Positions 1 through 64,000 of a stretch of DNA of 64,000 nucleotides are shown one piece after another; the stretch's first letter is position 1; each line of letters begins with the position of its first letter. The translations under genes were made by a program, and so were the position numbers. The notes under the pieces are model-generated. The model did no database searches. It worked only from the letters and a program-made list of their open reading frames with translations, and was not told the DNA's origin. Source of the stretch: Desulfatibacillum alkenivorans DSM 16219 (lineage in GTDB: Bacteria > Desulfobacterota > Desulfobacteria > Desulfobacterales > Desulfatibacillaceae); the NCBI RefSeq assembly GCF_900142135.1, contig NZ_FQZU01000005.1:62001-126000 (forward strand). The letters are read 5' to 3'.

Positions 1-414
1 GATGCTTTTCAGCAAGGCCGCTGCTTTGTCCGATTCCCCCAAAACGCGCAAGGACAAAGCCTGCACAAAGGCCATGGAGCAATAGTCAAATCCAAGCTCC
101 AAGGCCTGGACGGCCCTTTCCAGAGCTTTTTCAGGGTTTCCAAAATAGAAATTAAGCTCCGCAAGACAGGCCAGGGCGTGGGGCTTGAGGGCTTCGCTGA
201 ATGGCTCCTCTTTCAGGATTTGCATGGCCTGGGGGGCCCGCCCCTGAAACCTGAGTTTTTTCACCTTCTCAAGAAGTTTTCTTTGATCGCCGAGATCCTT
301 GTTCATAGCTTCGTTCAGGCTTCTTTTAAACGCCGATAACTCCCGGGCCAAACGCCCGCATATTCTTTGGTGCAGGCTGCGGCCGGAGGGGGGCTTATTC
401 AGGAATAGATTCAT
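1..414 (-). CDS. TPR-like hypothetical protein (N-terminal part, runs off the window)
   Basis: An open frame reads leftwards from an ATG at 414 to the window edge (138 codons, no stop). The N-terminal 45 residues are basic and helical. After them come alternating small/hydrophobic helices with Ala-Leu-Gly spacing (…EKALERAVQALELG…, …SDKAAALLKSI) of tetratricopeptide type, so a scaffold or protein-interaction role is inferred. The ATG overlaps the stop of the upstream methyltransferase-like gene by one base (TGATG), which suggests translational coupling in one operon. The C-terminal domain, and thus any catalytic function, lies outside the window. Confidence 0.6.
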   Translation of the reverse strand, partial: MNLFLNKPPSGRSLHQRICGRLARELSAFKRSLNEAMNKDLGDQRKLLEKVKKLRFQGRAPQAMQILKEEPFSEALKPHALACLAELNFYFGNPEKALERAVQALELGFDYCSMAFVQALSLRVLGESDKAAALLKSI

Positions 415-1142
415 CAGCCGGCGCGCCGCTTGCTGAATACAAACGCATGATTATAAAAATGTTTCAGGTTTTGAAACTGTCCGCAGTTTTTATAATATTG
501 CAGGCCGAAACCCATGGCTTCCATTTTTGCAATGAGGTCCTTGTCCGATATTCCCCATTGCCAGATATTGTGAATGTCCCGGATTTTTCTCTCATGCTGG
601 GGATGTATTTCGTCCAGCCTGTCAAACAAGCCTTTATAATTGGGATGCTCCGGGTCATGGGGAACGTTGGCGAAATACTCTTTTTCGCCAAGGTCCAGCA
701 GACGGACCGTATGCCCCTCCCTGGTCCATTGCTGATTGAATATGACGAAACAGGAGCAAATCCGGGAGTACATTTCCAATATCTGGTCCCAATCCGGGCT
801 GACCTGGTGCAAAAGCACGTCAAACATAAATACGGCGTCCACCGGGCCGATTTTTTCCACGACCTCTTGTCTGCCGAAGTTATCCTGGATGGTTTGCAGG
901 GCGGGATGTTTTTCGGCTTTGGTCAGGGCCTTGTCCGTAAAGTCCGTATCCACGAGAAAGGCTCTTTTTATGTCGTGGTTTTTAAATGCGTGAAAAGTAT
1001 ATTCTCCGTCTACGTCCCAAATGCCGCCAAGGTCTGCAAAGGAGCACGGCGAGGGGGACAGCCTGCCCAAAGCAAAATCGATGATTTCCTTCTTATCCAG
1101 GACGGTTAACTGCGCGGGCTTCAGGTTTTTGTATAAACTCAT
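414..1142 (-). CDS. SAM-dependent methyltransferase-like protein
   Basis: This 242-residue protein has a glycine-containing motif near residue 38 (FADLGGIWDVDG) followed by an acidic strand end (AFLVDTDF) and a FMFDVLLHQV strand. That order fits motifs I, II and IV of a class I Rossmann methyltransferase. The substrate is unknown; location beside a glycosyltransferase suggests sugar or lipid-carrier modification. The longest frame begins at a TTG at 1184, but the ATG at 1142, 15 codons in, has a GGA-type ribosome site just upstream and removes a basic extension, so 1142 is preferred. It is coupled to the TPR-like gene downstream and divergent from the methyltransferase at 1329. Motif I is atypical, so loss of catalysis is possible. 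Confidence 0.6.
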   Translation of the reverse strand: MSLYKNLKPAQLTVLDKKEIIDFALGRLSPSPCSFADLGGIWDVDGEYTFHAFKNHDIKRAFLVDTDFTDKALTKAEKHPALQTIQDNFGRQEVVEKIGPVDAVFMFDVLLHQVSPDWDQILEMYSRICSCFVIFNQQWTREGHTVRLLDLGEKEYFANVPHDPEHPNYKGLFDRLDEIHPQHERKIRDIHNIWQWGISDKDLIAKMEAMGFGLQYYKNCGQFQNLKHFYNHAFVFSKRRAG

Positions 1143-1328
1143 GTTTTTTCCGAAAGATCGCTCCCTTGACGGGAAGCATGACAAATGTTTCCGGCTGTGC
1201 TAAGCCTTGGGCTTCATGGAAGTTTTGAGCTTTTCTAATAGTCCAATGGGCAAGGAAAGGCAAGCATTGAACCGATTTGTTTTTAGGACCTGCATGACGG
1301 CCCTGATTAAAGGCAAGGAGGCCGAATT

Positions 1329-2051
1329 TTGGCTCTGCAGCAAGGCGTGGTTGAATTTTTAATCCGGGAGCTTTTACCCCGGGTCAACAACAAGGGCCGG
1401 GTCATGTCCCTTTCCCGGCAAAAGGCGACCAGCCCGGTCAAGGATATGGCTGCGTTGCTGGAATCCGAAGGGTTTTCGTCCAAGCCCCTGGAAGGCAAAA
1501 ACAAGATCACTTCCCTGGAAATTTTTCAGGCCTTGGGATTTGACCACTACGATGATGTGGATTTTACGGAAAGCGAATCATGCACCATAGTCCACGACAT
1601 GAACACGCCCATCCCGGATCATATGGCCGACTCCTACGACCTGGTTTTCGAGCACGGAACCCTGGAGCATATTTTCGACATCAAGACCGCCTTCGCCAAT
1701 ATCGTCAAAATGCTGAAGGTGGGCGGGACGGTCTTTCATCTGGCGCCTCTTGATCTGGTGAATCACGGATTTTATAATTTTTCGCCCACATTGTATTTTG
1801 ACGTATACCGGAAAAATGGATTTTCGCCGGTGGTTTTTTTTATGGCGGAATCCCCGGAAAGATGGTGGAAAGACCCGAATTTTTACTATGAAAAAATGGA
1901 GTTCGAGGTCGGCAGGATGAAGCCGGCAGCCCGGAAAAAATACTATCCCATGCTGGCTTGCATAGCCAGGAAGGAACAAAGCCTGGGCCGGTTTAACATC
2001 CCCATCCAGGCCATTTACGACCCTGAAACGGATTTTGACCCCGTTTTTTAA
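1329..2051 (+). CDS. Class I SAM-dependent methyltransferase (TTG start)
   Basis: The 240-residue product carries the late part of a methyltransferase fold: an acidic strand (YDLVFEHGTLEHIFD, about residues 100-115), the usual helix, then MLKVGGTVFHLAP, the classical post-motif II/III of Methyltransf_11-type enzymes. The first Gly-rich loop is not obvious. The start is a TTG at 1329 preceded by AAGGAGG at 1315-1321 with a 7-base spacer, a strong site that supports the non-ATG start. The glycosyltransferase fusion follows after 9 bases, so the two are probably co-transcribed. The target molecule is not evident. Confidence 0.65.
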   Translation: MALQQGVVEFLIRELLPRVNNKGRVMSLSRQKATSPVKDMAALLESEGFSSKPLEGKNKITSLEIFQALGFDHYDDVDFTESESCTIVHDMNTPIPDHMADSYDLVFEHGTLEHIFDIKTAFANIVKMLKVGGTVFHLAPLDLVNHGFYNFSPTLYFDVYRKNGFSPVVFFMAESPERWWKDPNFYYEKMEFEVGRMKPAARKKYYPMLACIARKEQSLGRFNIPIQAIYDPETDFDPVF

Positions 2052-2060
2052 GAGAGAACC

Positions 2061-3455
2061 ATGACAGACAATAATATTGCGGTTTCCGTTATCATGCCCA
2101 CATACAACCGGGCCGATCTCATCGGGCGCTCCATCAAAAGCGTTCTGCGCCAGACCATGCCCGATTTTGAACTGATCATTATTGACGACGCCTCCACTGA
2201 CAACACCGAAGAGGTGGTCAGGAGCTTTGAGGACGACCGGATTATTTACATCAGGCTGGAGGAAAACCATCTGCAGGTCCATAAAGAGACTGGCAAGGGC
2301 GACAATCCCCGCAACGTCGGGCTGCGCCGGGCCAGAGGCCGTTATATAGGATACCTGGACAGCGACGACATGTACCGGGTGAACTTTATGGAGGAGATGG
2401 TCCAGTTCATGGACCAAAACCCGGACCTGGGCCTGGCCTATTGCGACGCCTACTGGCACCGCAACCTGGACGGCAAGGGAGAACTGTCCAACTGCAACCT
2501 GTCCATCGAGTTCGGCCCTAAAATCATGACCATCCGGAACATCATCCGCACCCCCACCGTGCTTCACACCAAAGAAGCCGGGGAGAAGGTCGGGTTTTTT
2601 GCGCCCATCAAGACCCGGGTTCCTCATGAAGGAGTTCCTTACATAGGTCCCGAGGATTGGGATTATTGGCTGAGGATTTCCAAGCATTACAAGGTGAAGC
2701 ATCACGCCGTAATTCTGGTGCACAAGATCAACGAAACCAGCGATTATTACAACGACCCGGATTTCGACCCGGAATTTCAAACCCCGGATCCGCCGCCCAT
2801 CCAGGTCTTGCCCGAGTCCAGGGACATCTTTCATAAAATGTCCACGGCCTACGAGTTTGTGCAATTGTTCGAGAAGCTCAAGCACATCGAGGGCTGGCTG
2901 AATATGACCGACGGCTACGTGCTGCACCTGCTTGCCAAGGCGGGGCGGGGGAACGGGGAAATCGTGGAAGTGGGCAGCTTCCTGGGATTGTCCACATGCT
3001 GGCTGGCTTTGGGGGCCAAAGCCGCCGGGCGGGAAAAAATCACCGCCGTGGACCATTTCCAGGGGTCGGCCGAGCACCAAAAAGGCGCCAAGGCCGAATG
3101 CAAGGTCCTGGTCAAACAAGGCACCACGTTCAATCAGTTTCAGGAAAACCTGAAATCCGTGGAAGTGGACGACTACGTGAATCCCATCGTCGCGTCCTCC
3201 ACGGAAGCGGCCAAAACATGGGATAAGCCCATCCGCCTGCTGTTTCTGGACGGAGGCCATGAGTACGAGTCGGTCAAGGCCGACTGGGAAGCCTGGTCGC
3301 CTTTCATCATCCCCGGCGGATACGTGGCCTTTCACGACGTGGACACCTGGCAGGAAGTGTCCAGGTTCTATTATGAAATGCTGGACCAAAACCCGGAATA
3401 CAAGCCGGTCATGGCCGTCCATAGCCTGCGCATCGTGCAAAAGGCAATGGACTGA
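2061..3455 (+). CDS. Glycosyltransferase family 2 fused to a class I methyltransferase
   Basis: Residues 7 to about 220 form a GT-A glycosyltransferase: VSVIMPTYNRADLIGRSI at the N-terminus, IIIDDASTDNT, and the nucleotide-sugar/metal-binding LDSDD motif near residue 104. Residues from about 275 to the end are a Methyltransf_24-type SAM domain (EIVEVGSFLGLST for motif I, LLFLDGGHEYESV, then YVAFHDVD). The protein probably transfers a sugar and methylates it or a neighbouring residue, at the cytoplasmic face during cell-surface glycan assembly. Both catalytic halves look intact. The 464-residue length is that of two domains joined by a linker of about 45 residues. It is the last gene of a two-gene unit with the methyltransferase at 1329. 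Confidence 0.8.
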   Translation: MTDNNIAVSVIMPTYNRADLIGRSIKSVLRQTMPDFELIIIDDASTDNTEEVVRSFEDDRIIYIRLEENHLQVHKETGKGDNPRNVGLRRARGRYIGYLDSDDMYRVNFMEEMVQFMDQNPDLGLAYCDAYWHRNLDGKGELSNCNLSIEFGPKIMTIRNIIRTPTVLHTKEAGEKVGFFAPIKTRVPHEGVPYIGPEDWDYWLRISKHYKVKHHAVILVHKINETSDYYNDPDFDPEFQTPDPPPIQVLPESRDIFHKMSTAYEFVQLFEKLKHIEGWLNMTDGYVLHLLAKAGRGNGEIVEVGSFLGLSTCWLALGAKAAGREKITAVDHFQGSAEHQKGAKAECKVLVKQGTTFNQFQENLKSVEVDDYVNPIVASSTEAAKTWDKPIRLLFLDGGHEYESVKADWEAWSPFIIPGGYVAFHDVDTWQEVSRFYYEMLDQNPEYKPVMAVHSLRIVQKAMD

Positions 3456-3479
3456 AGATATAAAAAATTGAAAAAGACA

Positions 3480-3590
3480 GTTTTTTTTTGCCTCCGGCGG
3501 TGTACTGCTAAACTGCGCGCCTCCGGCGGCAAACTTTTCAATAGCGCTCTGCGCTGGAGTTCTCGTTCCCATGCTTTGCGTGGGAATGCA
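3480..3590. repeat. Short GC-rich repeats and a TTCCCA hairpin downstream of the glycosyltransferase
   Basis: GCCTCCGGCGG occurs at 3490-3500 and GCCTCCGGCGGC at 3519-3530, the latter followed by AAACTTTTCAATAGCGCTC. An imperfect palindrome, TTCCCATGC-TTT-GCGTGGGAA, lies at 3566-3586. The same 12-mer and flank recur beyond the next gene (4388-4447). The group looks like a dispersed intergenic repeat family; a terminator role is possible but there is no T-run after the hairpin. The rest of 3456-3692 shows only the lipoprotein leader. Confidence 0.6.
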
Positions 3591-3692
3591 TACAGAACTA
3601 TTTGAAATTAAAACTTTTCCATCTGACTATCAACTTCTTGAACCCCATGTTTCAAAGGGAGCCCTCTTACACACAATACAGGAGGAAATACC

Positions 3693-4340
3693 ATGAAAAA
3701 CAGTCGACTCATCATCCTGACCCTGAGCCTTGGCGTTCTTCTCCTGCCTGCCTGCGCATCCAACAAGGAGAAACAGGCTCAAACCCATGTTGCGCCGCCT
3801 CCGGCCCAAACCGCGGAAAAATCCCAAGACCGAAACGGCATCGGCGAAATAATTGATGCGTATGAAGGCAAGGTCGTGGCGAAAAGCGCTCACGCCACTC
3901 TTGTCAGGGTGGATAAAGACCTGGATCATGACGGCGTGACGGGCAAGGCCGACAAATGCCCCGGAACCCCCAAAGGCGCTCCCGTGGATGAAAACGGCTG
4001 CTGGAACATCCAGGTCATTCAGTTCGACTTGAACTCCACGGAACTCAACCCCGCCGGTCAATCCGTCCTGGACGCAGTTTCCTCCGTGCTGCACGTCAAC
4101 AAGGCCGTGAAACTCTCCATAGAAGGCCACGCCTGCTCCGCCGGCGACAACGCGGCTTATAACAATTACCTGTCCCTCCAACGCGCCCAGGCCGTAAAGG
4201 ACTACCTGATTTCCAAAGGCGTGGACGGCGCCCGCATGTCCCTAACAGGCTACGGCGCCAACCAGCCCGTCAAGGACAACAAGACCCGCGCCCACCGCAT
4301 CCAAAACCGCCGGGTGATCATCAACCCCATTACAAGATGA
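3693..4340 (+). CDS. OmpA-family peptidoglycan-associated lipoprotein
   Basis: This 215-residue protein begins with a lipoprotein signal (basic MKNSR, hydrophobic stretch, lipobox LPAC with Cys near residue 23). A low-complexity linker follows, then an Asp-rich calcium-binding thrombospondin type 3-like segment (DKDLDHDGVTGKADKCPGTP, about residues 73-92) ending in DENGCW. Residues from about 108 to the end are an OmpA C-terminal domain, with the peptidoglycan-binding NNYLSLQRAQAVKDYL helix and terminal NRRVII. It should sit in the outer membrane and clasp the cell wall. The start has AGGAGG nine bases upstream. It stands alone between copies of a dispersed repeat. No beta-barrel is present, so it is Pal/OmpA-like rather than a porin. 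Confidence 0.9.
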   Translation: MKNSRLIILTLSLGVLLLPACASNKEKQAQTHVAPPPAQTAEKSQDRNGIGEIIDAYEGKVVAKSAHATLVRVDKDLDHDGVTGKADKCPGTPKGAPVDENGCWNIQVIQFDLNSTELNPAGQSVLDAVSSVLHVNKAVKLSIEGHACSAGDNAAYNNYLSLQRAQAVKDYLISKGVDGARMSLTGYGANQPVKDNKTRAHRIQNRRVIINPITR

Positions 4341-4369
4341 AAAGCATAAACCGCTTAAATGCGAAACTG

Positions 4370-4577
4370 CAAAACTGCAAAACTGCTGCCTCCGGCGGCA
4401 AAAAGCAAAACTACTGCCTCCGGCGGCAAACTTTTTGTAAAAAGTTTGATAAAAAACTTTTGAATGGCGCTCCGCGCACGGGTTTCTTGGGCTTTGGAAA
4501 TGCATGTAATTCGCCGCTTGACTTGGAACACGCGGACGACCGAGTTGAATCTTTTTTTTAAGTTTGCCGCCGGAGGC
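4370..4577. repeat. Second copy of the GCCTCCGGCGGC repeat cluster
   Basis: GCCTCCGGCGGC occurs at 4388-4399 and 4416-4427, each after a CTGCAAAACTGC-like or ACTACT flank, and in inverse orientation (GCCGCCGGAGGC) at 4566-4577. A perfect AAACTTTTT-GT-AAAAAGTTT hairpin lies at 4428-4447, followed by ACTTTTGAATGGCGCTCCGCGC, which resembles the flank of the copy at 3519-3555. The cluster fills the space between the convergent lipoprotein and RNA methyltransferase genes and may end transcription of both. Confidence 0.6.
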
Positions 4578-4596
4578 GCTTTTTTCTTTTTCTCTT

Positions 4597-5775
4597 TTAG
4601 TGTTTGTCCGTGATTTTTCCGATGAGCAGTGGGATTTTAAGGCCGCCGTGGTGGAGGATTTTTTGAAAGGGTTTGCCGGAGAAGGGCAGGAGGGGCGTCC
4701 AGTCTTTATGGGGGACAAGGACGGCCAGTTTCCAGCCGGGGAACTGGCCGGCGAGGCGATTGCAGAGGGATGCAAAGAGCTCTTTGGCCTGGGGGACGGT
4801 TCCCAGGCGCAGTCCGTAGGGCGGATTGACGACGATGAGGCCCGGATTCGGGACCTGTTGGGGCGGCGTGAGTCTGAGGATGTCCTCATTAGAAACCTTT
4901 ACTATCTTATCCAGGCCTTGACGTTCAAGGGTTTCTAGTAAAAGGGCGCAAGCCTCTTCATCAATGTCCGATGCAAAAACAAGGGGCTGGGTTATGTTTT
5001 TAAATTGCTTTTCAGCCTGGGATCGCAAGTAAAGCCATTGCTGCTTTTTAAAGGCCGGCCAGGAAAAAAAGGCAAAGTCCCGATTCCAGCCCGGCGGGAT
5101 ATTGGCGGCAATGAGGGCAGCCTCAGTAGAGAAAGCTCCGCTGCCGCACATGGGGTCCATCAGGGGCTGGCCGCCGTCGTATCCGGCGAATTCCAGGATG
5201 GCCGCAGCCAGGGTTTCCCGGATAGGCGCCCGGCCCTCGCTTTCCTTGAATCCCCGTTTGTGCATGAGTTCCCCGCAGGCGTCGATGGACAGGGTGAATT
5301 TGTCGGAGACGGCCCTGACAAAAATTTCCTGGGGGACGGACTCATCCCCGCCATCAACCCTTTCTCCATATTTTTCAAGCTGTTGCAGGATCGCCTTTTT
5401 CACGCGCTCTGCAATGGCCTGGGAGTGATAGAGCTTGGACTTCCGGGCTGTAACGCGGATATTCAAAGGACAGGATGCCGGCAAATAAAGCTCCCAGGGG
5501 ATGCCCTCGACAGCCTTTTCCAATTCCGCAAAATGGGTCGCCCTGAACTCATGAATCCGCATGAGCACGCGGTTGGCCAGGGAGAGGTGCAGACAGGCCT
5601 TGTACATGTCCGTCAGTTTGCCTTGAAAGGTCACGCCGCCTTCCCCCGAGGGGGTGGCCCCCAGGCCCAGGGACCGAACCTGTTTGGCGCAGATTTTTTC
5701 CAGGCCCAGGGAGGCGGGGATAAAAAACGTGTGCTCCCTTGCAATAACCTGTCTTTTTACTCGTTTTTTCAGCAT
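4597..5775 (-). CDS. THUMP-domain RNA (guanine-N2) methyltransferase, RlmL/YpsC type
   Basis: The 392-residue protein matches the family layout: an N-terminal ferredoxin-like/THUMP region (about 1-165, beginning TFFIPASLGLEKICAKQV) and a C-terminal Rossmann domain. The methyltransferase half has LMDPMCGSGAFSTEAALIA (motif I, about residue 206), ASDIDEEA (motif II) and VVNPPYGLRL (catalytic NPPY, about residue 318). These are the marks of N2-guanine methylation of 23S rRNA, as in the N-terminal half of E. coli RlmKL. Length is typical of the single-domain bacterial homologue. It is monocistronic, divergent from the thioesterase and convergent with the lipoprotein. Which nucleotide it modifies cannot be told from sequence. 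Confidence 0.85.
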   Translation of the reverse strand: MLKKRVKRQVIAREHTFFIPASLGLEKICAKQVRSLGLGATPSGEGGVTFQGKLTDMYKACLHLSLANRVLMRIHEFRATHFAELEKAVEGIPWELYLPASCPLNIRVTARKSKLYHSQAIAERVKKAILQQLEKYGERVDGGDESVPQEIFVRAVSDKFTLSIDACGELMHKRGFKESEGRAPIRETLAAAILEFAGYDGGQPLMDPMCGSGAFSTEAALIAANIPPGWNRDFAFFSWPAFKKQQWLYLRSQAEKQFKNITQPLVFASDIDEEACALLLETLERQGLDKIVKVSNEDILRLTPPQQVPNPGLIVVNPPYGLRLGTVPQAKELFASLCNRLAGQFPGWKLAVLVPHKDWTPLLPFSGKPFQKILHHGGLKIPLLIGKITDKH

Positions 5776-5790
5776 GGCTTTTTCTAATTA

Positions 5791-5819
5791 TTGACAATCA
5801 AAATAAGAACATACATAAT
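5791..5819 (+). promoter_or_regulatory. Sigma-70-type promoter for the thioesterase
   Basis: TTGACA at 5791-5796 and CATAAT at 5814-5819 are separated by exactly 17 bases, with an A/T-rich spacer. It reads rightwards to the hotdog thioesterase and would give a leader of about 120 bases. No obvious regulatory palindrome overlaps it. Confidence 0.55.
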
Positions 5820-5946
5820 TCATGCTTCGATATTTATACACTTCGCGGCCTTGCATTGGCAATAGGGTTATCACGGGAGGGATTTTTCCTCAATATAAGG
5901 CTTTTGCTCGTGCGGGTGCGCTTAATAAAGGAGCCGGCCTGAAAGA

Positions 5947-6408
5947 ATGAGAAAGCTAAACCCAGCCTATGTGGATTATTTTTCGGAGTATGTGAATTCC
6001 TGCCCGTTTTTTCAGCTCATGTCCATCCATTTGGACGGGGTGAGATACGGGAAATCCTACCTTGACCTGGAGATTCATCCCAAGCACATGCAGCCCTTTG
6101 GGATTATCCATGGCGGTGTCTGCGCGTCGCTGGTGGAAGCCGGCGTGTTTTGGGCGGTGCATTCCCAGATTCCCGACGACGTGGGCCTGACCACTGTGGA
6201 ATTGAAGCTGAATTATATGGCGGCTGTTTCCGCCGGCAGCCTGCGGGTGAACGGGGATTGCCTGAAGGTGGGCAAGACGTTGTGTCTCGGCCAGGCCCAT
6301 GTGACGGACGCCAAGGGCCGGGACGTGGCTCACGGCACGGCCACGTTGATGCTATTGCCCAACAAGCCGGTTGATCTGCCCGACCTTCCCCGGAAGTTCA
6401 TTGATTGA
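5947..6408 (+). CDS. PaaI-type hotdog-fold thioesterase
   Basis: The 153-residue protein has the hotdog hallmark GIIHGGVCASLVEAGVFWA (about residues 55-75), with the active-site HGG turn and an acidic residue on the following helix, then VELKLNYMAAVSAG and the closing strand of VTDAKGRDVAHGTATLML. Such enzymes hydrolyse acyl- or aryl-CoA thioesters in the cytoplasm and often relieve CoA sequestration in acid or aromatic degradation. The substrate is not set by sequence. AAGGAG at 5928-5933 precedes the ATG. The gene faces a large acyl-CoA dehydrogenase across a shared terminator, consistent with a fatty- or aromatic-acid context. Confidence 0.8.
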   Translation: MRKLNPAYVDYFSEYVNSCPFFQLMSIHLDGVRYGKSYLDLEIHPKHMQPFGIIHGGVCASLVEAGVFWAVHSQIPDDVGLTTVELKLNYMAAVSAGSLRVNGDCLKVGKTLCLGQAHVTDAKGRDVAHGTATLMLLPNKPVDLPDLPRKFID

Positions 6409-6431
6409 TCGTCATTTCCTGATAATCCAAT

Positions 6432-6467
6432 AAAAAACCCCCCGCCTTACGGCAGGGGGCTTTTTTT
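6432..6467. terminator. Bidirectional rho-independent terminator
   Basis: CCCCCCGCC (6438-6446), loop TTAC and GGCAGGGGG (6451-6459) form a stem with one mismatch. It is flanked by six A residues on the left and seven T residues on the right, so it works from both strands. It lies between the convergent thioesterase and acyl-CoA dehydrogenase genes. Confidence 0.85.
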
Positions 6468-6483
6468 AGGGTCGGCATCGCTG

Positions 6484-8292
6484 TTATTTACCGGCGAATG
6501 CGTCTTCCGTCATATCCACAGCGGCGGATTCCATGGCTTTGATGGAATTTCTCTTGCCCTCGGTGATGGGCAGGAAGCTGTTGATATAGAAGTTAGCGGT
6601 CTTGATCAGGCCTTCGTAGAAGGGTTTGTCCTTGGATTTGGCTTTTTCCACCTTGTTGGTTGCGATGGTGGCGCGCCACAGGTGCATCCATCCCATGATG
6701 GTGTCGCCGAGGACATCCTGGAAAGGACATGCGTGGGCGAAAGCGGTCAGGACTTTTTCGGACATGGCGGTTTTGCCCATGAGCATGGCGATTTCGCCGG
6801 CGCCGTTCACGGCGGCTTCCACCTTGGCGGCCAGGTCTTCCAGGCCGGCTTCCTTGGCTTCGGCCACGGTCTGCATCATAACGCCCATGAGTTCCATAAA
6901 AGGCTTGCCGCCCTTCATGCCGAGCTTGCGGCCCAGGAGGTCCATAGCCTGGATGCCGTTGGTGCCTTCGTAGATGGCGGTGATTTTGGTGTCCCTGAGG
7001 AGCTGCTCGACCGGGTATTCCTTGGTGTAGCCGTAGCCGCCGTAGGACTGGACGGCCAGGGAGCACACGTCAAAGGCGCGGTCCGTGCAGTAAGCCTTGA
7101 TCACGGGGATCAGGATTTCGATCAGGTTCATGTATTTTTCGGCTTCTTCTTCGTTGCCTGCGGTCTTGTGCTTATCAAAGCAGTTGCCCACAAAGTACAG
7201 GAAGGAGCGCATGCCGTCGATGTAAGCCTTCATGGTCATGAGCATGCGGCGTACGTCGGGATGATTGATGATGGTCACGGACTGGGCGTCGGGATTGGCG
7301 AATTCCAGCAGGTTTTTGCCCTGTTTGCGCTGCCTGGTGTAGTCCAGGGCGTACATGTAGGCGCAGCTTGCCATGGCGAAGCCCTGGAGGCCCACGCCCA
7401 GGCGGGCTTCATTCATCATCTGGAACATGGCGCGCATGCCCTTGTTTTCTTCGCCCAGCAGGGTGCCCTTGCACTTGCCTTTGCCGCCCAGGGTCAGGAC
7501 GCAGGTGCAGGATCCGTGGATGCCCATTTTTTCTTCGATGCGGTCGCAAACCACGTCGTTGTCATCGCCCAGGGAGCCGTCGTCGTTCACCCAGATCTTG
7601 GGCACTGCAAACAGGGAGATGCCTGCGGTTCCTGCGGGAGCGCCTTCGATGCGGGCCAGCACGGGGTGGATGATGTTTTCGGTCAGGTCATGCTCGCCGC
7701 CGGAGATGAAGATCTTGGTTCCGGAGATGGAGTAGGTGCCGTCGCCGTTGGGCTTGGCCGTGGTGGTCAGGGCGCCCACGTCGGAGCCGGCTTCGGGTTC
7801 GGTCAGGAGCATGGTGCCGCCCCATTTACCGGTGTACATGTTCTTCAGGTAGAGTTCCTTCTGCTTGTCGGTGCCGAACACCTCGATAAGGTGGCCTGCG
7901 CCGTGGGACAGGCCGGGGTACATCATGAATGCGCAGTTGGCGCCCACGAAGTATTCGCCGGCGGCCTGGGCCACCATAGCGGGCATTCCCTGTCCGCCGA
8001 CTTCGGGATCTTCCTGCATGGCCACCCATTCGCCTTCGCACAAAAGCTCGTAAGGTCTATGAAAGGACTCAGGCACTGTAACTTTGTTGTTCTCGAAAAC
8101 GCAGCCTTTGTCGCCGTCCGCGTTGGTGGGCAGGATTTCCTTGATGGCCAGGTTCCTTGCCTCGTTTACAATCAGATCGATGGTTTTTTTGTTGAACTCG
8201 GCGAACTTGTCGGTCTTTGCCAGTTCGTCAGCCTTCATCTGCTCAAAGAGCACGAAGTCGATGTCTCTTCTATCTGCGATTAGTTGTGCCAT
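6484..8292 (-). CDS. Acyl-CoA dehydrogenase, large DmdC-like family
   Basis: At 602 residues this exceeds the common 380-residue acyl-CoA dehydrogenases and fits the subgroup with extended N- and C-termini (AcylCoA_DH_N, middle and C domains plus a C-terminal extension), which includes methylmercaptopropionyl-CoA dehydrogenase DmdC and fatty acyl-CoA dehydrogenases. Visible motifs are LTEPEAGSDVGAL (flavin/substrate loop), ISGTKIFISGGEHDL, YGGYGYTKEYPVEQLLRDTKI, and IYEGTNGIQAMDL with the likely catalytic base Glu442. It oxidises an acyl-CoA to the enoyl-CoA using FAD, passing electrons to an ETF. AAAGGAG precedes the ATG. It is monocistronic, with a candidate promoter and palindrome upstream. 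Chain-length preference cannot be read from sequence. Confidence 0.88.
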   Translation of the reverse strand: MAQLIADRRDIDFVLFEQMKADELAKTDKFAEFNKKTIDLIVNEARNLAIKEILPTNADGDKGCVFENNKVTVPESFHRPYELLCEGEWVAMQEDPEVGGQGMPAMVAQAAGEYFVGANCAFMMYPGLSHGAGHLIEVFGTDKQKELYLKNMYTGKWGGTMLLTEPEAGSDVGALTTTAKPNGDGTYSISGTKIFISGGEHDLTENIIHPVLARIEGAPAGTAGISLFAVPKIWVNDDGSLGDDNDVVCDRIEEKMGIHGSCTCVLTLGGKGKCKGTLLGEENKGMRAMFQMMNEARLGVGLQGFAMASCAYMYALDYTRQRKQGKNLLEFANPDAQSVTIINHPDVRRMLMTMKAYIDGMRSFLYFVGNCFDKHKTAGNEEEAEKYMNLIEILIPVIKAYCTDRAFDVCSLAVQSYGGYGYTKEYPVEQLLRDTKITAIYEGTNGIQAMDLLGRKLGMKGGKPFMELMGVMMQTVAEAKEAGLEDLAAKVEAAVNGAGEIAMLMGKTAMSEKVLTAFAHACPFQDVLGDTIMGWMHLWRATIATNKVEKAKSKDKPFYEGLIKTANFYINSFLPITEGKRNSIKAMESAAVDMTEDAFAGK

Positions 8293-8408
8293 GTTTTCTC
8301 CTTTCAGGCGCCATTTTATTTTACAGCGCCGGGGCGGAATTCAAATGAATTTGGGCTGTTGAAGCCGACCGTTCACGTCCCCGGATCGCCGTGTATCCCA
8401 GCAAATGA

Positions 8409-8437
8409 GTATTACCTCATTTTTCAACAGGTGACAA
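8409..8437 (-). promoter_or_regulatory. Candidate promoter for the acyl-CoA dehydrogenase
   Basis: On the minus strand TTGTCA (8437-8432) and TAATAC (8414-8409) are 17 bases apart, about 115 bases before the start codon. The -35 matches in five of six positions and the -10 in only three, so this is tentative. Confidence 0.35.
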
Positions 8438-8450
8438 GAAAAAATTGACT

Positions 8451-8465
8451 GGATTATAATAATCC
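8451..8465. promoter_or_regulatory. Perfect 15-base palindrome, possible operator
   Basis: GGATTAT-A-ATAATCC is an exact inverted repeat about 15 bases upstream of the -35 box of the candidate acyl-CoA dehydrogenase promoter. That is where an activator or TetR-family regulator might bind. No regulator gene is adjacent, so the assignment is speculative. Confidence 0.3.
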
Positions 8466-8529
8466 GTATTTAAAGGAGAAACTGCGTAGTCGGTATCTAG
8501 AGGGAGGAAATTACCCGCTGAATGGGTCG

Positions 8530-9294
8530 TCAAATCCGGGGCTGAACCACATACCCGGGGCCGTAGCCCTTCTTGGCCCAACGCTTCCTCTGGCCCGCCC
8601 CCACAGGACGGTTGCGCAGCAAAACCAGGGTCGCGCCGGCCCCGCCGTCGCAGGCCCGGGCGCTGGCGAAAGCAAGGACCCATTTGCGCCATTGGCCGGT
8701 AATGAGCCAGGCCAGGACCTTGGACTTAAGCACGGGTTTGCCGGGGGAGGAGAGGCCCCTGCCGTGAATGACAAGCACTGTGCGCTTATGAGAGGCTATG
8801 GCCTGCCCGAAAAAGGCGTCAAAGGCTTTTTGGGCGTCTGCGGCGTCCATGCCGTGGAGGTCGATATGCGCCTGGATGGAAAAATCCCCTTTGTGCAGGC
8901 GGCGGGCGACGTCGGAGGACACTCCGTAGCCCGTCCCGGCCACGTATTCCGAAGTCTGGCTGACCTTGAATCCCGATCCTCCGGCCACCAACGACTCCAG
9001 CTCCTTGCGCACCTGTTCGTCGGGGTCCATGACTGTTTCGGAAGGGGAGGAGGCTGTGAGAGGCTCCTCATCCAGGCGTTCGTCATGGGGCAGGCGTTTG
9101 ACATCGGACATCCACAGGGCGAAAAGTTTGTCATCGTCCATATCGCGGGTAAGGCGCCCGGTTGGGGCGTCCTGGCCCGCATGGGGCTTTTCGCTGTTTT
9201 TCGGCTCTTCAGGAAGGCTGTAGCCTCTGTCTTTTATGATTTTGGTCAGGCCTTCAAAGGGGCGATTGATGGATTGATCTTTGCTTTTTTTCAT
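8530..9294 (-). CDS. Smr (MutS2 C-terminal) domain protein
   Basis: The 254-residue protein has a polar, acidic N-terminal half (to about residue 140) and a C-terminal Smr domain: IDLHGMDAADAQKAFDAFF with the DLHG motif, then TVLVIHGRGLSSPGKPVLK with the HGRG motif, and a terminal strand ATLVLL. Stand-alone Smr proteins are nucleases or nucleic-acid-binding factors; some cut branched DNA or act on mRNA at stalled ribosomes. The role here is inferred only at that level. The stop lies 237 bases from the acyl-CoA dehydrogenase start and the gene has a GCAGGTG ribosome site, so it is probably an independent unit. Confidence 0.8.
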   Translation of the reverse strand: MKKSKDQSINRPFEGLTKIIKDRGYSLPEEPKNSEKPHAGQDAPTGRLTRDMDDDKLFALWMSDVKRLPHDERLDEEPLTASSPSETVMDPDEQVRKELESLVAGGSGFKVSQTSEYVAGTGYGVSSDVARRLHKGDFSIQAHIDLHGMDAADAQKAFDAFFGQAIASHKRTVLVIHGRGLSSPGKPVLKSKVLAWLITGQWRKWVLAFASARACDGGAGATLVLLRNRPVGAGQRKRWAKKGYGPGYVVQPRI

Positions 9295-9470
9295 GATTCA
9301 CCTGCCGTTGGAAAGAATTTAGGTCAGACATACAGGATGGGCAGGCAAAAAGGAAGGCCTAAAACAAGAGCGCGGAAGACCGCGACATTAGACTGCACTG
9401 CACGCGGGCGCCTGAGCAGGGAAAACGGCGCCTCCGCGGGATGCGGGAGTTCTTTTTTAGAATCCGGAGC

Positions 9471-9764
9471 CTATGAGGCTTTGGATTCGCCGGCGGCGGC
9501 CAACACGGGAGCCCCGGACCCGCCTTTATCTCCGGAGGAGGCTTTGGCGGCTTTAGCCTTGCGTTTTTTCAGACAAACCTTGTCTGTTCTCACAACGGCG
9601 CAAACCTTGGGATTATAATACTCCCTGCAATTGACCGGATTGTAAAGGGGGCATTCGGGATGCTTTCCAGCCATGAATAAAGCGACTCCTTTCCCGCAAC
9701 CAAGAGGGATTGTCTGATAATAAGGGATGAGGAAACGGGCGTGCTTCTTCAGGCAGCCGCCCAT
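9471..9764 (-). CDS. Small cysteine-rich protein of unknown function
   Basis: This 97-residue frame carries six cysteines (C4, C23, C38, C46, C55, C64), four of them spaced 8-9 residues apart in a segment with HPECPLYNPVNCREYYNPKVC. A Lys/Ala/Ser/Gly-rich tail follows the last cysteine. The spacing suggests a zinc or iron-sulfur site but matches no family that I recognise. There is no signal peptide. The ribosome site is weak (AGGG four bases before the ATG), so the start is uncertain. Codon use resembles the neighbours. It lies between the Smr gene and a coiled-coil gene on the same strand. Confidence 0.5.
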   Translation of the reverse strand: MGGCLKKHARFLIPYYQTIPLGCGKGVALFMAGKHPECPLYNPVNCREYYNPKVCAVVRTDKVCLKKRKAKAAKASSGDKGGSGAPVLAAAGESKAS

Positions 9765-9932
9765 CCCTGACTAATATGCAAATGGCTTAATAACCATTTA
9801 ATATCATTATATCAAAAAAAATCGAAATGTTCAAATAACAAATGATCAGGAAAAGATTAGGGGATTGCAACGAGGAAAATAACAGGGGAATTAGTGAGCG
9901 CTACTTGATAAGTGGAAAGACGGAGGAAAAGG

Positions 9933-10337
9933 CTATTCCTCCTCGGGGGGCAAAAATTCCGGATAAAAACTCTTGGCGCAGGCGGGACACAGGCTGTGGG
10001 AAAAAACCACCTCGCTGTGGGCCTGGATGTAAGTTTCCAACTGTTTCCAGACGCCGTTTTCCTCCCGGATGCGTTTGCAGCGCGCACAAATAGGCAGGTA
10101 GCCGGCCAGCACCTTGGTCAGGGTGTCCGAAAGCTCCTGCTCCAGCTTTTTTTGCTGGCTTTTATATTTTTTAAGAGCCCGGTTTTCCCGTTCCAGTTCT
10201 TCAACGCGCGCCTGCAACTGCTCATAGGTCGGCTTGATGCCGGCGAAAGCCCCTGCTGCGGGCGGTTCTATCCCGGGACAGGCTTCTTCGCCGTCTTCAA
10301 TGGAAATGGGAGACGCTGGGAGAATAGACTCGCGCAT
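9933..10337 (-). CDS. Coiled-coil protein with a CxxC…CxxC module
   Basis: Residues 38-75 of this 134-residue protein form a heptad-patterned coiled coil (YEQLQARVEELERENRALKK). The rest is LPICARCKRIREENGVWKQ followed by HSEVVFSHSLCPACAKSFYPEF, with C84/C87 and C117/C120. From memory, very similar modules end many PAS sensor proteins and response regulators in Desulfobacterota, where the four cysteines probably bind a metal. Here the module stands alone with only a coiled coil. A strong AAAGGAAC site precedes the ATG. Function is unknown; a partner-binding or redox-sensing adaptor is an inference. Confidence 0.65.
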   Translation of the reverse strand: MRESILPASPISIEDGEEACPGIEPPAAGAFAGIKPTYEQLQARVEELERENRALKKYKSQQKKLEQELSDTLTKVLAGYLPICARCKRIREENGVWKQLETYIQAHSEVVFSHSLCPACAKSFYPEFLPPEEE

Positions 10338-10840
10338 GATTAACAGTTCCTTTAAATGAATAGCACCCCGCCCGAAGGTTTACTTGGGAGGAGTTGAAAA
10401 GCATCAAATATGCCAAAAACAGACTCGGCTTGCACTAAAAGAAAAATTTCACATGACGGCCCGGCGGCTAATGACGGAAAACCCTCTTGATTAGGGCGTT
10501 TCAACTGGCCGATCGGAAAAAGCCTGCAAGGCGTTCAGCATGCCGGAACACATCCGATTTCTGTTTTTTACAAAATCTATCAGGAAAAAAGGCCGCATAT
10601 TGCGGCAAAATGCCGCAAACGGGTCCGTCGCCAACTACCGGCCGGCCGCAGGAGGAAAAGCCGCTCCGCCTCGCCGGCGGACGACACCGGTAACCCGGGG
10701 GCGGCTTCTTCCGCGTCCTCTTTGTCCCTGGGGAGAGGAAGAGAGGGCTTCGTCAGCCCTCGCCCCTGGCGGCGGTTTTCAAACCCGGCCCGCCGGGCCG
10801 GATATGGGGGGGGAATTGTCCAACTTCTTGAAAAAATACC
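10338..10840. other. 503-base region without a supported gene
   Basis: No frame here has a convincing start, ribosome site and protein-like composition. It holds a hairpin GAGGGCT-TCGTC-AGCCCTC (10743-10761) and a second self-complementary GC block around 10785-10801 (CCGGCC…GGCCGG), neither followed by a T-run. The left part is the leader of the coiled-coil gene; the right part lies downstream of the 120-residue protein. Confidence 0.5.
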
Positions 10841-11203
10841 TTATGGAATCGAAACTTCCGTAAAGCTCTCTCCGTTATCCCCCATGAACATGCTGTCCAT
10901 GTTGGAGAGGCTCAGCCCCATGGACCCCTGATGCAATAGAATCCTTCCGGCCTTGGCCAAAGCGTCCAGGGCGTCGTCAAACTCCTTGGCGTCCCAGCCC
11001 ATTTCGTCCCGCAGTTTGCCAATTTTCACCCGTTTTGAAGCAGCTCCGGCCGACTCGCACGCGCTTAGCAATGCCTCTTCGTTCCCGGACATGGGGGCTT
11101 TTTTCCCCTTGTCGCCGGATAGTCCGGCGGCCTTTTTCAGCTCCGCCACCTCCTTTTCCAGTTGATTGATCCGGGCTTCCAGTCTGGCAATGCGATTTTC
11201 CAT
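10841..11203 (-). CDS. Small coiled-coil protein of unknown function
   Basis: This 120-residue protein starts with a leucine-heptad helix (MENRIARLEARINQLEKEV, residues 1-27). A short polar linker follows, then a helical segment (about 45-95; KIGKLRDEMGWDAKEFDDAL, LAKAGRILLHQGSM) with the rhythm of a small winged-helix domain: helix, helix, then strand with Ile-Leu-Leu. The tail is Met/Ser-rich. A strong AAAGGAG site precedes the ATG. No family is recognised. DNA binding is possible from the wing-like part but unproven. It is divergent from the crotonase gene. Confidence 0.6.
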   Translation of the reverse strand: MENRIARLEARINQLEKEVAELKKAAGLSGDKGKKAPMSGNEEALLSACESAGAASKRVKIGKLRDEMGWDAKEFDDALDALAKAGRILLHQGSMGLSLSNMDSMFMGDNGESFTEVSIP

Positions 11204-11333
11204 GATTTCTCCTTTGAAAAGGGTTGGTTTAACGGTTGCCTGAAAAAAATGAAAAGGTTATGGTCCGTCCCGGAGGGGTCCCAAAAGAACATTCCTTTGT
11301 GAAAAAGATAATCCTTATCGAGCGGGAGACAAG

Positions 11334-12053
11334 ATGGACAAACCAGTTTTATTCAGAAAAGAAGACGGCGTCGCCATTCTAACGCTGAACAGGCCTGAAA
11401 AACGCAACGCATTGAACCAGGATTTGCTGACGCATTTGTACGGACATTTGGACGAAGTGAAAAGCGACGACTCCATTCGGGTTGCGGTCATTACCGGCGC
11501 CGGATCATCCTTCAGCGCCGGCCTGGATTTGAACTGCATCGCCACGGACAATATGATGGATCCAAGGGGGGACGGGGTGTATCTGACGGATTTCATGAAA
11601 TCCTGCAACAAGCCTTTTATCGGCGCCATTAACGGCCCGGCCATCACCGGCGCTTTTGAGATCGCCCTTAACTGCGATTTCCTCATTGCCGTTCCTCAAG
11701 CCCTTTTCAGGGACACCCACGCCCTTTTGGGCATTTATCCCGGCTGGGGCATGTCTCAACTGCTTTCCCGGGCCGTGGGAATCCGCATGGCCCGTCAGAT
11801 CAGCTTTACCGGAAAGGATATCACCGCCCGACAAGCCTTGAACCTGGGGCTGGTGAACGAGATTGTGGAGCCCGATCAATTGATGCCGCGGGTTATGGAA
11901 ATAGCCCGGGATATCTGTAAAACCAAGGCGGATTTTCTGCCCGGCTACAGAAAGCTGATCAACGACGGCCACAACTTGACCGCAGGCCATGCGCTGGATT
12001 TGGAAAAACAGGTTTTTACGCGTTTTTTAAACGGTTCGGCCGCCCTGATATAG
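11334..12053 (+). CDS. Enoyl-CoA hydratase/isomerase (crotonase) family protein
   Basis: The 239-residue protein has the crotonase fold signatures: LTLNRPEKRNALN at the N-terminus, SSFSAGLDL forming the first oxyanion-hole loop, and GPAITGAFEIALNCDFLIA forming the second, with Glu109 at the first catalytic glutamate position. At the second catalytic position (Glu164 of rat hydratase) the sequence reads FRDTHALLGIYPG, placing His129 where Glu is expected. It therefore may be an isomerase, thioesterase-like or other crotonase rather than a standard hydratase. Length is slightly short but complete. A GGGAGAC site precedes the ATG and a strong hairpin follows the stop. The acyl-CoA dehydrogenase 3 kb away suggests a shared beta-oxidation context. 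Confidence 0.8.
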   Translation: MDKPVLFRKEDGVAILTLNRPEKRNALNQDLLTHLYGHLDEVKSDDSIRVAVITGAGSSFSAGLDLNCIATDNMMDPRGDGVYLTDFMKSCNKPFIGAINGPAITGAFEIALNCDFLIAVPQALFRDTHALLGIYPGWGMSQLLSRAVGIRMARQISFTGKDITARQALNLGLVNEIVEPDQLMPRVMEIARDICKTKADFLPGYRKLINDGHNLTAGHALDLEKQVFTRFLNGSAALI

Positions 12054-12110
12054 TCTGTTTTCCCAACATGCAAATGGGCGGGAAAACCTGAATTGCTTTC
12101 ACTTTTTGAT

Positions 12111-12136
12111 CGGTCCGCCGGTTTTCCGGCGGACCG
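12111..12136 (+). terminator. Strong hairpin after the crotonase gene
   Basis: CGGTCCGCCGG-TTTT-CCGGCGGACCG is a perfect 11-bp stem with a four-T loop. The bases after it (TCATTGCCTTTG) lack a proper T-run, so it may be a terminator, an mRNA-stabilising hairpin or a dispersed palindrome. Confidence 0.5.
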
Positions 12137-12225
12137 TCATTGCCTTTGACCTGCCGGATTTTTTGTGGCATTCTTGATTAGCGCCCGGTTGATCGTCGTT
12201 GCTTGTATAATCACAGGAGATAGGC

Positions 12226-12672
12226 GTGGCCGTGGAAATCAAAATGGTCGTGGAAGCGGATTTGAAGCAGGTCTTTTTGATAGGGCTCGCCGTGAACGGC
12301 ATTTGCTCCCACTACCCCTTTACCAAATTGGAAGGATACCTCATTGAGACCTGCGTGGTGGAAGCGGTGATCAACGTGGTCAAGCACGCTTATAAGGATC
12401 CCAAGGGCAAGGAGTTGGCCGTAATCTGCCGGGCTGACAAGGAATCCATGGTATTTGAAGTGTGGGATTGGGGCAAGGGCATGGACGGCCTGAAGCCGGC
12501 GGCCCTGGATTTTGACCCTGAAGACGTGACCAGCCTGCCTGAGAGCGGCATGGGACTCTTTATTATCCAACAGGTGATGGACGAGGTGAATTATCTCTCC
12601 CAGGACACTAAGAACGTTCTGACCATGACCAAAAAGTTCACCCCCCAAGAGCCGCCTCACCACGCGGCTTGA
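12226..12672 (+). CDS. RsbW-like anti-sigma factor / serine kinase ATPase
   Basis: This 148-residue protein has the GHKL ATPase boxes of the RsbW/SpoIIAB family: N box EAVINVVKHAY (about residues 44-54), G1 box VWDWGKGMD, and G2 box PESGMGLFIIQQVMDEV. Such proteins bind ATP and either phosphorylate an STAS anti-anti-sigma partner or sequester a sigma factor. No STAS or sigma gene is adjacent, so the partner is unknown. The GTG start at 12226 is supported by AGGAG at 12215-12219. It is a short, stand-alone cytoplasmic protein, close to the usual family length. Confidence 0.82.
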   Translation: MAVEIKMVVEADLKQVFLIGLAVNGICSHYPFTKLEGYLIETCVVEAVINVVKHAYKDPKGKELAVICRADKESMVFEVWDWGKGMDGLKPAALDFDPEDVTSLPESGMGLFIIQQVMDEVNYLSQDTKNVLTMTKKFTPQEPPHHAA

Positions 12673-12788
12673 TTATTTCCGTCTTTATTGATTCAATTGC
12701 TTAAACGGATTGGCCGGCGGGCCTTCAGGAGGACACGTTCGGCCGGTTGGGCTAAATTGCTCTGACAAATTGCGAAAGGTCATGCGAG

Positions 12789-13982
12789 ATGCAGCCTTTG
12801 ACTTTGATTCTGCTCCTATCCTTGTTTGTCTGCTTCATTATCGCCATATCCGTAATCGCCTATCAAAAGCAGCAGAAGCGGCTTGTCAAGGTCTTGGAGT
12901 CATTGGCGGGGCCGCTAAGCGGCGCCGTCCAGGGCAAATGCCTGATTGCCCGCCTGGAAGAAACGCCGTACAAGCTGCAATTCGCCAAGCAGGGCAAAGG
13001 GCCTGCACTGGCGGTCATCACCATTCCGGGAAACGCGGGTTTTATTATGGCCGTCAGAAAGAGGATGTTTTTGGACTCCTGGGGGGAGAGGCTTGGGCTT
13101 ACATCCCCGCCGGACATCCCGGACAAGGACTTTTTAAAAGATCATTACGTGCACGCGGATAATTTGGAAAAGGCGGCCCAAGTGTTATGGCGCCAGGATG
13201 CTTTGAATGCAATCCGGGGGCTTCTGGAAACCAAAATGCATTATTTGCGCCTGGATGAGACCGGGGCTTCCCTGGTTATTCCGCTGGCTTCCATGGCGGA
13301 AAAAGACCTCTTGGCCCTGACTCCGGGCGAAATAAGGGGCAAAGCCGCCAAACTGTTCGCCGCTGTCGGCGCTGCGCTGCAACCCGCCCGAAATCCTGTT
13401 GGCGAGGTAAAGCCGTTCAGTGCGTCCGCCCTGTTTTTCGACAAAAAACAAAGCATGATAATGGCCATGGCGACCTCGCTGCCCCTCATCGTTTCCTTGA
13501 TTCTCATGATCCTTGCGAAAAAAATGTACACCCCCTTGAGCGGTCAGGCCATGATGTCGGGCGCCTTTCGTTTTTCTATCATGCCCACCGTAATAGGCGT
13601 TTTATTGTTCCTTTTCGCCGGTCGTCTTTGGTTTCGCAAGACGCCTGAGAGCCATCGCCTGTTTATGGTTTTTTCGCTTCTCATTCCCATGACGTTTTTT
13701 ATGGCCTGCATCGCGGGCTTCATGTTCACCAACGGAGCCCTGGATTCTTCGCCGGCGGTCTTTTACACCACGGAAGTGGCGGGGAAAAAGGTCTATCACG
13801 GCAAGGGCGCCCACTATTCCCTGTCTTTGGCGCCGTGGAGCGGAAAAAAAGGGGACGTCCGCTTTTCGATTTCGGAAAAACAATATGAACAGTTTGAAAT
13901 CGGCCAGAAGGTAACCCTGGGAGTCCGGTCCGGAATGTGGGGCTATGAATGGGTTTCCTCTCCGCCGATAGCAGCTCAATAA
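12789..13982 (+). CDS. Membrane protein of unknown function
   Basis: The 397-residue protein has an N-terminal transmembrane helix (about residues 4-24), a cytoplasmic-looking region of about 200 residues, then three more hydrophobic segments (about 223-243, 258-278, 290-312). A C-terminal domain of about 80 residues ends the protein (HYSLSLAPWSG, FSISEKQYEQFEIGQKVTLGV). Its beta-strand pattern resembles small extracytoplasmic domains of DUF-type membrane proteins. No catalytic motif was seen. It lies 117 bases after the RsbW-like gene; co-expression is possible but not shown. Confidence 0.65.
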   Translation: MQPLTLILLLSLFVCFIIAISVIAYQKQQKRLVKVLESLAGPLSGAVQGKCLIARLEETPYKLQFAKQGKGPALAVITIPGNAGFIMAVRKRMFLDSWGERLGLTSPPDIPDKDFLKDHYVHADNLEKAAQVLWRQDALNAIRGLLETKMHYLRLDETGASLVIPLASMAEKDLLALTPGEIRGKAAKLFAAVGAALQPARNPVGEVKPFSASALFFDKKQSMIMAMATSLPLIVSLILMILAKKMYTPLSGQAMMSGAFRFSIMPTVIGVLLFLFAGRLWFRKTPESHRLFMVFSLLIPMTFFMACIAGFMFTNGALDSSPAVFYTTEVAGKKVYHGKGAHYSLSLAPWSGKKGDVRFSISEKQYEQFEIGQKVTLGVRSGMWGYEWVSSPPIAAQ

Positions 13983-14248
13983 ACGCATTCTCGTCCCGGG
14001 GTTTATGGATTTTTTAGCAGGCAAAGTCCACGCATTGAGGACGATTCCGAAGGTTAAGGTTTTGAAATACTATTCCACCCTCCGATAACCTTTCTTGTTT
14101 GTATTTTGCACGATTATTGCATCCTACGGCTTTAGTCGGCTCATACTCGTTGTTGGCGTCAACATGCTGTTTTTTCGGTTCTATTATAATTCGCCGACAA
14201 TTCGCGCCATACCGTGGATAAAAATACTCACGCCGGAGTACATTAAAA

Positions 14249-16723
14249 ATGCCCGAAATTTTGGATCAGGAACAACTTGAAAACGCATTAAGGGATAACC
14301 ATCCTGAAAACGCCAGGCTGGAAGAGCGGATAAGGGAACTGGAAGCTGAGAACCAATCCTTGCAGTCTAAGCTAATCGAAAAGCAAAAAAAGGAGTTAGC
14401 CGGCCTGGAGAGCGAAGCCAAGTTTCAGGCCATGTTCAATCAATCCGGAGTGGGTGTGGCTTTGTTCAACCTGCAGGGTAAGTTTGTAGAAGCCAATCCG
14501 GCCATTGTGGATCTATCCGGGTATTCCGCGGAAGAGTTGAATCGTATGAGCTTTAGCGACATCACCTTTCCGGAAGACCGGGAAACCGGTGTGAAGCAGT
14601 TTTTGGACATGCTGGAAGGAAAAATCAGCCGCTATACGGTGGAGAGAAGGTATCGCCATAAGGACGGCTCGACCATATACGGCATTTCCCAGATTTCCAT
14701 GGTGCGTATTCCTGGTTCTCCGGAGCCATTTGTCATGGCCCAGGTTGTAAATATTTCAGAGTTTAAGGCCATACAGAGGGAACTCCGGGAGAAAGAAAAA
14801 AAGCATAAACTGGTCATGGATGCTTTGGGCTTTGGTCTATGGGATTGGGACATTGCAGGGGGAACTGTATACTATAATCCTGCATGGGCCGCCATCGTGG
14901 AAGAAGAGGCCGTTGATCCCGCATACGAATCCTGGGAGTCAAGGATCCATCCTGACGACAGGGACAGGGTTTTGAATTCTCTAAACAACCATTTGCTGGG
15001 TTTAACTCCGGTCTGGTTGGAAGAGCACCGTTTGAAAACCTCCAAGGGGCGTTGGAAGTGGGTGAAAGGCCAGGGCAGGGTGGTGGAGCGGCTGAAAAAC
15101 GAGGCGCCGCTTAGAATGATCGGAACCATGGCTGACATCAATGAACGAAAGCAAGTCGAAAACACCCTGTACAAAACCACTCGGATCCTGGAAGAAACCA
15201 TCCAGCAGGCGCCTTACGCCATGTTTATAATGGAGGGCTCGGTTGGAAACGCCAATCTTTTGATCGCCAATGAAATGGCGAGAGGTTTTATGAATCAATT
15301 CGCAGCAGAGGACGCTGGCGGCCGGCCGCCCGATCCCACGGAATTGGGCTGCCATTTGTATTCGTATATTGACGGAAAAGAAATTACATCTGAGCGTAAA
15401 CCCTTAAATCGGGCGCTGGCCGGCGAAAGCATCAAGAATGAGCGGTTTTATGTCCTTGATGCGCAAGGCGAAAAAATTCCCATGGAAATCAATGCTTTTC
15501 CCGTCTATGGAAAAAGCGGGAATATCGTGGCCGTCCCCGTCACTTTGTTCGACATTTCCAAAACTCTGGAGGCTGAAAAAGACCGGCTGCAAATGCACAA
15601 GCTCGAGGCTGTCGGCACCTTGGCCGGGGGCATTTCCCATGACTTCAATAATATTTTGAGCATCATAATCGGGCACGCCGAAATCGTATCGGATGAAGTC
15701 TCCAAAGACGGCCAGGCCTATCAGAGCATAAATGCCATCCTTGAGGCATGCTTGCGGGCCAGGGACGTGGTCAAACAATTGCTGGATTTCGCCAGAAAGG
15801 CCGAAATCGACCTCAAACCCATGGCTGTGACGCCAGTAATACAGGAGTCCCTGACCCTGCTGCGCTCCTCCATTCCTGCAAATATAGAAATCAAGGCGCA
15901 ACTGACGGCTAAAAACGATGTGGTCATGGCTGCGCCTCCCCAGATCAAGCAGGTGCTCGTCAACCTGTGCACCAATGCCAGTCAGGCCATAAAAGGGCGG
16001 GGTGAAATCAAGATTTCAACCGATAATCTGGAGTTAAGCTCGCCGTGGCCCGGATGGGGTGAGGACGCCACGCCGGGAGCCTGCCTGCGCCTTATGATCG
16101 AAGATTCAGGGGAGGGCATGGATCCCGCCATCGCCCATCGCGCCCTGGAGCCGTACTTCACGACAAAGGACGTGGGCAAAGGAACTGGAATGGGGCTCCC
16201 CGTGGTTCACGGCCTCATCAAGTCCATGGGCGGATTCATGAGAGTAAGCAGCGGGCGTAAAAAAGGGGTGAAGGTGGAAATCATCCTGCCTCTGGCCAAG
16301 GTTAAAAACCCGGCCAAAACAGTTGCTGCCAAGGAACGCCCGGCAAGAAAAGCGATGAATGTTCTTGTTGTGGATGATGAAAAGGCCTTGATCGCCACCC
16401 AAAAGGTGATGTTGAAGAGGCAGGGCTATGACGTGGTCGGCGAAACCGACGCCTTAAAAGCCCTGGAGATCTTTCGCACTAATCCCGGGCAATTCGACTT
16501 GGCCATCGTGGACATGAGCATGCCCGGAATCAATGGGGATGCGTTCGCCAGAGAGTTGAAAAAACTTCGGCCTGACATTCCCATCATTCTGGCCACCGGC
16601 TATTCCGACGAAGCGACCATGAAAAGAATCAGGAGCCTGGAAGTGGATGTGGTGATAAACAAGCCCATGACAAGAAGCGATTTATCCCAAGCCGTCAATG
16701 CGGCCTTGAAACGGCATGCCTAA
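14249..16723 (+). CDS. PAS-domain hybrid sensor histidine kinase with C-terminal receiver
   Basis: The 824-residue protein has no transmembrane helix. The order is: coiled coil (8-55), PAS 1 (about 55-175; MFNQSGVGVALFNLQGKFVEANPA), PAS 2 (about 185-305), PAS-like segment 3 (about 315-440), phosphoacceptor domain (GGISHDFNNIL, His464), HATPase (about 550-685, with GEGMDPAI and GKGTGMGLPVVHGL), and a receiver domain (about 705-820, phospho-acceptor Asp755 in AIVDMSMPGINGD, Lys near KPMTR). It should sense a cytosolic signal, autophosphorylate and pass phosphate to its own receiver; no DNA-binding output is attached. Its stop overlaps that of the convergent kinase gene by four bases. Confidence 0.9.
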   Translation: MPEILDQEQLENALRDNHPENARLEERIRELEAENQSLQSKLIEKQKKELAGLESEAKFQAMFNQSGVGVALFNLQGKFVEANPAIVDLSGYSAEELNRMSFSDITFPEDRETGVKQFLDMLEGKISRYTVERRYRHKDGSTIYGISQISMVRIPGSPEPFVMAQVVNISEFKAIQRELREKEKKHKLVMDALGFGLWDWDIAGGTVYYNPAWAAIVEEEAVDPAYESWESRIHPDDRDRVLNSLNNHLLGLTPVWLEEHRLKTSKGRWKWVKGQGRVVERLKNEAPLRMIGTMADINERKQVENTLYKTTRILEETIQQAPYAMFIMEGSVGNANLLIANEMARGFMNQFAAEDAGGRPPDPTELGCHLYSYIDGKEITSERKPLNRALAGESIKNERFYVLDAQGEKIPMEINAFPVYGKSGNIVAVPVTLFDISKTLEAEKDRLQMHKLEAVGTLAGGISHDFNNILSIIIGHAEIVSDEVSKDGQAYQSINAILEACLRARDVVKQLLDFARKAEIDLKPMAVTPVIQESLTLLRSSIPANIEIKAQLTAKNDVVMAAPPQIKQVLVNLCTNASQAIKGRGEIKISTDNLELSSPWPGWGEDATPGACLRLMIEDSGEGMDPAIAHRALEPYFTTKDVGKGTGMGLPVVHGLIKSMGGFMRVSSGRKKGVKVEIILPLAKVKNPAKTVAAKERPARKAMNVLVVDDEKALIATQKVMLKRQGYDVVGETDALKALEIFRTNPGQFDLAIVDMSMPGINGDAFARELKKLRPDIPIILATGYSDEATMKRIRSLEVDVVINKPMTRSDLSQAVNAALKRHA

Positions 16724-18690
16724 AGGTTTTCGCTGGGTTCAGGCTGTATGGGTTCATAAGGCAGCCTGATGACAAACCGGGCGCCCTGGCCGAGCGAGGT
16801 GTCCACATGCATGGTTCCCCCATGGTTGTCGGTAATGATGAAATAGGAAACCGAGAGCCCCAGGCCGGTCCCCGCCCCCGGAGGTTTGGTGGTGTAAAAC
16901 GGCTCAAAAATTCTTTTTCGGATGTCCTCATGCATTCCCGGTCCGTTATCCTGCACTTCTATCCTGGCAAATCCCGGCTCCGGCCGCACCCTAAGAATGA
17001 TTTCCTTTATGCCGGCGTCGTCGACGTCCGTCTCGCACAATGCCTGGGCGGCGTTTTTCAGCAGGTTGAAAAAGACCTGTTGAATCAGGTTGCCCTCGCA
17101 CAGAACCTCCGGCGTGCTCAGGTCGTACTCCCGGATGATCCTGATCTTTCTGAAGTCGTAATTGGTTTTCAGGTCGAAATCGCTGGCCGAAAGCTCCACC
17201 ATGTTGTCCAATAGCTCCATTACATTATGTCTGGAGTACTCCTGAGTGGATTTTCTGCTGAAGCTGAGCATGTTGGAAACCACGCGGGCGGCCCGAATTC
17301 CGGACGTGCGAACCAGGTCCAGAATCCTGTTCACCTCGCGCAATTCCAGATATTTTTTCAGGCCCGCCATGGTGATTCCGGACTCCTCCGCAGCCGCCTG
17401 ATTCTTGGACATTTCGCTGTTCAGGCGGGTTTGGGCCACCTGGATGTTTTGGACAATGCCAGCCAGAGGATTGTTTATTTCGTGCGCCATGCCCGCAGCC
17501 AGCCCGCCGATGGAAACCATTTTCTCCGATTGAATCATCATTTCTTCAATTTTAACCCGGCGGGTTACGTCGTCCAGGCGAATGACCGCGCTTTCGTTTC
17601 CATCCATGGCTATAGGGTACACGATGAGGTCGCAGGTTAACATCCGGCCGCTCCAGTGAAAGGTGATTCGTTTGGAAAACTGGCCCTTGCGCTTTTTAAC
17701 CGCCTCTTTAATCTCCTCAACCAATCCTGAAATTTGAGGCAGCACGTTTTCCAGTCTGCGGCCCACGGCGTCCGAAGCCTTTATGCCTGACATGGACTCG
17801 GTTTCCTTGTTCCACAGATTGACGAATCCGCCCTTATCCACCCCCACAAGAACGGAAGGCATGGAATCCAGGATGCTGTTCAGGAAGATTCTGGTTTTAT
17901 TTAACTTTTCCCTATTGCTCTGCAACTCCCGGTACTGGTCCTGGATGCGGCGATAAGACTCTTCCAGGTCTCGGGACATTTCATTGAAGGCCATGGAAAG
18001 GTCGCCTATTTCATCCAGTTCCGATACATCCACCTGGCCGCCAAGGTCGCCCTGGCGTATATTGTCCATGGCGTCCCTCAGACGGGTGATAGGCTGAGTT
18101 ATGCCTTTGGAAAGCAACAAGTTGAGAAAAAGGCCGACGCAGCCCAAAACCGACAGCATCATGGCAATGCTCAGCAACGAGAAGTAGTTATGCTCTCTCA
18201 GCACCTCGGACAGGTCGTATATAATGGTAATATAGCCAATATGTTCGCCTACTGCGTCGATGGTTCGGGTGAACTGCAGGGCTTTCAGGCCGCCGAAAGT
18301 CATTTGCCGAATGTCGGTGGCATGCGCGGGGCCGACTAGCCGGGCCGGAGGGATGAGCGGACTTAACAAGGGCAGGTCGTCTGAAGCCAGCAGTTGTCCG
18401 CGTTTGTCGTAAACCGAAATATCCAGGATGCCGGGAATATCGCTCATTTGATTGGTGCGAATCTTAATCGCTCTGACGCTGCGCTCAAAAATTTCGTTGG
18501 CCAGCGGCTCCCGGTCTCGTTCCACCAAAGTGCGGAGAATCGTGTCCACCTTGCCCATGGTGGAGTTAAGCCTCCGCTGCTGCATGGGAATTTGTACGGC
18601 GACGAAAATCAAGGCGGCGATAATGGAGGTCAGCAGGATGGCGCCATTGACTTTGCGGCGAATGGTTGATTTCAGTCGTGGATCTTTCAA
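16720..18690 (-). CDS. Membrane sensor histidine kinase (HAMP-PAS-HisKA-HATPase)
   Basis: In this 656-residue protein a transmembrane helix (about 14-34), a periplasmic sensor region (about 35-165) and a second helix (about 167-190) lead into a HAMP domain (ITRLRDAMDNIRQGDLGG…) and a coiled coil. A PAS domain follows (about 280-390; LNSILDSMPSVLVGVDKGGFVNLWN), then HisKA with AAGMAHEINNPLAG (His403) and an HATPase domain ending FYTTKPPGAGTGLGLSVSYFI. It lies 48 bases downstream of a periplasmic binding-protein gene on the same strand, so the two probably form an operon in which the binding protein presents a ligand to the kinase. No response regulator gene is adjacent on this strand. Confidence 0.9.
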   Translation of the reverse strand: MKDPRLKSTIRRKVNGAILLTSIIAALIFVAVQIPMQQRRLNSTMGKVDTILRTLVERDREPLANEIFERSVRAIKIRTNQMSDIPGILDISVYDKRGQLLASDDLPLLSPLIPPARLVGPAHATDIRQMTFGGLKALQFTRTIDAVGEHIGYITIIYDLSEVLREHNYFSLLSIAMMLSVLGCVGLFLNLLLSKGITQPITRLRDAMDNIRQGDLGGQVDVSELDEIGDLSMAFNEMSRDLEESYRRIQDQYRELQSNREKLNKTRIFLNSILDSMPSVLVGVDKGGFVNLWNKETESMSGIKASDAVGRRLENVLPQISGLVEEIKEAVKKRKGQFSKRITFHWSGRMLTCDLIVYPIAMDGNESAVIRLDDVTRRVKIEEMMIQSEKMVSIGGLAAGMAHEINNPLAGIVQNIQVAQTRLNSEMSKNQAAAEESGITMAGLKKYLELREVNRILDLVRTSGIRAARVVSNMLSFSRKSTQEYSRHNVMELLDNMVELSASDFDLKTNYDFRKIRIIREYDLSTPEVLCEGNLIQQVFFNLLKNAAQALCETDVDDAGIKEIILRVRPEPGFARIEVQDNGPGMHEDIRKRIFEPFYTTKPPGAGTGLGLSVSYFIITDNHGGTMHVDTSLGQGARFVIRLPYEPIQPEPSENL

Positions 18691-18738
18691 AATATTTCCA
18701 AGTAAAAACAGGCTGCAGCTAACCCGAGGGAGAAGTCA

Positions 18739-19869
18739 TTACCTGATGGTCATATAGTACATTGGCTGGTTATTTTCAAACCTAAGTATGACGATGGGCT
18801 TAATCGGGTCGCCAAACTGGTTAAAGGAGATGTTTCCCGTCACCCCTTCATAACCCATTGTGGCCGCTATAGCGTCCCGGATAGCCGCCTTATCCATAGT
18901 TCCGGCCTTGTTTATGGCATTGACGATCACCATAAGCGAGTCGTGGGCCAAGGGCGCCAGGCTGATTTTCACTTGGAACCCGTCTTTGTTATATTCTTCC
19001 AAAAAGGCTTTGCCTTTTGGGTTGGGCTGGCCTGCATGCCACAGGTCGGAAAAATAATGTCCGTTCACTGCGCTGCCGGCGTATTCCGTCATAAGGTAGT
19101 TCCAACCGTCCGCTCCAAGAAAGGTTGATTTAACGCCCATGTTTTGGGCCTGACGCAAAATATATCCGGAATCCCTGGGGTAGCCCGGCACGAAAACCAC
19201 CTCCGGCTGCAGGCTTTTAACCTTTTCCAGTATCTGGCTGAAATCCGAAGCGTCCTGCAAGTAATCGCCTTCCCAAAGGACTGCGCCCTTTTTATTGAAT
19301 TGATCGATGAAAAAGGCCGCCAGGTCGCGGGAGAACTGGGAGTTGGCATTGGTCAGCACGACAGCTGTTTTTGCGTTCAGGCGTTCAGACGCAAAATCAG
19401 CCAAAGCTTTTCCGGAAAACTCGTCTGAAGCGCACACTCTAAATATATAGTCGCCGATTTTTGTTAATGCAGGATTGGTCGAGGCGGGGCTGATCATTGG
19501 AATCTTCGCTTCCTGCATCAGGTGGGCAATGGCCAGGGAATGTGCGCTCCAACTGGCGCCGACCACCGCGGTCGCCCCATCCTGGATGGCTTTTTTCCCG
19601 GCCGTCAGGGAGCCCAGAGAAGTGCTTTGGTTGTCGTATTCCAGCACCTCAAGAGGTTTGCCCAACACCCCCCCCTGGCGGTTGATCCGTTGGCAGGTCC
19701 AGCGCAAAGCCTCAAAGGCCTCCTTGTCCATGGGGGCTGCGGCGCCGGTTTGGGCGAAAATAGCCGCTATCTTAACGCTTTCGCCCGTCTGAGCGATTCC
19801 AAGGGATGTGCGCCCAGCGAGTAGGATCAGGAGTATTAATACGAATATCTTGCCGCCTGCTTTTATCAT
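18739..19869 (-). CDS. Periplasmic ligand-binding protein, branched-chain amino acid (LivJ/Peripla_BP_6) type
   Basis: The 376-residue protein has an N-terminal signal sequence (KIFVLILLILLAG…AQT) and the receptor-family fold: VKIAAIFAQTGAAAPMDKEAFEALRWTCQRINRQGG, then AVVGASWSAHSLAIAHLMQEAKIPMISPASTNP and the later domain-crossing segments. The longest frame begins at 20142 inside the giant gene, but that extension lacks protein character. The ATG at 19869 starts the signal peptide, so it is chosen. No permease or ATPase genes flank it; instead a histidine kinase follows 48 bases downstream. It more likely serves ligand sensing than uptake, though it may also feed a transporter encoded elsewhere. 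Confidence 0.88.
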   Translation of the reverse strand: MIKAGGKIFVLILLILLAGRTSLGIAQTGESVKIAAIFAQTGAAAPMDKEAFEALRWTCQRINRQGGVLGKPLEVLEYDNQSTSLGSLTAGKKAIQDGATAVVGASWSAHSLAIAHLMQEAKIPMISPASTNPALTKIGDYIFRVCASDEFSGKALADFASERLNAKTAVVLTNANSQFSRDLAAFFIDQFNKKGAVLWEGDYLQDASDFSQILEKVKSLQPEVVFVPGYPRDSGYILRQAQNMGVKSTFLGADGWNYLMTEYAGSAVNGHYFSDLWHAGQPNPKGKAFLEEYNKDGFQVKISLAPLAHDSLMVIVNAINKAGTMDKAAIRDAIAATMGYEGVTGNISFNQFGDPIKPIVILRFENNQPMYYMTIR

Positions 19870-19915
19870 CTTTTGATAAGTCGCCGTCTTTCCGGAAAAA
19901 GGCTGTTTAATTTGC

Positions 19916-19945
19916 AAAAGGGCGGCCCGTATTGACGGACCGCCC
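19916..19945 (-). terminator. Rho-independent terminator of the giant gene
   Basis: Read on the minus strand, GGGCGGTCCGT (19945-19935), loop CAAT and ACGGGCCGCCC (19930-19920) form an 11-bp stem with one G-T pair, followed by TTTT. It separates the giant gene from the binding-protein gene. Confidence 0.7.
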
Positions 19946-19969
19946 CTGGCGCCGGTTCCATAAAGGCAT

Positions 19970-22900
19970 TTAGTTCTTTTTGGCTTGCCCAAATAGTTCA
20001 AGCGCAGCCAGCCCGAACAACAGCGCAGCCAGCGTCTTGGCGCCCGAGCCGAAAGGCTTGGCAGGCCTTGCGGCGTCCACGAAACAGCCGCCTCCGCCGC
20101 CGCCGTCAGCCACGCCGATGGAATTGGAGCCTGATCCCGCATTGGAACCGCTGGAGCCCGGAGGGGAGGGCGGACGATCTTCGTCCGATACCGCCCAGGC
20201 GACCCTATCGATCATCCGGGAGATCGTTCTGGCAGCCTTGGACAACAGTCCGGGCTCTTCGTCTGCATCTCCTTTGCCCACGACGGCGTAAATAAATGCG
20301 CTTACGGGCAGCTTGACTGTGAGCGGCGCTCCGGTGTCGTTTTTAACCCAGTAGCCGACATACGGCTGCATCACCGTGGTTTCCACATAACCGTCCGGGT
20401 CGGCCTTGCGGGTCTGAGGCTCGTAGTAAAACAGGTTTCTGTCCTTGAGCGGGTTGTCCGCATTGGCCGAATCCTGCCGGTAGAAGGTTTCTCCGTCCAC
20501 GGAGCTTTCCACCTGAGTCCAGTACAGGCTTGTGGTGAAGGGATTGCCTATCAGGTTCCAGCCGGGCTGCAGGGTGGTGTAATAATCCTCGGTCGAGTCC
20601 ACATGCAGGCCTCTTGCCTCCACCTCTTTGGCGTAGCGGGAGATGACCCAATAAGCCTGGCACGGTCCGAACGGGAATTTGTCGTCAAATCCGTTGACGT
20701 TGCCCTCCAGGTAATACTCTTCGGGATCTTCCGTATACTGGGCCAGAGGATCGAATCCGAACAGGCGCCACTTGGAGTCATCGTACTCGTCCAGATTATC
20801 CGGATCGCTGAGAATTTCCATAATGGAATCCATATCCGCAGCGTAAGCCGGGAAGCTGATCAGCCTGTAATCCTCCACCTCGGTTCCGCCGGTTAATTGG
20901 GTTGTAAATTCCGTGGGCTTAGCCAGGGTGTAAAGCGAAAGGTGGGCCAGAGGCACAGTCACCGTGTCGCCTGTAATTACGGCGCCCGGAACGTAAACCC
21001 ATCTGCCAAGTTCCGTGTCGTAAGTAAAGACAAAGAGCTCGTCCGTGGGAACGGCGCTGTTATTGGGGAAGGCCAGCGACGCCGGAATGGCGAAGGTGGT
21101 TCCCGAAGGTCCTATTTCCACAACCGGGCTGCTCCGTTCTTCCATATAAGGCTGACCCGCGTCCACCTGGCTGATGGTGGGGGTAATGACGGAAGAAGTC
21201 GATCCTACGGGAATGCTGAAGCTCAGGCCGTTCAGATCGCTGTCGGGCTCGTTGACGGTGAGTGTGGCGCCTTCTCCGGCGTTAACCTGGCCGCCGTTGA
21301 CCAGCAGCGTCGCCTCAATGTAGTGGACGTTGAACATCCCTGAAGTCAGTGTAAAGCCCAAGGAATCCGTGACTGTCAATTGGGTGCGTCCCGAGGACAA
21401 AGGCATGAAGGTGAAAGTCCCGGCCCCGGCGTCCAGACCGGAAACTTCGCCGATGGTCTCTTCAATCACATCCACGCTGTACGGCGGCAGACCCCCTTCA
21501 ATCCGGCAGGCGATTTCCACCGTCGTGGTTACGGGCGCCGCAGCCCCGGAGTAAGTGACCATGATGGCCGGGCTGCCCTGTGCGGGCGCCAGTTCCAGGG
21601 CGGGAACCACGGTGACGTCCAACACGCCGGAACTTACGCTGTTGGCGCCGTCCGAGGCCAGGACCGAGAAGGCCGCCGTCCCCGTATCGCCGGATTGGGG
21701 CGTCCATTCTACAACGCCGTCGGTCGGAACCGGGATTTCCATACCGTCAGGACCGGAGCCCAGGGAGTACTGCAAGGCCGCCGTTTCTTCATCATAGCTG
21801 TAGAATTCCAGGGAGAACAGCCGGTTCACCATGGCTCCGTAAGGCTGAGACTCCACCGAAGCGGGAGCTTCCGGCGGATCGTTGACCGCGGTTACGGTGA
21901 AAGTGAACTGCTGAGTCACGGTCCGGCCGTCCGCGGCCATAGCCTCTATGATTACCGTGTACGTTCCGGCTTCATCGTCATACAAGGGATTGTAGTAGAT
22001 TTCGCCGGTGGTTTCCGAAATGGTCATGCCGGCCGGCTGATTGGATCCGTCCGCAAAGGCATAACTGGTAATGGGGCCGGAAACCGCAGGCTGGTATGTG
22101 TATATGTCATTTTCATCCACCGCGCCGCCCGGGGTGGAGGTAAAAACCAGGGCTGCCTGGGTTTCGTAGCAGCCCGGGTCGTAATACCCGCCAATGGGAC
22201 GGCTGGCGTTATCCAGGTCGTCCGTCGGGAAAGCTACGCCCGTAACATTGGCGATGCTGGGGTCGATGGAGTCCACGGACGGGGACGTTTCCTCCAGATG
22301 GTAATCGCCGTTGGCTGCATCCACAAACAGGGGATCCGTATTCCAATCCCCTTCATGGCTGAGGGGGCCGGAGTAGTTGGCCTGGCTGTTTCCGGATGCG
22401 TTATTATGATAGATGGCCAAGGTTGAGCTGGCGCCATCCCTTCCCACGCCCCACATGCCGTCGGCAATTATATTATAGGCGATTTTGGGAGACGTATCGC
22501 TGGAGAAAACGCCCGTGCGGAAACCGACAATGGTGTTGTTGACGATTTCAGGAGAAACGTTCACCTCGTTCGCCGCGGCCCAGACGTTAATTCCTATGCT
22601 TGCTGTCTGATTATCCACAAGCAGGTTGTTCTCGACCCGGTTGCCCATCCCCGTCGCGGAGATTGACAGAGCGTCCAAAGCGCTGCTCGAATCGCTGGTA
22701 ATCCTGTTTTTCTTGATGAGCACGTTTTCTGCATCGTACTGCAGCAGGATGAGTCCTTGCGTCAGGTCCCCGCTTTGTATGTCAAATCCATCCAGGGTGA
22801 AGTCCTTGACTCCGTTAAGGTGGACGCCCCATCCATTGCTTCCGTTAAAGGTGAGGATGGTGGAGTCCGGGCCTTCGCCGCTGATGTGAATTCCGCTGTG

Positions 22901-25900
22901 GCGCTCTTCAACCATCAGGCTTTCTGTGAGGGTGAAGGTTCCTCCATGCACCAGCAGGGCGTCGCCGGCGGTTAAGGCGTCCAAGGCGTCTTGGATGGAT
23001 TCGCCGGCGTACACATGGTTGACCACATTGTCGCGGATAGTGTAGGTGACGCTCTCTCCGCCCATGTTGCCTGCAAAATCCTGGAATACCGCGGTGGCCG
23101 TCACCACGGCGTTGGCCGGCCAGGGAGCTTCCGGGGTGTAGCTGAAGATTACGCTGGTCAAATCCGAGTCGTCCACAACCAGGGTGTTGGTGATGACCAG
23201 AGGGTAAGTTGTCTGGTCTGACGTCATGGTCAGGATTACAGAACTGGAATCCACGCCGAAGTCATCGCCTATGGTGAATCCGAATTCGCCTCCTGGCAGG
23301 TTGGCGTCATAACTCCAGGATTCGATGTAGGGGCTGTTCTCATCATAGAACCATGTTTCATAACAGCCAATATCGTATCTGGAGCCGTCGGGCCTTAAGG
23401 CGCCGTCCAGGTCCGTCGCCGGAAATTCCACGCCGGCGGTTGCGGCTGCGGAACTCTCCAGGGCGTCCACGCAGGGAGAGATTTCCTGCAAATGGAAGTC
23501 CTTGCCGGCGGCATCCACAAACAACGGATCTTCGTTGATGTCCGTGGCGTGCGTGATGGTGGAGTCGTAGTTGGCGCCGTTTCCGTACACGCAGTTGTAA
23601 TGCACGGTTACATTGTAATCCGCGTATATGCCTTCACTATTAAAGGCGATGATGTTGAAGGCAATCAGCGGATTGGCGCTGTTTGCGCATTCAATGCCGT
23701 TGATAAGGTCGCTCAGGGTGTTGTTGACGATTTCAGGGGCCGTGGTGAAGCCCGTCAGGTAAACGCCTGTCCCGGCATTGTAGTCGCTGGTCATGATGTT
23801 GTTGGCGATCCGGTTGCCGCCGCCGGAAGCGCCCACCCACAACAGCGGGGTTCTTGCAGAATGCGTAACGCCGAAGACGTTGCCTTCAATGAGGACGTTT
23901 TCACTAAGGCCTTGCAGATACAGCAGGGTCGCATCATACATCGTGCCTATGGAGAAACCCTTGATCGTGAAGCCGGAAACGCCGTTGATGCTGAAGGCCC
24001 AACTCTGGCAATCAATGATTGTATTTTTCGGTCCGTCGCCTAGCAGTGCGATTCCGCTGTGCTCCGGGCCAACCGTGATTGAGCCGTCGGTGAGAGTGTA
24101 CTCGCCGGCGTTCACATGCACTGTGTCTCCCGAAGTGGCGCCGTCCAGGGCGTCCTGGATGGAATCCCCTTCATAGACCTCGTGGGTTACAGGGCCCCGA
24201 ACCGTATCCACTATCACGTAAGGATTCGGGTCCGTGGGGTTGGCCAGAGCGTCGTCCGCATAGATGGTGGCTGTAATCACCATGCTCGCGGCAAAGGGAT
24301 TGTCCGGAGCATAAGTTACACTAACGTCGTCAGGGTAGGTATCGTCTATGCTTAAATAACTCGTAACATCCGTCTGCACGCCGCCCTGGGTTTGCAGCAG
24401 CACTTGGATGGAAGATGTATCCACTTCCGTCGGATCTTGCAGCCTGAATTTGAAGTGGGATGGATATAGCGCCCAAGACGTGACGTCCGGCCCTGTTACG
24501 GAGTCGCACTTGGTCCAGGGGCCGTGGTGAAGGACCGTGTCCGCGGGGTTGCCCGCCTCGTCCATAGCTACGATATGCAAATAATTGATATTGTAGTCGA
24601 ACAGGATATTGCCCGGAGGATTAGAATCAACTTCCGGCGTTCCGGCCAAAGGATTGGTGGATTCGTTATCGTCCACAATCCAGTAGTAAGTTACATCGCC
24701 GCAGTTGTCCGACCCGTAGCTCCAGGTGAGTGTGGTTCCCGCGTTGCTTGTGCAGGTGTCCGTGAGCACGGAGGTTGCGCCCAGGACGGGGTTGGTTGGA
24801 GGTGTGAGATCTCTGACCCAGGGGCCGATGTGCATGGCTTCGGAAGCCGTGTTTCCGAGTGCGTCCACTGCGATCAAATGCAGGTAATTGTCGCCTTCCA
24901 CAATGGGGGTGGAGGTGGGAGGCGTTTCCGTCATTGTCCCGTAGGTCAAAGGATCGGTGTCCGGGGCGGCGTCCACTATCCAATAATACCCGGCCAACTC
25001 GCAATCGTCCGAACCTGCGGCCCAGCCGATGGCGATGATTCCGTTGGCCGTGCACGTATTTGTCGTCACGGAGGAGGACAGGAACCTGGGATTTTCAGGC
25101 GGCGCCTCATCCCGGCGCCAGGGGCCGAAGTGGACGGTCGAGCCGGCCAGTTGTCCTGACTCGTCCCTGGCGCGCACATGCAGGTAATTGTCGCCCACGG
25201 ACAAGTCAATGGATGCGGGCAAATCTCCATAGTCGCCGTTAGTCGCGGCGGTTAAGGGAGAATTGCTCACCAGCCAGTAGTAACCGTCCAGTTTACAGTC
25301 GTCCGTGCCGGGCGTCCAGGTCAGGGCTGTGCTGGCTGCATTGGTGCACGCGCCCGTGACGACGTCCGATCCGATCAACTCCGGGTTCTCCGGCAGATGG
25401 AGGTCTCTTTTCCAGGGGCCTATATGCATGATGTTGTCAGACAACCGGCCCACAGAGTCCTTGGACCTGACATGGAGGTAGTTGTCTCCGGACTCCAGGG
25501 CCATTTCCGTCGGCAGGCCGCCGTAATTTCCGCTGATGCTGGGATCGGTGTCCGGCGCGCCGTCATGGATCCAGTAGTATCCGTTCAGGTCGCAGTCGTC
25601 CGCGCCGTCGGTCCAGCCCAGGGTGACGCTGGTGCCCAGGGTGCATACCCCGGTGAGCACGCTGTTGCTATAAAGCGTCGGGAGTGTGGGCGGAGCGTCG
25701 TCCATTCTCCAGGGGCCGATGTGGAGCGTGCCGGCGGCAAGCTGTCCGGCTTCGTCTTTAGCCCGAACATGGAGATAATTGAGTCCCGGCATAAAGGAAA
25801 TATTGCTTGGGGGCGTACCGTCCAATACTCCCGCCAAAGACGGGTCCGTATCAGCTATGCCGTCCACAACATAATAGTATCCGTCGATTTCACAGTCGTC

Positions 25901-28900
25901 CGACCCCATATTCCACAACAGGTTGACGCCGGTTTCCAGAGTGCACGTTCCGGTCACGACGTCCAGGGATGTCAGTTCCGGGTTTAAGGGCAGGGCGGCG
26001 TCCTTTTTCCAGGGGCCGATGTGGAGAGTTTCCTCCGCAAGCTGTCCCAGTCTGTCCACAGCCACGATGTGGTAATAATTGTCGCCGTTGGAAAAGCCGA
26101 TATTGGCGGGCAGTTCGGTAATTAAGACTCCATCAGCGTAGGGATCGGAGTCGGGGCTCGAGTCTATCTTATAATAGTAGCCCTGCAGGGCGCAGTCGTC
26201 CGAGCCCGGGGTCCAGGTCAAGGCTGAGCTGGAACTGGTCATGCACGTTCCGGTGGCTACGGAGGTGGAATCCAGAACCGGGTTGGTCGGCAGGGCTGCG
26301 TCCACGGTCCAGGGACCGATATGGAGGGGATCCACCGGGGTTTGCCCCAGGCTGTCCTGGGCCAGGACGTGCAGGTAGCTATCGCCTTCAGGCAAAGCGA
26401 TGGCTGCGGGAAGCGTATCCGTAAATACGCCGCCCAGAGAAGGATCTGCCACGGGATTGGAGTCTATGATGTACCAGTAGCCCTCCAGGTCGCAGTCGTC
26501 CGAGCCTGGGGTCCAGGTAAGGTTCGTCGTTGACGCCAGGGTGCACGTGGCTGTGGGTACGGTTGTGGCCGTCAGTTCCGGGTTGACAGGCAGGGAGACG
26601 TCCTTGCGCCACGGGCCGATGTGGAGGATTTCCGAAGCCGTTTTTCCGGCCTCGTCCTTTGCCAGCACATGCAGCCAGTTGTTTCCGTCGCTGAATGCAA
26701 CCTCTGTGGGCAGGGCGCCGAAATCGCCTTCGGCGCTCGGGTCCGTGCCTGTTGCGGAATCCACAATGTAGTAGTAGCCGGCCAGAGCGCAGTCGTCCGA
26801 ACCTTCGTTCCAAGATAAATAGGTTCCGTCATCCAATACGCAGGAGCCCGTAATTACGGAAGTATTAGCCAGGATCGGGTTCTCGGGCGCGGCGCCGTCG
26901 CGCTGCCACGGGCCCAGGTGCAGGACCTCCGTTGCAAGCCGGCCTGCGGAGTCCATGGCGATTACATGCATGTAGTTGTCGCCCACGGCAAGGTTAAAGC
27001 TGGCCGGCAGGGCGCCAAAATTTCCGTCAATGGTCGGGTCGGTATCGGAGATTTGGTCCACATACCAGTAGTAACCGTCGATGCCGCAATCGTCTGTTCC
27101 GGCGTTCCAGGTGATATCGATGTAAGTGCTGTTCAGGCAGGTGCTGATAGGCTGACAGCAGCTTGCCATTTCCGGATTGGTCGGGGGAGCGTCATCCATT
27201 TTCCAGGGGCCGATATGCAGGATTTCGGAAGCAAGCTGCTCCGCGCCGTCCTTTGCCTGGACATGAAGGTAATTGTCTCCGGCCGTGAACGAAATGTCCG
27301 AAGGCAACGAGCCGTAAGTCCCTTCGCTTGTGGGGTCTGTGGAGGGCGAGGAGTCCACAATCCAATAGTAGCCGTCAACTGCGCAGTCGTCCGAGCCGGG
27401 GGTCCAGGTCAGGTAGGTCATCGTCTCCACGGTACAGGTTCCCGTGGACACGCTTGCGGCGTCCAACACCGGATTTACCGGGAGTTCGCCGTCGCCTTTC
27501 CAGGGGCCGTAATGCAGGGGCTGGCCCGCGCTGTTTCCAGCCTCGTCCTTGGCGATCACATGGAGATAGGTATCCACGCCTGGGCTGATGGTCAGCGTCT
27601 CAGGCAGGGCGCCTACCAGGGTTCCGTATATTTCAGGATCCGTGGAAGGCTCGTTATTGATCAGGACGTAATATCCTTCCAAAGCGCAATCGTCCGAACC
27701 AGCCGTCCAGTTTAAAGAGGTGGATTCAGACGTTGTACACGTATTGGTCATTATTGTAGTGGAGTCCAAGACCGGGTTGGCAGGCTCCGCCCCGTCCACT
27801 TTCCACGGCCCGATATGCAGGATTCCGGAAGCCAGCTGTCCGGCTTCGTCCATGGCCTGGACATGCAAATAATTGTCGCCGCCGCTGAGCGTGAGAGCCA
27901 AGGGCAGTTCGCCGAAAGATCCGCCCGAAGTCGGGTCGGTGCCGGGAGAGCTGTCCTGGATCCAATAATAACCGTCTATGGCGCAATCATCTGCGCCGGG
28001 CGTCCAGGCCAGATTCGTATATGTAGCATTCGTGCATTCGCCTACGTTGACAGTTGTGGAGTCCAGAGTTGGGTTGCTCGGCCGATTCGCGTCTTTGAGC
28101 CACGGCCCGAAATGCAAAATCTCGGAAGCGGAGTTGAAGTCGTCCTTGGTTACCAAATGGAAGTAATTGACTCCCGTGGACAGGGTGTAAACGCTGGGCA
28201 GGGCTGAACTCTGGGTCGCCGCCCCGGAAAGTTCCGGATCCGTATCCGGGGTGGAGTCCATAACATAGACGTATTCCACGGTTCCGCAGTCGTCGGAGCC
28301 CGAACTTTGCCAATTAAAATACACGTTGGCGTCCGTCACGCACGTATTGGTGATAACCGTAAAATTGTCCAGGACCGGATTGACCGGCAGTTCGTCGTCA
28401 ACGTACCAGGGGCCGATGGTCAGGGTTTCGTCCGCCAGCATGTGGCTGTTGTCCTTGGCCCTGATATGCAGATAGTTGGCGCCTTTACTTAGGCTAATGG
28501 ATGTGGGGGGCTCGGAGGAGTATGTGTCGGACGTCGTGACGCTGCCGGTGGGATCGGAGTCCACATAGTAGAAGTAGCCGTACATACCGCAGTCGTCCAC
28601 GTTGACGTACCAGGACAGGGAGGTGCTTGTATCCTGGACGCAGGTGTCGGTCATCACGGAAGTGGAGAGCAGGGTCGGGTTGTCGGGCGGGGTCGTGTCG
28701 TAATTCCAGGATCCATAGTGCAGGGCCGAAGCTGCAAGGTTGCCGTCCATGTCTTCCGCAATAATGTGCAAATAATTGTCCCCGGAACTGAGCGTAATGG
28801 CGTTGGGCGGATTTTCCGTAAAAAAAGGCGATCCGGTTGTGGGGTCCGTGTCGGGGAGGGAGTCTAATACCCAGTAATATCCAGCGATGCCGGATTCATT

Positions 28901-31819
28901 GTCCAATCCTAATGTCCAAGTGATGACCACCGATGAATCAGTGGTGCAGATGCCGGGAGCAGGATCGCTTTCATCCAGAATGGGATTGGTGGGATTGGTC
29001 TGGTCCATCTCATAGGCGCCCATGTCCCAATTGGAGTTTTGGGGGCGGCTCAGGTTGCGGGCGTCTATGGCGACCGTATTTGTAATGGCAATGGCGTCAA
29101 TGGCCGTGGCGCCGGAGGACAGGCGGAAGTCGCCGCTTCCCCGGTTCCAAAAGGGTTGTACGTCGGAAATATTGGCGCCCATGTCCGTGACTTGGTGCAA
29201 TTGGCCGCTTCCGTTGTCGGAAAGGACGTTGTAAGCCGCATAAGCGGCGCACGAGTTGCACGCGACCACGTTTATGCCGTACCCGTCAAAGCCCTGGATG
29301 ATGTTGAAATTAAATTCCACAACGTCGCTGTACAAGCTCGCAGCCCGAATGCCGTCGCCAGATCCGCCGTACAGCGTGTTGTGATAGATTGCAGGGGCGA
29401 AGGCGGCCAATCCGCTCCCCGTAAGCGAGATTCCATTCTCCAGGGCGTAGGTCCCGCTGTTTAACTCCGCAATGATATTGTTCGTGATTTGAGGGCTGGC
29501 GACTCCGCCCTGCGCCTGATCCACCGAGATGCCCGTGGTGCAGTCGAAAATCCGGTTGCCGTCCACCTCGGGGCTGCAGTCCTGAACGGCAATTCCCACC
29601 GTGCTCGCGGTTTCCACCGTGGAGGAAATTACGTTTTGAACGATGGAGTCGTTGTACGAGCCGTTGCCGTCGAAGATTCCGGTAAGCTGCTGATATAAGG
29701 AATCGCCGGTATAGTAGATTTTGTTCTGTGCAATTGTGTATTCCCCGTACATGGCGCTTCCGATGTAAACGCCGTATCCGGGGGCCACGGCCAAGCCGCC
29801 GTTGTCGTAAATGCGGTTTTGGTTAATGTCCACCAATCCCGAATTATGCAAGTACACGCCGTAAAGGCTGTTGTTGTAGATGTCGCAGTTATAGACCCAG
29901 TGGTCCTGTCCGCCGGAAAATTCAATGCCGTAATTATTATTTTTTATTGCACAGGCAGCCACGCCGCCGTAATAGGCGTTTTCAAATTTAAGGCCTGCGC
30001 CGGAGAAGTTTTCTATCGTGAGATTTTTGACCGACACGTTCATCGCTTGAATCTGGAGGCCATTGGTCCAGTAGCCGGCCCCCACACCGGAAATAAGTGT
30101 GGAATCCGGGCCAGCGCCGATAATTGTCAGGTCGTCGAAGTACCCGCCGGAAACATAATGTCCATCATCGGGCTCGATTCCTCCGTTGCCGCTCACTGTG
30201 TAAGCGCCCGCCTCTAAATGCAACTCAACCGATCCCGAAATGCTGCTGTTTGTGTTTATTTCGGTAAGAGCCGTGTACAGGGTGTTCCATGGGTTCGCTT
30301 CGGACCCGTCGCCTCCCTCAGGTACATAAGGAGCTACATATAATTTGGTGGGGGGCGGAGCAACGTACTCGTAGGCGCCTACGTCAAATCCTGCGTCCAC
30401 GGGCCGGGCGGTCCCTTCAATATCTTCAGTCACCGGATCGCCGCTTCCCGCCGGGATGAAATCAATGCAGGGCGAACCGCTTGACAGGCTGAAATCTTCT
30501 CCCGCGTAGTTCTTAAAAGAAGGATACCCATACATGTTATTGGTTTGTTCGATGAAGCCGTAAAAACTGTTGTAGACTTCGTATGTGATATTATAATCGG
30601 CGTATATGGTTCCTGACCCGGAGTTCAGGACAATTCCATAATAACTGGAGAAATAGGCCAAAATATTATATTGGACGTCGGCGGTTCCTGCGAAATTGGA
30701 AAATTCAACGCCGCTGCCGGAGCCCGTGGCGATGGTGTTATGGTAAATGACCGGGTTGAGGGTCCCCCCGTTTTCTCCGTTGAAGTAAATGCCGGAATAC
30801 ATGTCCGATGAAACTTCGGCGTAGATGAGGTTGTTGGTGATGGTGGGGGAGGCTTCCATGCCCGCTCCGCTGGTGCTGCAGGAGACGCCGTAGTAACAGC
30901 CCTTGATGATGTTCCTGTAAACGGCCGGGCTGGCGTCCACGATGGTTACGCCGTAAGTGTCTAACGAATAGGAATCCTGGATGATGTTATTATAAATTTG
31001 ATCCTGGGTGGTAGACCCCTGAATGTATATCTGATGTATCTGATAGCCGTCCCCTCCCGCGGGAATCCAGTTGTCGTGGATGGAATGGCCGCCGCCGCTG
31101 GCTCCGGTGATTTTTATGCCATAGGGGCTCATGCCGTTCCCGTTGTTATTGATGCCGCCGGATGAGGCGTTTCCGTAAATTTCGCAATTGGTGGATTCGT
31201 TCAGGATGACGCCCGCGGAGGTGTTGAAGGCCGCGACGCAGTCTCCGGTCACGGAGCCGTTGGTGGAGCCGGAAAACTCCACGCCCACGAGGTTGCCTGT
31301 GATTGTGCAGTTGACAACGCTTCCGTTATCGGCGCCGTTAAAAAAAACGCCCCGGCCGGAGGCATAACCCGCTATGCCCAAGGCTTCCACCGTGACATTA
31401 TCGCCCGTGACGATCATGGCGTCCAGCCACGCGGTTCCGGTATAGCCTTCAAACAGGGTGGTGGAAGGGTCGTCTCCCAATATGTGCAGGCTCGTGATGG
31501 CGCCGCCGTTGTCTTCAACCGTTAGGACCGTGTCAGGCTCATGCCCGTCATCGGTCGAGTACACTCCGGCAAGCAGGTTCAGGACGATATCGCCCGATCC
31601 GTTGGCGTTTAACCATGTGACCGCCGAATGCAGGCTGTTCCATGGCGTGGCCATGGCGCCGTCGCCGTCCACGGACGCGTTGGGATCGACGTAATAGGCG
31701 GTGGTGGTTGCCATGGCGCCGCCTGGCGCAATAATTGCCGCCAACATGAGGGTTAACAGCAGCAGCATAGCGTTACGAATATGGCCGAAATGACTGGATT
31801 TGCGGATGTATGTGCACAT
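19970..31819 (-). CDS. Giant exported beta-helix / Ig-like repeat protein with C-terminal sorting tail
   Basis: This single 3949-residue frame has a signal peptide (basic start, MLLLLTLMLAAIIAPGGAMA) and then two right-handed beta-helix modules (about 37-490 and 490-920; each opens YYVDPN or KLYVAP…NPWNTLYTAL and has many NNxI/YxN repeats). About 943-2440 hold 15 tandem Ig-like repeats of about 100 residues. Two further beta-helix modules start near 2543 and 2931 (each EGDSIQDALD or AGESIQDALD), followed by cadherin/He_PIG-like domains from about 3223. The C-terminus has a conserved-looking region (about 3630-3860), a GGGGGCFVDAARPAKPFGSG motif and one hydrophobic helix, which resembles a CFI-box-type sorting tail. 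It is probably surface-attached or secreted, an adhesin or carbohydrate-binding protein. AGGAG precedes the ATG. The reading frame is intact over 11.8 kb. Confidence 0.85.
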   Translation of the reverse strand: MCTYIRKSSHFGHIRNAMLLLLTLMLAAIIAPGGAMATTTAYYVDPNASVDGDGAMATPWNSLHSAVTWLNANGSGDIVLNLLAGVYSTDDGHEPDTVLTVEDNGGAITSLHILGDDPSTTLFEGYTGTAWLDAMIVTGDNVTVEALGIAGYASGRGVFFNGADNGSVVNCTITGNLVGVEFSGSTNGSVTGDCVAAFNTSAGVILNESTNCEIYGNASSGGINNNGNGMSPYGIKITGASGGGHSIHDNWIPAGGDGYQIHQIYIQGSTTQDQIYNNIIQDSYSLDTYGVTIVDASPAVYRNIIKGCYYGVSCSTSGAGMEASPTITNNLIYAEVSSDMYSGIYFNGENGGTLNPVIYHNTIATGSGSGVEFSNFAGTADVQYNILAYFSSYYGIVLNSGSGTIYADYNITYEVYNSFYGFIEQTNNMYGYPSFKNYAGEDFSLSSGSPCIDFIPAGSGDPVTEDIEGTARPVDAGFDVGAYEYVAPPPTKLYVAPYVPEGGDGSEANPWNTLYTALTEINTNSSISGSVELHLEAGAYTVSGNGGIEPDDGHYVSGGYFDDLTIIGAGPDSTLISGVGAGYWTNGLQIQAMNVSVKNLTIENFSGAGLKFENAYYGGVAACAIKNNNYGIEFSGGQDHWVYNCDIYNNSLYGVYLHNSGLVDINQNRIYDNGGLAVAPGYGVYIGSAMYGEYTIAQNKIYYTGDSLYQQLTGIFDGNGSYNDSIVQNVISSTVETASTVGIAVQDCSPEVDGNRIFDCTTGISVDQAQGGVASPQITNNIIAELNSGTYALENGISLTGSGLAAFAPAIYHNTLYGGSGDGIRAASLYSDVVEFNFNIIQGFDGYGINVVACNSCAAYAAYNVLSDNGSGQLHQVTDMGANISDVQPFWNRGSGDFRLSSGATAIDAIAITNTVAIDARNLSRPQNSNWDMGAYEMDQTNPTNPILDESDPAPGICTTDSSVVITWTLGLDNESGIAGYYWVLDSLPDTDPTTGSPFFTENPPNAITLSSGDNYLHIIAEDMDGNLAASALHYGSWNYDTTPPDNPTLLSTSVMTDTCVQDTSTSLSWYVNVDDCGMYGYFYYVDSDPTGSVTTSDTYSSEPPTSISLSKGANYLHIRAKDNSHMLADETLTIGPWYVDDELPVNPVLDNFTVITNTCVTDANVYFNWQSSGSDDCGTVEYVYVMDSTPDTDPELSGAATQSSALPSVYTLSTGVNYFHLVTKDDFNSASEILHFGPWLKDANRPSNPTLDSTTVNVGECTNATYTNLAWTPGADDCAIDGYYWIQDSSPGTDPTSGGSFGELPLALTLSGGDNYLHVQAMDEAGQLASGILHIGPWKVDGAEPANPVLDSTTIMTNTCTTSESTSLNWTAGSDDCALEGYYVLINNEPSTDPEIYGTLVGALPETLTISPGVDTYLHVIAKDEAGNSAGQPLHYGPWKGDGELPVNPVLDAASVSTGTCTVETMTYLTWTPGSDDCAVDGYYWIVDSSPSTDPTSEGTYGSLPSDISFTAGDNYLHVQAKDGAEQLASEILHIGPWKMDDAPPTNPEMASCCQPISTCLNSTYIDITWNAGTDDCGIDGYYWYVDQISDTDPTIDGNFGALPASFNLAVGDNYMHVIAMDSAGRLATEVLHLGPWQRDGAAPENPILANTSVITGSCVLDDGTYLSWNEGSDDCALAGYYYIVDSATGTDPSAEGDFGALPTEVAFSDGNNWLHVLAKDEAGKTASEILHIGPWRKDVSLPVNPELTATTVPTATCTLASTTNLTWTPGSDDCDLEGYWYIIDSNPVADPSLGGVFTDTLPAAIALPEGDSYLHVLAQDSLGQTPVDPLHIGPWTVDAALPTNPVLDSTSVATGTCMTSSSSALTWTPGSDDCALQGYYYKIDSSPDSDPYADGVLITELPANIGFSNGDNYYHIVAVDRLGQLAEETLHIGPWKKDAALPLNPELTSLDVVTGTCTLETGVNLLWNMGSDDCEIDGYYYVVDGIADTDPSLAGVLDGTPPSNISFMPGLNYLHVRAKDEAGQLAAGTLHIGPWRMDDAPPTLPTLYSNSVLTGVCTLGTSVTLGWTDGADDCDLNGYYWIHDGAPDTDPSISGNYGGLPTEMALESGDNYLHVRSKDSVGRLSDNIMHIGPWKRDLHLPENPELIGSDVVTGACTNAASTALTWTPGTDDCKLDGYYWLVSNSPLTAATNGDYGDLPASIDLSVGDNYLHVRARDESGQLAGSTVHFGPWRRDEAPPENPRFLSSSVTTNTCTANGIIAIGWAAGSDDCELAGYYWIVDAAPDTDPLTYGTMTETPPTSTPIVEGDNYLHLIAVDALGNTASEAMHIGPWVRDLTPPTNPVLGATSVLTDTCTSNAGTTLTWSYGSDNCGDVTYYWIVDDNESTNPLAGTPEVDSNPPGNILFDYNINYLHIVAMDEAGNPADTVLHHGPWTKCDSVTGPDVTSWALYPSHFKFRLQDPTEVDTSSIQVLLQTQGGVQTDVTSYLSIDDTYPDDVSVTYAPDNPFAASMVITATIYADDALANPTDPNPYVIVDTVRGPVTHEVYEGDSIQDALDGATSGDTVHVNAGEYTLTDGSITVGPEHSGIALLGDGPKNTIIDCQSWAFSINGVSGFTIKGFSIGTMYDATLLYLQGLSENVLIEGNVFGVTHSARTPLLWVGASGGGNRIANNIMTSDYNAGTGVYLTGFTTAPEIVNNTLSDLINGIECANSANPLIAFNIIAFNSEGIYADYNVTVHYNCVYGNGANYDSTITHATDINEDPLFVDAAGKDFHLQEISPCVDALESSAAATAGVEFPATDLDGALRPDGSRYDIGCYETWFYDENSPYIESWSYDANLPGGEFGFTIGDDFGVDSSSVILTMTSDQTTYPLVITNTLVVDDSDLTSVIFSYTPEAPWPANAVVTATAVFQDFAGNMGGESVTYTIRDNVVNHVYAGESIQDALDALTAGDALLVHGGTFTLTESLMVEERHSGIHISGEGPDSTILTFNGSNGWGVHLNGVKDFTLDGFDIQSGDLTQGLILLQYDAENVLIKKNRITSDSSSALDALSISATGMGNRVENNLLVDNQTASIGINVWAAANEVNVSPEIVNNTIVGFRTGVFSSDTSPKIAYNIIADGMWGVGRDGASSTLAIYHNNASGNSQANYSGPLSHEGDWNTDPLFVDAANGDYHLEETSPSVDSIDPSIANVTGVAFPTDDLDNASRPIGGYYDPGCYETQAALVFTSTPGGAVDENDIYTYQPAVSGPITSYAFADGSNQPAGMTISETTGEIYYNPLYDDEAGTYTVIIEAMAADGRTVTQQFTFTVTAVNDPPEAPASVESQPYGAMVNRLFSLEFYSYDEETAALQYSLGSGPDGMEIPVPTDGVVEWTPQSGDTGTAAFSVLASDGANSVSSGVLDVTVVPALELAPAQGSPAIMVTYSGAAAPVTTTVEIACRIEGGLPPYSVDVIEETIGEVSGLDAGAGTFTFMPLSSGRTQLTVTDSLGFTLTSGMFNVHYIEATLLVNGGQVNAGEGATLTVNEPDSDLNGLSFSIPVGSTSSVITPTISQVDAGQPYMEERSSPVVEIGPSGTTFAIPASLAFPNNSAVPTDELFVFTYDTELGRWVYVPGAVITGDTVTVPLAHLSLYTLAKPTEFTTQLTGGTEVEDYRLISFPAYAADMDSIMEILSDPDNLDEYDDSKWRLFGFDPLAQYTEDPEEYYLEGNVNGFDDKFPFGPCQAYWVISRYAKEVEARGLHVDSTEDYYTTLQPGWNLIGNPFTTSLYWTQVESSVDGETFYRQDSANADNPLKDRNLFYYEPQTRKADPDGYVETTVMQPYVGYWVKNDTGAPLTVKLPVSAFIYAVVGKGDADEEPGLLSKAARTISRMIDRVAWAVSDEDRPPSPPGSSGSNAGSGSNSIGVADGGGGGGCFVDAARPAKPFGSGAKTLAALLFGLAALELFGQAKKN
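24500..28990 (-). repeat. 15 tandem 300-bp coding repeats inside the giant gene
   Basis: A decayed CCAGGGGCCGATGTG-like string (coding HIGPW) recurs about every 299 bases from 24512 to 28700, fifteen times. Each protein unit reads NPxLDSTSV-TGTCT, TLTWTPGSDDC, GYYWIVDS, DTDP, GDNYLHVxAKDxAGQLA, LHIGPW. Repeats differ widely in sequence, so the array is old and not a recent slippage product. Repeat 1 lacks the second Cys, and repeat 7 has extra cysteines. Confidence 0.85.
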
Positions 31820-32262
31820 GGTTGAAGGCTCCTGGAAAGAGCTGCGTCTCCTTCCTAAGTAGAATTATGGAACGCCTGCCCGGCCCTAATTCTTCAAGAT
31901 ATTAAGAATCAAGAAAGAGGCAGGCTGATCGCCGATAATTACAATTGGCTTGCTAATGTTTTTCTAACAAACCGCGCCTCCTTTCCTTACAAAAAGGCAG
32001 GAGGAGTTATTTCGTCAAATAAATGGTTTAGGGTTTTACCTCGATGAAAAAATATAGCAAAAACGGTTAGGGGAAAACAAGACGTAATGGAAAAAAGGAC
32101 GCAAGACTCTTTATAATTGCAGAAAAATTGACTCTTGAGCGTAGAAATACGATACAGAATGGATGGCATTTGGTTGGCTCTGTGATCTATTTCACAGCCC
32201 TTTCCCCAAGGGGCGCCGCCTTTTGCCCGCTATTCCCGCACTGTTTCCATAAGGAGTTGATC
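31820..32262. other. Upstream region of the giant gene
   Basis: These 443 A/T-rich bases hold no supported gene. They contain the giant gene's ribosome site (AGGAG at about 31830-31834, minus strand) and an inverted repeat CCTCCT…AGGAGG (31977-32004) with a CCTT/AAGG inner pair, about 160 bases before the giant gene's start. On the plus strand TTGACT (32128-32133) and GATACA (32151-32156) are 17 bases apart and could serve the small ORF at 32263. A sigma-28-like GCCGATAA occurs at 31931-31938 but has no matching -35. Confidence 0.5.
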
Positions 32263-32367
32263 GTGAAAAATCGTCTGTTCGACCTATGGATTGATTCCTT
32301 CTTGGAGGAAAAAAAAGGCGGAGGGGGCCGCCTTGCAAAGACCGCCTGCTCTGCACAACCTGTTTAG
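32263..32367 (+). CDS. Candidate 34-residue small protein
   Basis: A GTG at 32263 follows AAGGAG at 32251-32255 with about 7 bases between. The frame runs 34 codons to TAG. The product begins MKNRLFDLWIDSFLEEKK, an amphipathic helix, then GGGGRLAKTAC and a short tail with one Cys. No family is recognised. The start signals are good, but a short open frame in A/T-rich DNA can arise by chance. The BLUF gene begins 198 bases downstream on the same strand. Confidence 0.35.
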   Translation: MKNRLFDLWIDSFLEEKKGGGGRLAKTACSAQPV

Positions 32368-32564
32368 AATTGGAGGGGATGCATTGAGTTTGAATGCGGG
32401 TCTATTCTAAAAACGGAAAGGAGAATCAATTTTATTGCATGAACAAACAACATGCGTTATGATCTTTCCATATATTTAAAAAAGTTCATTTCTACGGTCG
32501 TATATTGCTTGGGAAGGAATAGCCCCCGCATTCTTTGCGGGAGAGTCGTTGCCAGGAGGCGTCC

Positions 32565-32999
32565 ATGACAATGGTCCGTTTGATTTACACCAGCCAGTTG
32601 AGCGAAAATTGCGGGGTTCCTGAAGTGCGGAGTATTCTTAAAGCCGCTCGCGGCAACAATCCCAAGATCGGCGTAACAGGTCTTTTGTGCTATGATCCAA
32701 GCCATTTCATGCAATGGATCGAGGGCGAGCGCAACACCATTAGCCGTCTTTACCATTCCATTGCGGCGGATCCTCTCCACGCCAACGTGGTCTTGTTGGA
32801 TTACGGGGAGATTTTCCGGCGGGAATTCGCCAAGTGGTCCATGGCATACGTTAATCCCAGTGATGTGAGCCAAGACATCATCTTTCGTTATTGCTCCGGC
32901 AATGAGTTAAATCCCTATTCCATGTCCGCGGAAGCCGCCCGGAACTTCCTGATTGACATCGCCAATGTGAAGCGCTCCTCTCTTGATAGCGACATTTAG
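32565..32999 (+). CDS. Stand-alone BLUF-domain blue-light photosensor
   Basis: The 144-residue protein is almost wholly a BLUF domain (residues 3-95): VRLIYTSQLSEN, ILKAARGNNPKIGVTGLLCY, FMQWIEG, and AKWSMAYV. The residues that make the flavin photocycle are all present at the positions known from BlrB-type proteins: Tyr8, Asn32, Gln50, Trp91 and Met93. No output domain is attached; the C-terminal 45 residues would form the capping helices. It should bind FAD and signal through protein contact. The ATG at 32565 has AGGAGG seven bases upstream and is preferred over a start 30 bases earlier. No antirepressor or cyclic-di-GMP gene is adjacent. Confidence 0.9.
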   Translation: MTMVRLIYTSQLSENCGVPEVRSILKAARGNNPKIGVTGLLCYDPSHFMQWIEGERNTISRLYHSIAADPLHANVVLLDYGEIFRREFAKWSMAYVNPSDVSQDIIFRYCSGNELNPYSMSAEAARNFLIDIANVKRSSLDSDI

Positions 33000-33313
33000 A
33001 CCTTGGGGGTCCCGTTTAAAAAAGCGTTTTAGCGTCTTTCAAACTACATGCCCGGGCCCTGTTCAAGGCCGCCGCATGGTGCGCCGAGGAACGGGCTCTT
33101 CCTATTGGGCCAATAGCTTTCCTGAACAAAACCTGCACCGCCGTAATTGCCGGCAGAGGGTGATCCTTTGCGTCCTACACTATTTTTCATGGAATTTTAA
33201 GGCATTGCAACCACCGGCGCTATTGCCGGGAGTTGAAGCGGGGCTTGTCCTGCAAGGGCGGTTTTCTTTGCTTTTTTTCCAAAAAACGGCCCTTGTCTAA
33301 TGGATTTTTAACC
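33000..33313. other. 314-base region with a long hairpin, no supported gene
   Basis: No frame here has protein-like composition. An extended inverted repeat, CAAGGGC-g-GTTTT (33253-33265) with AAAAC-g-GCCCTTG (33283-33295), closes a pyrimidine-rich loop. It may end transcription of the BLUF gene or shape the leader of the next operon, but the T-run is in the loop rather than after the stem. Confidence 0.45.
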
Positions 33314-33379
33314 TTGACCTACAATATTCCCCCGGTCTACTATTTTTTCGTTTGACATAAAAATGGTTGCTGTTACTAA
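33314..33379 (+). promoter_or_regulatory. Two tandem candidate sigma-70 promoters
   Basis: TTGACC (33314-33319) and TACTAT (33338-33343) are 18 bases apart. TTGACA (33352-33357), a full -35 match, and TACTAA (33374-33379) are 16 bases apart. Both read towards the acyl-CoA synthetase gene, whose start is 70-106 bases downstream. The -10 boxes match in four and three positions only. Confidence 0.45.
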
Positions 33380-33449
33380 CTGATTGAATTGTCCCCTGAA
33401 GGCAGTTCCGGAGCGGACAATGCATTCTACATATGGCAGGAGGAAATAC

Positions 33450-37233
<3,784 letters not shown>

Positions 37234-37275
37234 TTTTATGGTCCTGGCTTAACCACTCCTTGAAAGGAGCTTGTT

Positions 37276-38376
37276 ATGAGCGACAGAATGCGGATAGCCA
37301 TCAACACGGGCGGCGGAGACGCTCCCGGCCTTAACGCGGTCATTGAGGCCGTGGTTTTGAGCGCCTATAATAAAAACTGGGAAGTCTACGGCATCAAGCA
37401 GGGCTATCATGGGCTGCTGGATACGGAAGACATTATTCGCCTGGACCCCAACAAGGTTCGGAACATTTCCAACCTGGGGGGCACGATCCTGGGCACCACC
37501 AATAAGGGCAACCCCTTTGAAATGCCGGTGGAAAACATTGCCGGGGAAGTGGAAAAACGGGATCTCTCCGACCGGGTGGTGCAGAATTTCCACCGCCTGG
37601 GCCTGGACTGCCTCATCGCCGTGGGCGGCGACGGCAGCCTGAAAATCGCCCATGACTTTCACAAAAAAGGCATTCCGGTCATTGGCGTGCCCAAGACCAT
37701 AGACAACGACCTCTCCGGCACGGTGGTCACCTTCGGTTTTGATACCGCCGTAAGCATCGCCACCGAAGCCATTGACCGGCTCCATTCCACGGCCAAATCC
37801 CACGACCGGGTGCTGGTGGTGGAGGTCATGGGCAGAAACGCCGGCTGGATCGCCCTGAACAGCGGCGTGTCCGGCGGCGCCAAGGTGATTTTGATCCCGG
37901 AAATTCCCTTTGACATGGATTTGGTTTGCGAAAAGATCATGGAAGGGGAGGTCATGGGGGAACGCTACGCCATCGTGGTGGTGGCGGAAGGCGCCGTCCC
38001 TCTGGGAGGCCGTATCGTTCACAAAGGCTCGGGAGAAGCCGGACGCCAGGAAGTGGTGCTGGGCGGCATCGGCGAGGTGGTGGCCCAGTCCATCGCCGCC
38101 AAAACCGGCAAGGACACTCGTTCCCTGGTTTTAGGCCATCTCCAGCGGGGAGGCTCGCCCACCACATTCGACCGCCTTTTGGCCCTGCGTTTCGGCGCCA
38201 TGGCCATCCGGTTGGTGGAAGAGGGAAAGTTCGGCCACATGGTGGCCCTGGCGCCTCCCAATGTGTCTTCCGTGCCTTTGGAAGATGCCATCGGCACCAG
38301 CAAGCAGGTTCCCATGGATTCCGACACTCTCCGCACAGCCAAGGATATCGGCATCAGCTTTGGCGCGCCCGAATAA
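37276..38376 (+). CDS. pfkA: 6-phosphofructokinase
   Basis: The 366-residue protein matches the PFK-A family: INTGGGDAPGLNAVI (nucleotide loop, residue 10 on), GGDGS (117-121), PKTIDND (139-145; catalytic Asp143), and EVMGRNAGWIAL. Gly120 is the residue linked to ATP use (Asp in pyrophosphate enzymes), while Lys140 before TIDND is the residue typical of pyrophosphate-linked or group-III members. The phosphoryl donor is thus not settled by sequence. It phosphorylates fructose-6-phosphate, the product of pgi just upstream. GAAAGGAG precedes the ATG. A strong hairpin follows the stop. Confidence 0.92.
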   Translation: MSDRMRIAINTGGGDAPGLNAVIEAVVLSAYNKNWEVYGIKQGYHGLLDTEDIIRLDPNKVRNISNLGGTILGTTNKGNPFEMPVENIAGEVEKRDLSDRVVQNFHRLGLDCLIAVGGDGSLKIAHDFHKKGIPVIGVPKTIDNDLSGTVVTFGFDTAVSIATEAIDRLHSTAKSHDRVLVVEVMGRNAGWIALNSGVSGGAKVILIPEIPFDMDLVCEKIMEGEVMGERYAIVVVAEGAVPLGGRIVHKGSGEAGRQEVVLGGIGEVVAQSIAAKTGKDTRSLVLGHLQRGGSPTTFDRLLALRFGAMAIRLVEEGKFGHMVALAPPNVSSVPLEDAIGTSKQVPMDSDTLRTAKDIGISFGAPE

Positions 38377-38385
38377 TGAGTTAAA

Positions 38386-38409
38386 CCGGGGGGATTTTTA
38401 TCCCCCCGG
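38386..38409 (+). terminator. Hairpin at the end of the acyl-CoA synthetase-pgi-pfkA unit
   Basis: CCGGGGGGAT-TTTT-ATCCCCCCGG is a perfect 10-bp stem with a four-T loop, ten bases after the pfkA stop. No T-run follows, so it may act with Rho or protect the 3' end. Confidence 0.55.
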
Positions 38410-38823
38410 CTCCTGCACCCGCACAGTATTGTCGTTTGTTCTCCATTGCAATCCCGCCTCTTGACAGTTTAATTTTTTGCTTTAAATTCTTGTCAAATAA
38501 AGATTAGTTCATGATATCAGGGTATTGATTAAAATATTGCATTCCTTTTTTTGTGTGTAGAGGAGGCAAAAATGGCAAATCGTAATCCCCCTAATTTTTC
38601 ACTTGTGCGCTTTGGAAGTAATAGGGGCCTCCCGTCCTATGGCTGAGTTTTTCCGCAGCAAAGGGGACCCAAGCCCTTAATTTTTTCCGGCAGCGCAAAA
38701 TTCAGAATACTTTTTTAGGAATAGTCGGGCGATCCCCGCAGATTGTCCGTAAAACCGCTTTGTCCAGGGCAGGGGATAATTGCGTCCATTGGGAGGCTTA
38801 AAGCGGATAGGAGTGAAGCAGTC
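38410..38823. other. A/T-rich region with a candidate promoter and a structured element
   Basis: TTGACA at 38461-38466 with AAATTC 17 bases on is a weak promoter candidate. A short coding frame at 38572 overlaps potential RNA stems: CCCCTA (38588-38593) with TAGGGG (38622-38627), inner ACTT (38601-38604) with AAGT (38616-38619), and a nested pair GTCC (38634-38637) with GGAC (38665-38668) enclosing GCTG (38642-38645) and CAGC (38656-38659). This could be a leader RNA. From 38670 to 38823 nothing more is seen except the ribosome site of the J-domain gene. Confidence 0.4.
38572..38646 (+). CDS. Candidate 24-residue peptide
   Basis: An ATG at 38572 follows AGGAGG (38561-38566) with a five-base spacer, the best ribosome site in this region. 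It opens a 24-codon frame ending TGA at 38644-38646. The peptide begins MANRNPPNFSLVRFG and ends in a Gly/Pro/Ser/Tyr-rich stretch; it is soluble and basic. No family is recognised. It lies inside the possible structured element, so it may be a leader peptide or a chance frame in a regulatory RNA. The J-domain gene begins 177 bases downstream. Confidence 0.4.
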   Translation: MANRNPPNFSLVRFGSNRGLPSYG

Positions 38824-39507
38824 ATGAAAAAACGCGATTATTATATGGTGTTGGGAGTTTCCAGGGATGAAAGCCCCAGGGGAATCAAAGAGGCGTTCCG
38901 AAATTTAGCCATGCGATATCACCCGGACAGGGCAGGGCTCAAATGGACGGAACGGTTTCGCGAAATCATGGAGGCCTACGAGGTATTAGGGAATGCAGAG
39001 CGCAGACGGGATTATAACGACGGTTTGGATCACGCCAGTTCGATTCCCATTCGTAGAAAGTCCTCCGTGGCGCCGGAATACAGGGCGCAGCCAGAGCCGC
39101 TGATTCCGGAAAAGGTTCCGTCAATTGCTGAATATCTTGGCTTCAGCGACGCCTTTGACGCCCTTTTGAACCGGTTTGCCATGAATTTTTCCGGGATCGG
39201 CATTCCCAAGGCGGAGACGGCTCAAAGCCTGGATGTGGAGTTGATCATTTCAAAATCCCAGGCGATCCGTGGCGGAATGGCTGTGTTGATGGTTCCGGCA
39301 TACTATCCGTGCCGCTATTGCAGGGGCACGGGGTATCGGTTTCCTAACATCTGTTCCTGGTGCGGGGGCGGCGGCATGTTGGAGGAACAAGAAAAGGTGC
39401 GTCTGATGATCCCCGCAGGCGTCAGGGACGGGGCTGTTTTGGAAATTCCGTTACGTGGAATGGGCGTACATAATTTGTATTTAAAGGCGGTGGTGCGGGT
39501 TCAATAA
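38824..39507 (+). CDS. DnaJ-like protein with a reduced zinc-binding region
   Basis: The 227-residue protein begins with a J domain (residues 4-70, YYMVLGVSRD…MRYHPDRAG, intact His33-Pro34-Asp35), so it should stimulate an Hsp70 ATPase. After a Pro-rich linker comes a short C-terminal region with LDVELIISKSQAIRGG, two CxxC pairs (CRYCRGTG and CSWCGGGG), and the closing VRLMIPAGVRDG strand of a DnaJ substrate-binding domain. Canonical DnaJ has four CxxCxGxG repeats and about 375 residues; here only one zinc site remains. The ATG at 38824 is chosen over 38743 because the J domain starts at once and AGGAG lies ten bases upstream. Confidence 0.85.
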   Translation: MKKRDYYMVLGVSRDESPRGIKEAFRNLAMRYHPDRAGLKWTERFREIMEAYEVLGNAERRRDYNDGLDHASSIPIRRKSSVAPEYRAQPEPLIPEKVPSIAEYLGFSDAFDALLNRFAMNFSGIGIPKAETAQSLDVELIISKSQAIRGGMAVLMVPAYYPCRYCRGTGYRFPNICSWCGGGGMLEEQEKVRLMIPAGVRDGAVLEIPLRGMGVHNLYLKAVVRVQ

Positions 39508-39617
39508 AGCGCAGGCCGGCTTGCTTGCAAGCCTTAGGCTTTGATTGCGAATAGCGAGAGAGTTTTTTCAACCTGATTTCTCTCTGACCCATTCAAGTTA
39601 AGGCGAGGAACGAATTT

Positions 39618-41030
39618 ATGAGCGAAAACGTAGACAAAATTAAAGATCTGATTCTGGAAGCCGCGGAAAAGGCAAAAAAGGACACGGCGGGGGAGCCCGC
39701 CCCCGAAACCCCTCAAAAGCTGGAGTGGCCCATCCAGGCGACGCTTGGCCCGGGTTTGGAAGGGGCCATCGCTTGCGAAACCAATGTGGGCTACGTCAAC
39801 GGCGCCAAAGGCTGGCTGGTATACAGGGGTTACGATATCTTCGATCTTGCAGCAAATTGCACTTATGAAGAAACTGCGTACTTGCTTCTCCACGGGGAGT
39901 TGCCCAATCCGCAGCAGCTGAATTTATTTAAGAATAAGTTCCTGGATTACAAAAACATCACGGAAACCCAGCGGCTGCTTATGAGCTTTCCCATCGAAGA
40001 GATGCATCCCATGGCCGCCCTGCGATTCGGCGTAGGCCTGTTACGGCAAAAACAGACCTACCGGGACAAGGACAAGGGCATCTCCACATTTCCTGAAGCG
40101 GTTTCTTCAGACGATGATTCCATCGCCATGGAAACAATTCCCAGGGGCGACAAAACTGCGACCTATGTTTTCCCTAATCAATCCTACCAAAAGCTCCAGG
40201 GCGTGGAAACCAACCTTCTGGGCTCCGAAGACGTAGAGTCCTGCTACCATCTGATCGCCGGGCTCGCAGCCATCGCCGCCACCGTGGCGAGAATTCGATC
40301 CGGCCATCTGCCCTTGGAGCCGGATCCCAGCCTCAGCCATGCCGGAAACCTTCTTTATATGATGACAGGCCGGAGGCCCACTCCCGTTGAGGAACGCATC
40401 ATGGACGTGTGCCTGATCCTGCATGCGGATCACGGCATGAACGCCAGCACCTTCGCCTCCATGGTGGTGGCGTCCACCCTGTCCGACATCTATTTCGCCG
40501 TGGACGCCGGCGTAGCCGCCTTGAGCGGCCCCTTGCACGGCGGCGCCAACGAACAGGCCTTGTTGATGCTGCAGGAAATCGGCGGTCCGGAAAATGTGGA
40601 TGCATGGTACAAAAAAGCGGTGTCGGAAAAACGGAAAATCATGGGCATCGGCCACAGGGTGTATAAAACCTATGATCCCCGAGCCAGAGTTTTAGGTCCC
40701 ATGGCCGAATTTCTCGCAAAGGAAAACAGCGGGGTCCAGCCTTTGATGGAAACCGCCAAGGCCCTGGAAAAACAGGCCTCTCAGGATCTGGGAGCTAAAA
40801 AGAATCTTTTTCCCAACGTGGATTTCTATTCCGGCCTGGTTTATCACGCCATGGGCGTCCCTTCGTATATGTTCACGCCCCTTTTCGCCGTCAGCCGCGT
40901 GGCCGGATGGACTTCCCGCATCCTGGAATATCTGGAGAACAACCGCATCTTTCGTCCCAGAGCCTCCTATACAGGATTTTTTGGAAAGACCGTCCTGGAT
41001 TTTCGGCAAAGCACGCCTGCATCCAATTGA
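39618..41030 (+). CDS. gltA: Citrate synthase
   Basis: This 470-residue protein has the si-citrate synthase catalytic triad: His272 in LHADHGMNAST, His307 in LSGPLHGGANE and Asp402 in FPNVDFYSG, with MGIGHRVYKTYDPRA binding CoA and citrate. It condenses acetyl-CoA with oxaloacetate. An acidic, helical N-terminal extension of about 35 residues precedes the usual start of the fold. The segment at about 145-205 is roughly 45 residues longer than in common 375-430-residue enzymes. GGCGAGGAA precedes the ATG. The gene appears monocistronic, with a good terminator behind it. A methylcitrate synthase role is less likely but not excluded. Confidence 0.9.
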   Translation: MSENVDKIKDLILEAAEKAKKDTAGEPAPETPQKLEWPIQATLGPGLEGAIACETNVGYVNGAKGWLVYRGYDIFDLAANCTYEETAYLLLHGELPNPQQLNLFKNKFLDYKNITETQRLLMSFPIEEMHPMAALRFGVGLLRQKQTYRDKDKGISTFPEAVSSDDDSIAMETIPRGDKTATYVFPNQSYQKLQGVETNLLGSEDVESCYHLIAGLAAIAATVARIRSGHLPLEPDPSLSHAGNLLYMMTGRRPTPVEERIMDVCLILHADHGMNASTFASMVVASTLSDIYFAVDAGVAALSGPLHGGANEQALLMLQEIGGPENVDAWYKKAVSEKRKIMGIGHRVYKTYDPRARVLGPMAEFLAKENSGVQPLMETAKALEKQASQDLGAKKNLFPNVDFYSGLVYHAMGVPSYMFTPLFAVSRVAGWTSRILEYLENNRIFRPRASYTGFFGKTVLDFRQSTPASN

Positions 41031-41058
41031 TTCCTTTCCTGCATTTCGAAAAAACAAC

Positions 41059-41093
41059 GGCCGTCGCACATGCCCATGCGGCGGCCATTTTTT
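41059..41093 (+). terminator. Rho-independent terminator of the citrate synthase gene
   Basis: GGCCGTCGCA (41059-41068), an eight-base loop and TGCGGCGGCC (41077-41086) form a ten-pair stem with one G-T, followed by ATTTTTT. It lies 29 bases after the stop. Confidence 0.8.
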
Positions 41094-41697
41094 GCCTGCA
41101 GGCATTTCAAAAAAACTTGAAGCCTCTGAAAATCATGCTATATATCAGTATGCTTGGTAAATTTAAGGGCTTTTTTCGTAGAAATACAAGATGAGTCTGT
41201 GAATATATTTCCAAAGGACTGAAATTGCGCTTTCTCATCAATATATACATTTTTCCTTACGGAATCTGGTTGTTTCAGCCTCGCATGCAGGCCCTCATGA
41301 GGAAGTTGGACCGGGCAGCCGAGCAAGTGGAGAAAGACGCATAATTTTTTGATTCAAAACAGCCTGCTTACTATAAAGATTTAATCCGTGGTTCTGGTCA
41401 TGCTGAGCAAAGGCGGTCAAATCGTTCTGTAGAAGGCTTTGCCCCAGGCCTTGGCGATGTAGTGGATAAAAGAAATACCGCGAAGCGACCCGACGTTTTT
41501 TCTTCCCATAGCTTTTGCGCCCGGGCAACTCAACAAAATGATGTTTTTCACGCTCGGTTTTCAAATTCCCCCTGTTTGATAAACAATCCTTTGGCACAAA
41601 AATTGAATGAAAAAATACTTGGGGTCAAATTTGAGGCTCTCGGCTGTATCATGTATTATATTAAATTGTTATCATTTTAATTTGGAGTTCTTGTTTT
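41094..41697. other. 604-base region with one candidate small ORF
   Basis: This A/T-rich stretch precedes the MASE3-like gene. Apart from the 39-codon frame at 41225 no gene is supported. The last 50 bases are very A/T-rich and may contain the promoter of the MASE3-like gene, but no clear -35/-10 pair was found. Confidence 0.45.
41225..41344 (+). CDS. Candidate 39-residue small membrane-associated protein
   Basis: A TTG at 41225 follows AAAGGA (41213-41218) with a six-base spacer and opens 39 codons to TAA. The product begins MRFLINIYIFPYGIWLF, a hydrophobic stretch, then QPRMQALMRKLDRAAEQVEK, a charged amphipathic helix. That layout suits a single-pass small protein. Composition looks protein-like, but the TTG start and small size leave real doubt. 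Confidence 0.35.
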   Translation: MRFLINIYIFPYGIWLFQPRMQALMRKLDRAAEQVEKDA

Positions 41698-42489
41698 ATG
41701 TTTTCCTCCCGACCCGTAAAAATCTGGATCGCCGGAGTTTTGCTCATCGCCATTCCCGTCATCCTGTTCTTTGACAGGCTGTACGCCCTGCATTTTCAGC
41801 ACATTCAATTGCATTCCACCATCGAGACCTTTGGCGGAATTACGGTCTGCCTGATTTCCTTGATGCTCTATCTGGAATCCCAGGCAAGCCTGAACGCCCA
41901 GTTGATTATGTTGGCCACGGGCTTTGCGGCCATGGGAATCCTGGACATCTCTCACGCCATCAGCAAACCGGGGGACTCCTTCATCTTTTTACACAGCGTG
42001 GGAAGCCTGTTCGGCGGATTTTTTTTCGCCTCCGTCTGGTTTACCCACGGGCGGCGCATGAGAAACCTTTTTGAGTTGCGATTCATCTATTTCGGCTTCG
42101 CCATATTATCCGCCTCCGTAGGATTGCGGGCCTTATTGTTTCCTGGGGACGTGCCCAGGATTTTGCCTTTGTACGACGAAGGCTTCACCGTGATCGCCGT
42201 TTTGATTAACCTGACCGCCAGCTTTTTGTTTTTTCTTTCCATGATGAAATTTTACAAAATTTATCGGCAAAGCGGGGCAAAGAGGGACCTTTTATTCGTC
42301 TACCTATCCTGTTTGTTCGGAATCGCCGAGTTGATCTTTCCCTTTTCCAGCCCGTGGAACGGAATGTGGTGGGTATGGCACCTGGTTCGCCTCACCGCCT
42401 TTACGGCGACCCTGGTTTTTGTTTTCAGGCGCTATAGAAGGCGTTTGAACGAGGACGGCTTTGGCGCCGGGGAGCGCGGAGAATCATGA
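41698..42489 (+). CDS. MASE3-like seven-helix membrane sensor domain protein
   Basis: The 263-residue protein is mostly hydrophobic helices (starting near 8, 45, 68, 97, 130, 155 and 205) and has the pattern of membrane-associated sensor (MASE3-like) domains: LHSTIETFGGITVCLISLMLYLES, ATGFAAMGILDISHAISKPG, LHSVGSLFGGFFFASVWF. In most proteins such a domain precedes a kinase, GGDEF or PAS output; here the chain ends in a short basic tail with none. Its last four bases (ATGA) overlap the start of the TauE-type transporter gene, so the two are co-translated. A signal-coupled transport role is inferred, not shown. Confidence 0.65.
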   Translation: MFSSRPVKIWIAGVLLIAIPVILFFDRLYALHFQHIQLHSTIETFGGITVCLISLMLYLESQASLNAQLIMLATGFAAMGILDISHAISKPGDSFIFLHSVGSLFGGFFFASVWFTHGRRMRNLFELRFIYFGFAILSASVGLRALLFPGDVPRILPLYDEGFTVIAVLINLTASFLFFLSMMKFYKIYRQSGAKRDLLFVYLSCLFGIAELIFPFSSPWNGMWWVWHLVRLTAFTATLVFVFRRYRRRLNEDGFGAGERGES

Positions 42490-43385
42490 AGACCGGCGCA
42501 TATCTATTGAGGCTTCCCAGGTTCATGCTGTTCTGGCTGGCTTTGGATGGAGTTTATATCGCCGTATTGTCCCAGTATTTGGGCGGCCGCATTCCTCTTG
42601 CTTTTACGGAGTTCATCCTGGTTCATTTGCTGGGAGTCGTTGTGGGAACCATGGTCATGTTCACCGGCCTGGGAGCGGGAATGCTTTGGATTCCGGTCCT
42701 GACCGTGCTTCACATCCGGCCCAGCGAGGCGGTTTCCATCTCCATATTCACCCAGATAGCCGGAAAAGGCGCCGGGTCCATCAGCTATCTTGTAGGCGGA
42801 AAGGTAGACCTTAAAATTGCAGCCCGTTTCATCCCCATGGCGTTGATTGGGGTGACTATAGGATATATCTCCGGGTATTTCATCCCCCAGGAATACGAAC
42901 GCGTTCTGCTGTACATTTTTCTATTGGTGGCCGGCTACCTTCTGATGCAAATGATTCAATCCCTGAACGAGCCCGAGGAAAAGAAAGCTCTGCGGCCTCC
43001 CGAACAAGGCCGCTCCATGATTAAAAGCTGGCCTGTGGTTGCGGTTTCCTCTTTTTTCACCGGCCTGTTAAGCATCGGAAATACCGACTGGATCATTCCC
43101 CATATGGAACAGAAACTCAACCTGCCCACATGGAAGGCCGTGGCCACAGGCCTTTTCATCATGTTCATCACTATCCTTTTTTATCTGTTTCTGGTCTGCA
43201 TGAGCGTATGGCTGGACTACCGCGCCTGGCCCCAGGGGGCGCCTTTGCTTTTCGCCACATGCAGCGGCGTTGTTTTAGGCGGCCAGATCGGAGTGCGCCT
43301 GACCCGATTCGCCTGGTTTCGCAAGCATCAGAAGCACGCCTTTATCCTTCTTCTGGCCGTATCCATGATTCATCTTTTGTGGTAG
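42486..43385 (+). CDS. TauE/SafE-family membrane transporter
   Basis: This 299-residue protein has an N-terminal extension with one helix (about 10-32), then two inverted blocks of hydrophobic helices. Block one holds HLLGVVVGTMVMFTGLGAGML and the typical proline-containing PSEAVSISIF; block two holds VSSFFTGLLSIGNTDWIIP. These features place it in the TauE/SafE/YfcA family of sulfite, sulfolactate or sulfonate carriers. The substrate is not certain; a sulfur oxyanion would fit a sulfate-reducing host. It overlaps the MASE3-like gene by four bases (ATGA) at the start. Confidence 0.75.
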   Translation: MKTGAYLLRLPRFMLFWLALDGVYIAVLSQYLGGRIPLAFTEFILVHLLGVVVGTMVMFTGLGAGMLWIPVLTVLHIRPSEAVSISIFTQIAGKGAGSISYLVGGKVDLKIAARFIPMALIGVTIGYISGYFIPQEYERVLLYIFLLVAGYLLMQMIQSLNEPEEKKALRPPEQGRSMIKSWPVVAVSSFFTGLLSIGNTDWIIPHMEQKLNLPTWKAVATGLFIMFITILFYLFLVCMSVWLDYRAWPQGAPLLFATCSGVVLGGQIGVRLTRFAWFRKHQKHAFILLLAVSMIHLLW

Positions 43386-43479
43386 CTCCTTTTGCCCTGC
43401 GTCCCCTTTTTCCGCTTAAAATCCTGTCGGCAAAATTTTCCCTTTCGCCCGCTATTAGGGAAAAACCTGCATGCCCGAA

Positions 43480-43500
43480 TTGCCGCTCCGGCAACTCTTT
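43480..43500 (+). terminator. Weak terminator after the TauE-type gene
   Basis: TTGCCG-CTC-CGGCAA (43480-43494) is followed by CTCTTTTC. The stem is only six pairs, so efficiency is doubtful. It precedes the flagellar sigma-54 promoter. Confidence 0.35.
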
Positions 43501-43561
43501 TCGATAAGGCGATAATTTTAACAATCTGTAATTAAAGATAATTTTATCTATCCTTCAAACT

Positions 43562-43576
43562 TGGCACAGGGGTTGC
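43562..43576 (+). promoter_or_regulatory. Sigma-54 promoter of the fliK-flgD-flgE unit
   Basis: TGGCAC-AGGGG-TTGC matches the -24/-12 consensus TGGCAC-N5-TTGC at every defined base. It lies 85 bases before the fliK start. The 60 bases upstream are A/T-rich, as is usual for an activator-bound and bent region. RpoN control by a FlrC/FleQ-type activator is inferred. Confidence 0.85.
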
Positions 43577-43660
43577 GTTTTAGGCGGTCAACTCCGGCGC
43601 CAAGCGCGCCGGCGGGAACAAAACAACCGAAGGATGGTTTTGACCACGAAGGGAGATGCA

Positions 43661-46600
43661 ATGATAACGCAAATGCTGGCAGCAAACGGGTTTTTGGACG
43701 GAATCGTTTCCAGAAAGGCGGGGATAACCCGGCAAGGGGATTCCGTTGGGCAGAACCTGTTTTCTTCGCTGCTTACAAAAGCAGGCTCTTCCGTAGACGC
43801 CGTAACAACCGGCGTAGCCAAAGCGTCCGAGCAGGCCGCAAGCAATGTGGATCAGTTAAAAAACAGGATGCTTCGCTCCGGAACCGCCCTGGAGGAAATA
43901 ACCATAGAGCCTGAAGCCGAAAATCACGTGCGTGCGCTTCTTCTTTTGGACGGCTACTCCCCTGAGCAAGTGGGGGAGATCATGGCCGGATTCGGGGAAG
44001 ACGGCTCCGGCATGACGGCCTCCGAATTGTTCTCCCGGATATCCCAGTTTGAGCCCGAAGAGGCCATTCTGCAGCAAAGCCGGACCCTGGACGTGAGCGC
44101 CATCCCCCATTTGGAAAAAGCGCTGTTTCTGGCCGGTTTGGACGTGGAGCAAAGCCAGGCTGTGATCAACGATTCTTTGACCGCGGACGGCAAGATCTCC
44201 ATGAAAATGCTGGTCCAGAACCTCAAGCAGGTTGCGGGCGGCGAAGACCAGGGCCAGGCGGCGGGATTGGAAACCGCCCTGGAGATCATGGAAGCCCTGA
44301 ACGCCGCGGGGATTGAAATCAGCGAACCGGCGAAAGCTCCTGCAACTTTGAAGGAACTTCTCAGCGTTCTGCAAGCCAACTCCTCTGAAAACGTGTCCGG
44401 GCTGCCCAAAATTACCAGGGAGAGGCTTTTGAGCCACCTGAAAGGCGTGATGGATAACGCGGTGGTGGAGGATGAGGACGGCGAAGGCCTGGTTCCCTTG
44501 GCCAAGCTCATGGAAAGCAAGCTCAAGTTCATCGATGAAGAGGATTTTGAAGGCGTTCCCGTCGTGTACGTGGAAATGGCTCTCCGCAGGATGGGCGTGG
44601 ATTCCGCCGAAGCCGGACGCCTGGCCTCTCAACTATCTTCGGCCGGTGAAGGCAAGGGCCGAATTCTGGTGAACAATCTGGGCGCCGCCGAAAAATTCAA
44701 GGAAAGCCTTCCAAAGGAAAGCGTTCCGGCCTTTGAACGTTTGATTCGGGAAATGGCCGCCAACGGCGAGCTTGCCGGAAACGCAATGACCGTTAAGGAT
44801 TTTTCCGAGGTCTTCGCCTCCATGGACGTGGAGGAAGCCATGGAGGGATTGTCCCTCAAAGGCTCCGACGAACTGGAAACCCTGGCCGCGCTTCTGAGCC
44901 AAAGCCTGGAGGCGGATGGCGAGGACGGCGTTCAGACCGCTTTGTATGCAGAGAAGAAATCCGTGCCTCAAACCCTGGTGGAATTGCGCGATCTGCTCCA
45001 GGGATTGGCTAATAACGGGAAAACCCTGCCCGAGGCCGCGGCCAAGGATCTGGCAGCAGTCCTCAAGCAGTCCGGCGCTGACGCCACCTTGGTGGATGAT
45101 CTCATTGCGGAGGCGAAAATCGCGGAAGGGGAAGTGGACCCCGCCAAACTGGCCAAAAGCATGGAGCGCGTCGCCCAAAGCGTTTTGCTGGTGGCTATAG
45201 AGGAAGCGGGAACCAGGATTGATACGGCATATAAGAGCGCCGAGCTTTCCCGGAACTTCGTGGGAGTCATGCAAGTGCTGCAAAACACCCGCAACGGCTT
45301 CCTTTCCGAAGAGGCCGCTCAGTATGTCGCCAAGGCTCTGGAAGAGATGGGGGCCGACGTTCATGAATTTAATCAGGCCCTTTCCCAGAATCGTTTTCCC
45401 TCCCGGGGCGTGGACCCTGTCCCCGTGATTCAAGTGGTCAAAAATATTGCAGCTAAAATGGGAATCGACTCCGAAACCATCGTCAACGCCTCCATTCAAA
45501 CCGGCGTCCAGGATCCTGACGCGGTTGTATCCAGGGTGAAGGCCAAGAGCCAAGCCTTTGGATTTACAGGGCGGGACGATGCGGGAAACAAACTTCCTTT
45601 TGGGGAGGTCATGAACGGCAAGGCCGAAAACAAGGCTGCAAGCGCTGCGGTTTATCAGCCTAAAGAAAAAATTTCCGAACCCGTCGCCGCAGTTCAGGTG
45701 GAGCAAAGCGCCTCCAAGGCGGACAAGGGGACGGTTGTGACCATTCAGGATAGCGACGCCCCTGTCGTTGCCGTGAACGATAAGTCCGCCCGGAAGCCGC
45801 AGGCGGCTATTGTAGAGAGCAGCCGCCGGGACGTTCGTATTGACGTCAAGGCGCCTCAGGCCAACGCCGGCCAGGATGTGCAGGAAGAGACGCTGACCGC
45901 CGACGAAGCCAAAATTACAGTCAGGGCTGGTGAGCAGGCGGATTCCGCCCGGCAAGCCAAAGGCGCGCAGGTTCAGTCGGAAGCCACAGCCCGCGTGGGC
46001 GTGAAAGCGGATGCGGAAAACGCCGGGCAATCTGCCGCAGCCCGCGAGGGAGCGACAGTGGATGCGGAAAAGGCCGGACAATCCGCCGCTCTCGGCGCGG
46101 TGAAAAATACGGAAGCTCCCAAGGAGGCCCCAGGTCCTATGCAGGGCGTTCAGCAGACGCAAAAAAACGCTGAAACGGCGCAGGCCGAACCCGAAATTGT
46201 CGTTCGCGGGGCGGACAGGGTGCATACCCAGGGACAGGCGTCATCCGGCGCCTCCCAGACCGGTCAGACCCAGGTGAAAACCGTAGAGAACGTCGCCGTG
46301 GAAAATCGCGACGGCCAGAAGGTTCAGGTCCGCAGCAATGACGTATTTGTCCAGGCGCCGGCCAATGCTAACGCAGATGAAGTTGAGCAAGCGCAAACGG
46401 CGGCCAGAAGCGCCGCGGGCCTGAGGGCGGATCTGGGCGCATCTCAGGCTGTCAGGGAAGCCAGGACAAAGGACGGCGTCCAGGCGAATCAAACGGCCGC
46501 CGCCCAAAGCCAGGGCCAAAAAACCGGCGAGGCCGGTCAACCAATTCAAGTAAACGCACAGGGCAAAGCCGCCGCAGCTCCGGAATCGGAGTTCGGGGAC

Positions 46601-47302
46601 GCCCTGCAACATGCCGCAGCCCGCAAAAACGACGCCGGAGTCTCCGCGCAAGCCAGGGAAGAAGCGCCGGCCGGAGAAATCCGCACGTTCGCTAAGCTGG
46701 CCGCTTCAGACAAAGGCGTCGACGGGGCTGAGGCCCAGGCTGCAGCAGGCAAGGGCTCTGCCGCTTCTCAAACCCACGAAGCGCAAGCTGCGTCTCAGTC
46801 CTTTCAGCAGGAGCCGGCGCAAGCCTCCCGCACCAGCGAAGCCGTCCCTCAAAGGCCTGTGCTTCGGCCTTATGAGGGTCAGATGGCTCAGCAGTTGGGC
46901 TCCCAGGTGGTTCAGGCCCTGAACCGGCGAGACAATAAAATCCGGCTCCAACTCCATCCTCAGCAACTGGGCAAGGTGGACGTGAACCTTAACCTGAAGA
47001 AAAACGTCCTGTCCGTCGGCATGAGTGCGGAGACCGAGGCGGTCAAGGAAATACTCATATCCCATGTGTCGGAATTGAAGAATGCGCTATCCGATCAGGG
47101 GATTGTTGTGGATAAGATCGAAGTCAATGTCAGGCAGAACCCGGAGCAAAACCTCGCCCAGCAACAGCAAGGGCAGGGGCGGGGCAGGCAGGCAGGAGGC
47201 AACGGGACTTCCACCCGGGGGGAAAACCAAACCCCGGAGGGATTCGTTGGAATGAACCCGCCCAAATATGAGACGGAATCCGGCCTGAACGTCGTGGCTT
47301 AA
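43661..47302 (+). CDS. fliK: Flagellar hook-length control protein
   Basis: The C-terminal domain (about 1085-1180) is FliK's Flg_hook switch: RDNKIRLQLHPQQLGKVDVN, LSVGMSAETEAVKEIL and LKNALSDQGIVVDKIEV. It should be secreted by the flagellar export apparatus and switch FlhB specificity when the hook is complete. The protein is 1213 residues, about three times the common size. Residues 70-650 are helical repeats of the pattern LexxGxDxxE…GxIdxxkLvxxL, and about 650-1080 is an Ala/Gln/Glu-rich unstructured linker. The ATG at 43661 has GAAGGGAG five bases upstream and is preferred over the ATG at 43634, whose site is too close. flgD follows 17 bases later. Confidence 0.88.
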   Translation: MITQMLAANGFLDGIVSRKAGITRQGDSVGQNLFSSLLTKAGSSVDAVTTGVAKASEQAASNVDQLKNRMLRSGTALEEITIEPEAENHVRALLLLDGYSPEQVGEIMAGFGEDGSGMTASELFSRISQFEPEEAILQQSRTLDVSAIPHLEKALFLAGLDVEQSQAVINDSLTADGKISMKMLVQNLKQVAGGEDQGQAAGLETALEIMEALNAAGIEISEPAKAPATLKELLSVLQANSSENVSGLPKITRERLLSHLKGVMDNAVVEDEDGEGLVPLAKLMESKLKFIDEEDFEGVPVVYVEMALRRMGVDSAEAGRLASQLSSAGEGKGRILVNNLGAAEKFKESLPKESVPAFERLIREMAANGELAGNAMTVKDFSEVFASMDVEEAMEGLSLKGSDELETLAALLSQSLEADGEDGVQTALYAEKKSVPQTLVELRDLLQGLANNGKTLPEAAAKDLAAVLKQSGADATLVDDLIAEAKIAEGEVDPAKLAKSMERVAQSVLLVAIEEAGTRIDTAYKSAELSRNFVGVMQVLQNTRNGFLSEEAAQYVAKALEEMGADVHEFNQALSQNRFPSRGVDPVPVIQVVKNIAAKMGIDSETIVNASIQTGVQDPDAVVSRVKAKSQAFGFTGRDDAGNKLPFGEVMNGKAENKAASAAVYQPKEKISEPVAAVQVEQSASKADKGTVVTIQDSDAPVVAVNDKSARKPQAAIVESSRRDVRIDVKAPQANAGQDVQEETLTADEAKITVRAGEQADSARQAKGAQVQSEATARVGVKADAENAGQSAAAREGATVDAEKAGQSAALGAVKNTEAPKEAPGPMQGVQQTQKNAETAQAEPEIVVRGADRVHTQGQASSGASQTGQTQVKTVENVAVENRDGQKVQVRSNDVFVQAPANANADEVEQAQTAARSAAGLRADLGASQAVREARTKDGVQANQTAAAQSQGQKTGEAGQPIQVNAQGKAAAAPESEFGDALQHAAARKNDAGVSAQAREEAPAGEIRTFAKLAASDKGVDGAEAQAAAGKGSAASQTHEAQAASQSFQQEPAQASRTSEAVPQRPVLRPYEGQMAQQLGSQVVQALNRRDNKIRLQLHPQQLGKVDVNLNLKKNVLSVGMSAETEAVKEILISHVSELKNALSDQGIVVDKIEVNVRQNPEQNLAQQQQGQGRGRQAGGNGTSTRGENQTPEGFVGMNPPKYETESGLNVVA

Positions 47303-47319
47303 GTATTAGGAGAATCAAC

Positions 47320-48012
47320 ATGACAACATCAATCAACACATGGTCGGTAGGCGCCGGGGCTTACAGCAACGCCACCACGGAGAGCACCGGCACCAGCCTG
47401 GGGCAGGAGGATTTTCTCCAGCTTCTCATCGCCCAGCTGAAAAACCAGGATCCCCTGAATCCCATGGAAGGCACGGACTTTACGGCCCAACTGGCCCAGT
47501 TCTCCAGCCTGGAGCAATTGTTCGGGATCGGCGATTCTCTGGAGGAAATGCTGGCCATCCAGTCCAATAACGGGACCGGCGACGTGGGCTATTTGCTGGG
47601 CAAGGTCATTGTGGCGGAAGACGATTCCCTCACCGTCAACGGCGGCCTGTCTTCCTCCGCCAACTTCACCATTGAAGAAGACGCCGCAGTGTCCATCAGC
47701 ATATTCGACTCCTACGGGATTGAGGTCAAGACCATCAACGCCGGCTCCCTGGAGGCCGGGACCTACTCCGTGGGATGGGACGGACGGGACGACTCGGGCG
47801 TTTCCGTGGAAGACGGCACCTATTCTTACGAAGTATCGGCCAAGGACAGTTCCGGGCTTCCCGTTTCCACCTACACCGTAGTGTCGGGAGAAGTAACAGG
47901 AATCACCTATGAATACGGAGCCCCCTATCTGCTCTTGGGGGATCAGATGGTATCTGCGGGCAGCATCCTGGAGGTTCATATGCCTGAAACCGCAACCGAC
48001 ACTGAGAGTTAA
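47320..48012 (+). CDS. flgD: Flagellar hook-capping protein
   Basis: The 230-residue protein has the FlgD N-terminal signature LGQEDFLQLLIAQLKNQDPLNPMEGTDFTAQLAQFSSLEQL (about 28-68). Then come a FlgD Ig-like domain (about 100-180; ISIFDSYGIEVKTI, GTYSVGWDGRDDSG) and a Tudor-like barrel to the end. It caps the growing hook and helps FlgE monomers fold in. AGGAG precedes the ATG. It lies between fliK and flgE in the standard order. Confidence 0.95.
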   Translation: MTTSINTWSVGAGAYSNATTESTGTSLGQEDFLQLLIAQLKNQDPLNPMEGTDFTAQLAQFSSLEQLFGIGDSLEEMLAIQSNNGTGDVGYLLGKVIVAEDDSLTVNGGLSSSANFTIEEDAAVSISIFDSYGIEVKTINAGSLEAGTYSVGWDGRDDSGVSVEDGTYSYEVSAKDSSGLPVSTYTVVSGEVTGITYEYGAPYLLLGDQMVSAGSILEVHMPETATDTES

Positions 48013-48089
48013 AATGATTTGCAAATAAACAACTTTGAACGAACAGTTTAAACAAATAGCCGTTTCAGGCGACATTAAGGAGGCGTAAC

Positions 48090-50171
48090 ATGTCTTTATC
48101 AAGCGCACTTTTTTCGGGCATCAGCGGAATGAACACCCTGGGCAATTCCATGACCGTTATCGGCGATAACATCGCCAACGTGAGCACCGTGGGCTTCAAG
48201 TCCAGCCGGGTGACGTTCCAGGACGTTCTGGCTCAAACCGTGAGCACCCAGTCCGGAACCGGACAGCTGGGTCGCGGCGCAGCCATGGGCGATATTACGG
48301 GCATTTTTTCCCAGGGGTCGCTGGAAACCACGGATTCCGCAACAGACCTGGCAATTGGAGGCGAGGGCTTTTTCGTGGTCAGGGATCCGGAAAACGTGAA
48401 CCTGGAGTATTACACCAGAGCGGGCGAATTCCGCTTTGACGAAGACGGAAACTTTGTGAATCCCTCCGGGTATCTGGTTCGGGGTTGGAGCCTGGACCAA
48501 AACGGCAATGAAGAGGGCTCCATCGGAGACATCATCCTGAACTCCTTCACTTCCCCTCCGGAAGCCACGGACAAGGTCACCCTCATCACCAACCTGGATT
48601 CCGACGGCGAAGACAACTCCCTGGACGCGGACGTGAAAACCGCCTCCCTGGGAACCGTCACCCTGGGCGGCGATGCGGTCAACCATCCCATTTATTTGAC
48701 CCTGAACAACCAGACCGCCGTCAACACCGACGTCAGTCAGTTTGCAGTGGCCTGGAACAGCGGCGCCGGCACATGGTCCATCACCCATGGGGCCACGGAA
48801 TATCCCGCTGCAGTCATTGCCGGGGACGCCGCCGGGTTCACCATAGACCTGGATAACGACGGAACCACGGACATCACCGGGCGCACGGGCGGCAGCCTGA
48901 CCGCCGACGGAACCGGGTCTTTTGATATCGAAGCCCCCGGGGCATTGGGCGTGGTCACCCAGGGCGGCGACGCCGTGAATAACAACATCATGGTGACCGT
49001 CAGCGATTCCGAGGCCATCCTGGCCATGGCCTCCGGTTTTGAAGTATCCTGGACCAACGCCACGGCCACCTGGTCCATTACAAACGGATTGGCAAACTAT
49101 CCTTCCGCCAGCGTTTCAGGCAACGCGAATAGCTTTGAAGTGGACCTGGACGGCAATGGAACCACCGACATCTCCGGGACCGTGGCGGGCGGCGGCATGA
49201 CAGCCGATGCAACCGGCTCCTTTGACATCTATCCCCCCAACGGCATGCTGGCCCAGACCTGGGACGGGACCGCAACGCCTCCCCTGGGAGACGGCGCCTA
49301 TGAGTACCAGGCCATCCTGAAGGTTTACGACTCTTTGGGCAATACCCACGACCTGACTGTCTATTACGACAAGGGCGACAATGAGGGGGAATACGAGTTC
49401 ATCGTGACCGTGGCCCCCGATGAAGACGCCAGGGGCGGCGGAACAACCGGCCTGCCGGACATTGACACCACCATAGACACCGGCGCAGGCCTTCTGGCCA
49501 GGGGCGTGCTGAACTTCACTTCCGACGGCGAGATCAACGATCTGCAGATGTGGGAGTTCAACAGCGACGGAACCGATTGGTCCACTGACAACGCCGACAA
49601 CTGGACGGCTTTGAACCCGGACAACGCCTCGCATATCAGCTCGGACGGCTACTTTTACCTGAATCCATCCTTTGCCGAAGACCTGACCTCCCCCATGGAG
49701 TTCAACCTGGGCATGGCTTACGACGGAACCGCGTGGGTCCAGGAATCCCTGTCCACCACCCAGTACGCCTCCGCCGGCAACACCACGTACCAGGCCACCA
49801 CCGGGTACGGCGTGGGCGATCTGGACGGCATCAGTGTGAGCAGCGACGGCGTCATCACCGGCAGCTACTCCAACGGCCAGATCAAACCCCTGTTCCGCAT
49901 CGCCCTGGCAAAGTTCAACAACGTCCAGGGGCTGCAAAAAATGGGGCAGAACATGTTTGCGGCCACCAGGAACTCCGGCGACGCCATCACCAATAAACCG
50001 GGCACCAACGGCCTGGGAACCATCACCTCCAACGCCCTGGAGCAAAGTAATGTTGACCTGGCCAATGAATTTGTTAAAATGATCACCACACAGCGCGGCT
50101 ACCAGGCGAATTCCAAGGTGATCACGGTAACGGACCAACTCTTGCAAGAGGTGATCAACTTGAAACGCTAA
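48090..50171 (+). CDS. flgE: Flagellar hook protein with a duplicated internal domain
   Basis: The ends are typical rod/hook core: SLSSALFSGISGMNTLGNSM and GDNIANVSTVGFKSSR at the N-terminus, and SNVDLANEFVKMITTQRGYQANSKVITVTDQLLQEVINL at the C-terminus, which form the D0/D1 coiled bundle. The middle is enlarged: residues about 186-285 and 286-385 are two copies of one 100-residue unit (each TWSITxG, DLDxxGTTDI, GSFDI). The whole is 693 residues against about 400 in E. coli. The extra units probably decorate the outer hook surface. AAGGAGG precedes the ATG; a terminator follows. Confidence 0.93.
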   Translation: MSLSSALFSGISGMNTLGNSMTVIGDNIANVSTVGFKSSRVTFQDVLAQTVSTQSGTGQLGRGAAMGDITGIFSQGSLETTDSATDLAIGGEGFFVVRDPENVNLEYYTRAGEFRFDEDGNFVNPSGYLVRGWSLDQNGNEEGSIGDIILNSFTSPPEATDKVTLITNLDSDGEDNSLDADVKTASLGTVTLGGDAVNHPIYLTLNNQTAVNTDVSQFAVAWNSGAGTWSITHGATEYPAAVIAGDAAGFTIDLDNDGTTDITGRTGGSLTADGTGSFDIEAPGALGVVTQGGDAVNNNIMVTVSDSEAILAMASGFEVSWTNATATWSITNGLANYPSASVSGNANSFEVDLDGNGTTDISGTVAGGGMTADATGSFDIYPPNGMLAQTWDGTATPPLGDGAYEYQAILKVYDSLGNTHDLTVYYDKGDNEGEYEFIVTVAPDEDARGGGTTGLPDIDTTIDTGAGLLARGVLNFTSDGEINDLQMWEFNSDGTDWSTDNADNWTALNPDNASHISSDGYFYLNPSFAEDLTSPMEFNLGMAYDGTAWVQESLSTTQYASAGNTTYQATTGYGVGDLDGISVSSDGVITGSYSNGQIKPLFRIALAKFNNVQGLQKMGQNMFAATRNSGDAITNKPGTNGLGTITSNALEQSNVDLANEFVKMITTQRGYQANSKVITVTDQLLQEVINLKR

Positions 50172-50278
50172 TATGGCTTCCTAAGCATCCGGCTGCGGAT
50201 GTTGTTTGCGACTGGCGGGATGAGACCCATATTAAAATTCCTCGTTTTAAAATGTCTCCTGCCATTCCCGGGAAGGCA

Positions 50279-50314
50279 GGGGGAGAGGGGTTGCGCCCTT
50301 TCCCCCTGTATTTT
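50279..50314 (+). terminator. Rho-independent terminator after flgE
   Basis: GGGGGAGAGGG…CCCTTTCCCCC (50279-50306) forms an 11-pair stem with one G-T and a six-base loop, followed by TGTATTTT. Just before it another palindrome (CCTGCC-a-TTCC-CG-GGAA-GGCAGG, 50258-50280) shares its last two bases, so the two may fold alternatively. It ends the fliK-flgD-flgE unit. Confidence 0.6.
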
Positions 50315-50502
50315 CCACAATCCTCCGGTCAACTCTGTCAAGCCCATGACGTTTTTTCCAGGCCTAAATTGAACTTGTGCTTCTCCTTATAAGACACGGC
50401 GGCTTGTTTCGGCTGCCTGAGCCCTCCTTTTTTTAAATTTTTTCCATAAAATCAGTATAAAAGAACCTGCATGCACCCTTTGCCCAACCTATCCAAGCCT
50501 TT

Positions 50503-50517
50503 TGGCACGAAGGTTGC
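50503..50517 (+). promoter_or_regulatory. Sigma-54 promoter of the motA operon
   Basis: TGGCAC-GAAGG-TTGC matches the consensus TGGCAC-N5-TTGC fully, 46 bases before the motA ATG. With the promoter at 43562 it defines two RpoN-dependent flagellar units. The rest of 50315-50502 holds no gene. Confidence 0.88.
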
Positions 50518-50562
50518 CTAATGTATTGGCCAGGCAACTTGGCATCATATGGAGATTGGTAA

Positions 50563-51324
50563 ATGGATATTGCAACAATTTTAGGCGTGGTCGGATCTTT
50601 CGTTCTGGTCGTCCTTGCTATCGGACCAAGCGGTCTTGGAGCCTTCATAAACGTGCCCTCGCTGATTATCGTTGTCGGCGGAACCATGGGCGCCACCATG
50701 ATCAACTATCCCCTCAAAGAGATATTGGGCATCGTGGGCGTGGCCATGAAAACGGTTTTCGCCAAAGAGGCTTCCGCCAAGGACACGATCGCCAAGTTCA
50801 TGGATTTCGCCCAAAAAGCCCGGCGCGAGGGCATCCTGTCCCTGGAAGGGGATATTAAGGAGTTGGAGGATGAATTCATGAAAAAGGGCATCCAGCTGGC
50901 CATTGACGGCCTGGAGCCCAACGCCATCCGCGAAATTATGGAAACGGAAATCAACTACACCATGAACCGGCATAAGCTGGGCGCCGACCTTTTCACCACC
51001 ATCGGCACCTTTGCTCCGGCTTTGGGCATGGTGGGCACGCTCATCGGGTTGGTGCAGATGCTTCAGTCCATGGAGGACCCAAGCAGCATCGGTCCGGCCA
51101 TGGCCGTGGCTCTGCTCACCACCTTTTACGGGGCCATTTTGGCCAATATTATTTGCATGCCCGTGGCGGGTAAGCTCAAGATGCGCTCCACGCAGGAAAT
51201 GGAGGTGCGCGAACTGGTGGTGGAGGGGGTCCTTTCCCTGTCTTCAGGGGAGAACCCGCGTATCGTCGAGCAAAAATTGGCCTGCTTCCTGCCGCCAAAA
51301 CAGCGGGAGCTTTCCGAGGATTAA
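50563..51324 (+). CDS. motA: Flagellar stator protein MotA
   Basis: The 253-residue protein has four hydrophobic segments: near 5-25, 30-50, and the paired helices 145-165 and 178-200 (LGMVGTLIGLVQML; AVALLTTFYGAILANI). The latter contain the Pro/Gly pattern of the MotA ion channel. The cytoplasmic loop between them has the charged region that touches FliG (MNRHKLGADLF, residues 125-140). It forms the torque unit with MotB. It lies 46 bases after a sigma-54 promoter and three bases before the first motB-like gene. Confidence 0.93.
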   Translation: MDIATILGVVGSFVLVVLAIGPSGLGAFINVPSLIIVVGGTMGATMINYPLKEILGIVGVAMKTVFAKEASAKDTIAKFMDFAQKARREGILSLEGDIKELEDEFMKKGIQLAIDGLEPNAIREIMETEINYTMNRHKLGADLFTTIGTFAPALGMVGTLIGLVQMLQSMEDPSSIGPAMAVALLTTFYGAILANIICMPVAGKLKMRSTQEMEVRELVVEGVLSLSSGENPRIVEQKLACFLPPKQRELSED

Positions 51325-51327
51325 GCC

Positions 51328-52173
51328 ATGCCCAAAGAAAGACCGCCGGAACCGCAAGATCGAAGCGCAGAAAATGGCAACCGGACCATGAACGTATCTC
51401 TGTTTATTATTCTGTTGGCCTTTTTCATCGTGCTCAATTCCATCGCCGTGGTGGACGAACAGGCCAAACGCGAGGCTTTGGGGTCTCTCATAGGCAGCTT
51501 CGGCATTCTGCCGGGCGGCCTTTCCCCCATGGACGCGGAAGGCAAGGGCAGGTCCCTCAAGCCGCCCATTCATCCGTTGATGGATGCCGTCGATGAATCC
51601 CTGCCGGACTTTGTGGGCCTGAGTGCAGAGTCCTCCAGTCAGGTGGACATCCGGTCAACAGGCAACGGATCGCTCATCAGCATCCGGGACCAGCTCCTTT
51701 TTGAAGACGGCGCCTCCAGCATTAAGCCATCGGCGAAGGCCTTTCTCACCAGGCTGGCGGAAATCGTCAATGCAGACAATTTTCCCGTGGTCATCACCGG
51801 CCATACGGACGACAGGCCGCCTGAAGAAAAAGGCGTGCAATCAAACTGGGAACTATCCGCCCGCCGGGCCATGGCGGTTTATCGGTTTTTCTACGATCAA
51901 TACCTGGAGCAGCTTGCCGCCAGGGAAAGGGGGGCTAACGGAGGCGTCGCGCCTGTTGAGCTTCCCAACAAATACCCTAAACGCATTGACGTGTACGGCT
52001 GCGGCCCCAGCCAGCCGGTGGCCAGCAATGACACTCCCCAGACAAGGGCCTTAAACAATCGGGTGGAAATCCTTATGGATAAAAGGGCTAATTACAAGCT
52101 CCAAAGAATATACAAAAACAAGTCATCCGGGCTGTTTGTGTTTAAGAAATTCGTATTCAGCGTGCTGGATTAG
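51328..52173 (+). CDS. MotB-like OmpA-domain protein lacking the stator Asp
   Basis: The 281-residue protein has one N-terminal transmembrane helix (NVSLFIILLAFFIVLNSIA, residues 22-40) and a C-terminal OmpA-like peptidoglycan-binding domain (about 105-250; LISIRDQLLFEDGASSIKPS, VVITGHTDDRPPE, NWELSARRAMAVYRFF, NNRVEILM). Aligned on the FF pair, Ser24 sits where MotB has its proton-accepting Asp. It therefore probably does not conduct ions by itself and may modify or scaffold the stator made by MotA and the second MotB. A 30-residue tail follows the OmpA domain. It is co-transcribed, 3 bases after motA and 12 before the second motB. Confidence 0.8.
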   Translation: MPKERPPEPQDRSAENGNRTMNVSLFIILLAFFIVLNSIAVVDEQAKREALGSLIGSFGILPGGLSPMDAEGKGRSLKPPIHPLMDAVDESLPDFVGLSAESSSQVDIRSTGNGSLISIRDQLLFEDGASSIKPSAKAFLTRLAEIVNADNFPVVITGHTDDRPPEEKGVQSNWELSARRAMAVYRFFYDQYLEQLAARERGANGGVAPVELPNKYPKRIDVYGCGPSQPVASNDTPQTRALNNRVEILMDKRANYKLQRIYKNKSSGLFVFKKFVFSVLD

Positions 52174-52185
52174 GAAGAGCCAGGT

Positions 52186-52965
52186 ATGGGAAAACAACCA
52201 AAAGAAATCGAATCCCCCGACACCACCATGTGGATGGTGACCTTTGCGGACCTGGTGACCCTGCTCATGACCTTTTTTGTGCTCCTGCTCACCATGTCCT
52301 CCATGGACACCAAGGCGCTCCAGACCATGTTCACCCTGTTCGCAGGCGCCAGCGGCCCCTTGGACTTTTCCCCTTACGGAAAAGTCTCCCCCATGCAGGG
52401 GGACGCGGACATGACGCCGGGCCCCTTGGACGGCATGAGTCCGGACAATGTGGACATGCTGACCACCCTGACCGAGATTCTGGACAACTCCGACTACATC
52501 AAGGAGCCGGAGACGATTCTCAAAAGGTTGACGGTCAGGTCGCGAGATATTGTCAAACAATTGACGGAAAGATACACGGACCAGATTTACGTGAACGAGG
52601 ACGAGCGGGGGGTCGTCCTGACCTTTGACGAGACGGTCATGTTCGATCCGGGGAGCTCCCGGATACGGCCTGAAATGTATCCCCTGCTGGATGTGTTGGC
52701 TCAGGTGCTTAAAGCGGTCTCCGGCAGGGTGCTGATAATCGGGCATTCGGACAGTACGCCCATGCACAGCGTGCAGTATGATTCCAATTGGGACCTGAGC
52801 CTCTCCCGGGCTTTGAACGTGCTTTATTATTTTACCACGGAGCACGGATTGGAAGAGGACAGGCTGGGGGTGGGAGGCATGGGAAACACCAAGCCCATCG
52901 CGTCCAACCAGACGCAGGCGGGACGGGACAAAAACCGCCGGGTTGAAATAGTGATTACCAAATAG
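52186..52965 (+). CDS. motB: Flagellar stator protein MotB
   Basis: This 259-residue protein has the canonical MotB start: a short cytoplasmic arm, then TMWMVTFADLVTLLMTFFVLLLTMS with Asp22 as the proton carrier. A periplasmic plug/linker comes next, then the OmpA domain (about 130-255; VLTFDETVMFDPGSSRIRPEM, VLIIGHSDSTP, NWDLSLSRALNVLYYF, NRRVEIVI) that binds peptidoglycan. Unlike the gene before it, it has every residue needed to power rotation with MotA. Confidence 0.93.
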   Translation: MGKQPKEIESPDTTMWMVTFADLVTLLMTFFVLLLTMSSMDTKALQTMFTLFAGASGPLDFSPYGKVSPMQGDADMTPGPLDGMSPDNVDMLTTLTEILDNSDYIKEPETILKRLTVRSRDIVKQLTERYTDQIYVNEDERGVVLTFDETVMFDPGSSRIRPEMYPLLDVLAQVLKAVSGRVLIIGHSDSTPMHSVQYDSNWDLSLSRALNVLYYFTTEHGLEEDRLGVGGMGNTKPIASNQTQAGRDKNRRVEIVITK

Positions 52966-52980
52966 GAGGCATTCAAGGAA

Positions 52981-53481
52981 ATGGCAGACGAAGCGCAAGC
53001 AGAAGGCAAAGGCGGAGGCGGATTAAAGCTGATTCTCATAGCCTTGATCGTGGTGGTTCTTGGGGCCGGGGGCTTTATTGGCTTTCTGCTCATGTCCGGC
53101 GGCGATGACGCTCAGCCGGCCGCCGTTGCACCGGCGGCGCCCCCGCCGCCCGCAGCGGGCAATCCCAACGCCGGAGCGCCTGGCATCATGGTTGAAATGG
53201 ATTCCTTCATCGTCAACCTGAGGGACCGTGAAGGAAAGCGCTACTTAAAGGCGAAAATCAACTTTGAGGTTCCCTCGGAAGCGGTGAAAACGGAGTTTAC
53301 CACGCGCAAGGCTCAGATTCGGGACGTCATCCTTATTTTACTGAGCGCCAAGTCCTTTGCTGAAATCAGCAGGCTGGAAGGCAAGTTGCAGCTTAAAGAA
53401 GAGTTGATGGCCCGAGTGAACCAGGTGCTTTCGTCCGGCAGGGTGTCCAACGTGTTTTTCACCGAGTTTGTGGTGCAATAA
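52981..53481 (+). CDS. fliL: Flagellar basal body-associated protein FliL
   Basis: The 166-residue protein has a Gly-rich cytoplasmic start, one transmembrane helix (about 16-38), an Ala/Pro-rich spacer and the FliL periplasmic domain (about 68-166; MDSFIVNLRDREGKRYLKAKINFEV, RDVILILLSAKSFAEI, GRVSNVFFTEFVVQ). It surrounds the stator and steadies it near the rotor. GGAGG lies 14 bases before the ATG. fliM follows after 21 bases. Confidence 0.95.
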   Translation: MADEAQAEGKGGGGLKLILIALIVVVLGAGGFIGFLLMSGGDDAQPAAVAPAAPPPPAAGNPNAGAPGIMVEMDSFIVNLRDREGKRYLKAKINFEVPSEAVKTEFTTRKAQIRDVILILLSAKSFAEISRLEGKLQLKEELMARVNQVLSSGRVSNVFFTEFVVQ

Positions 53482-53502
53482 AGAAAGAGAAGGCTGAAGC
53501 AG

Positions 53503-54480
53503 ATGGGCGATATCTTATCTCAAGATGAAGTTGACAGCTTGCTCCAAGGCATTTCATCGGGTGAAATCGAAACCGAGCCGGAAGAGGAGGTGAGCGAGGA
53601 CGGGGTCGCGCTATACGACTTCGCCAACCAGGACCGGGTCATCCGGGGGCGCATGCCCACCCTGGAAGTGGTGAACAAGCGCCTGGCCCGCATGTTCTCC
53701 ACCAGCCTCTCCGCCACCATGCGCGGCGCGGCCGACATCTCCGTGCGGGACACCAACATGATCAAGTTTTCGGAATTTCAGAGCTCCATTCCGGTTCCCG
53801 CAAACATCCATATGTTTAAAATGGAGCCTTTGCGCGGCCACGCCCTTTTGGTCGTGGACACGCCCCTGGTGTTCCAGCTTATCGAGTATTATTTCGGCGG
53901 CACCCCCGGCGGCGCCCTCAAAGTGGAAGGCCGGGATTTCACCCGGATAGAAAACCAGATCATCCGCAAGGTGGTCGGGATATACCTGAAGGATTTCGAG
54001 GAGGCCTGGGCGCCTATTTATCCCATAAAACCCGTTTACGTCCGGTCGGAAATGAACCCGCAGTTCGCCGTGATCGGGCTTCCCATCGACCTCATGATCA
54101 TCGTTCGCTTTCAGGTGGAATTGGAAACCACGGAAGGCGGCATGACCCTGGCTATCCCGTATTCCATGCTGGAGCCCATTCGGGACAAGTTGTACTCCGG
54201 CTTCCAAAGCGACAACCTGGAAGCGGACGCCAGTTGGAAGAAGCGCGTGGAAAGCCAGGTGCAGGAGGTGTTGGTGGAGATATGCGTGGAACTGGGCACG
54301 GCCGTTATCACGGCGGAAAGGCTCATGAGCCTGAGAAAAGGCGACGTGATTTCTTTGGAGCAATTTGCGGACGCGCCGCTGACAGCCAAAATCCAGGGGG
54401 TGCCCAAGATTGCAGGCAAGGCGGGAGTTGTCAAAGGCGCCAAGGCCATCGCCGTGGAAGGCAGAATCACCATGGATTGA
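53503..54480 (+). CDS. fliM: Flagellar motor switch protein FliM
   Basis: In this 325-residue protein the N-terminal CheY-binding segment is ILSQDEVDSLLQGISS (residues 4-19). The middle CheC-like domain (about 45-230) includes LARMFSTSLSATMRGAADISV and PLVFQLIEYYFGGTPGG. The C-terminal FliN-like (SpoA) domain begins near 245 (VQEVLVEICVELGTAVIT) and ends GRITM. Length and order are standard. It forms the C-ring with FliN and FliG and sets rotation direction. Confidence 0.96.
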   Translation: MGDILSQDEVDSLLQGISSGEIETEPEEEVSEDGVALYDFANQDRVIRGRMPTLEVVNKRLARMFSTSLSATMRGAADISVRDTNMIKFSEFQSSIPVPANIHMFKMEPLRGHALLVVDTPLVFQLIEYYFGGTPGGALKVEGRDFTRIENQIIRKVVGIYLKDFEEAWAPIYPIKPVYVRSEMNPQFAVIGLPIDLMIIVRFQVELETTEGGMTLAIPYSMLEPIRDKLYSGFQSDNLEADASWKKRVESQVQEVLVEICVELGTAVITAERLMSLRKGDVISLEQFADAPLTAKIQGVPKIAGKAGVVKGAKAIAVEGRITMD

Positions 54481-54540
54481 TTTCCCATACGGGGATCTCA
54501 GTCTTGTTCATAAAATTTTTGAGCATTGAAGGGAAAAGGC

Positions 54541-54900
54541 ATGGAAGAGGAAGCATTGCAACAGGAAATGAACGAGAATCTGCCCGCGGAAAACATGACG
54601 GATGGTTTGCCCGCAGCCGGGGACGCGGATGTTGACGGCGACGGCGACCTGGATTTTATCCTGGACATCCCCTTGGACATCACCGTGGAGTTGGGAAGAA
54701 CCTCCATGCGCATCAAGGACCTTTTGCAGTTAGGGCAGGGCGCCGTGGTGGAGTTGACCAAACTGGCGGGCGAGCCCATGGAGATTTTCGTCAACGGGAA
54801 ATTGTTCGCCCGAGGCGAAGTGGTCGTGGTCAACGAGAAGTTCGGCGTAAGGCTCACGGATATTGTCAGCCCCCAGGAACGCATCAAGAGTCTGAGGTAA
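54541..54900 (+). CDS. fliN: Flagellar motor switch protein FliN
   Basis: The 119-residue protein has an acidic N-terminal arm and a SpoA domain (about 40-115): [57 protein letters not shown]. It packs below FliM in the C-ring and docks the export ATPase complex. The ATG at 54541, preceded by an AAAAGG site, is preferred over a TTG five codons earlier. Confidence 0.94.
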
Positions 54901-54912
54901 GAGGCCTTTCCA

Positions 54913-55320
54913 ATGAATGAGGCAAGCGTCCCGAATTTTTGGATGGCAGGGCTTCAAATGGTCGCCATGCTTTCCATTGTGCTGGCAGCCCTGTTCGGCG
55001 CGGTGTTTTTAAGCAAACGCCTGTCCGGCAAAATCAAGGGAAAGGACGGCGTTTCCATAGACGTCCTGTGCGCCAGGCAAATGGGCCCCAAGAAGCAGGT
55101 GGTTTTATTGGAGGTGTTGGGACGAAAGATTTTAGTCGGCGTAGGCGCTGATTCCATCACGCGGCTTGCCGAATTTCCCGAACAGGGCAAGGCCTTCTCC
55201 GGAGTCCTGGATGAGCGCATGGCAGGGAATGATTTTCCGGAAAGCCTTGACAGCCTGCCGGACGCCCCGGACGAAAACGCCGTGCATGGAGCCGCTATTG
55301 GCGAAGAGGAACGAGTATGA
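54913..55320 (+). CDS. fliO: Flagellar biosynthetic protein FliO
   Basis: This 135-residue protein has one transmembrane helix near the N-terminus ([22 protein letters not shown]) and a short basic cytoplasmic domain with [30 protein letters not shown] in essence, typical of FliO. It assists assembly of the FliP ring. Its stop overlaps the fliP start (ATGA, 55317-55320). Confidence 0.9.
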
Positions 55321-56087
55321 AAGCCGGAAATAAAAAATGGATGCTTATTTTACCGGCCCTTGTTTGTTTGTTTTTTCTGCCCGAAATAACCGAGGCGGCG
55401 ACTATCGCCGTACCCTCCGTGCAAATAGGCGTGGAAGAGGCGACAGGCCCGGAACAGGTTTCCGTGCTGCTGCAGATTGTGGCGCTGCTGACCGTTTTGA
55501 CCCTGGCGCCCGCCATCCTCATGCTCATGACTTCTTTCACGCGTTTGGCCGTGGTTTTTTCCTTTCTGCGCCACGCCCTGGGCACCCAGCAAATGCCGCC
55601 CAACCAGGTAATGGTGGGTTTGGCCCTGTTTTTGACCGTATTCATTATGATGCCGGTCTGGAAGGACATCAACACAAACGCCCTCCAACCCTATTTGAAT
55701 GAGGAGATCGGCGACCAGGAAGCCATCGAAAAAGCCGTCACCCCCATGCGGGAGTTCATGTTCAGGCACACGCGGGAAAAGGATCTGGCGCTTTTCGTCA
55801 AGATTTCCGGAGAGGCCAAGCCCAACAGCCCCGAAGACGTTACCATTTGGACCCTCATCCCGGCCTTTGTGATCAGCGAGCTGACCACGGCCTTTATGAT
55901 CGGCTTTATTATTTACGTCCCGTTTTTAATTATCGACATGGTGGTCGCCAGCGTCCTGCTGTCCATGGGTATGATGATGCTGCCGCCAGTCATGATTTCC
56001 CTGCCGTTCAAGCTCATGCTCTTCGTCCTGGTGGACGGGTGGAGCCTGATAGTGGGGTCTTTGGTCCAGAGTTTTGCAGGAGGGTAG
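55317..56087 (+). CDS. fliP: Flagellar export gate protein FliP
   Basis: The 256-residue protein has a cleavable-type signal ([18 protein letters not shown]) and the FliP signature in [35 protein letters not shown]. The long periplasmic loop and two C-terminal helices follow ([34 protein letters not shown]). Five copies form the export-gate core with FliQ and FliR. Confidence 0.96.
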
Positions 56088-56090
56088 ACG

Positions 56091-56360
56091 ATGACGCCGG
56101 AATTTGTAATCAGTTTTGGACATGAAGCAATCAAGGTCACCCTGCTGGTATCCCTGCCTTTGCTGCTCCTGGGCCTGGTGGTCGGCCTTGCCGTCAGCAT
56201 CTTCCAGGCCACCACCCAGATTCAGGAAATCACCCTGACCTTTGTGCCCAAGATTGTGGTGGTTTTGCTGGGCGCCATCTTTTTCGGTCCATGGATGCTG
56301 GAGAAGCTCATGGTCTTCACCCATATGTGCATCAGCCAGATTCCTAACTTTGTAAGATAA
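56091..56360 (+). CDS. fliQ: Flagellar export gate protein FliQ
   Basis: This 89-residue protein has two hydrophobic helices (about 15-37 and 50-75) and the family pattern LLLGLVVGLAVSIFQATTQIQEITLTFVPKI. It lies three bases after fliP and 12 bases before fliR, the standard order. Confidence 0.96.
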   Translation: MTPEFVISFGHEAIKVTLLVSLPLLLLGLVVGLAVSIFQATTQIQEITLTFVPKIVVVLLGAIFFGPWMLEKLMVFTHMCISQIPNFVR

Positions 56361-56372
56361 AAGGGGACTGCA

Positions 56373-57155
56373 ATGAACTTCCCCTTTCTGGATATGAACG
56401 AGATTGCGGTGTTCGCTTTAATACTCATCCGCGTCAGCGTCATATTGTTCATGTTTCCCGTGTTCGGGTCCAACCTCATTCCCTTGCCGGTCAAGGCGGG
56501 GCTGTCCCTTTTACTGACTTTGTATCTGACGCCCATCGTCCAGGTGAATCCCCAGTCTTTTCCGGGCACGGTTTTGGAAGGGGGGCTGATGATCCTGTGC
56601 GAGGCGGTTATGGGCCTGACCCTTTCCCTTATCGTCAGTTTTTTCTTCGCAGCGGTCCAGGTGGGCGGGCAGCTGGTGGGCTACCAGATGGGATTCGCCA
56701 TCGCAAACGTATTCGATCCGGTGTCCGGCGGACAGATGTCCATTTTATCCAATTTCGCCTTTTGGGTGACTTTGGTCCTCTTTATTGTGCTTAACGGCCA
56801 CCACATTTTTATCCGGGCCCTGGCCCATAGTTTTGAAATCGTACCGGTCGGGCATTTATATGCGGGCAGAAGCATCATGCCCTCCATGATCAAATTGTCC
56901 ACGGACATGTTCACCCTGGCCTTGCAGATAGCCGGGCCGGCCATTGTGGCCCTTCTTCTGGTCAATGCGGCTTTCGGCATTGTGGCCAAGGTCGTCCCCC
57001 AAATCAACATTCTCATTGTGGCCTTTCCCATCAACGTTGGGATGGGGCTCTTCTTTTTCGGGGTTTCGCTTCAACTCATCCTGGCTTCCATGAAAGCCCA
57101 TCTGGATGAGTGGGAGCGTGTGCTTCATTCCATCATGACCGTATTTGGAGCATAA
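56373..57155 (+). CDS. fliR: Flagellar export gate protein FliR
   Basis: In this 260-residue protein, helices start near 8, 38, 68, 125, 175 and 210. Typical strings are FALILIRVSVILFMFPVFGS, GYQMGFAIANVFDPVSGGQ and LLLVNAAFGIVAKVVPQINIL. It closes the FliPQR gate as the single FliR subunit. Confidence 0.96.
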   Translation: MNFPFLDMNEIAVFALILIRVSVILFMFPVFGSNLIPLPVKAGLSLLLTLYLTPIVQVNPQSFPGTVLEGGLMILCEAVMGLTLSLIVSFFFAAVQVGGQLVGYQMGFAIANVFDPVSGGQMSILSNFAFWVTLVLFIVLNGHHIFIRALAHSFEIVPVGHLYAGRSIMPSMIKLSTDMFTLALQIAGPAIVALLLVNAAFGIVAKVVPQINILIVAFPINVGMGLFFFGVSLQLILASMKAHLDEWERVLHSIMTVFGA

Positions 57156-57158
57156 ATC

Positions 57159-58235
57159 ATGGCGGATTCCCCAAACGAAGACAAAACAGAACAGCCAACC
57201 CCGAAAAAACGGGACGACGCACGGAAAAAAGGCCAGGTGGCCAAAAGCCGGGACCTGTCCTCGGTCGTGGTTCTTATGGCCGGTCTGGGCATCATGTATA
57301 TGTTCGGCCCGTACATGCATTATCATATCACCAGCCTGATGGAGAATATTTTCACCACGGACGTGTCCGCCTGGGGCGTGGAGGAAATCAACACCCTGGG
57401 CAGAGAGATGGTCAGGGAATTTCTTTTGATTCTGGCCCCCATGCTCGCCGGCGTTTTTGTGGTGGGCTTCGCCTCCGCCGCAGTTCAGGTGGGGTTCTAC
57501 TTCTCCTGGGAAGCTGCGGCGCCCAAGTTTTCCAAGATCAATCCCATTTCAGGCTTCGGCCGCATGTTTTCCAAGCAAGCCCTGGTGGAACTGGCCAAAT
57601 CCCTGGCCAAGCTGTTCATCGTGGGCTTCATTTCCTATTTAACCATTGAAGCCGAAATGGACAACCTCATCCTCCTGGGCCAGGTTGATGCGGCCAACAC
57701 CCTGGCTTACGTCTTAAAAATCATTCTCAAACTATTTATCAGGGTGGGCATCATCATGGTTTTTGTGGCTGTTCTGGATTTCGCCTTTCAGAAATGGCAC
57801 CACGAGCAGCAGCTGAAAATGACCAAACAGGAGGTTAAAGACGAATACAAGCAAACCGACGGAGATCCCATGGTCAAGGCCAGGATCCGCCGCATACAAA
57901 TGGAAGCCGCCCGCCGCCGTATGATGGAGGAAGTCCCCAAAGCGGACGTGGTGGTCACCAACCCCACACACCTCGCCCTGGCCATAAAATACAACGCTCT
58001 CACCATGGGCGCCCCCCTCATTGTAGCCAAAGGCGCCGGGCCCATCGCACAAAAGATTAAAGAAGTAGCCCGGGAAAATGACGTTCCTATCGTCGAAAAC
58101 AAAGAATTGGCACGGGCCTTGTATAAAGTAGTAGACATCGGCGATGAAGTTCCCGTCGCCCTGTACGAGGCAGTGGCGGAAGTTCTGGCCTATGTATACG
58201 GGCTTAAACAAAATCGGGCTCGATCCTTTTCTTAA
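57159..58235 (+). CDS. flhB: Flagellar export switch protein FlhB
   Basis: The 358-residue protein has the N-terminal DKTEQPTPKKRDDARKKGQVAKSRDL signature, four transmembrane helices (about 30-220) and the cytoplasmic autocleavage loop VVTNPTHLALAIKY with Asn268-Pro269-Thr270-His271. Cleavage at Asn-Pro switches export from hook to filament proteins, prompted by FliK, which is encoded 10 kb upstream. The C-terminal helices end in a basic tail. Confidence 0.96.
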   Translation: MADSPNEDKTEQPTPKKRDDARKKGQVAKSRDLSSVVVLMAGLGIMYMFGPYMHYHITSLMENIFTTDVSAWGVEEINTLGREMVREFLLILAPMLAGVFVVGFASAAVQVGFYFSWEAAAPKFSKINPISGFGRMFSKQALVELAKSLAKLFIVGFISYLTIEAEMDNLILLGQVDAANTLAYVLKIILKLFIRVGIIMVFVAVLDFAFQKWHHEQQLKMTKQEVKDEYKQTDGDPMVKARIRRIQMEAARRRMMEEVPKADVVVTNPTHLALAIKYNALTMGAPLIVAKGAGPIAQKIKEVARENDVPIVENKELARALYKVVDIGDEVPVALYEAVAEVLAYVYGLKQNRARSFS

Positions 58236-58340
58236 AACACGCTGCCTCCGAACCATGGAACCCGGCTTTAAATAGTCGAAAATTTGACGCTTTCCCCAAT
58301 GATTTCAGGTTAAGGCAAGGATTATGGCAAGGATGCTAGT

Positions 58341-60446
58341 ATGGCGAACATGGCAATGGGAAATTTAAAGCAAAGCATTTTTTCGAACTCCAGCGATGCG
58401 GTGGTCATGCTGGGAGTGATAGCCATTCTCATGGTTATGATCATTCCCCTGCCGTCCTTTATACTGGACTTTCTGCTGGCCACCAACATCACCTTGTCGA
58501 TTATCGTCATACTTATGGCAATGTATACAATCAGGCCATTGGACTTTGACATTTTTCCCACCTTATTGCTTGTAACCACCTTATTCAGGCTTTCCTTAAA
58601 CGTGGCCTCCACCCGCTTGATTCTGCTTCACGGCAACGAAGGCGCTCTGGCCGCCGGAAAGGTCATCAAGTCCTTCGGCAGTTTTGTGGTGGGCGGCAAT
58701 TATGTGGTGGGGCTGGTCGTCTTCGCCATATTGGTTTTGATTAACTTTGTGGTTATCACCAAAGGCGCCGGGCGCATCGCCGAAGTGGCGGCCCGTTTTA
58801 CTTTGGACGCCATGCCCGGCAAGCAGATGGCCATTGACGCTGATCTGAACGCAGGGCTGATTGATGAGAGCCAGGCGCGAAAAAGGCGCGATGAAATCTC
58901 CCGGGAGGCGGAATTCCACGGGGCCATGGACGGCGCCAGCAAGTTTGTTCGCGGAGACGCCATTGCCGGCATCATCATCACCGTCATCAATATCATAGGC
59001 GGATTTGTCATCGGCGTGCTGCAGCAGGGCATGCCCATGGTGGTCGCCGCTCAAAACTACACCTTGTTGACCGTGGGAGATGGTCTGGTTTCCCAGATTC
59101 CCGCCCTCATCATATCCACCGCCGCAGGCATTCTGGTCAGCCGCTCCGCCTCCGAGAACAGCATGGGCGCTGATTTCGCCAGGCAGCTTTCGGCCCAGCC
59201 AAGAGCCATTTTCCTCGGCGCTTTCGTCATTTTTATGTTCGGCCTCATCCCCGGACTCCCTCACATCCCCTTTATTGTTCTGGGGCTTACGGTGAGCGGC
59301 ATAGCCTGGTACGTCAGAAAAACCGCCGGAGAAGCGGCTATCGAGCGCCAGGAAGAGGAGATGGCCGAAGAGGAGCTTCCGGTGGAAAAAGGGCCGGAGC
59401 CCGTGGAGCATCTGCTTTCTTTGGATCCCATGGAACTGGAGGTGGGATACGGAATCATTCCCTTGGTGGATCGCGAGCAAAACGGCGAACTCCTGGAGCG
59501 CATCCGCTCCATCCGCAGGCAGTTTGCAACCGAAATGGGCATGGTGGTGCCGCCCATTCATATTCGGGACAATTTGAATCTCAAGCCTGCTGAATATCGC
59601 ATTTTAATCAAAGGCGTGGAGTCCGGCCGTTTTGAACTCATGACAAACCATTTGCTGGCCATGGACCCCGGCGGGGTGCTCCACAAAGTGGACGGCGTCA
59701 CCACCCGGGAGCCCGCCTTTGACCTGCCCGCCATCTGGGTGCTCAAGGATAAGGAAGACGAAGCCAAGTTCGCAGGATATACCGTGGTGGATAACGCGGC
59801 CGTGGTGGCTACGCACTTGACCGAATTGATCCGACGCCACGCCGACGACCTGTTGGGCCGCCAGGAGGTTCAAGCTCTGTTGGACAACCTGGGCAAGACG
59901 CATCCCAAGGCCGTGGAAGAGCTCATCCCCAACCAGATGAGCGTGGGCGGCATCCAAAAGGTGCTGCAAAACCTGCTGCGTGAAAACGTCTCTATAAGGG
60001 ATATGCTCACCATCGTGGAGACCCTGGCCGACTACGCGCCCATGTCCAAGGATCCGGACCTGCTGACCGAATACGTCCGGCAGCGTCTGGCCAGGGCCAT
60101 CGTCATGCCGTATCTGGGCGAGGATAGAACCCTGTCCGTCATCACTCTGGATCCGGAAGTGGAAGATACGTTGAACAGGAATATCCAGCATACGGAGCAC
60201 GGATCTTATCTGTCCGTGGATCCCAAGATTGCGGGGCAGATCATGACGGCCGTGAGTTCGGAAATGGAGCGCGGCATGGCCATGGGCCTCCAGCCCATTG
60301 TATTGTGTTCGCCTGTCTTAAGGCGGCATTTCAGGAGGATGGTGGAGCAGTTTGCGCCGTCCCTTATGGTCATGAGTCACAGCGAAGTTGTGAATAAGGT
60401 TCAGTTCAAATCTGTCGGGAAGGTTAGTTTGACACATGCGCGTTAA
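58341..60446 (+). CDS. flhA: Flagellar export gate protein FlhA
   Basis: This 701-residue protein has eight N-terminal helices (to about residue 330), with the FHIPEP signature region KGAGRIAEVAARFTLDAMPGKQMAIDADLNAGLI. A cytoplasmic domain (about 355-695) forms the nonameric docking ring for chaperone-substrate complexes. Family strings NLLRENVSIRDMLTIVETLAD and ARAIV are present. A 105-base gap from flhB holds no gene; AAGGA precedes the ATG. The end overlaps flhF by 11 bases. Confidence 0.96.
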   Translation: MANMAMGNLKQSIFSNSSDAVVMLGVIAILMVMIIPLPSFILDFLLATNITLSIIVILMAMYTIRPLDFDIFPTLLLVTTLFRLSLNVASTRLILLHGNEGALAAGKVIKSFGSFVVGGNYVVGLVVFAILVLINFVVITKGAGRIAEVAARFTLDAMPGKQMAIDADLNAGLIDESQARKRRDEISREAEFHGAMDGASKFVRGDAIAGIIITVINIIGGFVIGVLQQGMPMVVAAQNYTLLTVGDGLVSQIPALIISTAAGILVSRSASENSMGADFARQLSAQPRAIFLGAFVIFMFGLIPGLPHIPFIVLGLTVSGIAWYVRKTAGEAAIERQEEEMAEEELPVEKGPEPVEHLLSLDPMELEVGYGIIPLVDREQNGELLERIRSIRRQFATEMGMVVPPIHIRDNLNLKPAEYRILIKGVESGRFELMTNHLLAMDPGGVLHKVDGVTTREPAFDLPAIWVLKDKEDEAKFAGYTVVDNAAVVATHLTELIRRHADDLLGRQEVQALLDNLGKTHPKAVEELIPNQMSVGGIQKVLQNLLRENVSIRDMLTIVETLADYAPMSKDPDLLTEYVRQRLARAIVMPYLGEDRTLSVITLDPEVEDTLNRNIQHTEHGSYLSVDPKIAGQIMTAVSSEMERGMAMGLQPIVLCSPVLRRHFRRMVEQFAPSLMVMSHSEVVNKVQFKSVGKVSLTHAR

Positions 60447-61617
60447 AAGGTATCAGGCAAATTCTATCAAGGACGCCATGGCCCTGGTCAAAAAGGATTT
60501 GGGAGCAGACGCTTTGATCGTGTCCACCAAAAAGATTCCTGTGCAGGAGGGAGAATGGGGGCCTGGGGTGCGTCAGCGCTTTGAAGTGACCGCCATTCCT
60601 TCCCAAAAGGGGGAGCTCCAACACGCGGAAGAGCCCGCCGCGGAAGAGCCTTTGGTGGATCTCAGGCCCAGGCGCCCCGGCAAGCCGCTGGAGACGGCGC
60701 AAGGCTCCGTGGAGATGAACCGGCTGCGGGAGTTGTTTTCCCTGTTGGGGCATCGTGAGGATGCGCTGGGCATGCTTTTAGCCGATCCTGCGGCGACCCA
60801 GGTGTATGTGGCTCTGGTCCGGGCCGGAATATCCACCGTCCATGCCAGGGACTGGGTGGATCAGGCAAAAGCGGCTGCGCCCGGCTGCGACCCGGCCCGG
60901 CTTTTTAAGGCGGTCATGAATCTGGTCCTCAAACGGTTTAATTTTTCCAGGCCTTGCGAAATAAAGGAAGGCCAGGCGGTTTGCGCCTTTGTGGGGCCCA
61001 CGGGAGTGGGAAAGACCACCACAATCGCTAAGTTGGCAGCAGAATTGCACCTGACAAGAAAGAAGAACGTGGGCTTGCTGTCCATTGACAATTACCGCAT
61101 TGGAGCCGTGGAGCAGCTTAAGACGTACGCCTCCATCCTTGGACTGCCCTGTCTCCAGGCTTTTAATCAAAAAGATCTGCAATACGCCCTGAAGCGGCTG
61201 GCGGACAAGGATGTGGTCCTCATAGATACTGCGGGCCAAAGCCAGTACGACACCCAGCGCATGCGGGAGATGGAGGCTCTTTTTGACGGAGAACGCAGAA
61301 TTGACATCCACCTGGTTTTATCCGCCGTCACCTGCGAGTCGGAGATGGAAGAGACGGCCAAGCGTTTCGGCGGCCTGGATTTCAGTTCCTATGTGTTCAC
61401 CAAGACTGATGAAACCAAAAAGCGCGGCGCCATTGTGAACCAGGTATTAAAAAGACCCATGCCGGTTTCCTTCATCAGTACAGGGCAAAGGGTTCCTGAA
61501 GACTTTTTCAGAGCCGACCGGGAAACCATGAAGAATCTGTTGTTCTCGGATTTACAAGGGTCATTTGAAGATTATTCGGCGGCAGGCGAGCCGAATGCCA
61601 TGGGGTTATCAGTATGA
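60436..61617 (+). CDS. flhF: SRP-type GTPase controlling flagellar placement
   Basis: The 393-residue protein begins with MRVKRYQANSIKDAMALVKKDLGADALIVSTK, the FlhF-specific N-domain start. It then has the GTPase motifs GPTGVGKTTTIAKLA (about residue 186), LSIDNYRIGAVEQLKTYA, LIDTAGQSQYD and FTKTDE. It fixes the site and number of flagella together with FlhG. It overlaps flhA by 11 bases and flhG by 4. Confidence 0.95.
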   Translation: MRVKRYQANSIKDAMALVKKDLGADALIVSTKKIPVQEGEWGPGVRQRFEVTAIPSQKGELQHAEEPAAEEPLVDLRPRRPGKPLETAQGSVEMNRLRELFSLLGHREDALGMLLADPAATQVYVALVRAGISTVHARDWVDQAKAAAPGCDPARLFKAVMNLVLKRFNFSRPCEIKEGQAVCAFVGPTGVGKTTTIAKLAAELHLTRKKNVGLLSIDNYRIGAVEQLKTYASILGLPCLQAFNQKDLQYALKRLADKDVVLIDTAGQSQYDTQRMREMEALFDGERRIDIHLVLSAVTCESEMEETAKRFGGLDFSSYVFTKTDETKKRGAIVNQVLKRPMPVSFISTGQRVPEDFFRADRETMKNLLFSDLQGSFEDYSAAGEPNAMGLSV

Positions 61618-62588
61618 CGCAGTCCATTAACAGCGCAGGAGTTCAGAAGGGCCGGGTGGTGAAAATGCGCGGCCTGGACGAAAAAACACCGGATCAGGCC
61701 GACGGCCTGAGGCGCATGGTGAAGGACCAAATGAACGGTTTGCAGGAAGAAATCGTTGAGAAGCCCGGAGTCGCTGGACAGGGCTTTCCCAGGGTGGTGG
61801 CGGTCACAAGCGGCAAAGGGGGCGTGGGTAAAACCAATATTGTGGGCAACCTCGCCATCGCCCTTTCCCGGATGGGCAAGCGGGTTTTGATTCTGGACGG
61901 CGACCTGGGTTTGGCCAATATAGACATCATTTACGGCCTGCACCCGGAGTTCACCATAAAACATGTGCTGACCGGGGAGAAGGATCTTAAAGACGTCATT
62001 GTCAAAGGCCCGGAAGGCGTTTCCGTCATCCCGGCCAGTTCAGGCCTGGCGGATCTGGTGCATCTGACCCAGGGGGAAAAATTGAACCTGCTTTCCGAAT
62101 TCGACGGGTTGGAAGAGGATTACGACATATTCCTCATCGACACCGGCGCGGGAATTTCCTCCAACATCGTTTATTTCAACGCCGCAGCCAGGGAAAGGAT
62201 CGTCATCGCCACTCCCGAGCCCACATCCATCACCGATGCATATGCACTGATGAAGGTCATGTTCACCCGGCATGGAACCCGCACCTTTAAACTATTGGTG
62301 AACATGGTGAACAACGAGGCAGAGGCGGATTTGGTCTTCAAAAGCTTAAGCAACGCTTTGCTGCGGTTTTTACAGGATATTTCCCTGGAATACATGGGAT
62401 GCATCAAACGGGACGACCATGTACCCAAATCGGTGAAAAAGCAGGCCCCGCTGCTGACCTTGTACCCTAAAAGCATGGCTGGCAAAGGCATTAACGAATT
62501 AGCGGAACGGTTTTTATCCAAGGGCGAAGACAGCTCAGCAGACGGAAACATCAAATTTTTCTTTAGACGGCTGGTAGCCCCAAAATAG
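61614..62588 (+). CDS. flhG: MinD-type ATPase regulating flagellar number
   Basis: In this 324-residue protein an N-terminal arm with a basic helix precedes the deviant Walker A motif SGKGGVGKTN (about residues 65-75), then VLILDGDLGLANIDIIYGL and IFLIDTGAGISSNIVYF. This is the FlhG/FleN/YlxH family, which stimulates FlhF GTPase and restrains flagellar number. The tail ends in a basic amphipathic helix (IKFFFRRLV) that could bind membrane. The start overlaps flhF (ATGA). Confidence 0.94.
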   Translation: MTQSINSAGVQKGRVVKMRGLDEKTPDQADGLRRMVKDQMNGLQEEIVEKPGVAGQGFPRVVAVTSGKGGVGKTNIVGNLAIALSRMGKRVLILDGDLGLANIDIIYGLHPEFTIKHVLTGEKDLKDVIVKGPEGVSVIPASSGLADLVHLTQGEKLNLLSEFDGLEEDYDIFLIDTGAGISSNIVYFNAAARERIVIATPEPTSITDAYALMKVMFTRHGTRTFKLLVNMVNNEAEADLVFKSLSNALLRFLQDISLEYMGCIKRDDHVPKSVKKQAPLLTLYPKSMAGKGINELAERFLSKGEDSSADGNIKFFFRRLVAPK

Positions 62589-62594
62589 GAAATA

Positions 62595-63395
62595 ATGAAT
62601 TTTATGCAAACCTGGATGACACCTCAAGGGCGTGCCATGAAAAATGCAGCACATGTACCGAGAGAAAAATCTAAAGAACGAGCCCGGCGTGATGAATTGA
62701 TCACTAAATACGCCTATCTGGCTAAATTATGCGCTCATCGCCTGGCTATGCGGCTGCCCCCCAGCGTGAATGTGGACGACCTCATCAGCGCGGGCATCAT
62801 GGGGCTGTTGGACGCCATCGATAAATATGACGAAGGCCGTGGAGTAAAATTCAGGACCTACGCCGAATTTCGTATTCGAGGCGCCATGCTGGATGAATTG
62901 CGCGCCATGGATTGGGTCCCTCGTTCCGTAAGAAAAAAGGTTCAGGAAATCGAACAGGCCGTTAACAGGGTGGAAAAAAGGGAAAGCCGGCCAGCGGACG
63001 CCGAGGAAATCGCCGAAGAACTTGGCGTGGACATGGATACATACCAGAATATGCTGTCCAAGGCGGGCGGCATTGAACTGGTCAGCCTGGACGAACCCCT
63101 TTGGAGCAACGACAACACCAAGGACGGCCGCAGGACCCATGTGGATCTTCTGGAGGATAACGCCAACCCCGACCGGGATCTGATGGACTCGGAATTCAAG
63201 AAAATCCTGGCCCAGTCCATATCCAGCCTGACTCCCAAGGAGCAGCAGATCCTGTCTCTGTACTATCAGGACGAGCTAACCCTCAAGGAAGTCGGCGAGG
63301 TGATGGGCCTGACCGAGTCCCGCATCTGCCAGATTCACACACAATGCATGATCAAGCTGAGAAGCAAGCTTAAAACGCAGGAAGCAAGGATTTAA
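62595..63395 (+). CDS. fliA: Flagellar sigma factor (sigma-28)
   Basis: The 266-residue protein has region 2 (VNVDDLISAGIMGLLDAIDKYDEGRGVKFRTYAEFRIRGAMLDELR), region 3 (WVPRSVRKKVQEIEQAVNRVEKRESRPADAEEIAEELGV) and region 4 with a helix-turn-helix (LTLKEVGEVMGLTESRICQIH). This is the FliA/WhiG pattern. It directs late flagellar genes. AGGAAAT precedes the ATG. It lies six bases after flhG. No anti-sigma FlgM gene is within the window. Confidence 0.95.
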   Translation: MNFMQTWMTPQGRAMKNAAHVPREKSKERARRDELITKYAYLAKLCAHRLAMRLPPSVNVDDLISAGIMGLLDAIDKYDEGRGVKFRTYAEFRIRGAMLDELRAMDWVPRSVRKKVQEIEQAVNRVEKRESRPADAEEIAEELGVDMDTYQNMLSKAGGIELVSLDEPLWSNDNTKDGRRTHVDLLEDNANPDRDLMDSEFKKILAQSISSLTPKEQQILSLYYQDELTLKEVGEVMGLTESRICQIHTQCMIKLRSKLKTQEARI

Positions 63396-63400
63396 TAATC

Positions 63401-64000
63401 ATGGATGATCAAGACGACGCCACTATGCCCGACACCGTGATTTTGGGCGGCAGCGCAAAAAGCAAGAAACCTGCCGAAGAACCCTGGGGAGGATCGGGGG
63501 ACGACGCCCCGGGAGACGCCTGGGGCGGTGGAAACGAACTCGATTCCGGCGCGGGAACCGAGTGGGGCGGCGGAACCGGCGTTGAGCCGGACTTAGACAA
63601 CTCGTGGGGCCATGAAGATGAAACGGACCAGGCGTTTGTTCCTGATCCCGCCATGTTTGAAGGCATGGGGGATGAGGAGGAAGCTCCTGAAAAATCCAGG
63701 TTCTCCTTTAAAAGGAAATGGATTATGATCCCGGCAGCCGCAGTTATCGTGCTGGCGGTAGGCGTGGTGAGTTTTTTCATGATCAGCGGCGCCCTGGATT
63801 CGACGGATGACAAGGCCCAGGCCACAGAAGAAAAAGCGCCTCAAGCCGCGCCGGCGCAGGCTCCGGCCCAGGCCCCGGTTGAGGCGCCAATCGCCTCGGG
63901 TCCCACCGTGGACAGGTACGGCGGAGTGCGCAACGTGCGGCTGGAATTGGAGCCTTTTGTCATCCCATATGAGGATGCTTCAAAAAAAACATATTTATTT
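63401..64000 (+). CDS. Single-pass membrane protein in the flagellar operon (3' end outside the window)
   Basis: An open frame from the ATG at 63401, ten bases after AAGGA, runs to the window edge (200 codons). The N-terminal 110 residues are acidic and Gly/Trp-rich (repeats of AWGGG, EWGGG, SWGHE). A basic stretch and one transmembrane helix (about 108-130) follow, then an Ala/Pro/Gln linker and the start of a strand-rich domain (NVRLELEPFVIPYEDASKKTYLF). The layout, helix then Pro-rich spacer then LEPFVIPY, resembles FliL, so a second FliL-like protein is likely but cannot be confirmed without the C-terminus. It lies five bases after fliA. Confidence 0.65.
   Translation, partial: MDDQDDATMPDTVILGGSAKSKKPAEEPWGGSGDDAPGDAWGGGNELDSGAGTEWGGGTGVEPDLDNSWGHEDETDQAFVPDPAMFEGMGDEEEAPEKSRFSFKRKWIMIPAAAVIVLAVGVVSFFMISGALDSTDDKAQATEEKAPQAAPAQAPAQAPVEAPIASGPTVDRYGGVRNVRLELEPFVIPYEDASKKTYLF

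Follow-up and report, generated by a model that had tools for sequence, protein, structure and literature searches.

The window analysed here, a stretch of 64,000 nucleotides from Desulfatibacillum alkenivorans DSM 16219 (genome of 6.47 Mb in 102 contigs), carries one gene that raises a simple question: what is a single exported chain of 3949 residues for? A prior issue is whether the frame is real. The preliminary description had reported an intact frame of 11.8 kb, without giving its strand, and had named proof of an assembly artefact as something that would refute it. The frame lies on the minus strand and fills positions 19,970–31,819 exactly, with 3949 codons and no internal stop; its ATG at 31,819 stands 9 nt downstream of a probable ribosome-binding site, AGGAG (31,829–31,833, minus strand). 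In a second genome, Desulfatibacillum sp. MAG7, an orthologue (L048, on a contig corresponding to G001:C58, a genome ranked within Desulfatibacillum) encodes 1244 residues of the 3′ part before the contig ends. Across 1200 aligned codons the two proteins are 66% identical, with dN of 0.26, dS of 1.53 and dN/dS of about 0.17, and in the C-terminal domain identity reaches 79%. The 3′ third of the gene is thus under purifying selection, which excludes an artefact for that third and indicates a functional protein. A 4075-residue paralogue in the same genome (L022) has the same C-terminal part and tail.

The architecture, given here from the N-terminus with all coordinates on the minus strand, is that of a chain assembled from recognisable modules. 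Residues 1–38 (MCTYIRKSSHFGHIRNAMLLLLTLMLAAIIAPGGAMA; 31,706–31,819) form a putative signal peptide, identified by eye in the translation from a basic n-region, a hydrophobic core and an A-M-A cleavage-like site near residue 38. Two beta-helix modules with choice-of-anchor Q ends follow: module 1 (residues 39–485; 30,365–31,705), matching Pfam Beta_helix and NF041518 at 29.7 bits each, and module 2 (residues 486–939; 29,003–30,364), matching Beta_helix at 65.1, NosD at 30.6 and NF041518 at 35.1 bits. Next comes an array of 15 units (residues 940–2438; 24,506–29,002), and beyond it module 3 (residues 2544–2824, approximately; 23,348–24,190), also with a choice-of-anchor Q end (NF041518, 29.6 bits; Disaggr_assoc, 24.9 bits), and module 4 (residues 2933–3222; 22,154–23,023; Beta_helix, 41.3 bits), which holds the best NosD stretch of the whole protein (2969–3162). 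Putative Ig-like spacers, assigned from their position between modules and matching no family, precede modules 3 and 4 (residues 2439–2543, 24,191–24,505; residues 2825–2932, 23,024–23,347). Residues 3223–3637 (20,909–22,153) contain a He_PIG match (39.8 bits), a Big_9-like match (22.5 bits, under the cut-off of 23.6) and further Ig-like domains. The chain closes with an unnamed domain, here called WNLIGNP (residues 3638–3842; 20,294–20,908), a linker that becomes rich in Gly, Ser, Pro and Asp towards its end (residues 3843–3911; 20,087–20,293) and a hydrophobic tail (residues 3912–3949; 19,973–20,086). The preliminary description had anticipated much of this – an exported, modular protein with a signal peptide, two beta-helix modules on either side of a 15-unit array, cadherin-like domains (the He_PIG and Big_9-like matches) and a hydrophobic tail behind GGGGGCF – and translation and profile searches bear it out.

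Each kind of module is already known. The cut-off of the choice-of-anchor Q model NF041518 (25 bits) is passed by modules 1, 2 and 3, with 86.2 bits for the whole protein, and that of the right-handed beta-helix model PF13229 (25.9 bits) by modules 1, 2 and 4, with 100.2 bits for the whole; the NosD copper-maturation model TIGR04247, with a whole-length cut-off of 300 bits, gives 39.7 bits, in module 2 only. The protein therefore resembles choice-of-anchor Q and beta-helix surface proteins, but differs in carrying four such modules in one chain, split by the array. What is new is this combination, together with a genus-restricted, cysteine-bearing version of the array that obeys a rule at its ends, and the mapping across an order of the tail forms to which its C-terminus belongs. 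The earlier view that there is no characterised homologue also held: a PDB sequence search found no matching chain for modules 1–2, for the module 3–4 region or for the C-terminal domain.

Our preferred answer to the opening question is that the protein is anchored at the surface of Desulfatibacillum cells and serves there as an adhesin or binds glycans; we regard this as probable. The signal peptide, the intact and constrained frame, the four beta-helix modules and the array all favour it. The array would act as a long stalk that holds modules 1 and 2, the putative distal binding part, far from the cell, while modules 3 and 4, the Ig-like domains and the WNLIGNP domain would lie close to the anchor; a carbohydrate ligand, which the preliminary description had already suggested, is guessed at because of the beta-helix fold. 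Many lyases have beta-helix folds, and module 3 exceeds the cut-off of the Disaggregatase-related Pfam model (22.6 bits), so that a secreted enzyme – a polysaccharide lyase or a relative, with the array merely a spacer – has some appeal. We nonetheless judge it improbable, given that no PDB chain matches the beta-helix regions by sequence and that the profiles matched are generic Beta_helix and choice-of-anchor Q models.

A central feature of the proposed surface adhesin is the stalk. The array comprises exactly 15 units of 98–102 residues, with a mean pairwise identity of 45% (range 35–64%). The count given beforehand was exact; the label "Ig-like" holds in the broad sense, but the units are more precisely of the fibronectin-III (FN3) type. 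A profile in which they were pooled with cysteine-less relatives matches PDB chains of titin FN3 (E 3e-19) and chitinase A1 FN3 (E 2.4e-5), and an AlphaFold model of one unit has strands A–G at a mean pLDDT of 97.2. The matches that Foldseek gave for that model are sandwiches of the FN3 and PKD kinds (TM about 0.4–0.6), none under E 0.001, and Pfam fn3 gave no match in the whole-protein search. On the profile matches and the model we class the units as FN3-type beta-sandwiches.

The cysteines of these units are striking in their regularity. Cys19 is present in all 15; a second cysteine, at position 36 or 37, occurs in units 2–15 but not in unit 1, so that 14 units hold both, 17–18 residues apart. 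Directly after unit 15 stands one more, Cys2438, and a further, vicinal pair lies in unit 7. Mean column identity across the array is 56%, yet one cysteine column is invariant and the other exceeds 90%. In the orthologue's last unit Cys19, Cys36 and the cysteine after GPW are all kept, whereas neither cysteine occurs in related units from other members of the family and order. When 395 genomes of the phylum were searched with a profile of the cysteine-type unit, two gave matches; both belong to Desulfatibacillum, which makes one of the 245 genera sampled.

What could maintain such a pattern? In FN3 topology the B–C loop points towards the preceding unit and the A–B turn towards the following one. 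In the AlphaFold unit, strand B spans positions 24–30, with Cys19 before it and Cys36 after it, and since the strand lies between them the two are predicted to occupy opposite poles of the fold: Cys19 in the A–B hairpin at the C-terminal pole, Cys36 in the B–C loop at the N-terminal pole. This placement suggests disulfides between units: each Cys19 would bond to the Cys36 of the unit that follows, or in unit 15 to Cys2438, to give a covalently stapled, stiff rod. The counts close exactly (15 Cys19 against 14 Cys36/37 plus Cys2438); the unit lacking Cys36 is the first, which has no unit before it; and the retention of all three cysteines at the end of the orthologue's array, the conservation of the two columns and their joint absence from related units point the same way. 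The obvious alternative, a disulfide within each unit that stabilises the FN3 fold in this lineage, draws on the 14 units that hold both cysteines; but it would leave Cys958 and Cys2438 unpaired, and it would have to bridge strand B, which if extended sets the two positions roughly 20 ångström apart (by arithmetic on the AlphaFold strand limits). We think it unlikely. Because pairing between units uses every Cys19 and Cys36/37 and Cys2438 as well, and pairing within units leaves two orphans, the former is preferred.

A third possibility is that no intrachain disulfides form at all, and that the cysteines serve as metal ligands or as links from one chain to another. Sulfate reducers are expected to live in reducing, sulfide-rich habitats, and regular spacing of cysteines along a rod would suit such roles. 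Against this, each unit offers only two cysteines and no other His or Cys is conserved in the cysteine-bearing units alone, His76 and His92 being conserved in cysteine-less units as well; this explanation seems to us even less likely than the disulfide within units. Disulfides between units are then the likeliest single reading of the cysteine pattern, from sequence and model, though we hold it tentatively and at somewhat less than an even chance: only unit 1 and the end of the array are informative places, VKOR was sought in the genome and is absent, and odd numbers of cysteines are frequent in the genome's other proteins with this kind of tail, among which disulfides are not evidently general.

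Comparison with known giant adhesins shows what would be at stake. In adhesins of the RTX type, such as SiiE and MhLap, the stalk is built of beta-sandwich extenders and its joints are stiffened by Ca2+ in the linkers (PMC7493085). The long tandem beta-sandwich stalk is shared, and stiffening of the joints is the principle proposed here; the differences are that RTX linkers use Ca2+, whereas our protein has regular cysteines at the poles of its units and a different, CFI-box tail at its C-terminus. The adhesin of Mobiluncus mulieris, with 7651 residues and many cross-linked Ig-like domains (PMC10619420), likewise combines giant size with serial, cross-linked Ig-like domains, but its demonstrated cross-links, a disulfide included, lie within domains, and it is not a Gram-negative CFI-box protein. 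If disulfides do join the units, they would be another way of stiffening a bacterial stalk, doing what Ca2+ does at the joints in RTX adhesins, and striking for being found in sulfate-reducing anaerobes.

The WNLIGNP domain between the last Ig-like domains and the linker deserves separate mention. A search with the domain's own sequence (to which a few letters of the orthologue had been added), used solely to collect homologues, found 80 loci in Bacteroidota, Ignavibacteria, Armatimonadota, KSB1 and other groups, often some 250 residues from the C-terminus of long proteins. An alignment of 54 sequences, which like the model was made from exact translations, shows an invariant P, WN and P, and AlphaFold predicts the domain at a pLDDT of 85.9. 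It matches no Pfam or NCBIfam model, has no PDB relative in a profile sequence search and finds no credible fold match (E 0.1 or worse throughout, probability at most about 0.4). Here, then, is a domain of long proteins in several phyla that lacks a matching curated family or solved relative.

How would such a protein be held at the cell? Its last residues, GGGGGGCFVDAARPAKPFGSGAKTLAALLFGLAALELFGQAKKN, follow the pattern of CFI-box proteins (NF041763): an exported protein in which CF[IV] follows a Gly/Asp/Ser-rich linker near the C-terminus, here GGGGGGCFVDAA, 38 residues from the end. The CFI-box resemblance proposed in the preliminary description stands in kind, although this protein's tail by itself does not prove it, scoring 12.8 bits alone and 13.9 in the genome search against a cut-off of 15.9. 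We adopt it because of the other tails: those of the paralogue and orthologue, and seven in the same genome that exceed the cut-off, a search that had been recommended at the outset. These seven frames end within 7–9 residues of the cysteine (for example CFIRSLKF, CFVKALK and CFIQTLMR). In all, at least ten proteins of this genome end in CFI-box tails, and a signal peptide can be recognised in most of them; this favours the anchored adhesin. One of them, L212 (G000:C83, from about 52,516 upwards, minus strand), is a protein of 4809 residues with the short tail CFIQTLMR. Another large exported protein, L023 (G000:C75; 3867–14,945, minus strand), has 3683 residues, beta-helix stretches and a C-terminus, CFAPGTPVLMADG...VLVHERC, that by eye resembles a Hint (hedgehog/intein-type) domain.

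Across the order, 49 of 146 genomes have NF041763 matches above the cut-off. The 56 distinct tails collected divide into 42 short ones (one or two of which may be chance frames), 11 with a stretch that resembles a membrane helix and three that are longer and lack a helix. A broader count from the DNA pattern GGCF[IVM]D[AST], with apparent hits in 88 of the order's 194 genomes, was dropped, most of its loci being a membrane segment (GGCFMDALAMIMLTVPIF) that we take to be part of the DctM subunit of TRAP transporters; GGCF[IM]D within this DctM-like segment (L144–L159, for example) inflates DNA-pattern counts of CFI-box tails. Most CFI-box proteins end 7–17 residues past the cysteine, whereas our protein continues from CFVDAA into a hydrophobic stretch and a basic end, as do the paralogue, the orthologue, L025 and L220. 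That 42 of 56 tails lack a membrane helix counts against the anchored adhesin, as does the fact that the giant protein's own tail is under the cut-off and ends weakly basic (GQAKKN); yet all 11 helix-type tails have a basic residue within the last six positions.

The layout recalls MYXO-CTERM, a tripartite tail in which a cysteine motif precedes a membrane helix and a basic end; in its proposed pathway the cysteine receives a lipid before myxosortase cleaves (PMC11980579). The giant protein shares the tripartite tail, and its genome shares a type II secretion gene, gspD (519 bits; cut-off 351). The differences are equally clear: the host lies outside Myxococcota, the tail matches neither MYXO-CTERM profile (TIGR03901, TIGR03382), and L025 alone among the tails scores at all, with 7.9 bits to TIGR03382 against a cut-off of 15.85. 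The genome's four CPBP proteins were considered as the cognate sorting protease and rejected, none reaching the cut-off of any myxosortase (Mrt) family, a point that also weighs against the anchored adhesin. By analogy the CFI-box tail may work like the MYXO-CTERM system, and we do not class it as a member.

In three relatives (L176, L184 and L248) the reading frame runs on past the CFI-helix-basic segment, first through a second stretch that looks like a signal peptide and then into another exported domain. In L176 (3–668, minus strand) Pfam identifies this domain as a multicopper oxidase; L184 (3756–4400, plus strand) has a barrel-like sequence with no Pfam match, and L248 (1–1518, minus strand) a He_PIG-containing protein. 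From their sequences the three are possible two-in-one exported polyproteins, and they agree with a helix inserted so that the N-terminal part lies outside. For the anchored adhesin we envisage that Sec exports the chain; that the helix and basic end of the tail retain it in the inner membrane; that it is then processed at the CFI cysteine or close by, which leaves it attached to the outside of the cell; and that the route to the surface is probably the genome's type II secretion system. We found no mention of the CFI-box in the literature searched. It is now directly testable: one genome holds both the short and the membrane-helix forms, and the three fusions predict topology and cut site.

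The neighbourhood of the gene offers no hint of function. Downstream on the same strand, after a gap of about 100 bp with no listed terminator-like site, lie genes for a Peripla_BP_6 substrate-binding protein and a HAMP/PAS histidine kinase (16,720–19,869, minus strand). Both are absent at the corresponding place on the orthologue's contig, so we rejected a function drawn from these neighbours, and their absence there counts, if anything, against the adhesin. Upstream and divergent is a gene (32,535–32,999, plus strand) for a BLUF protein, a blue-light FAD sensor, which is surprising in a presumed anaerobe.
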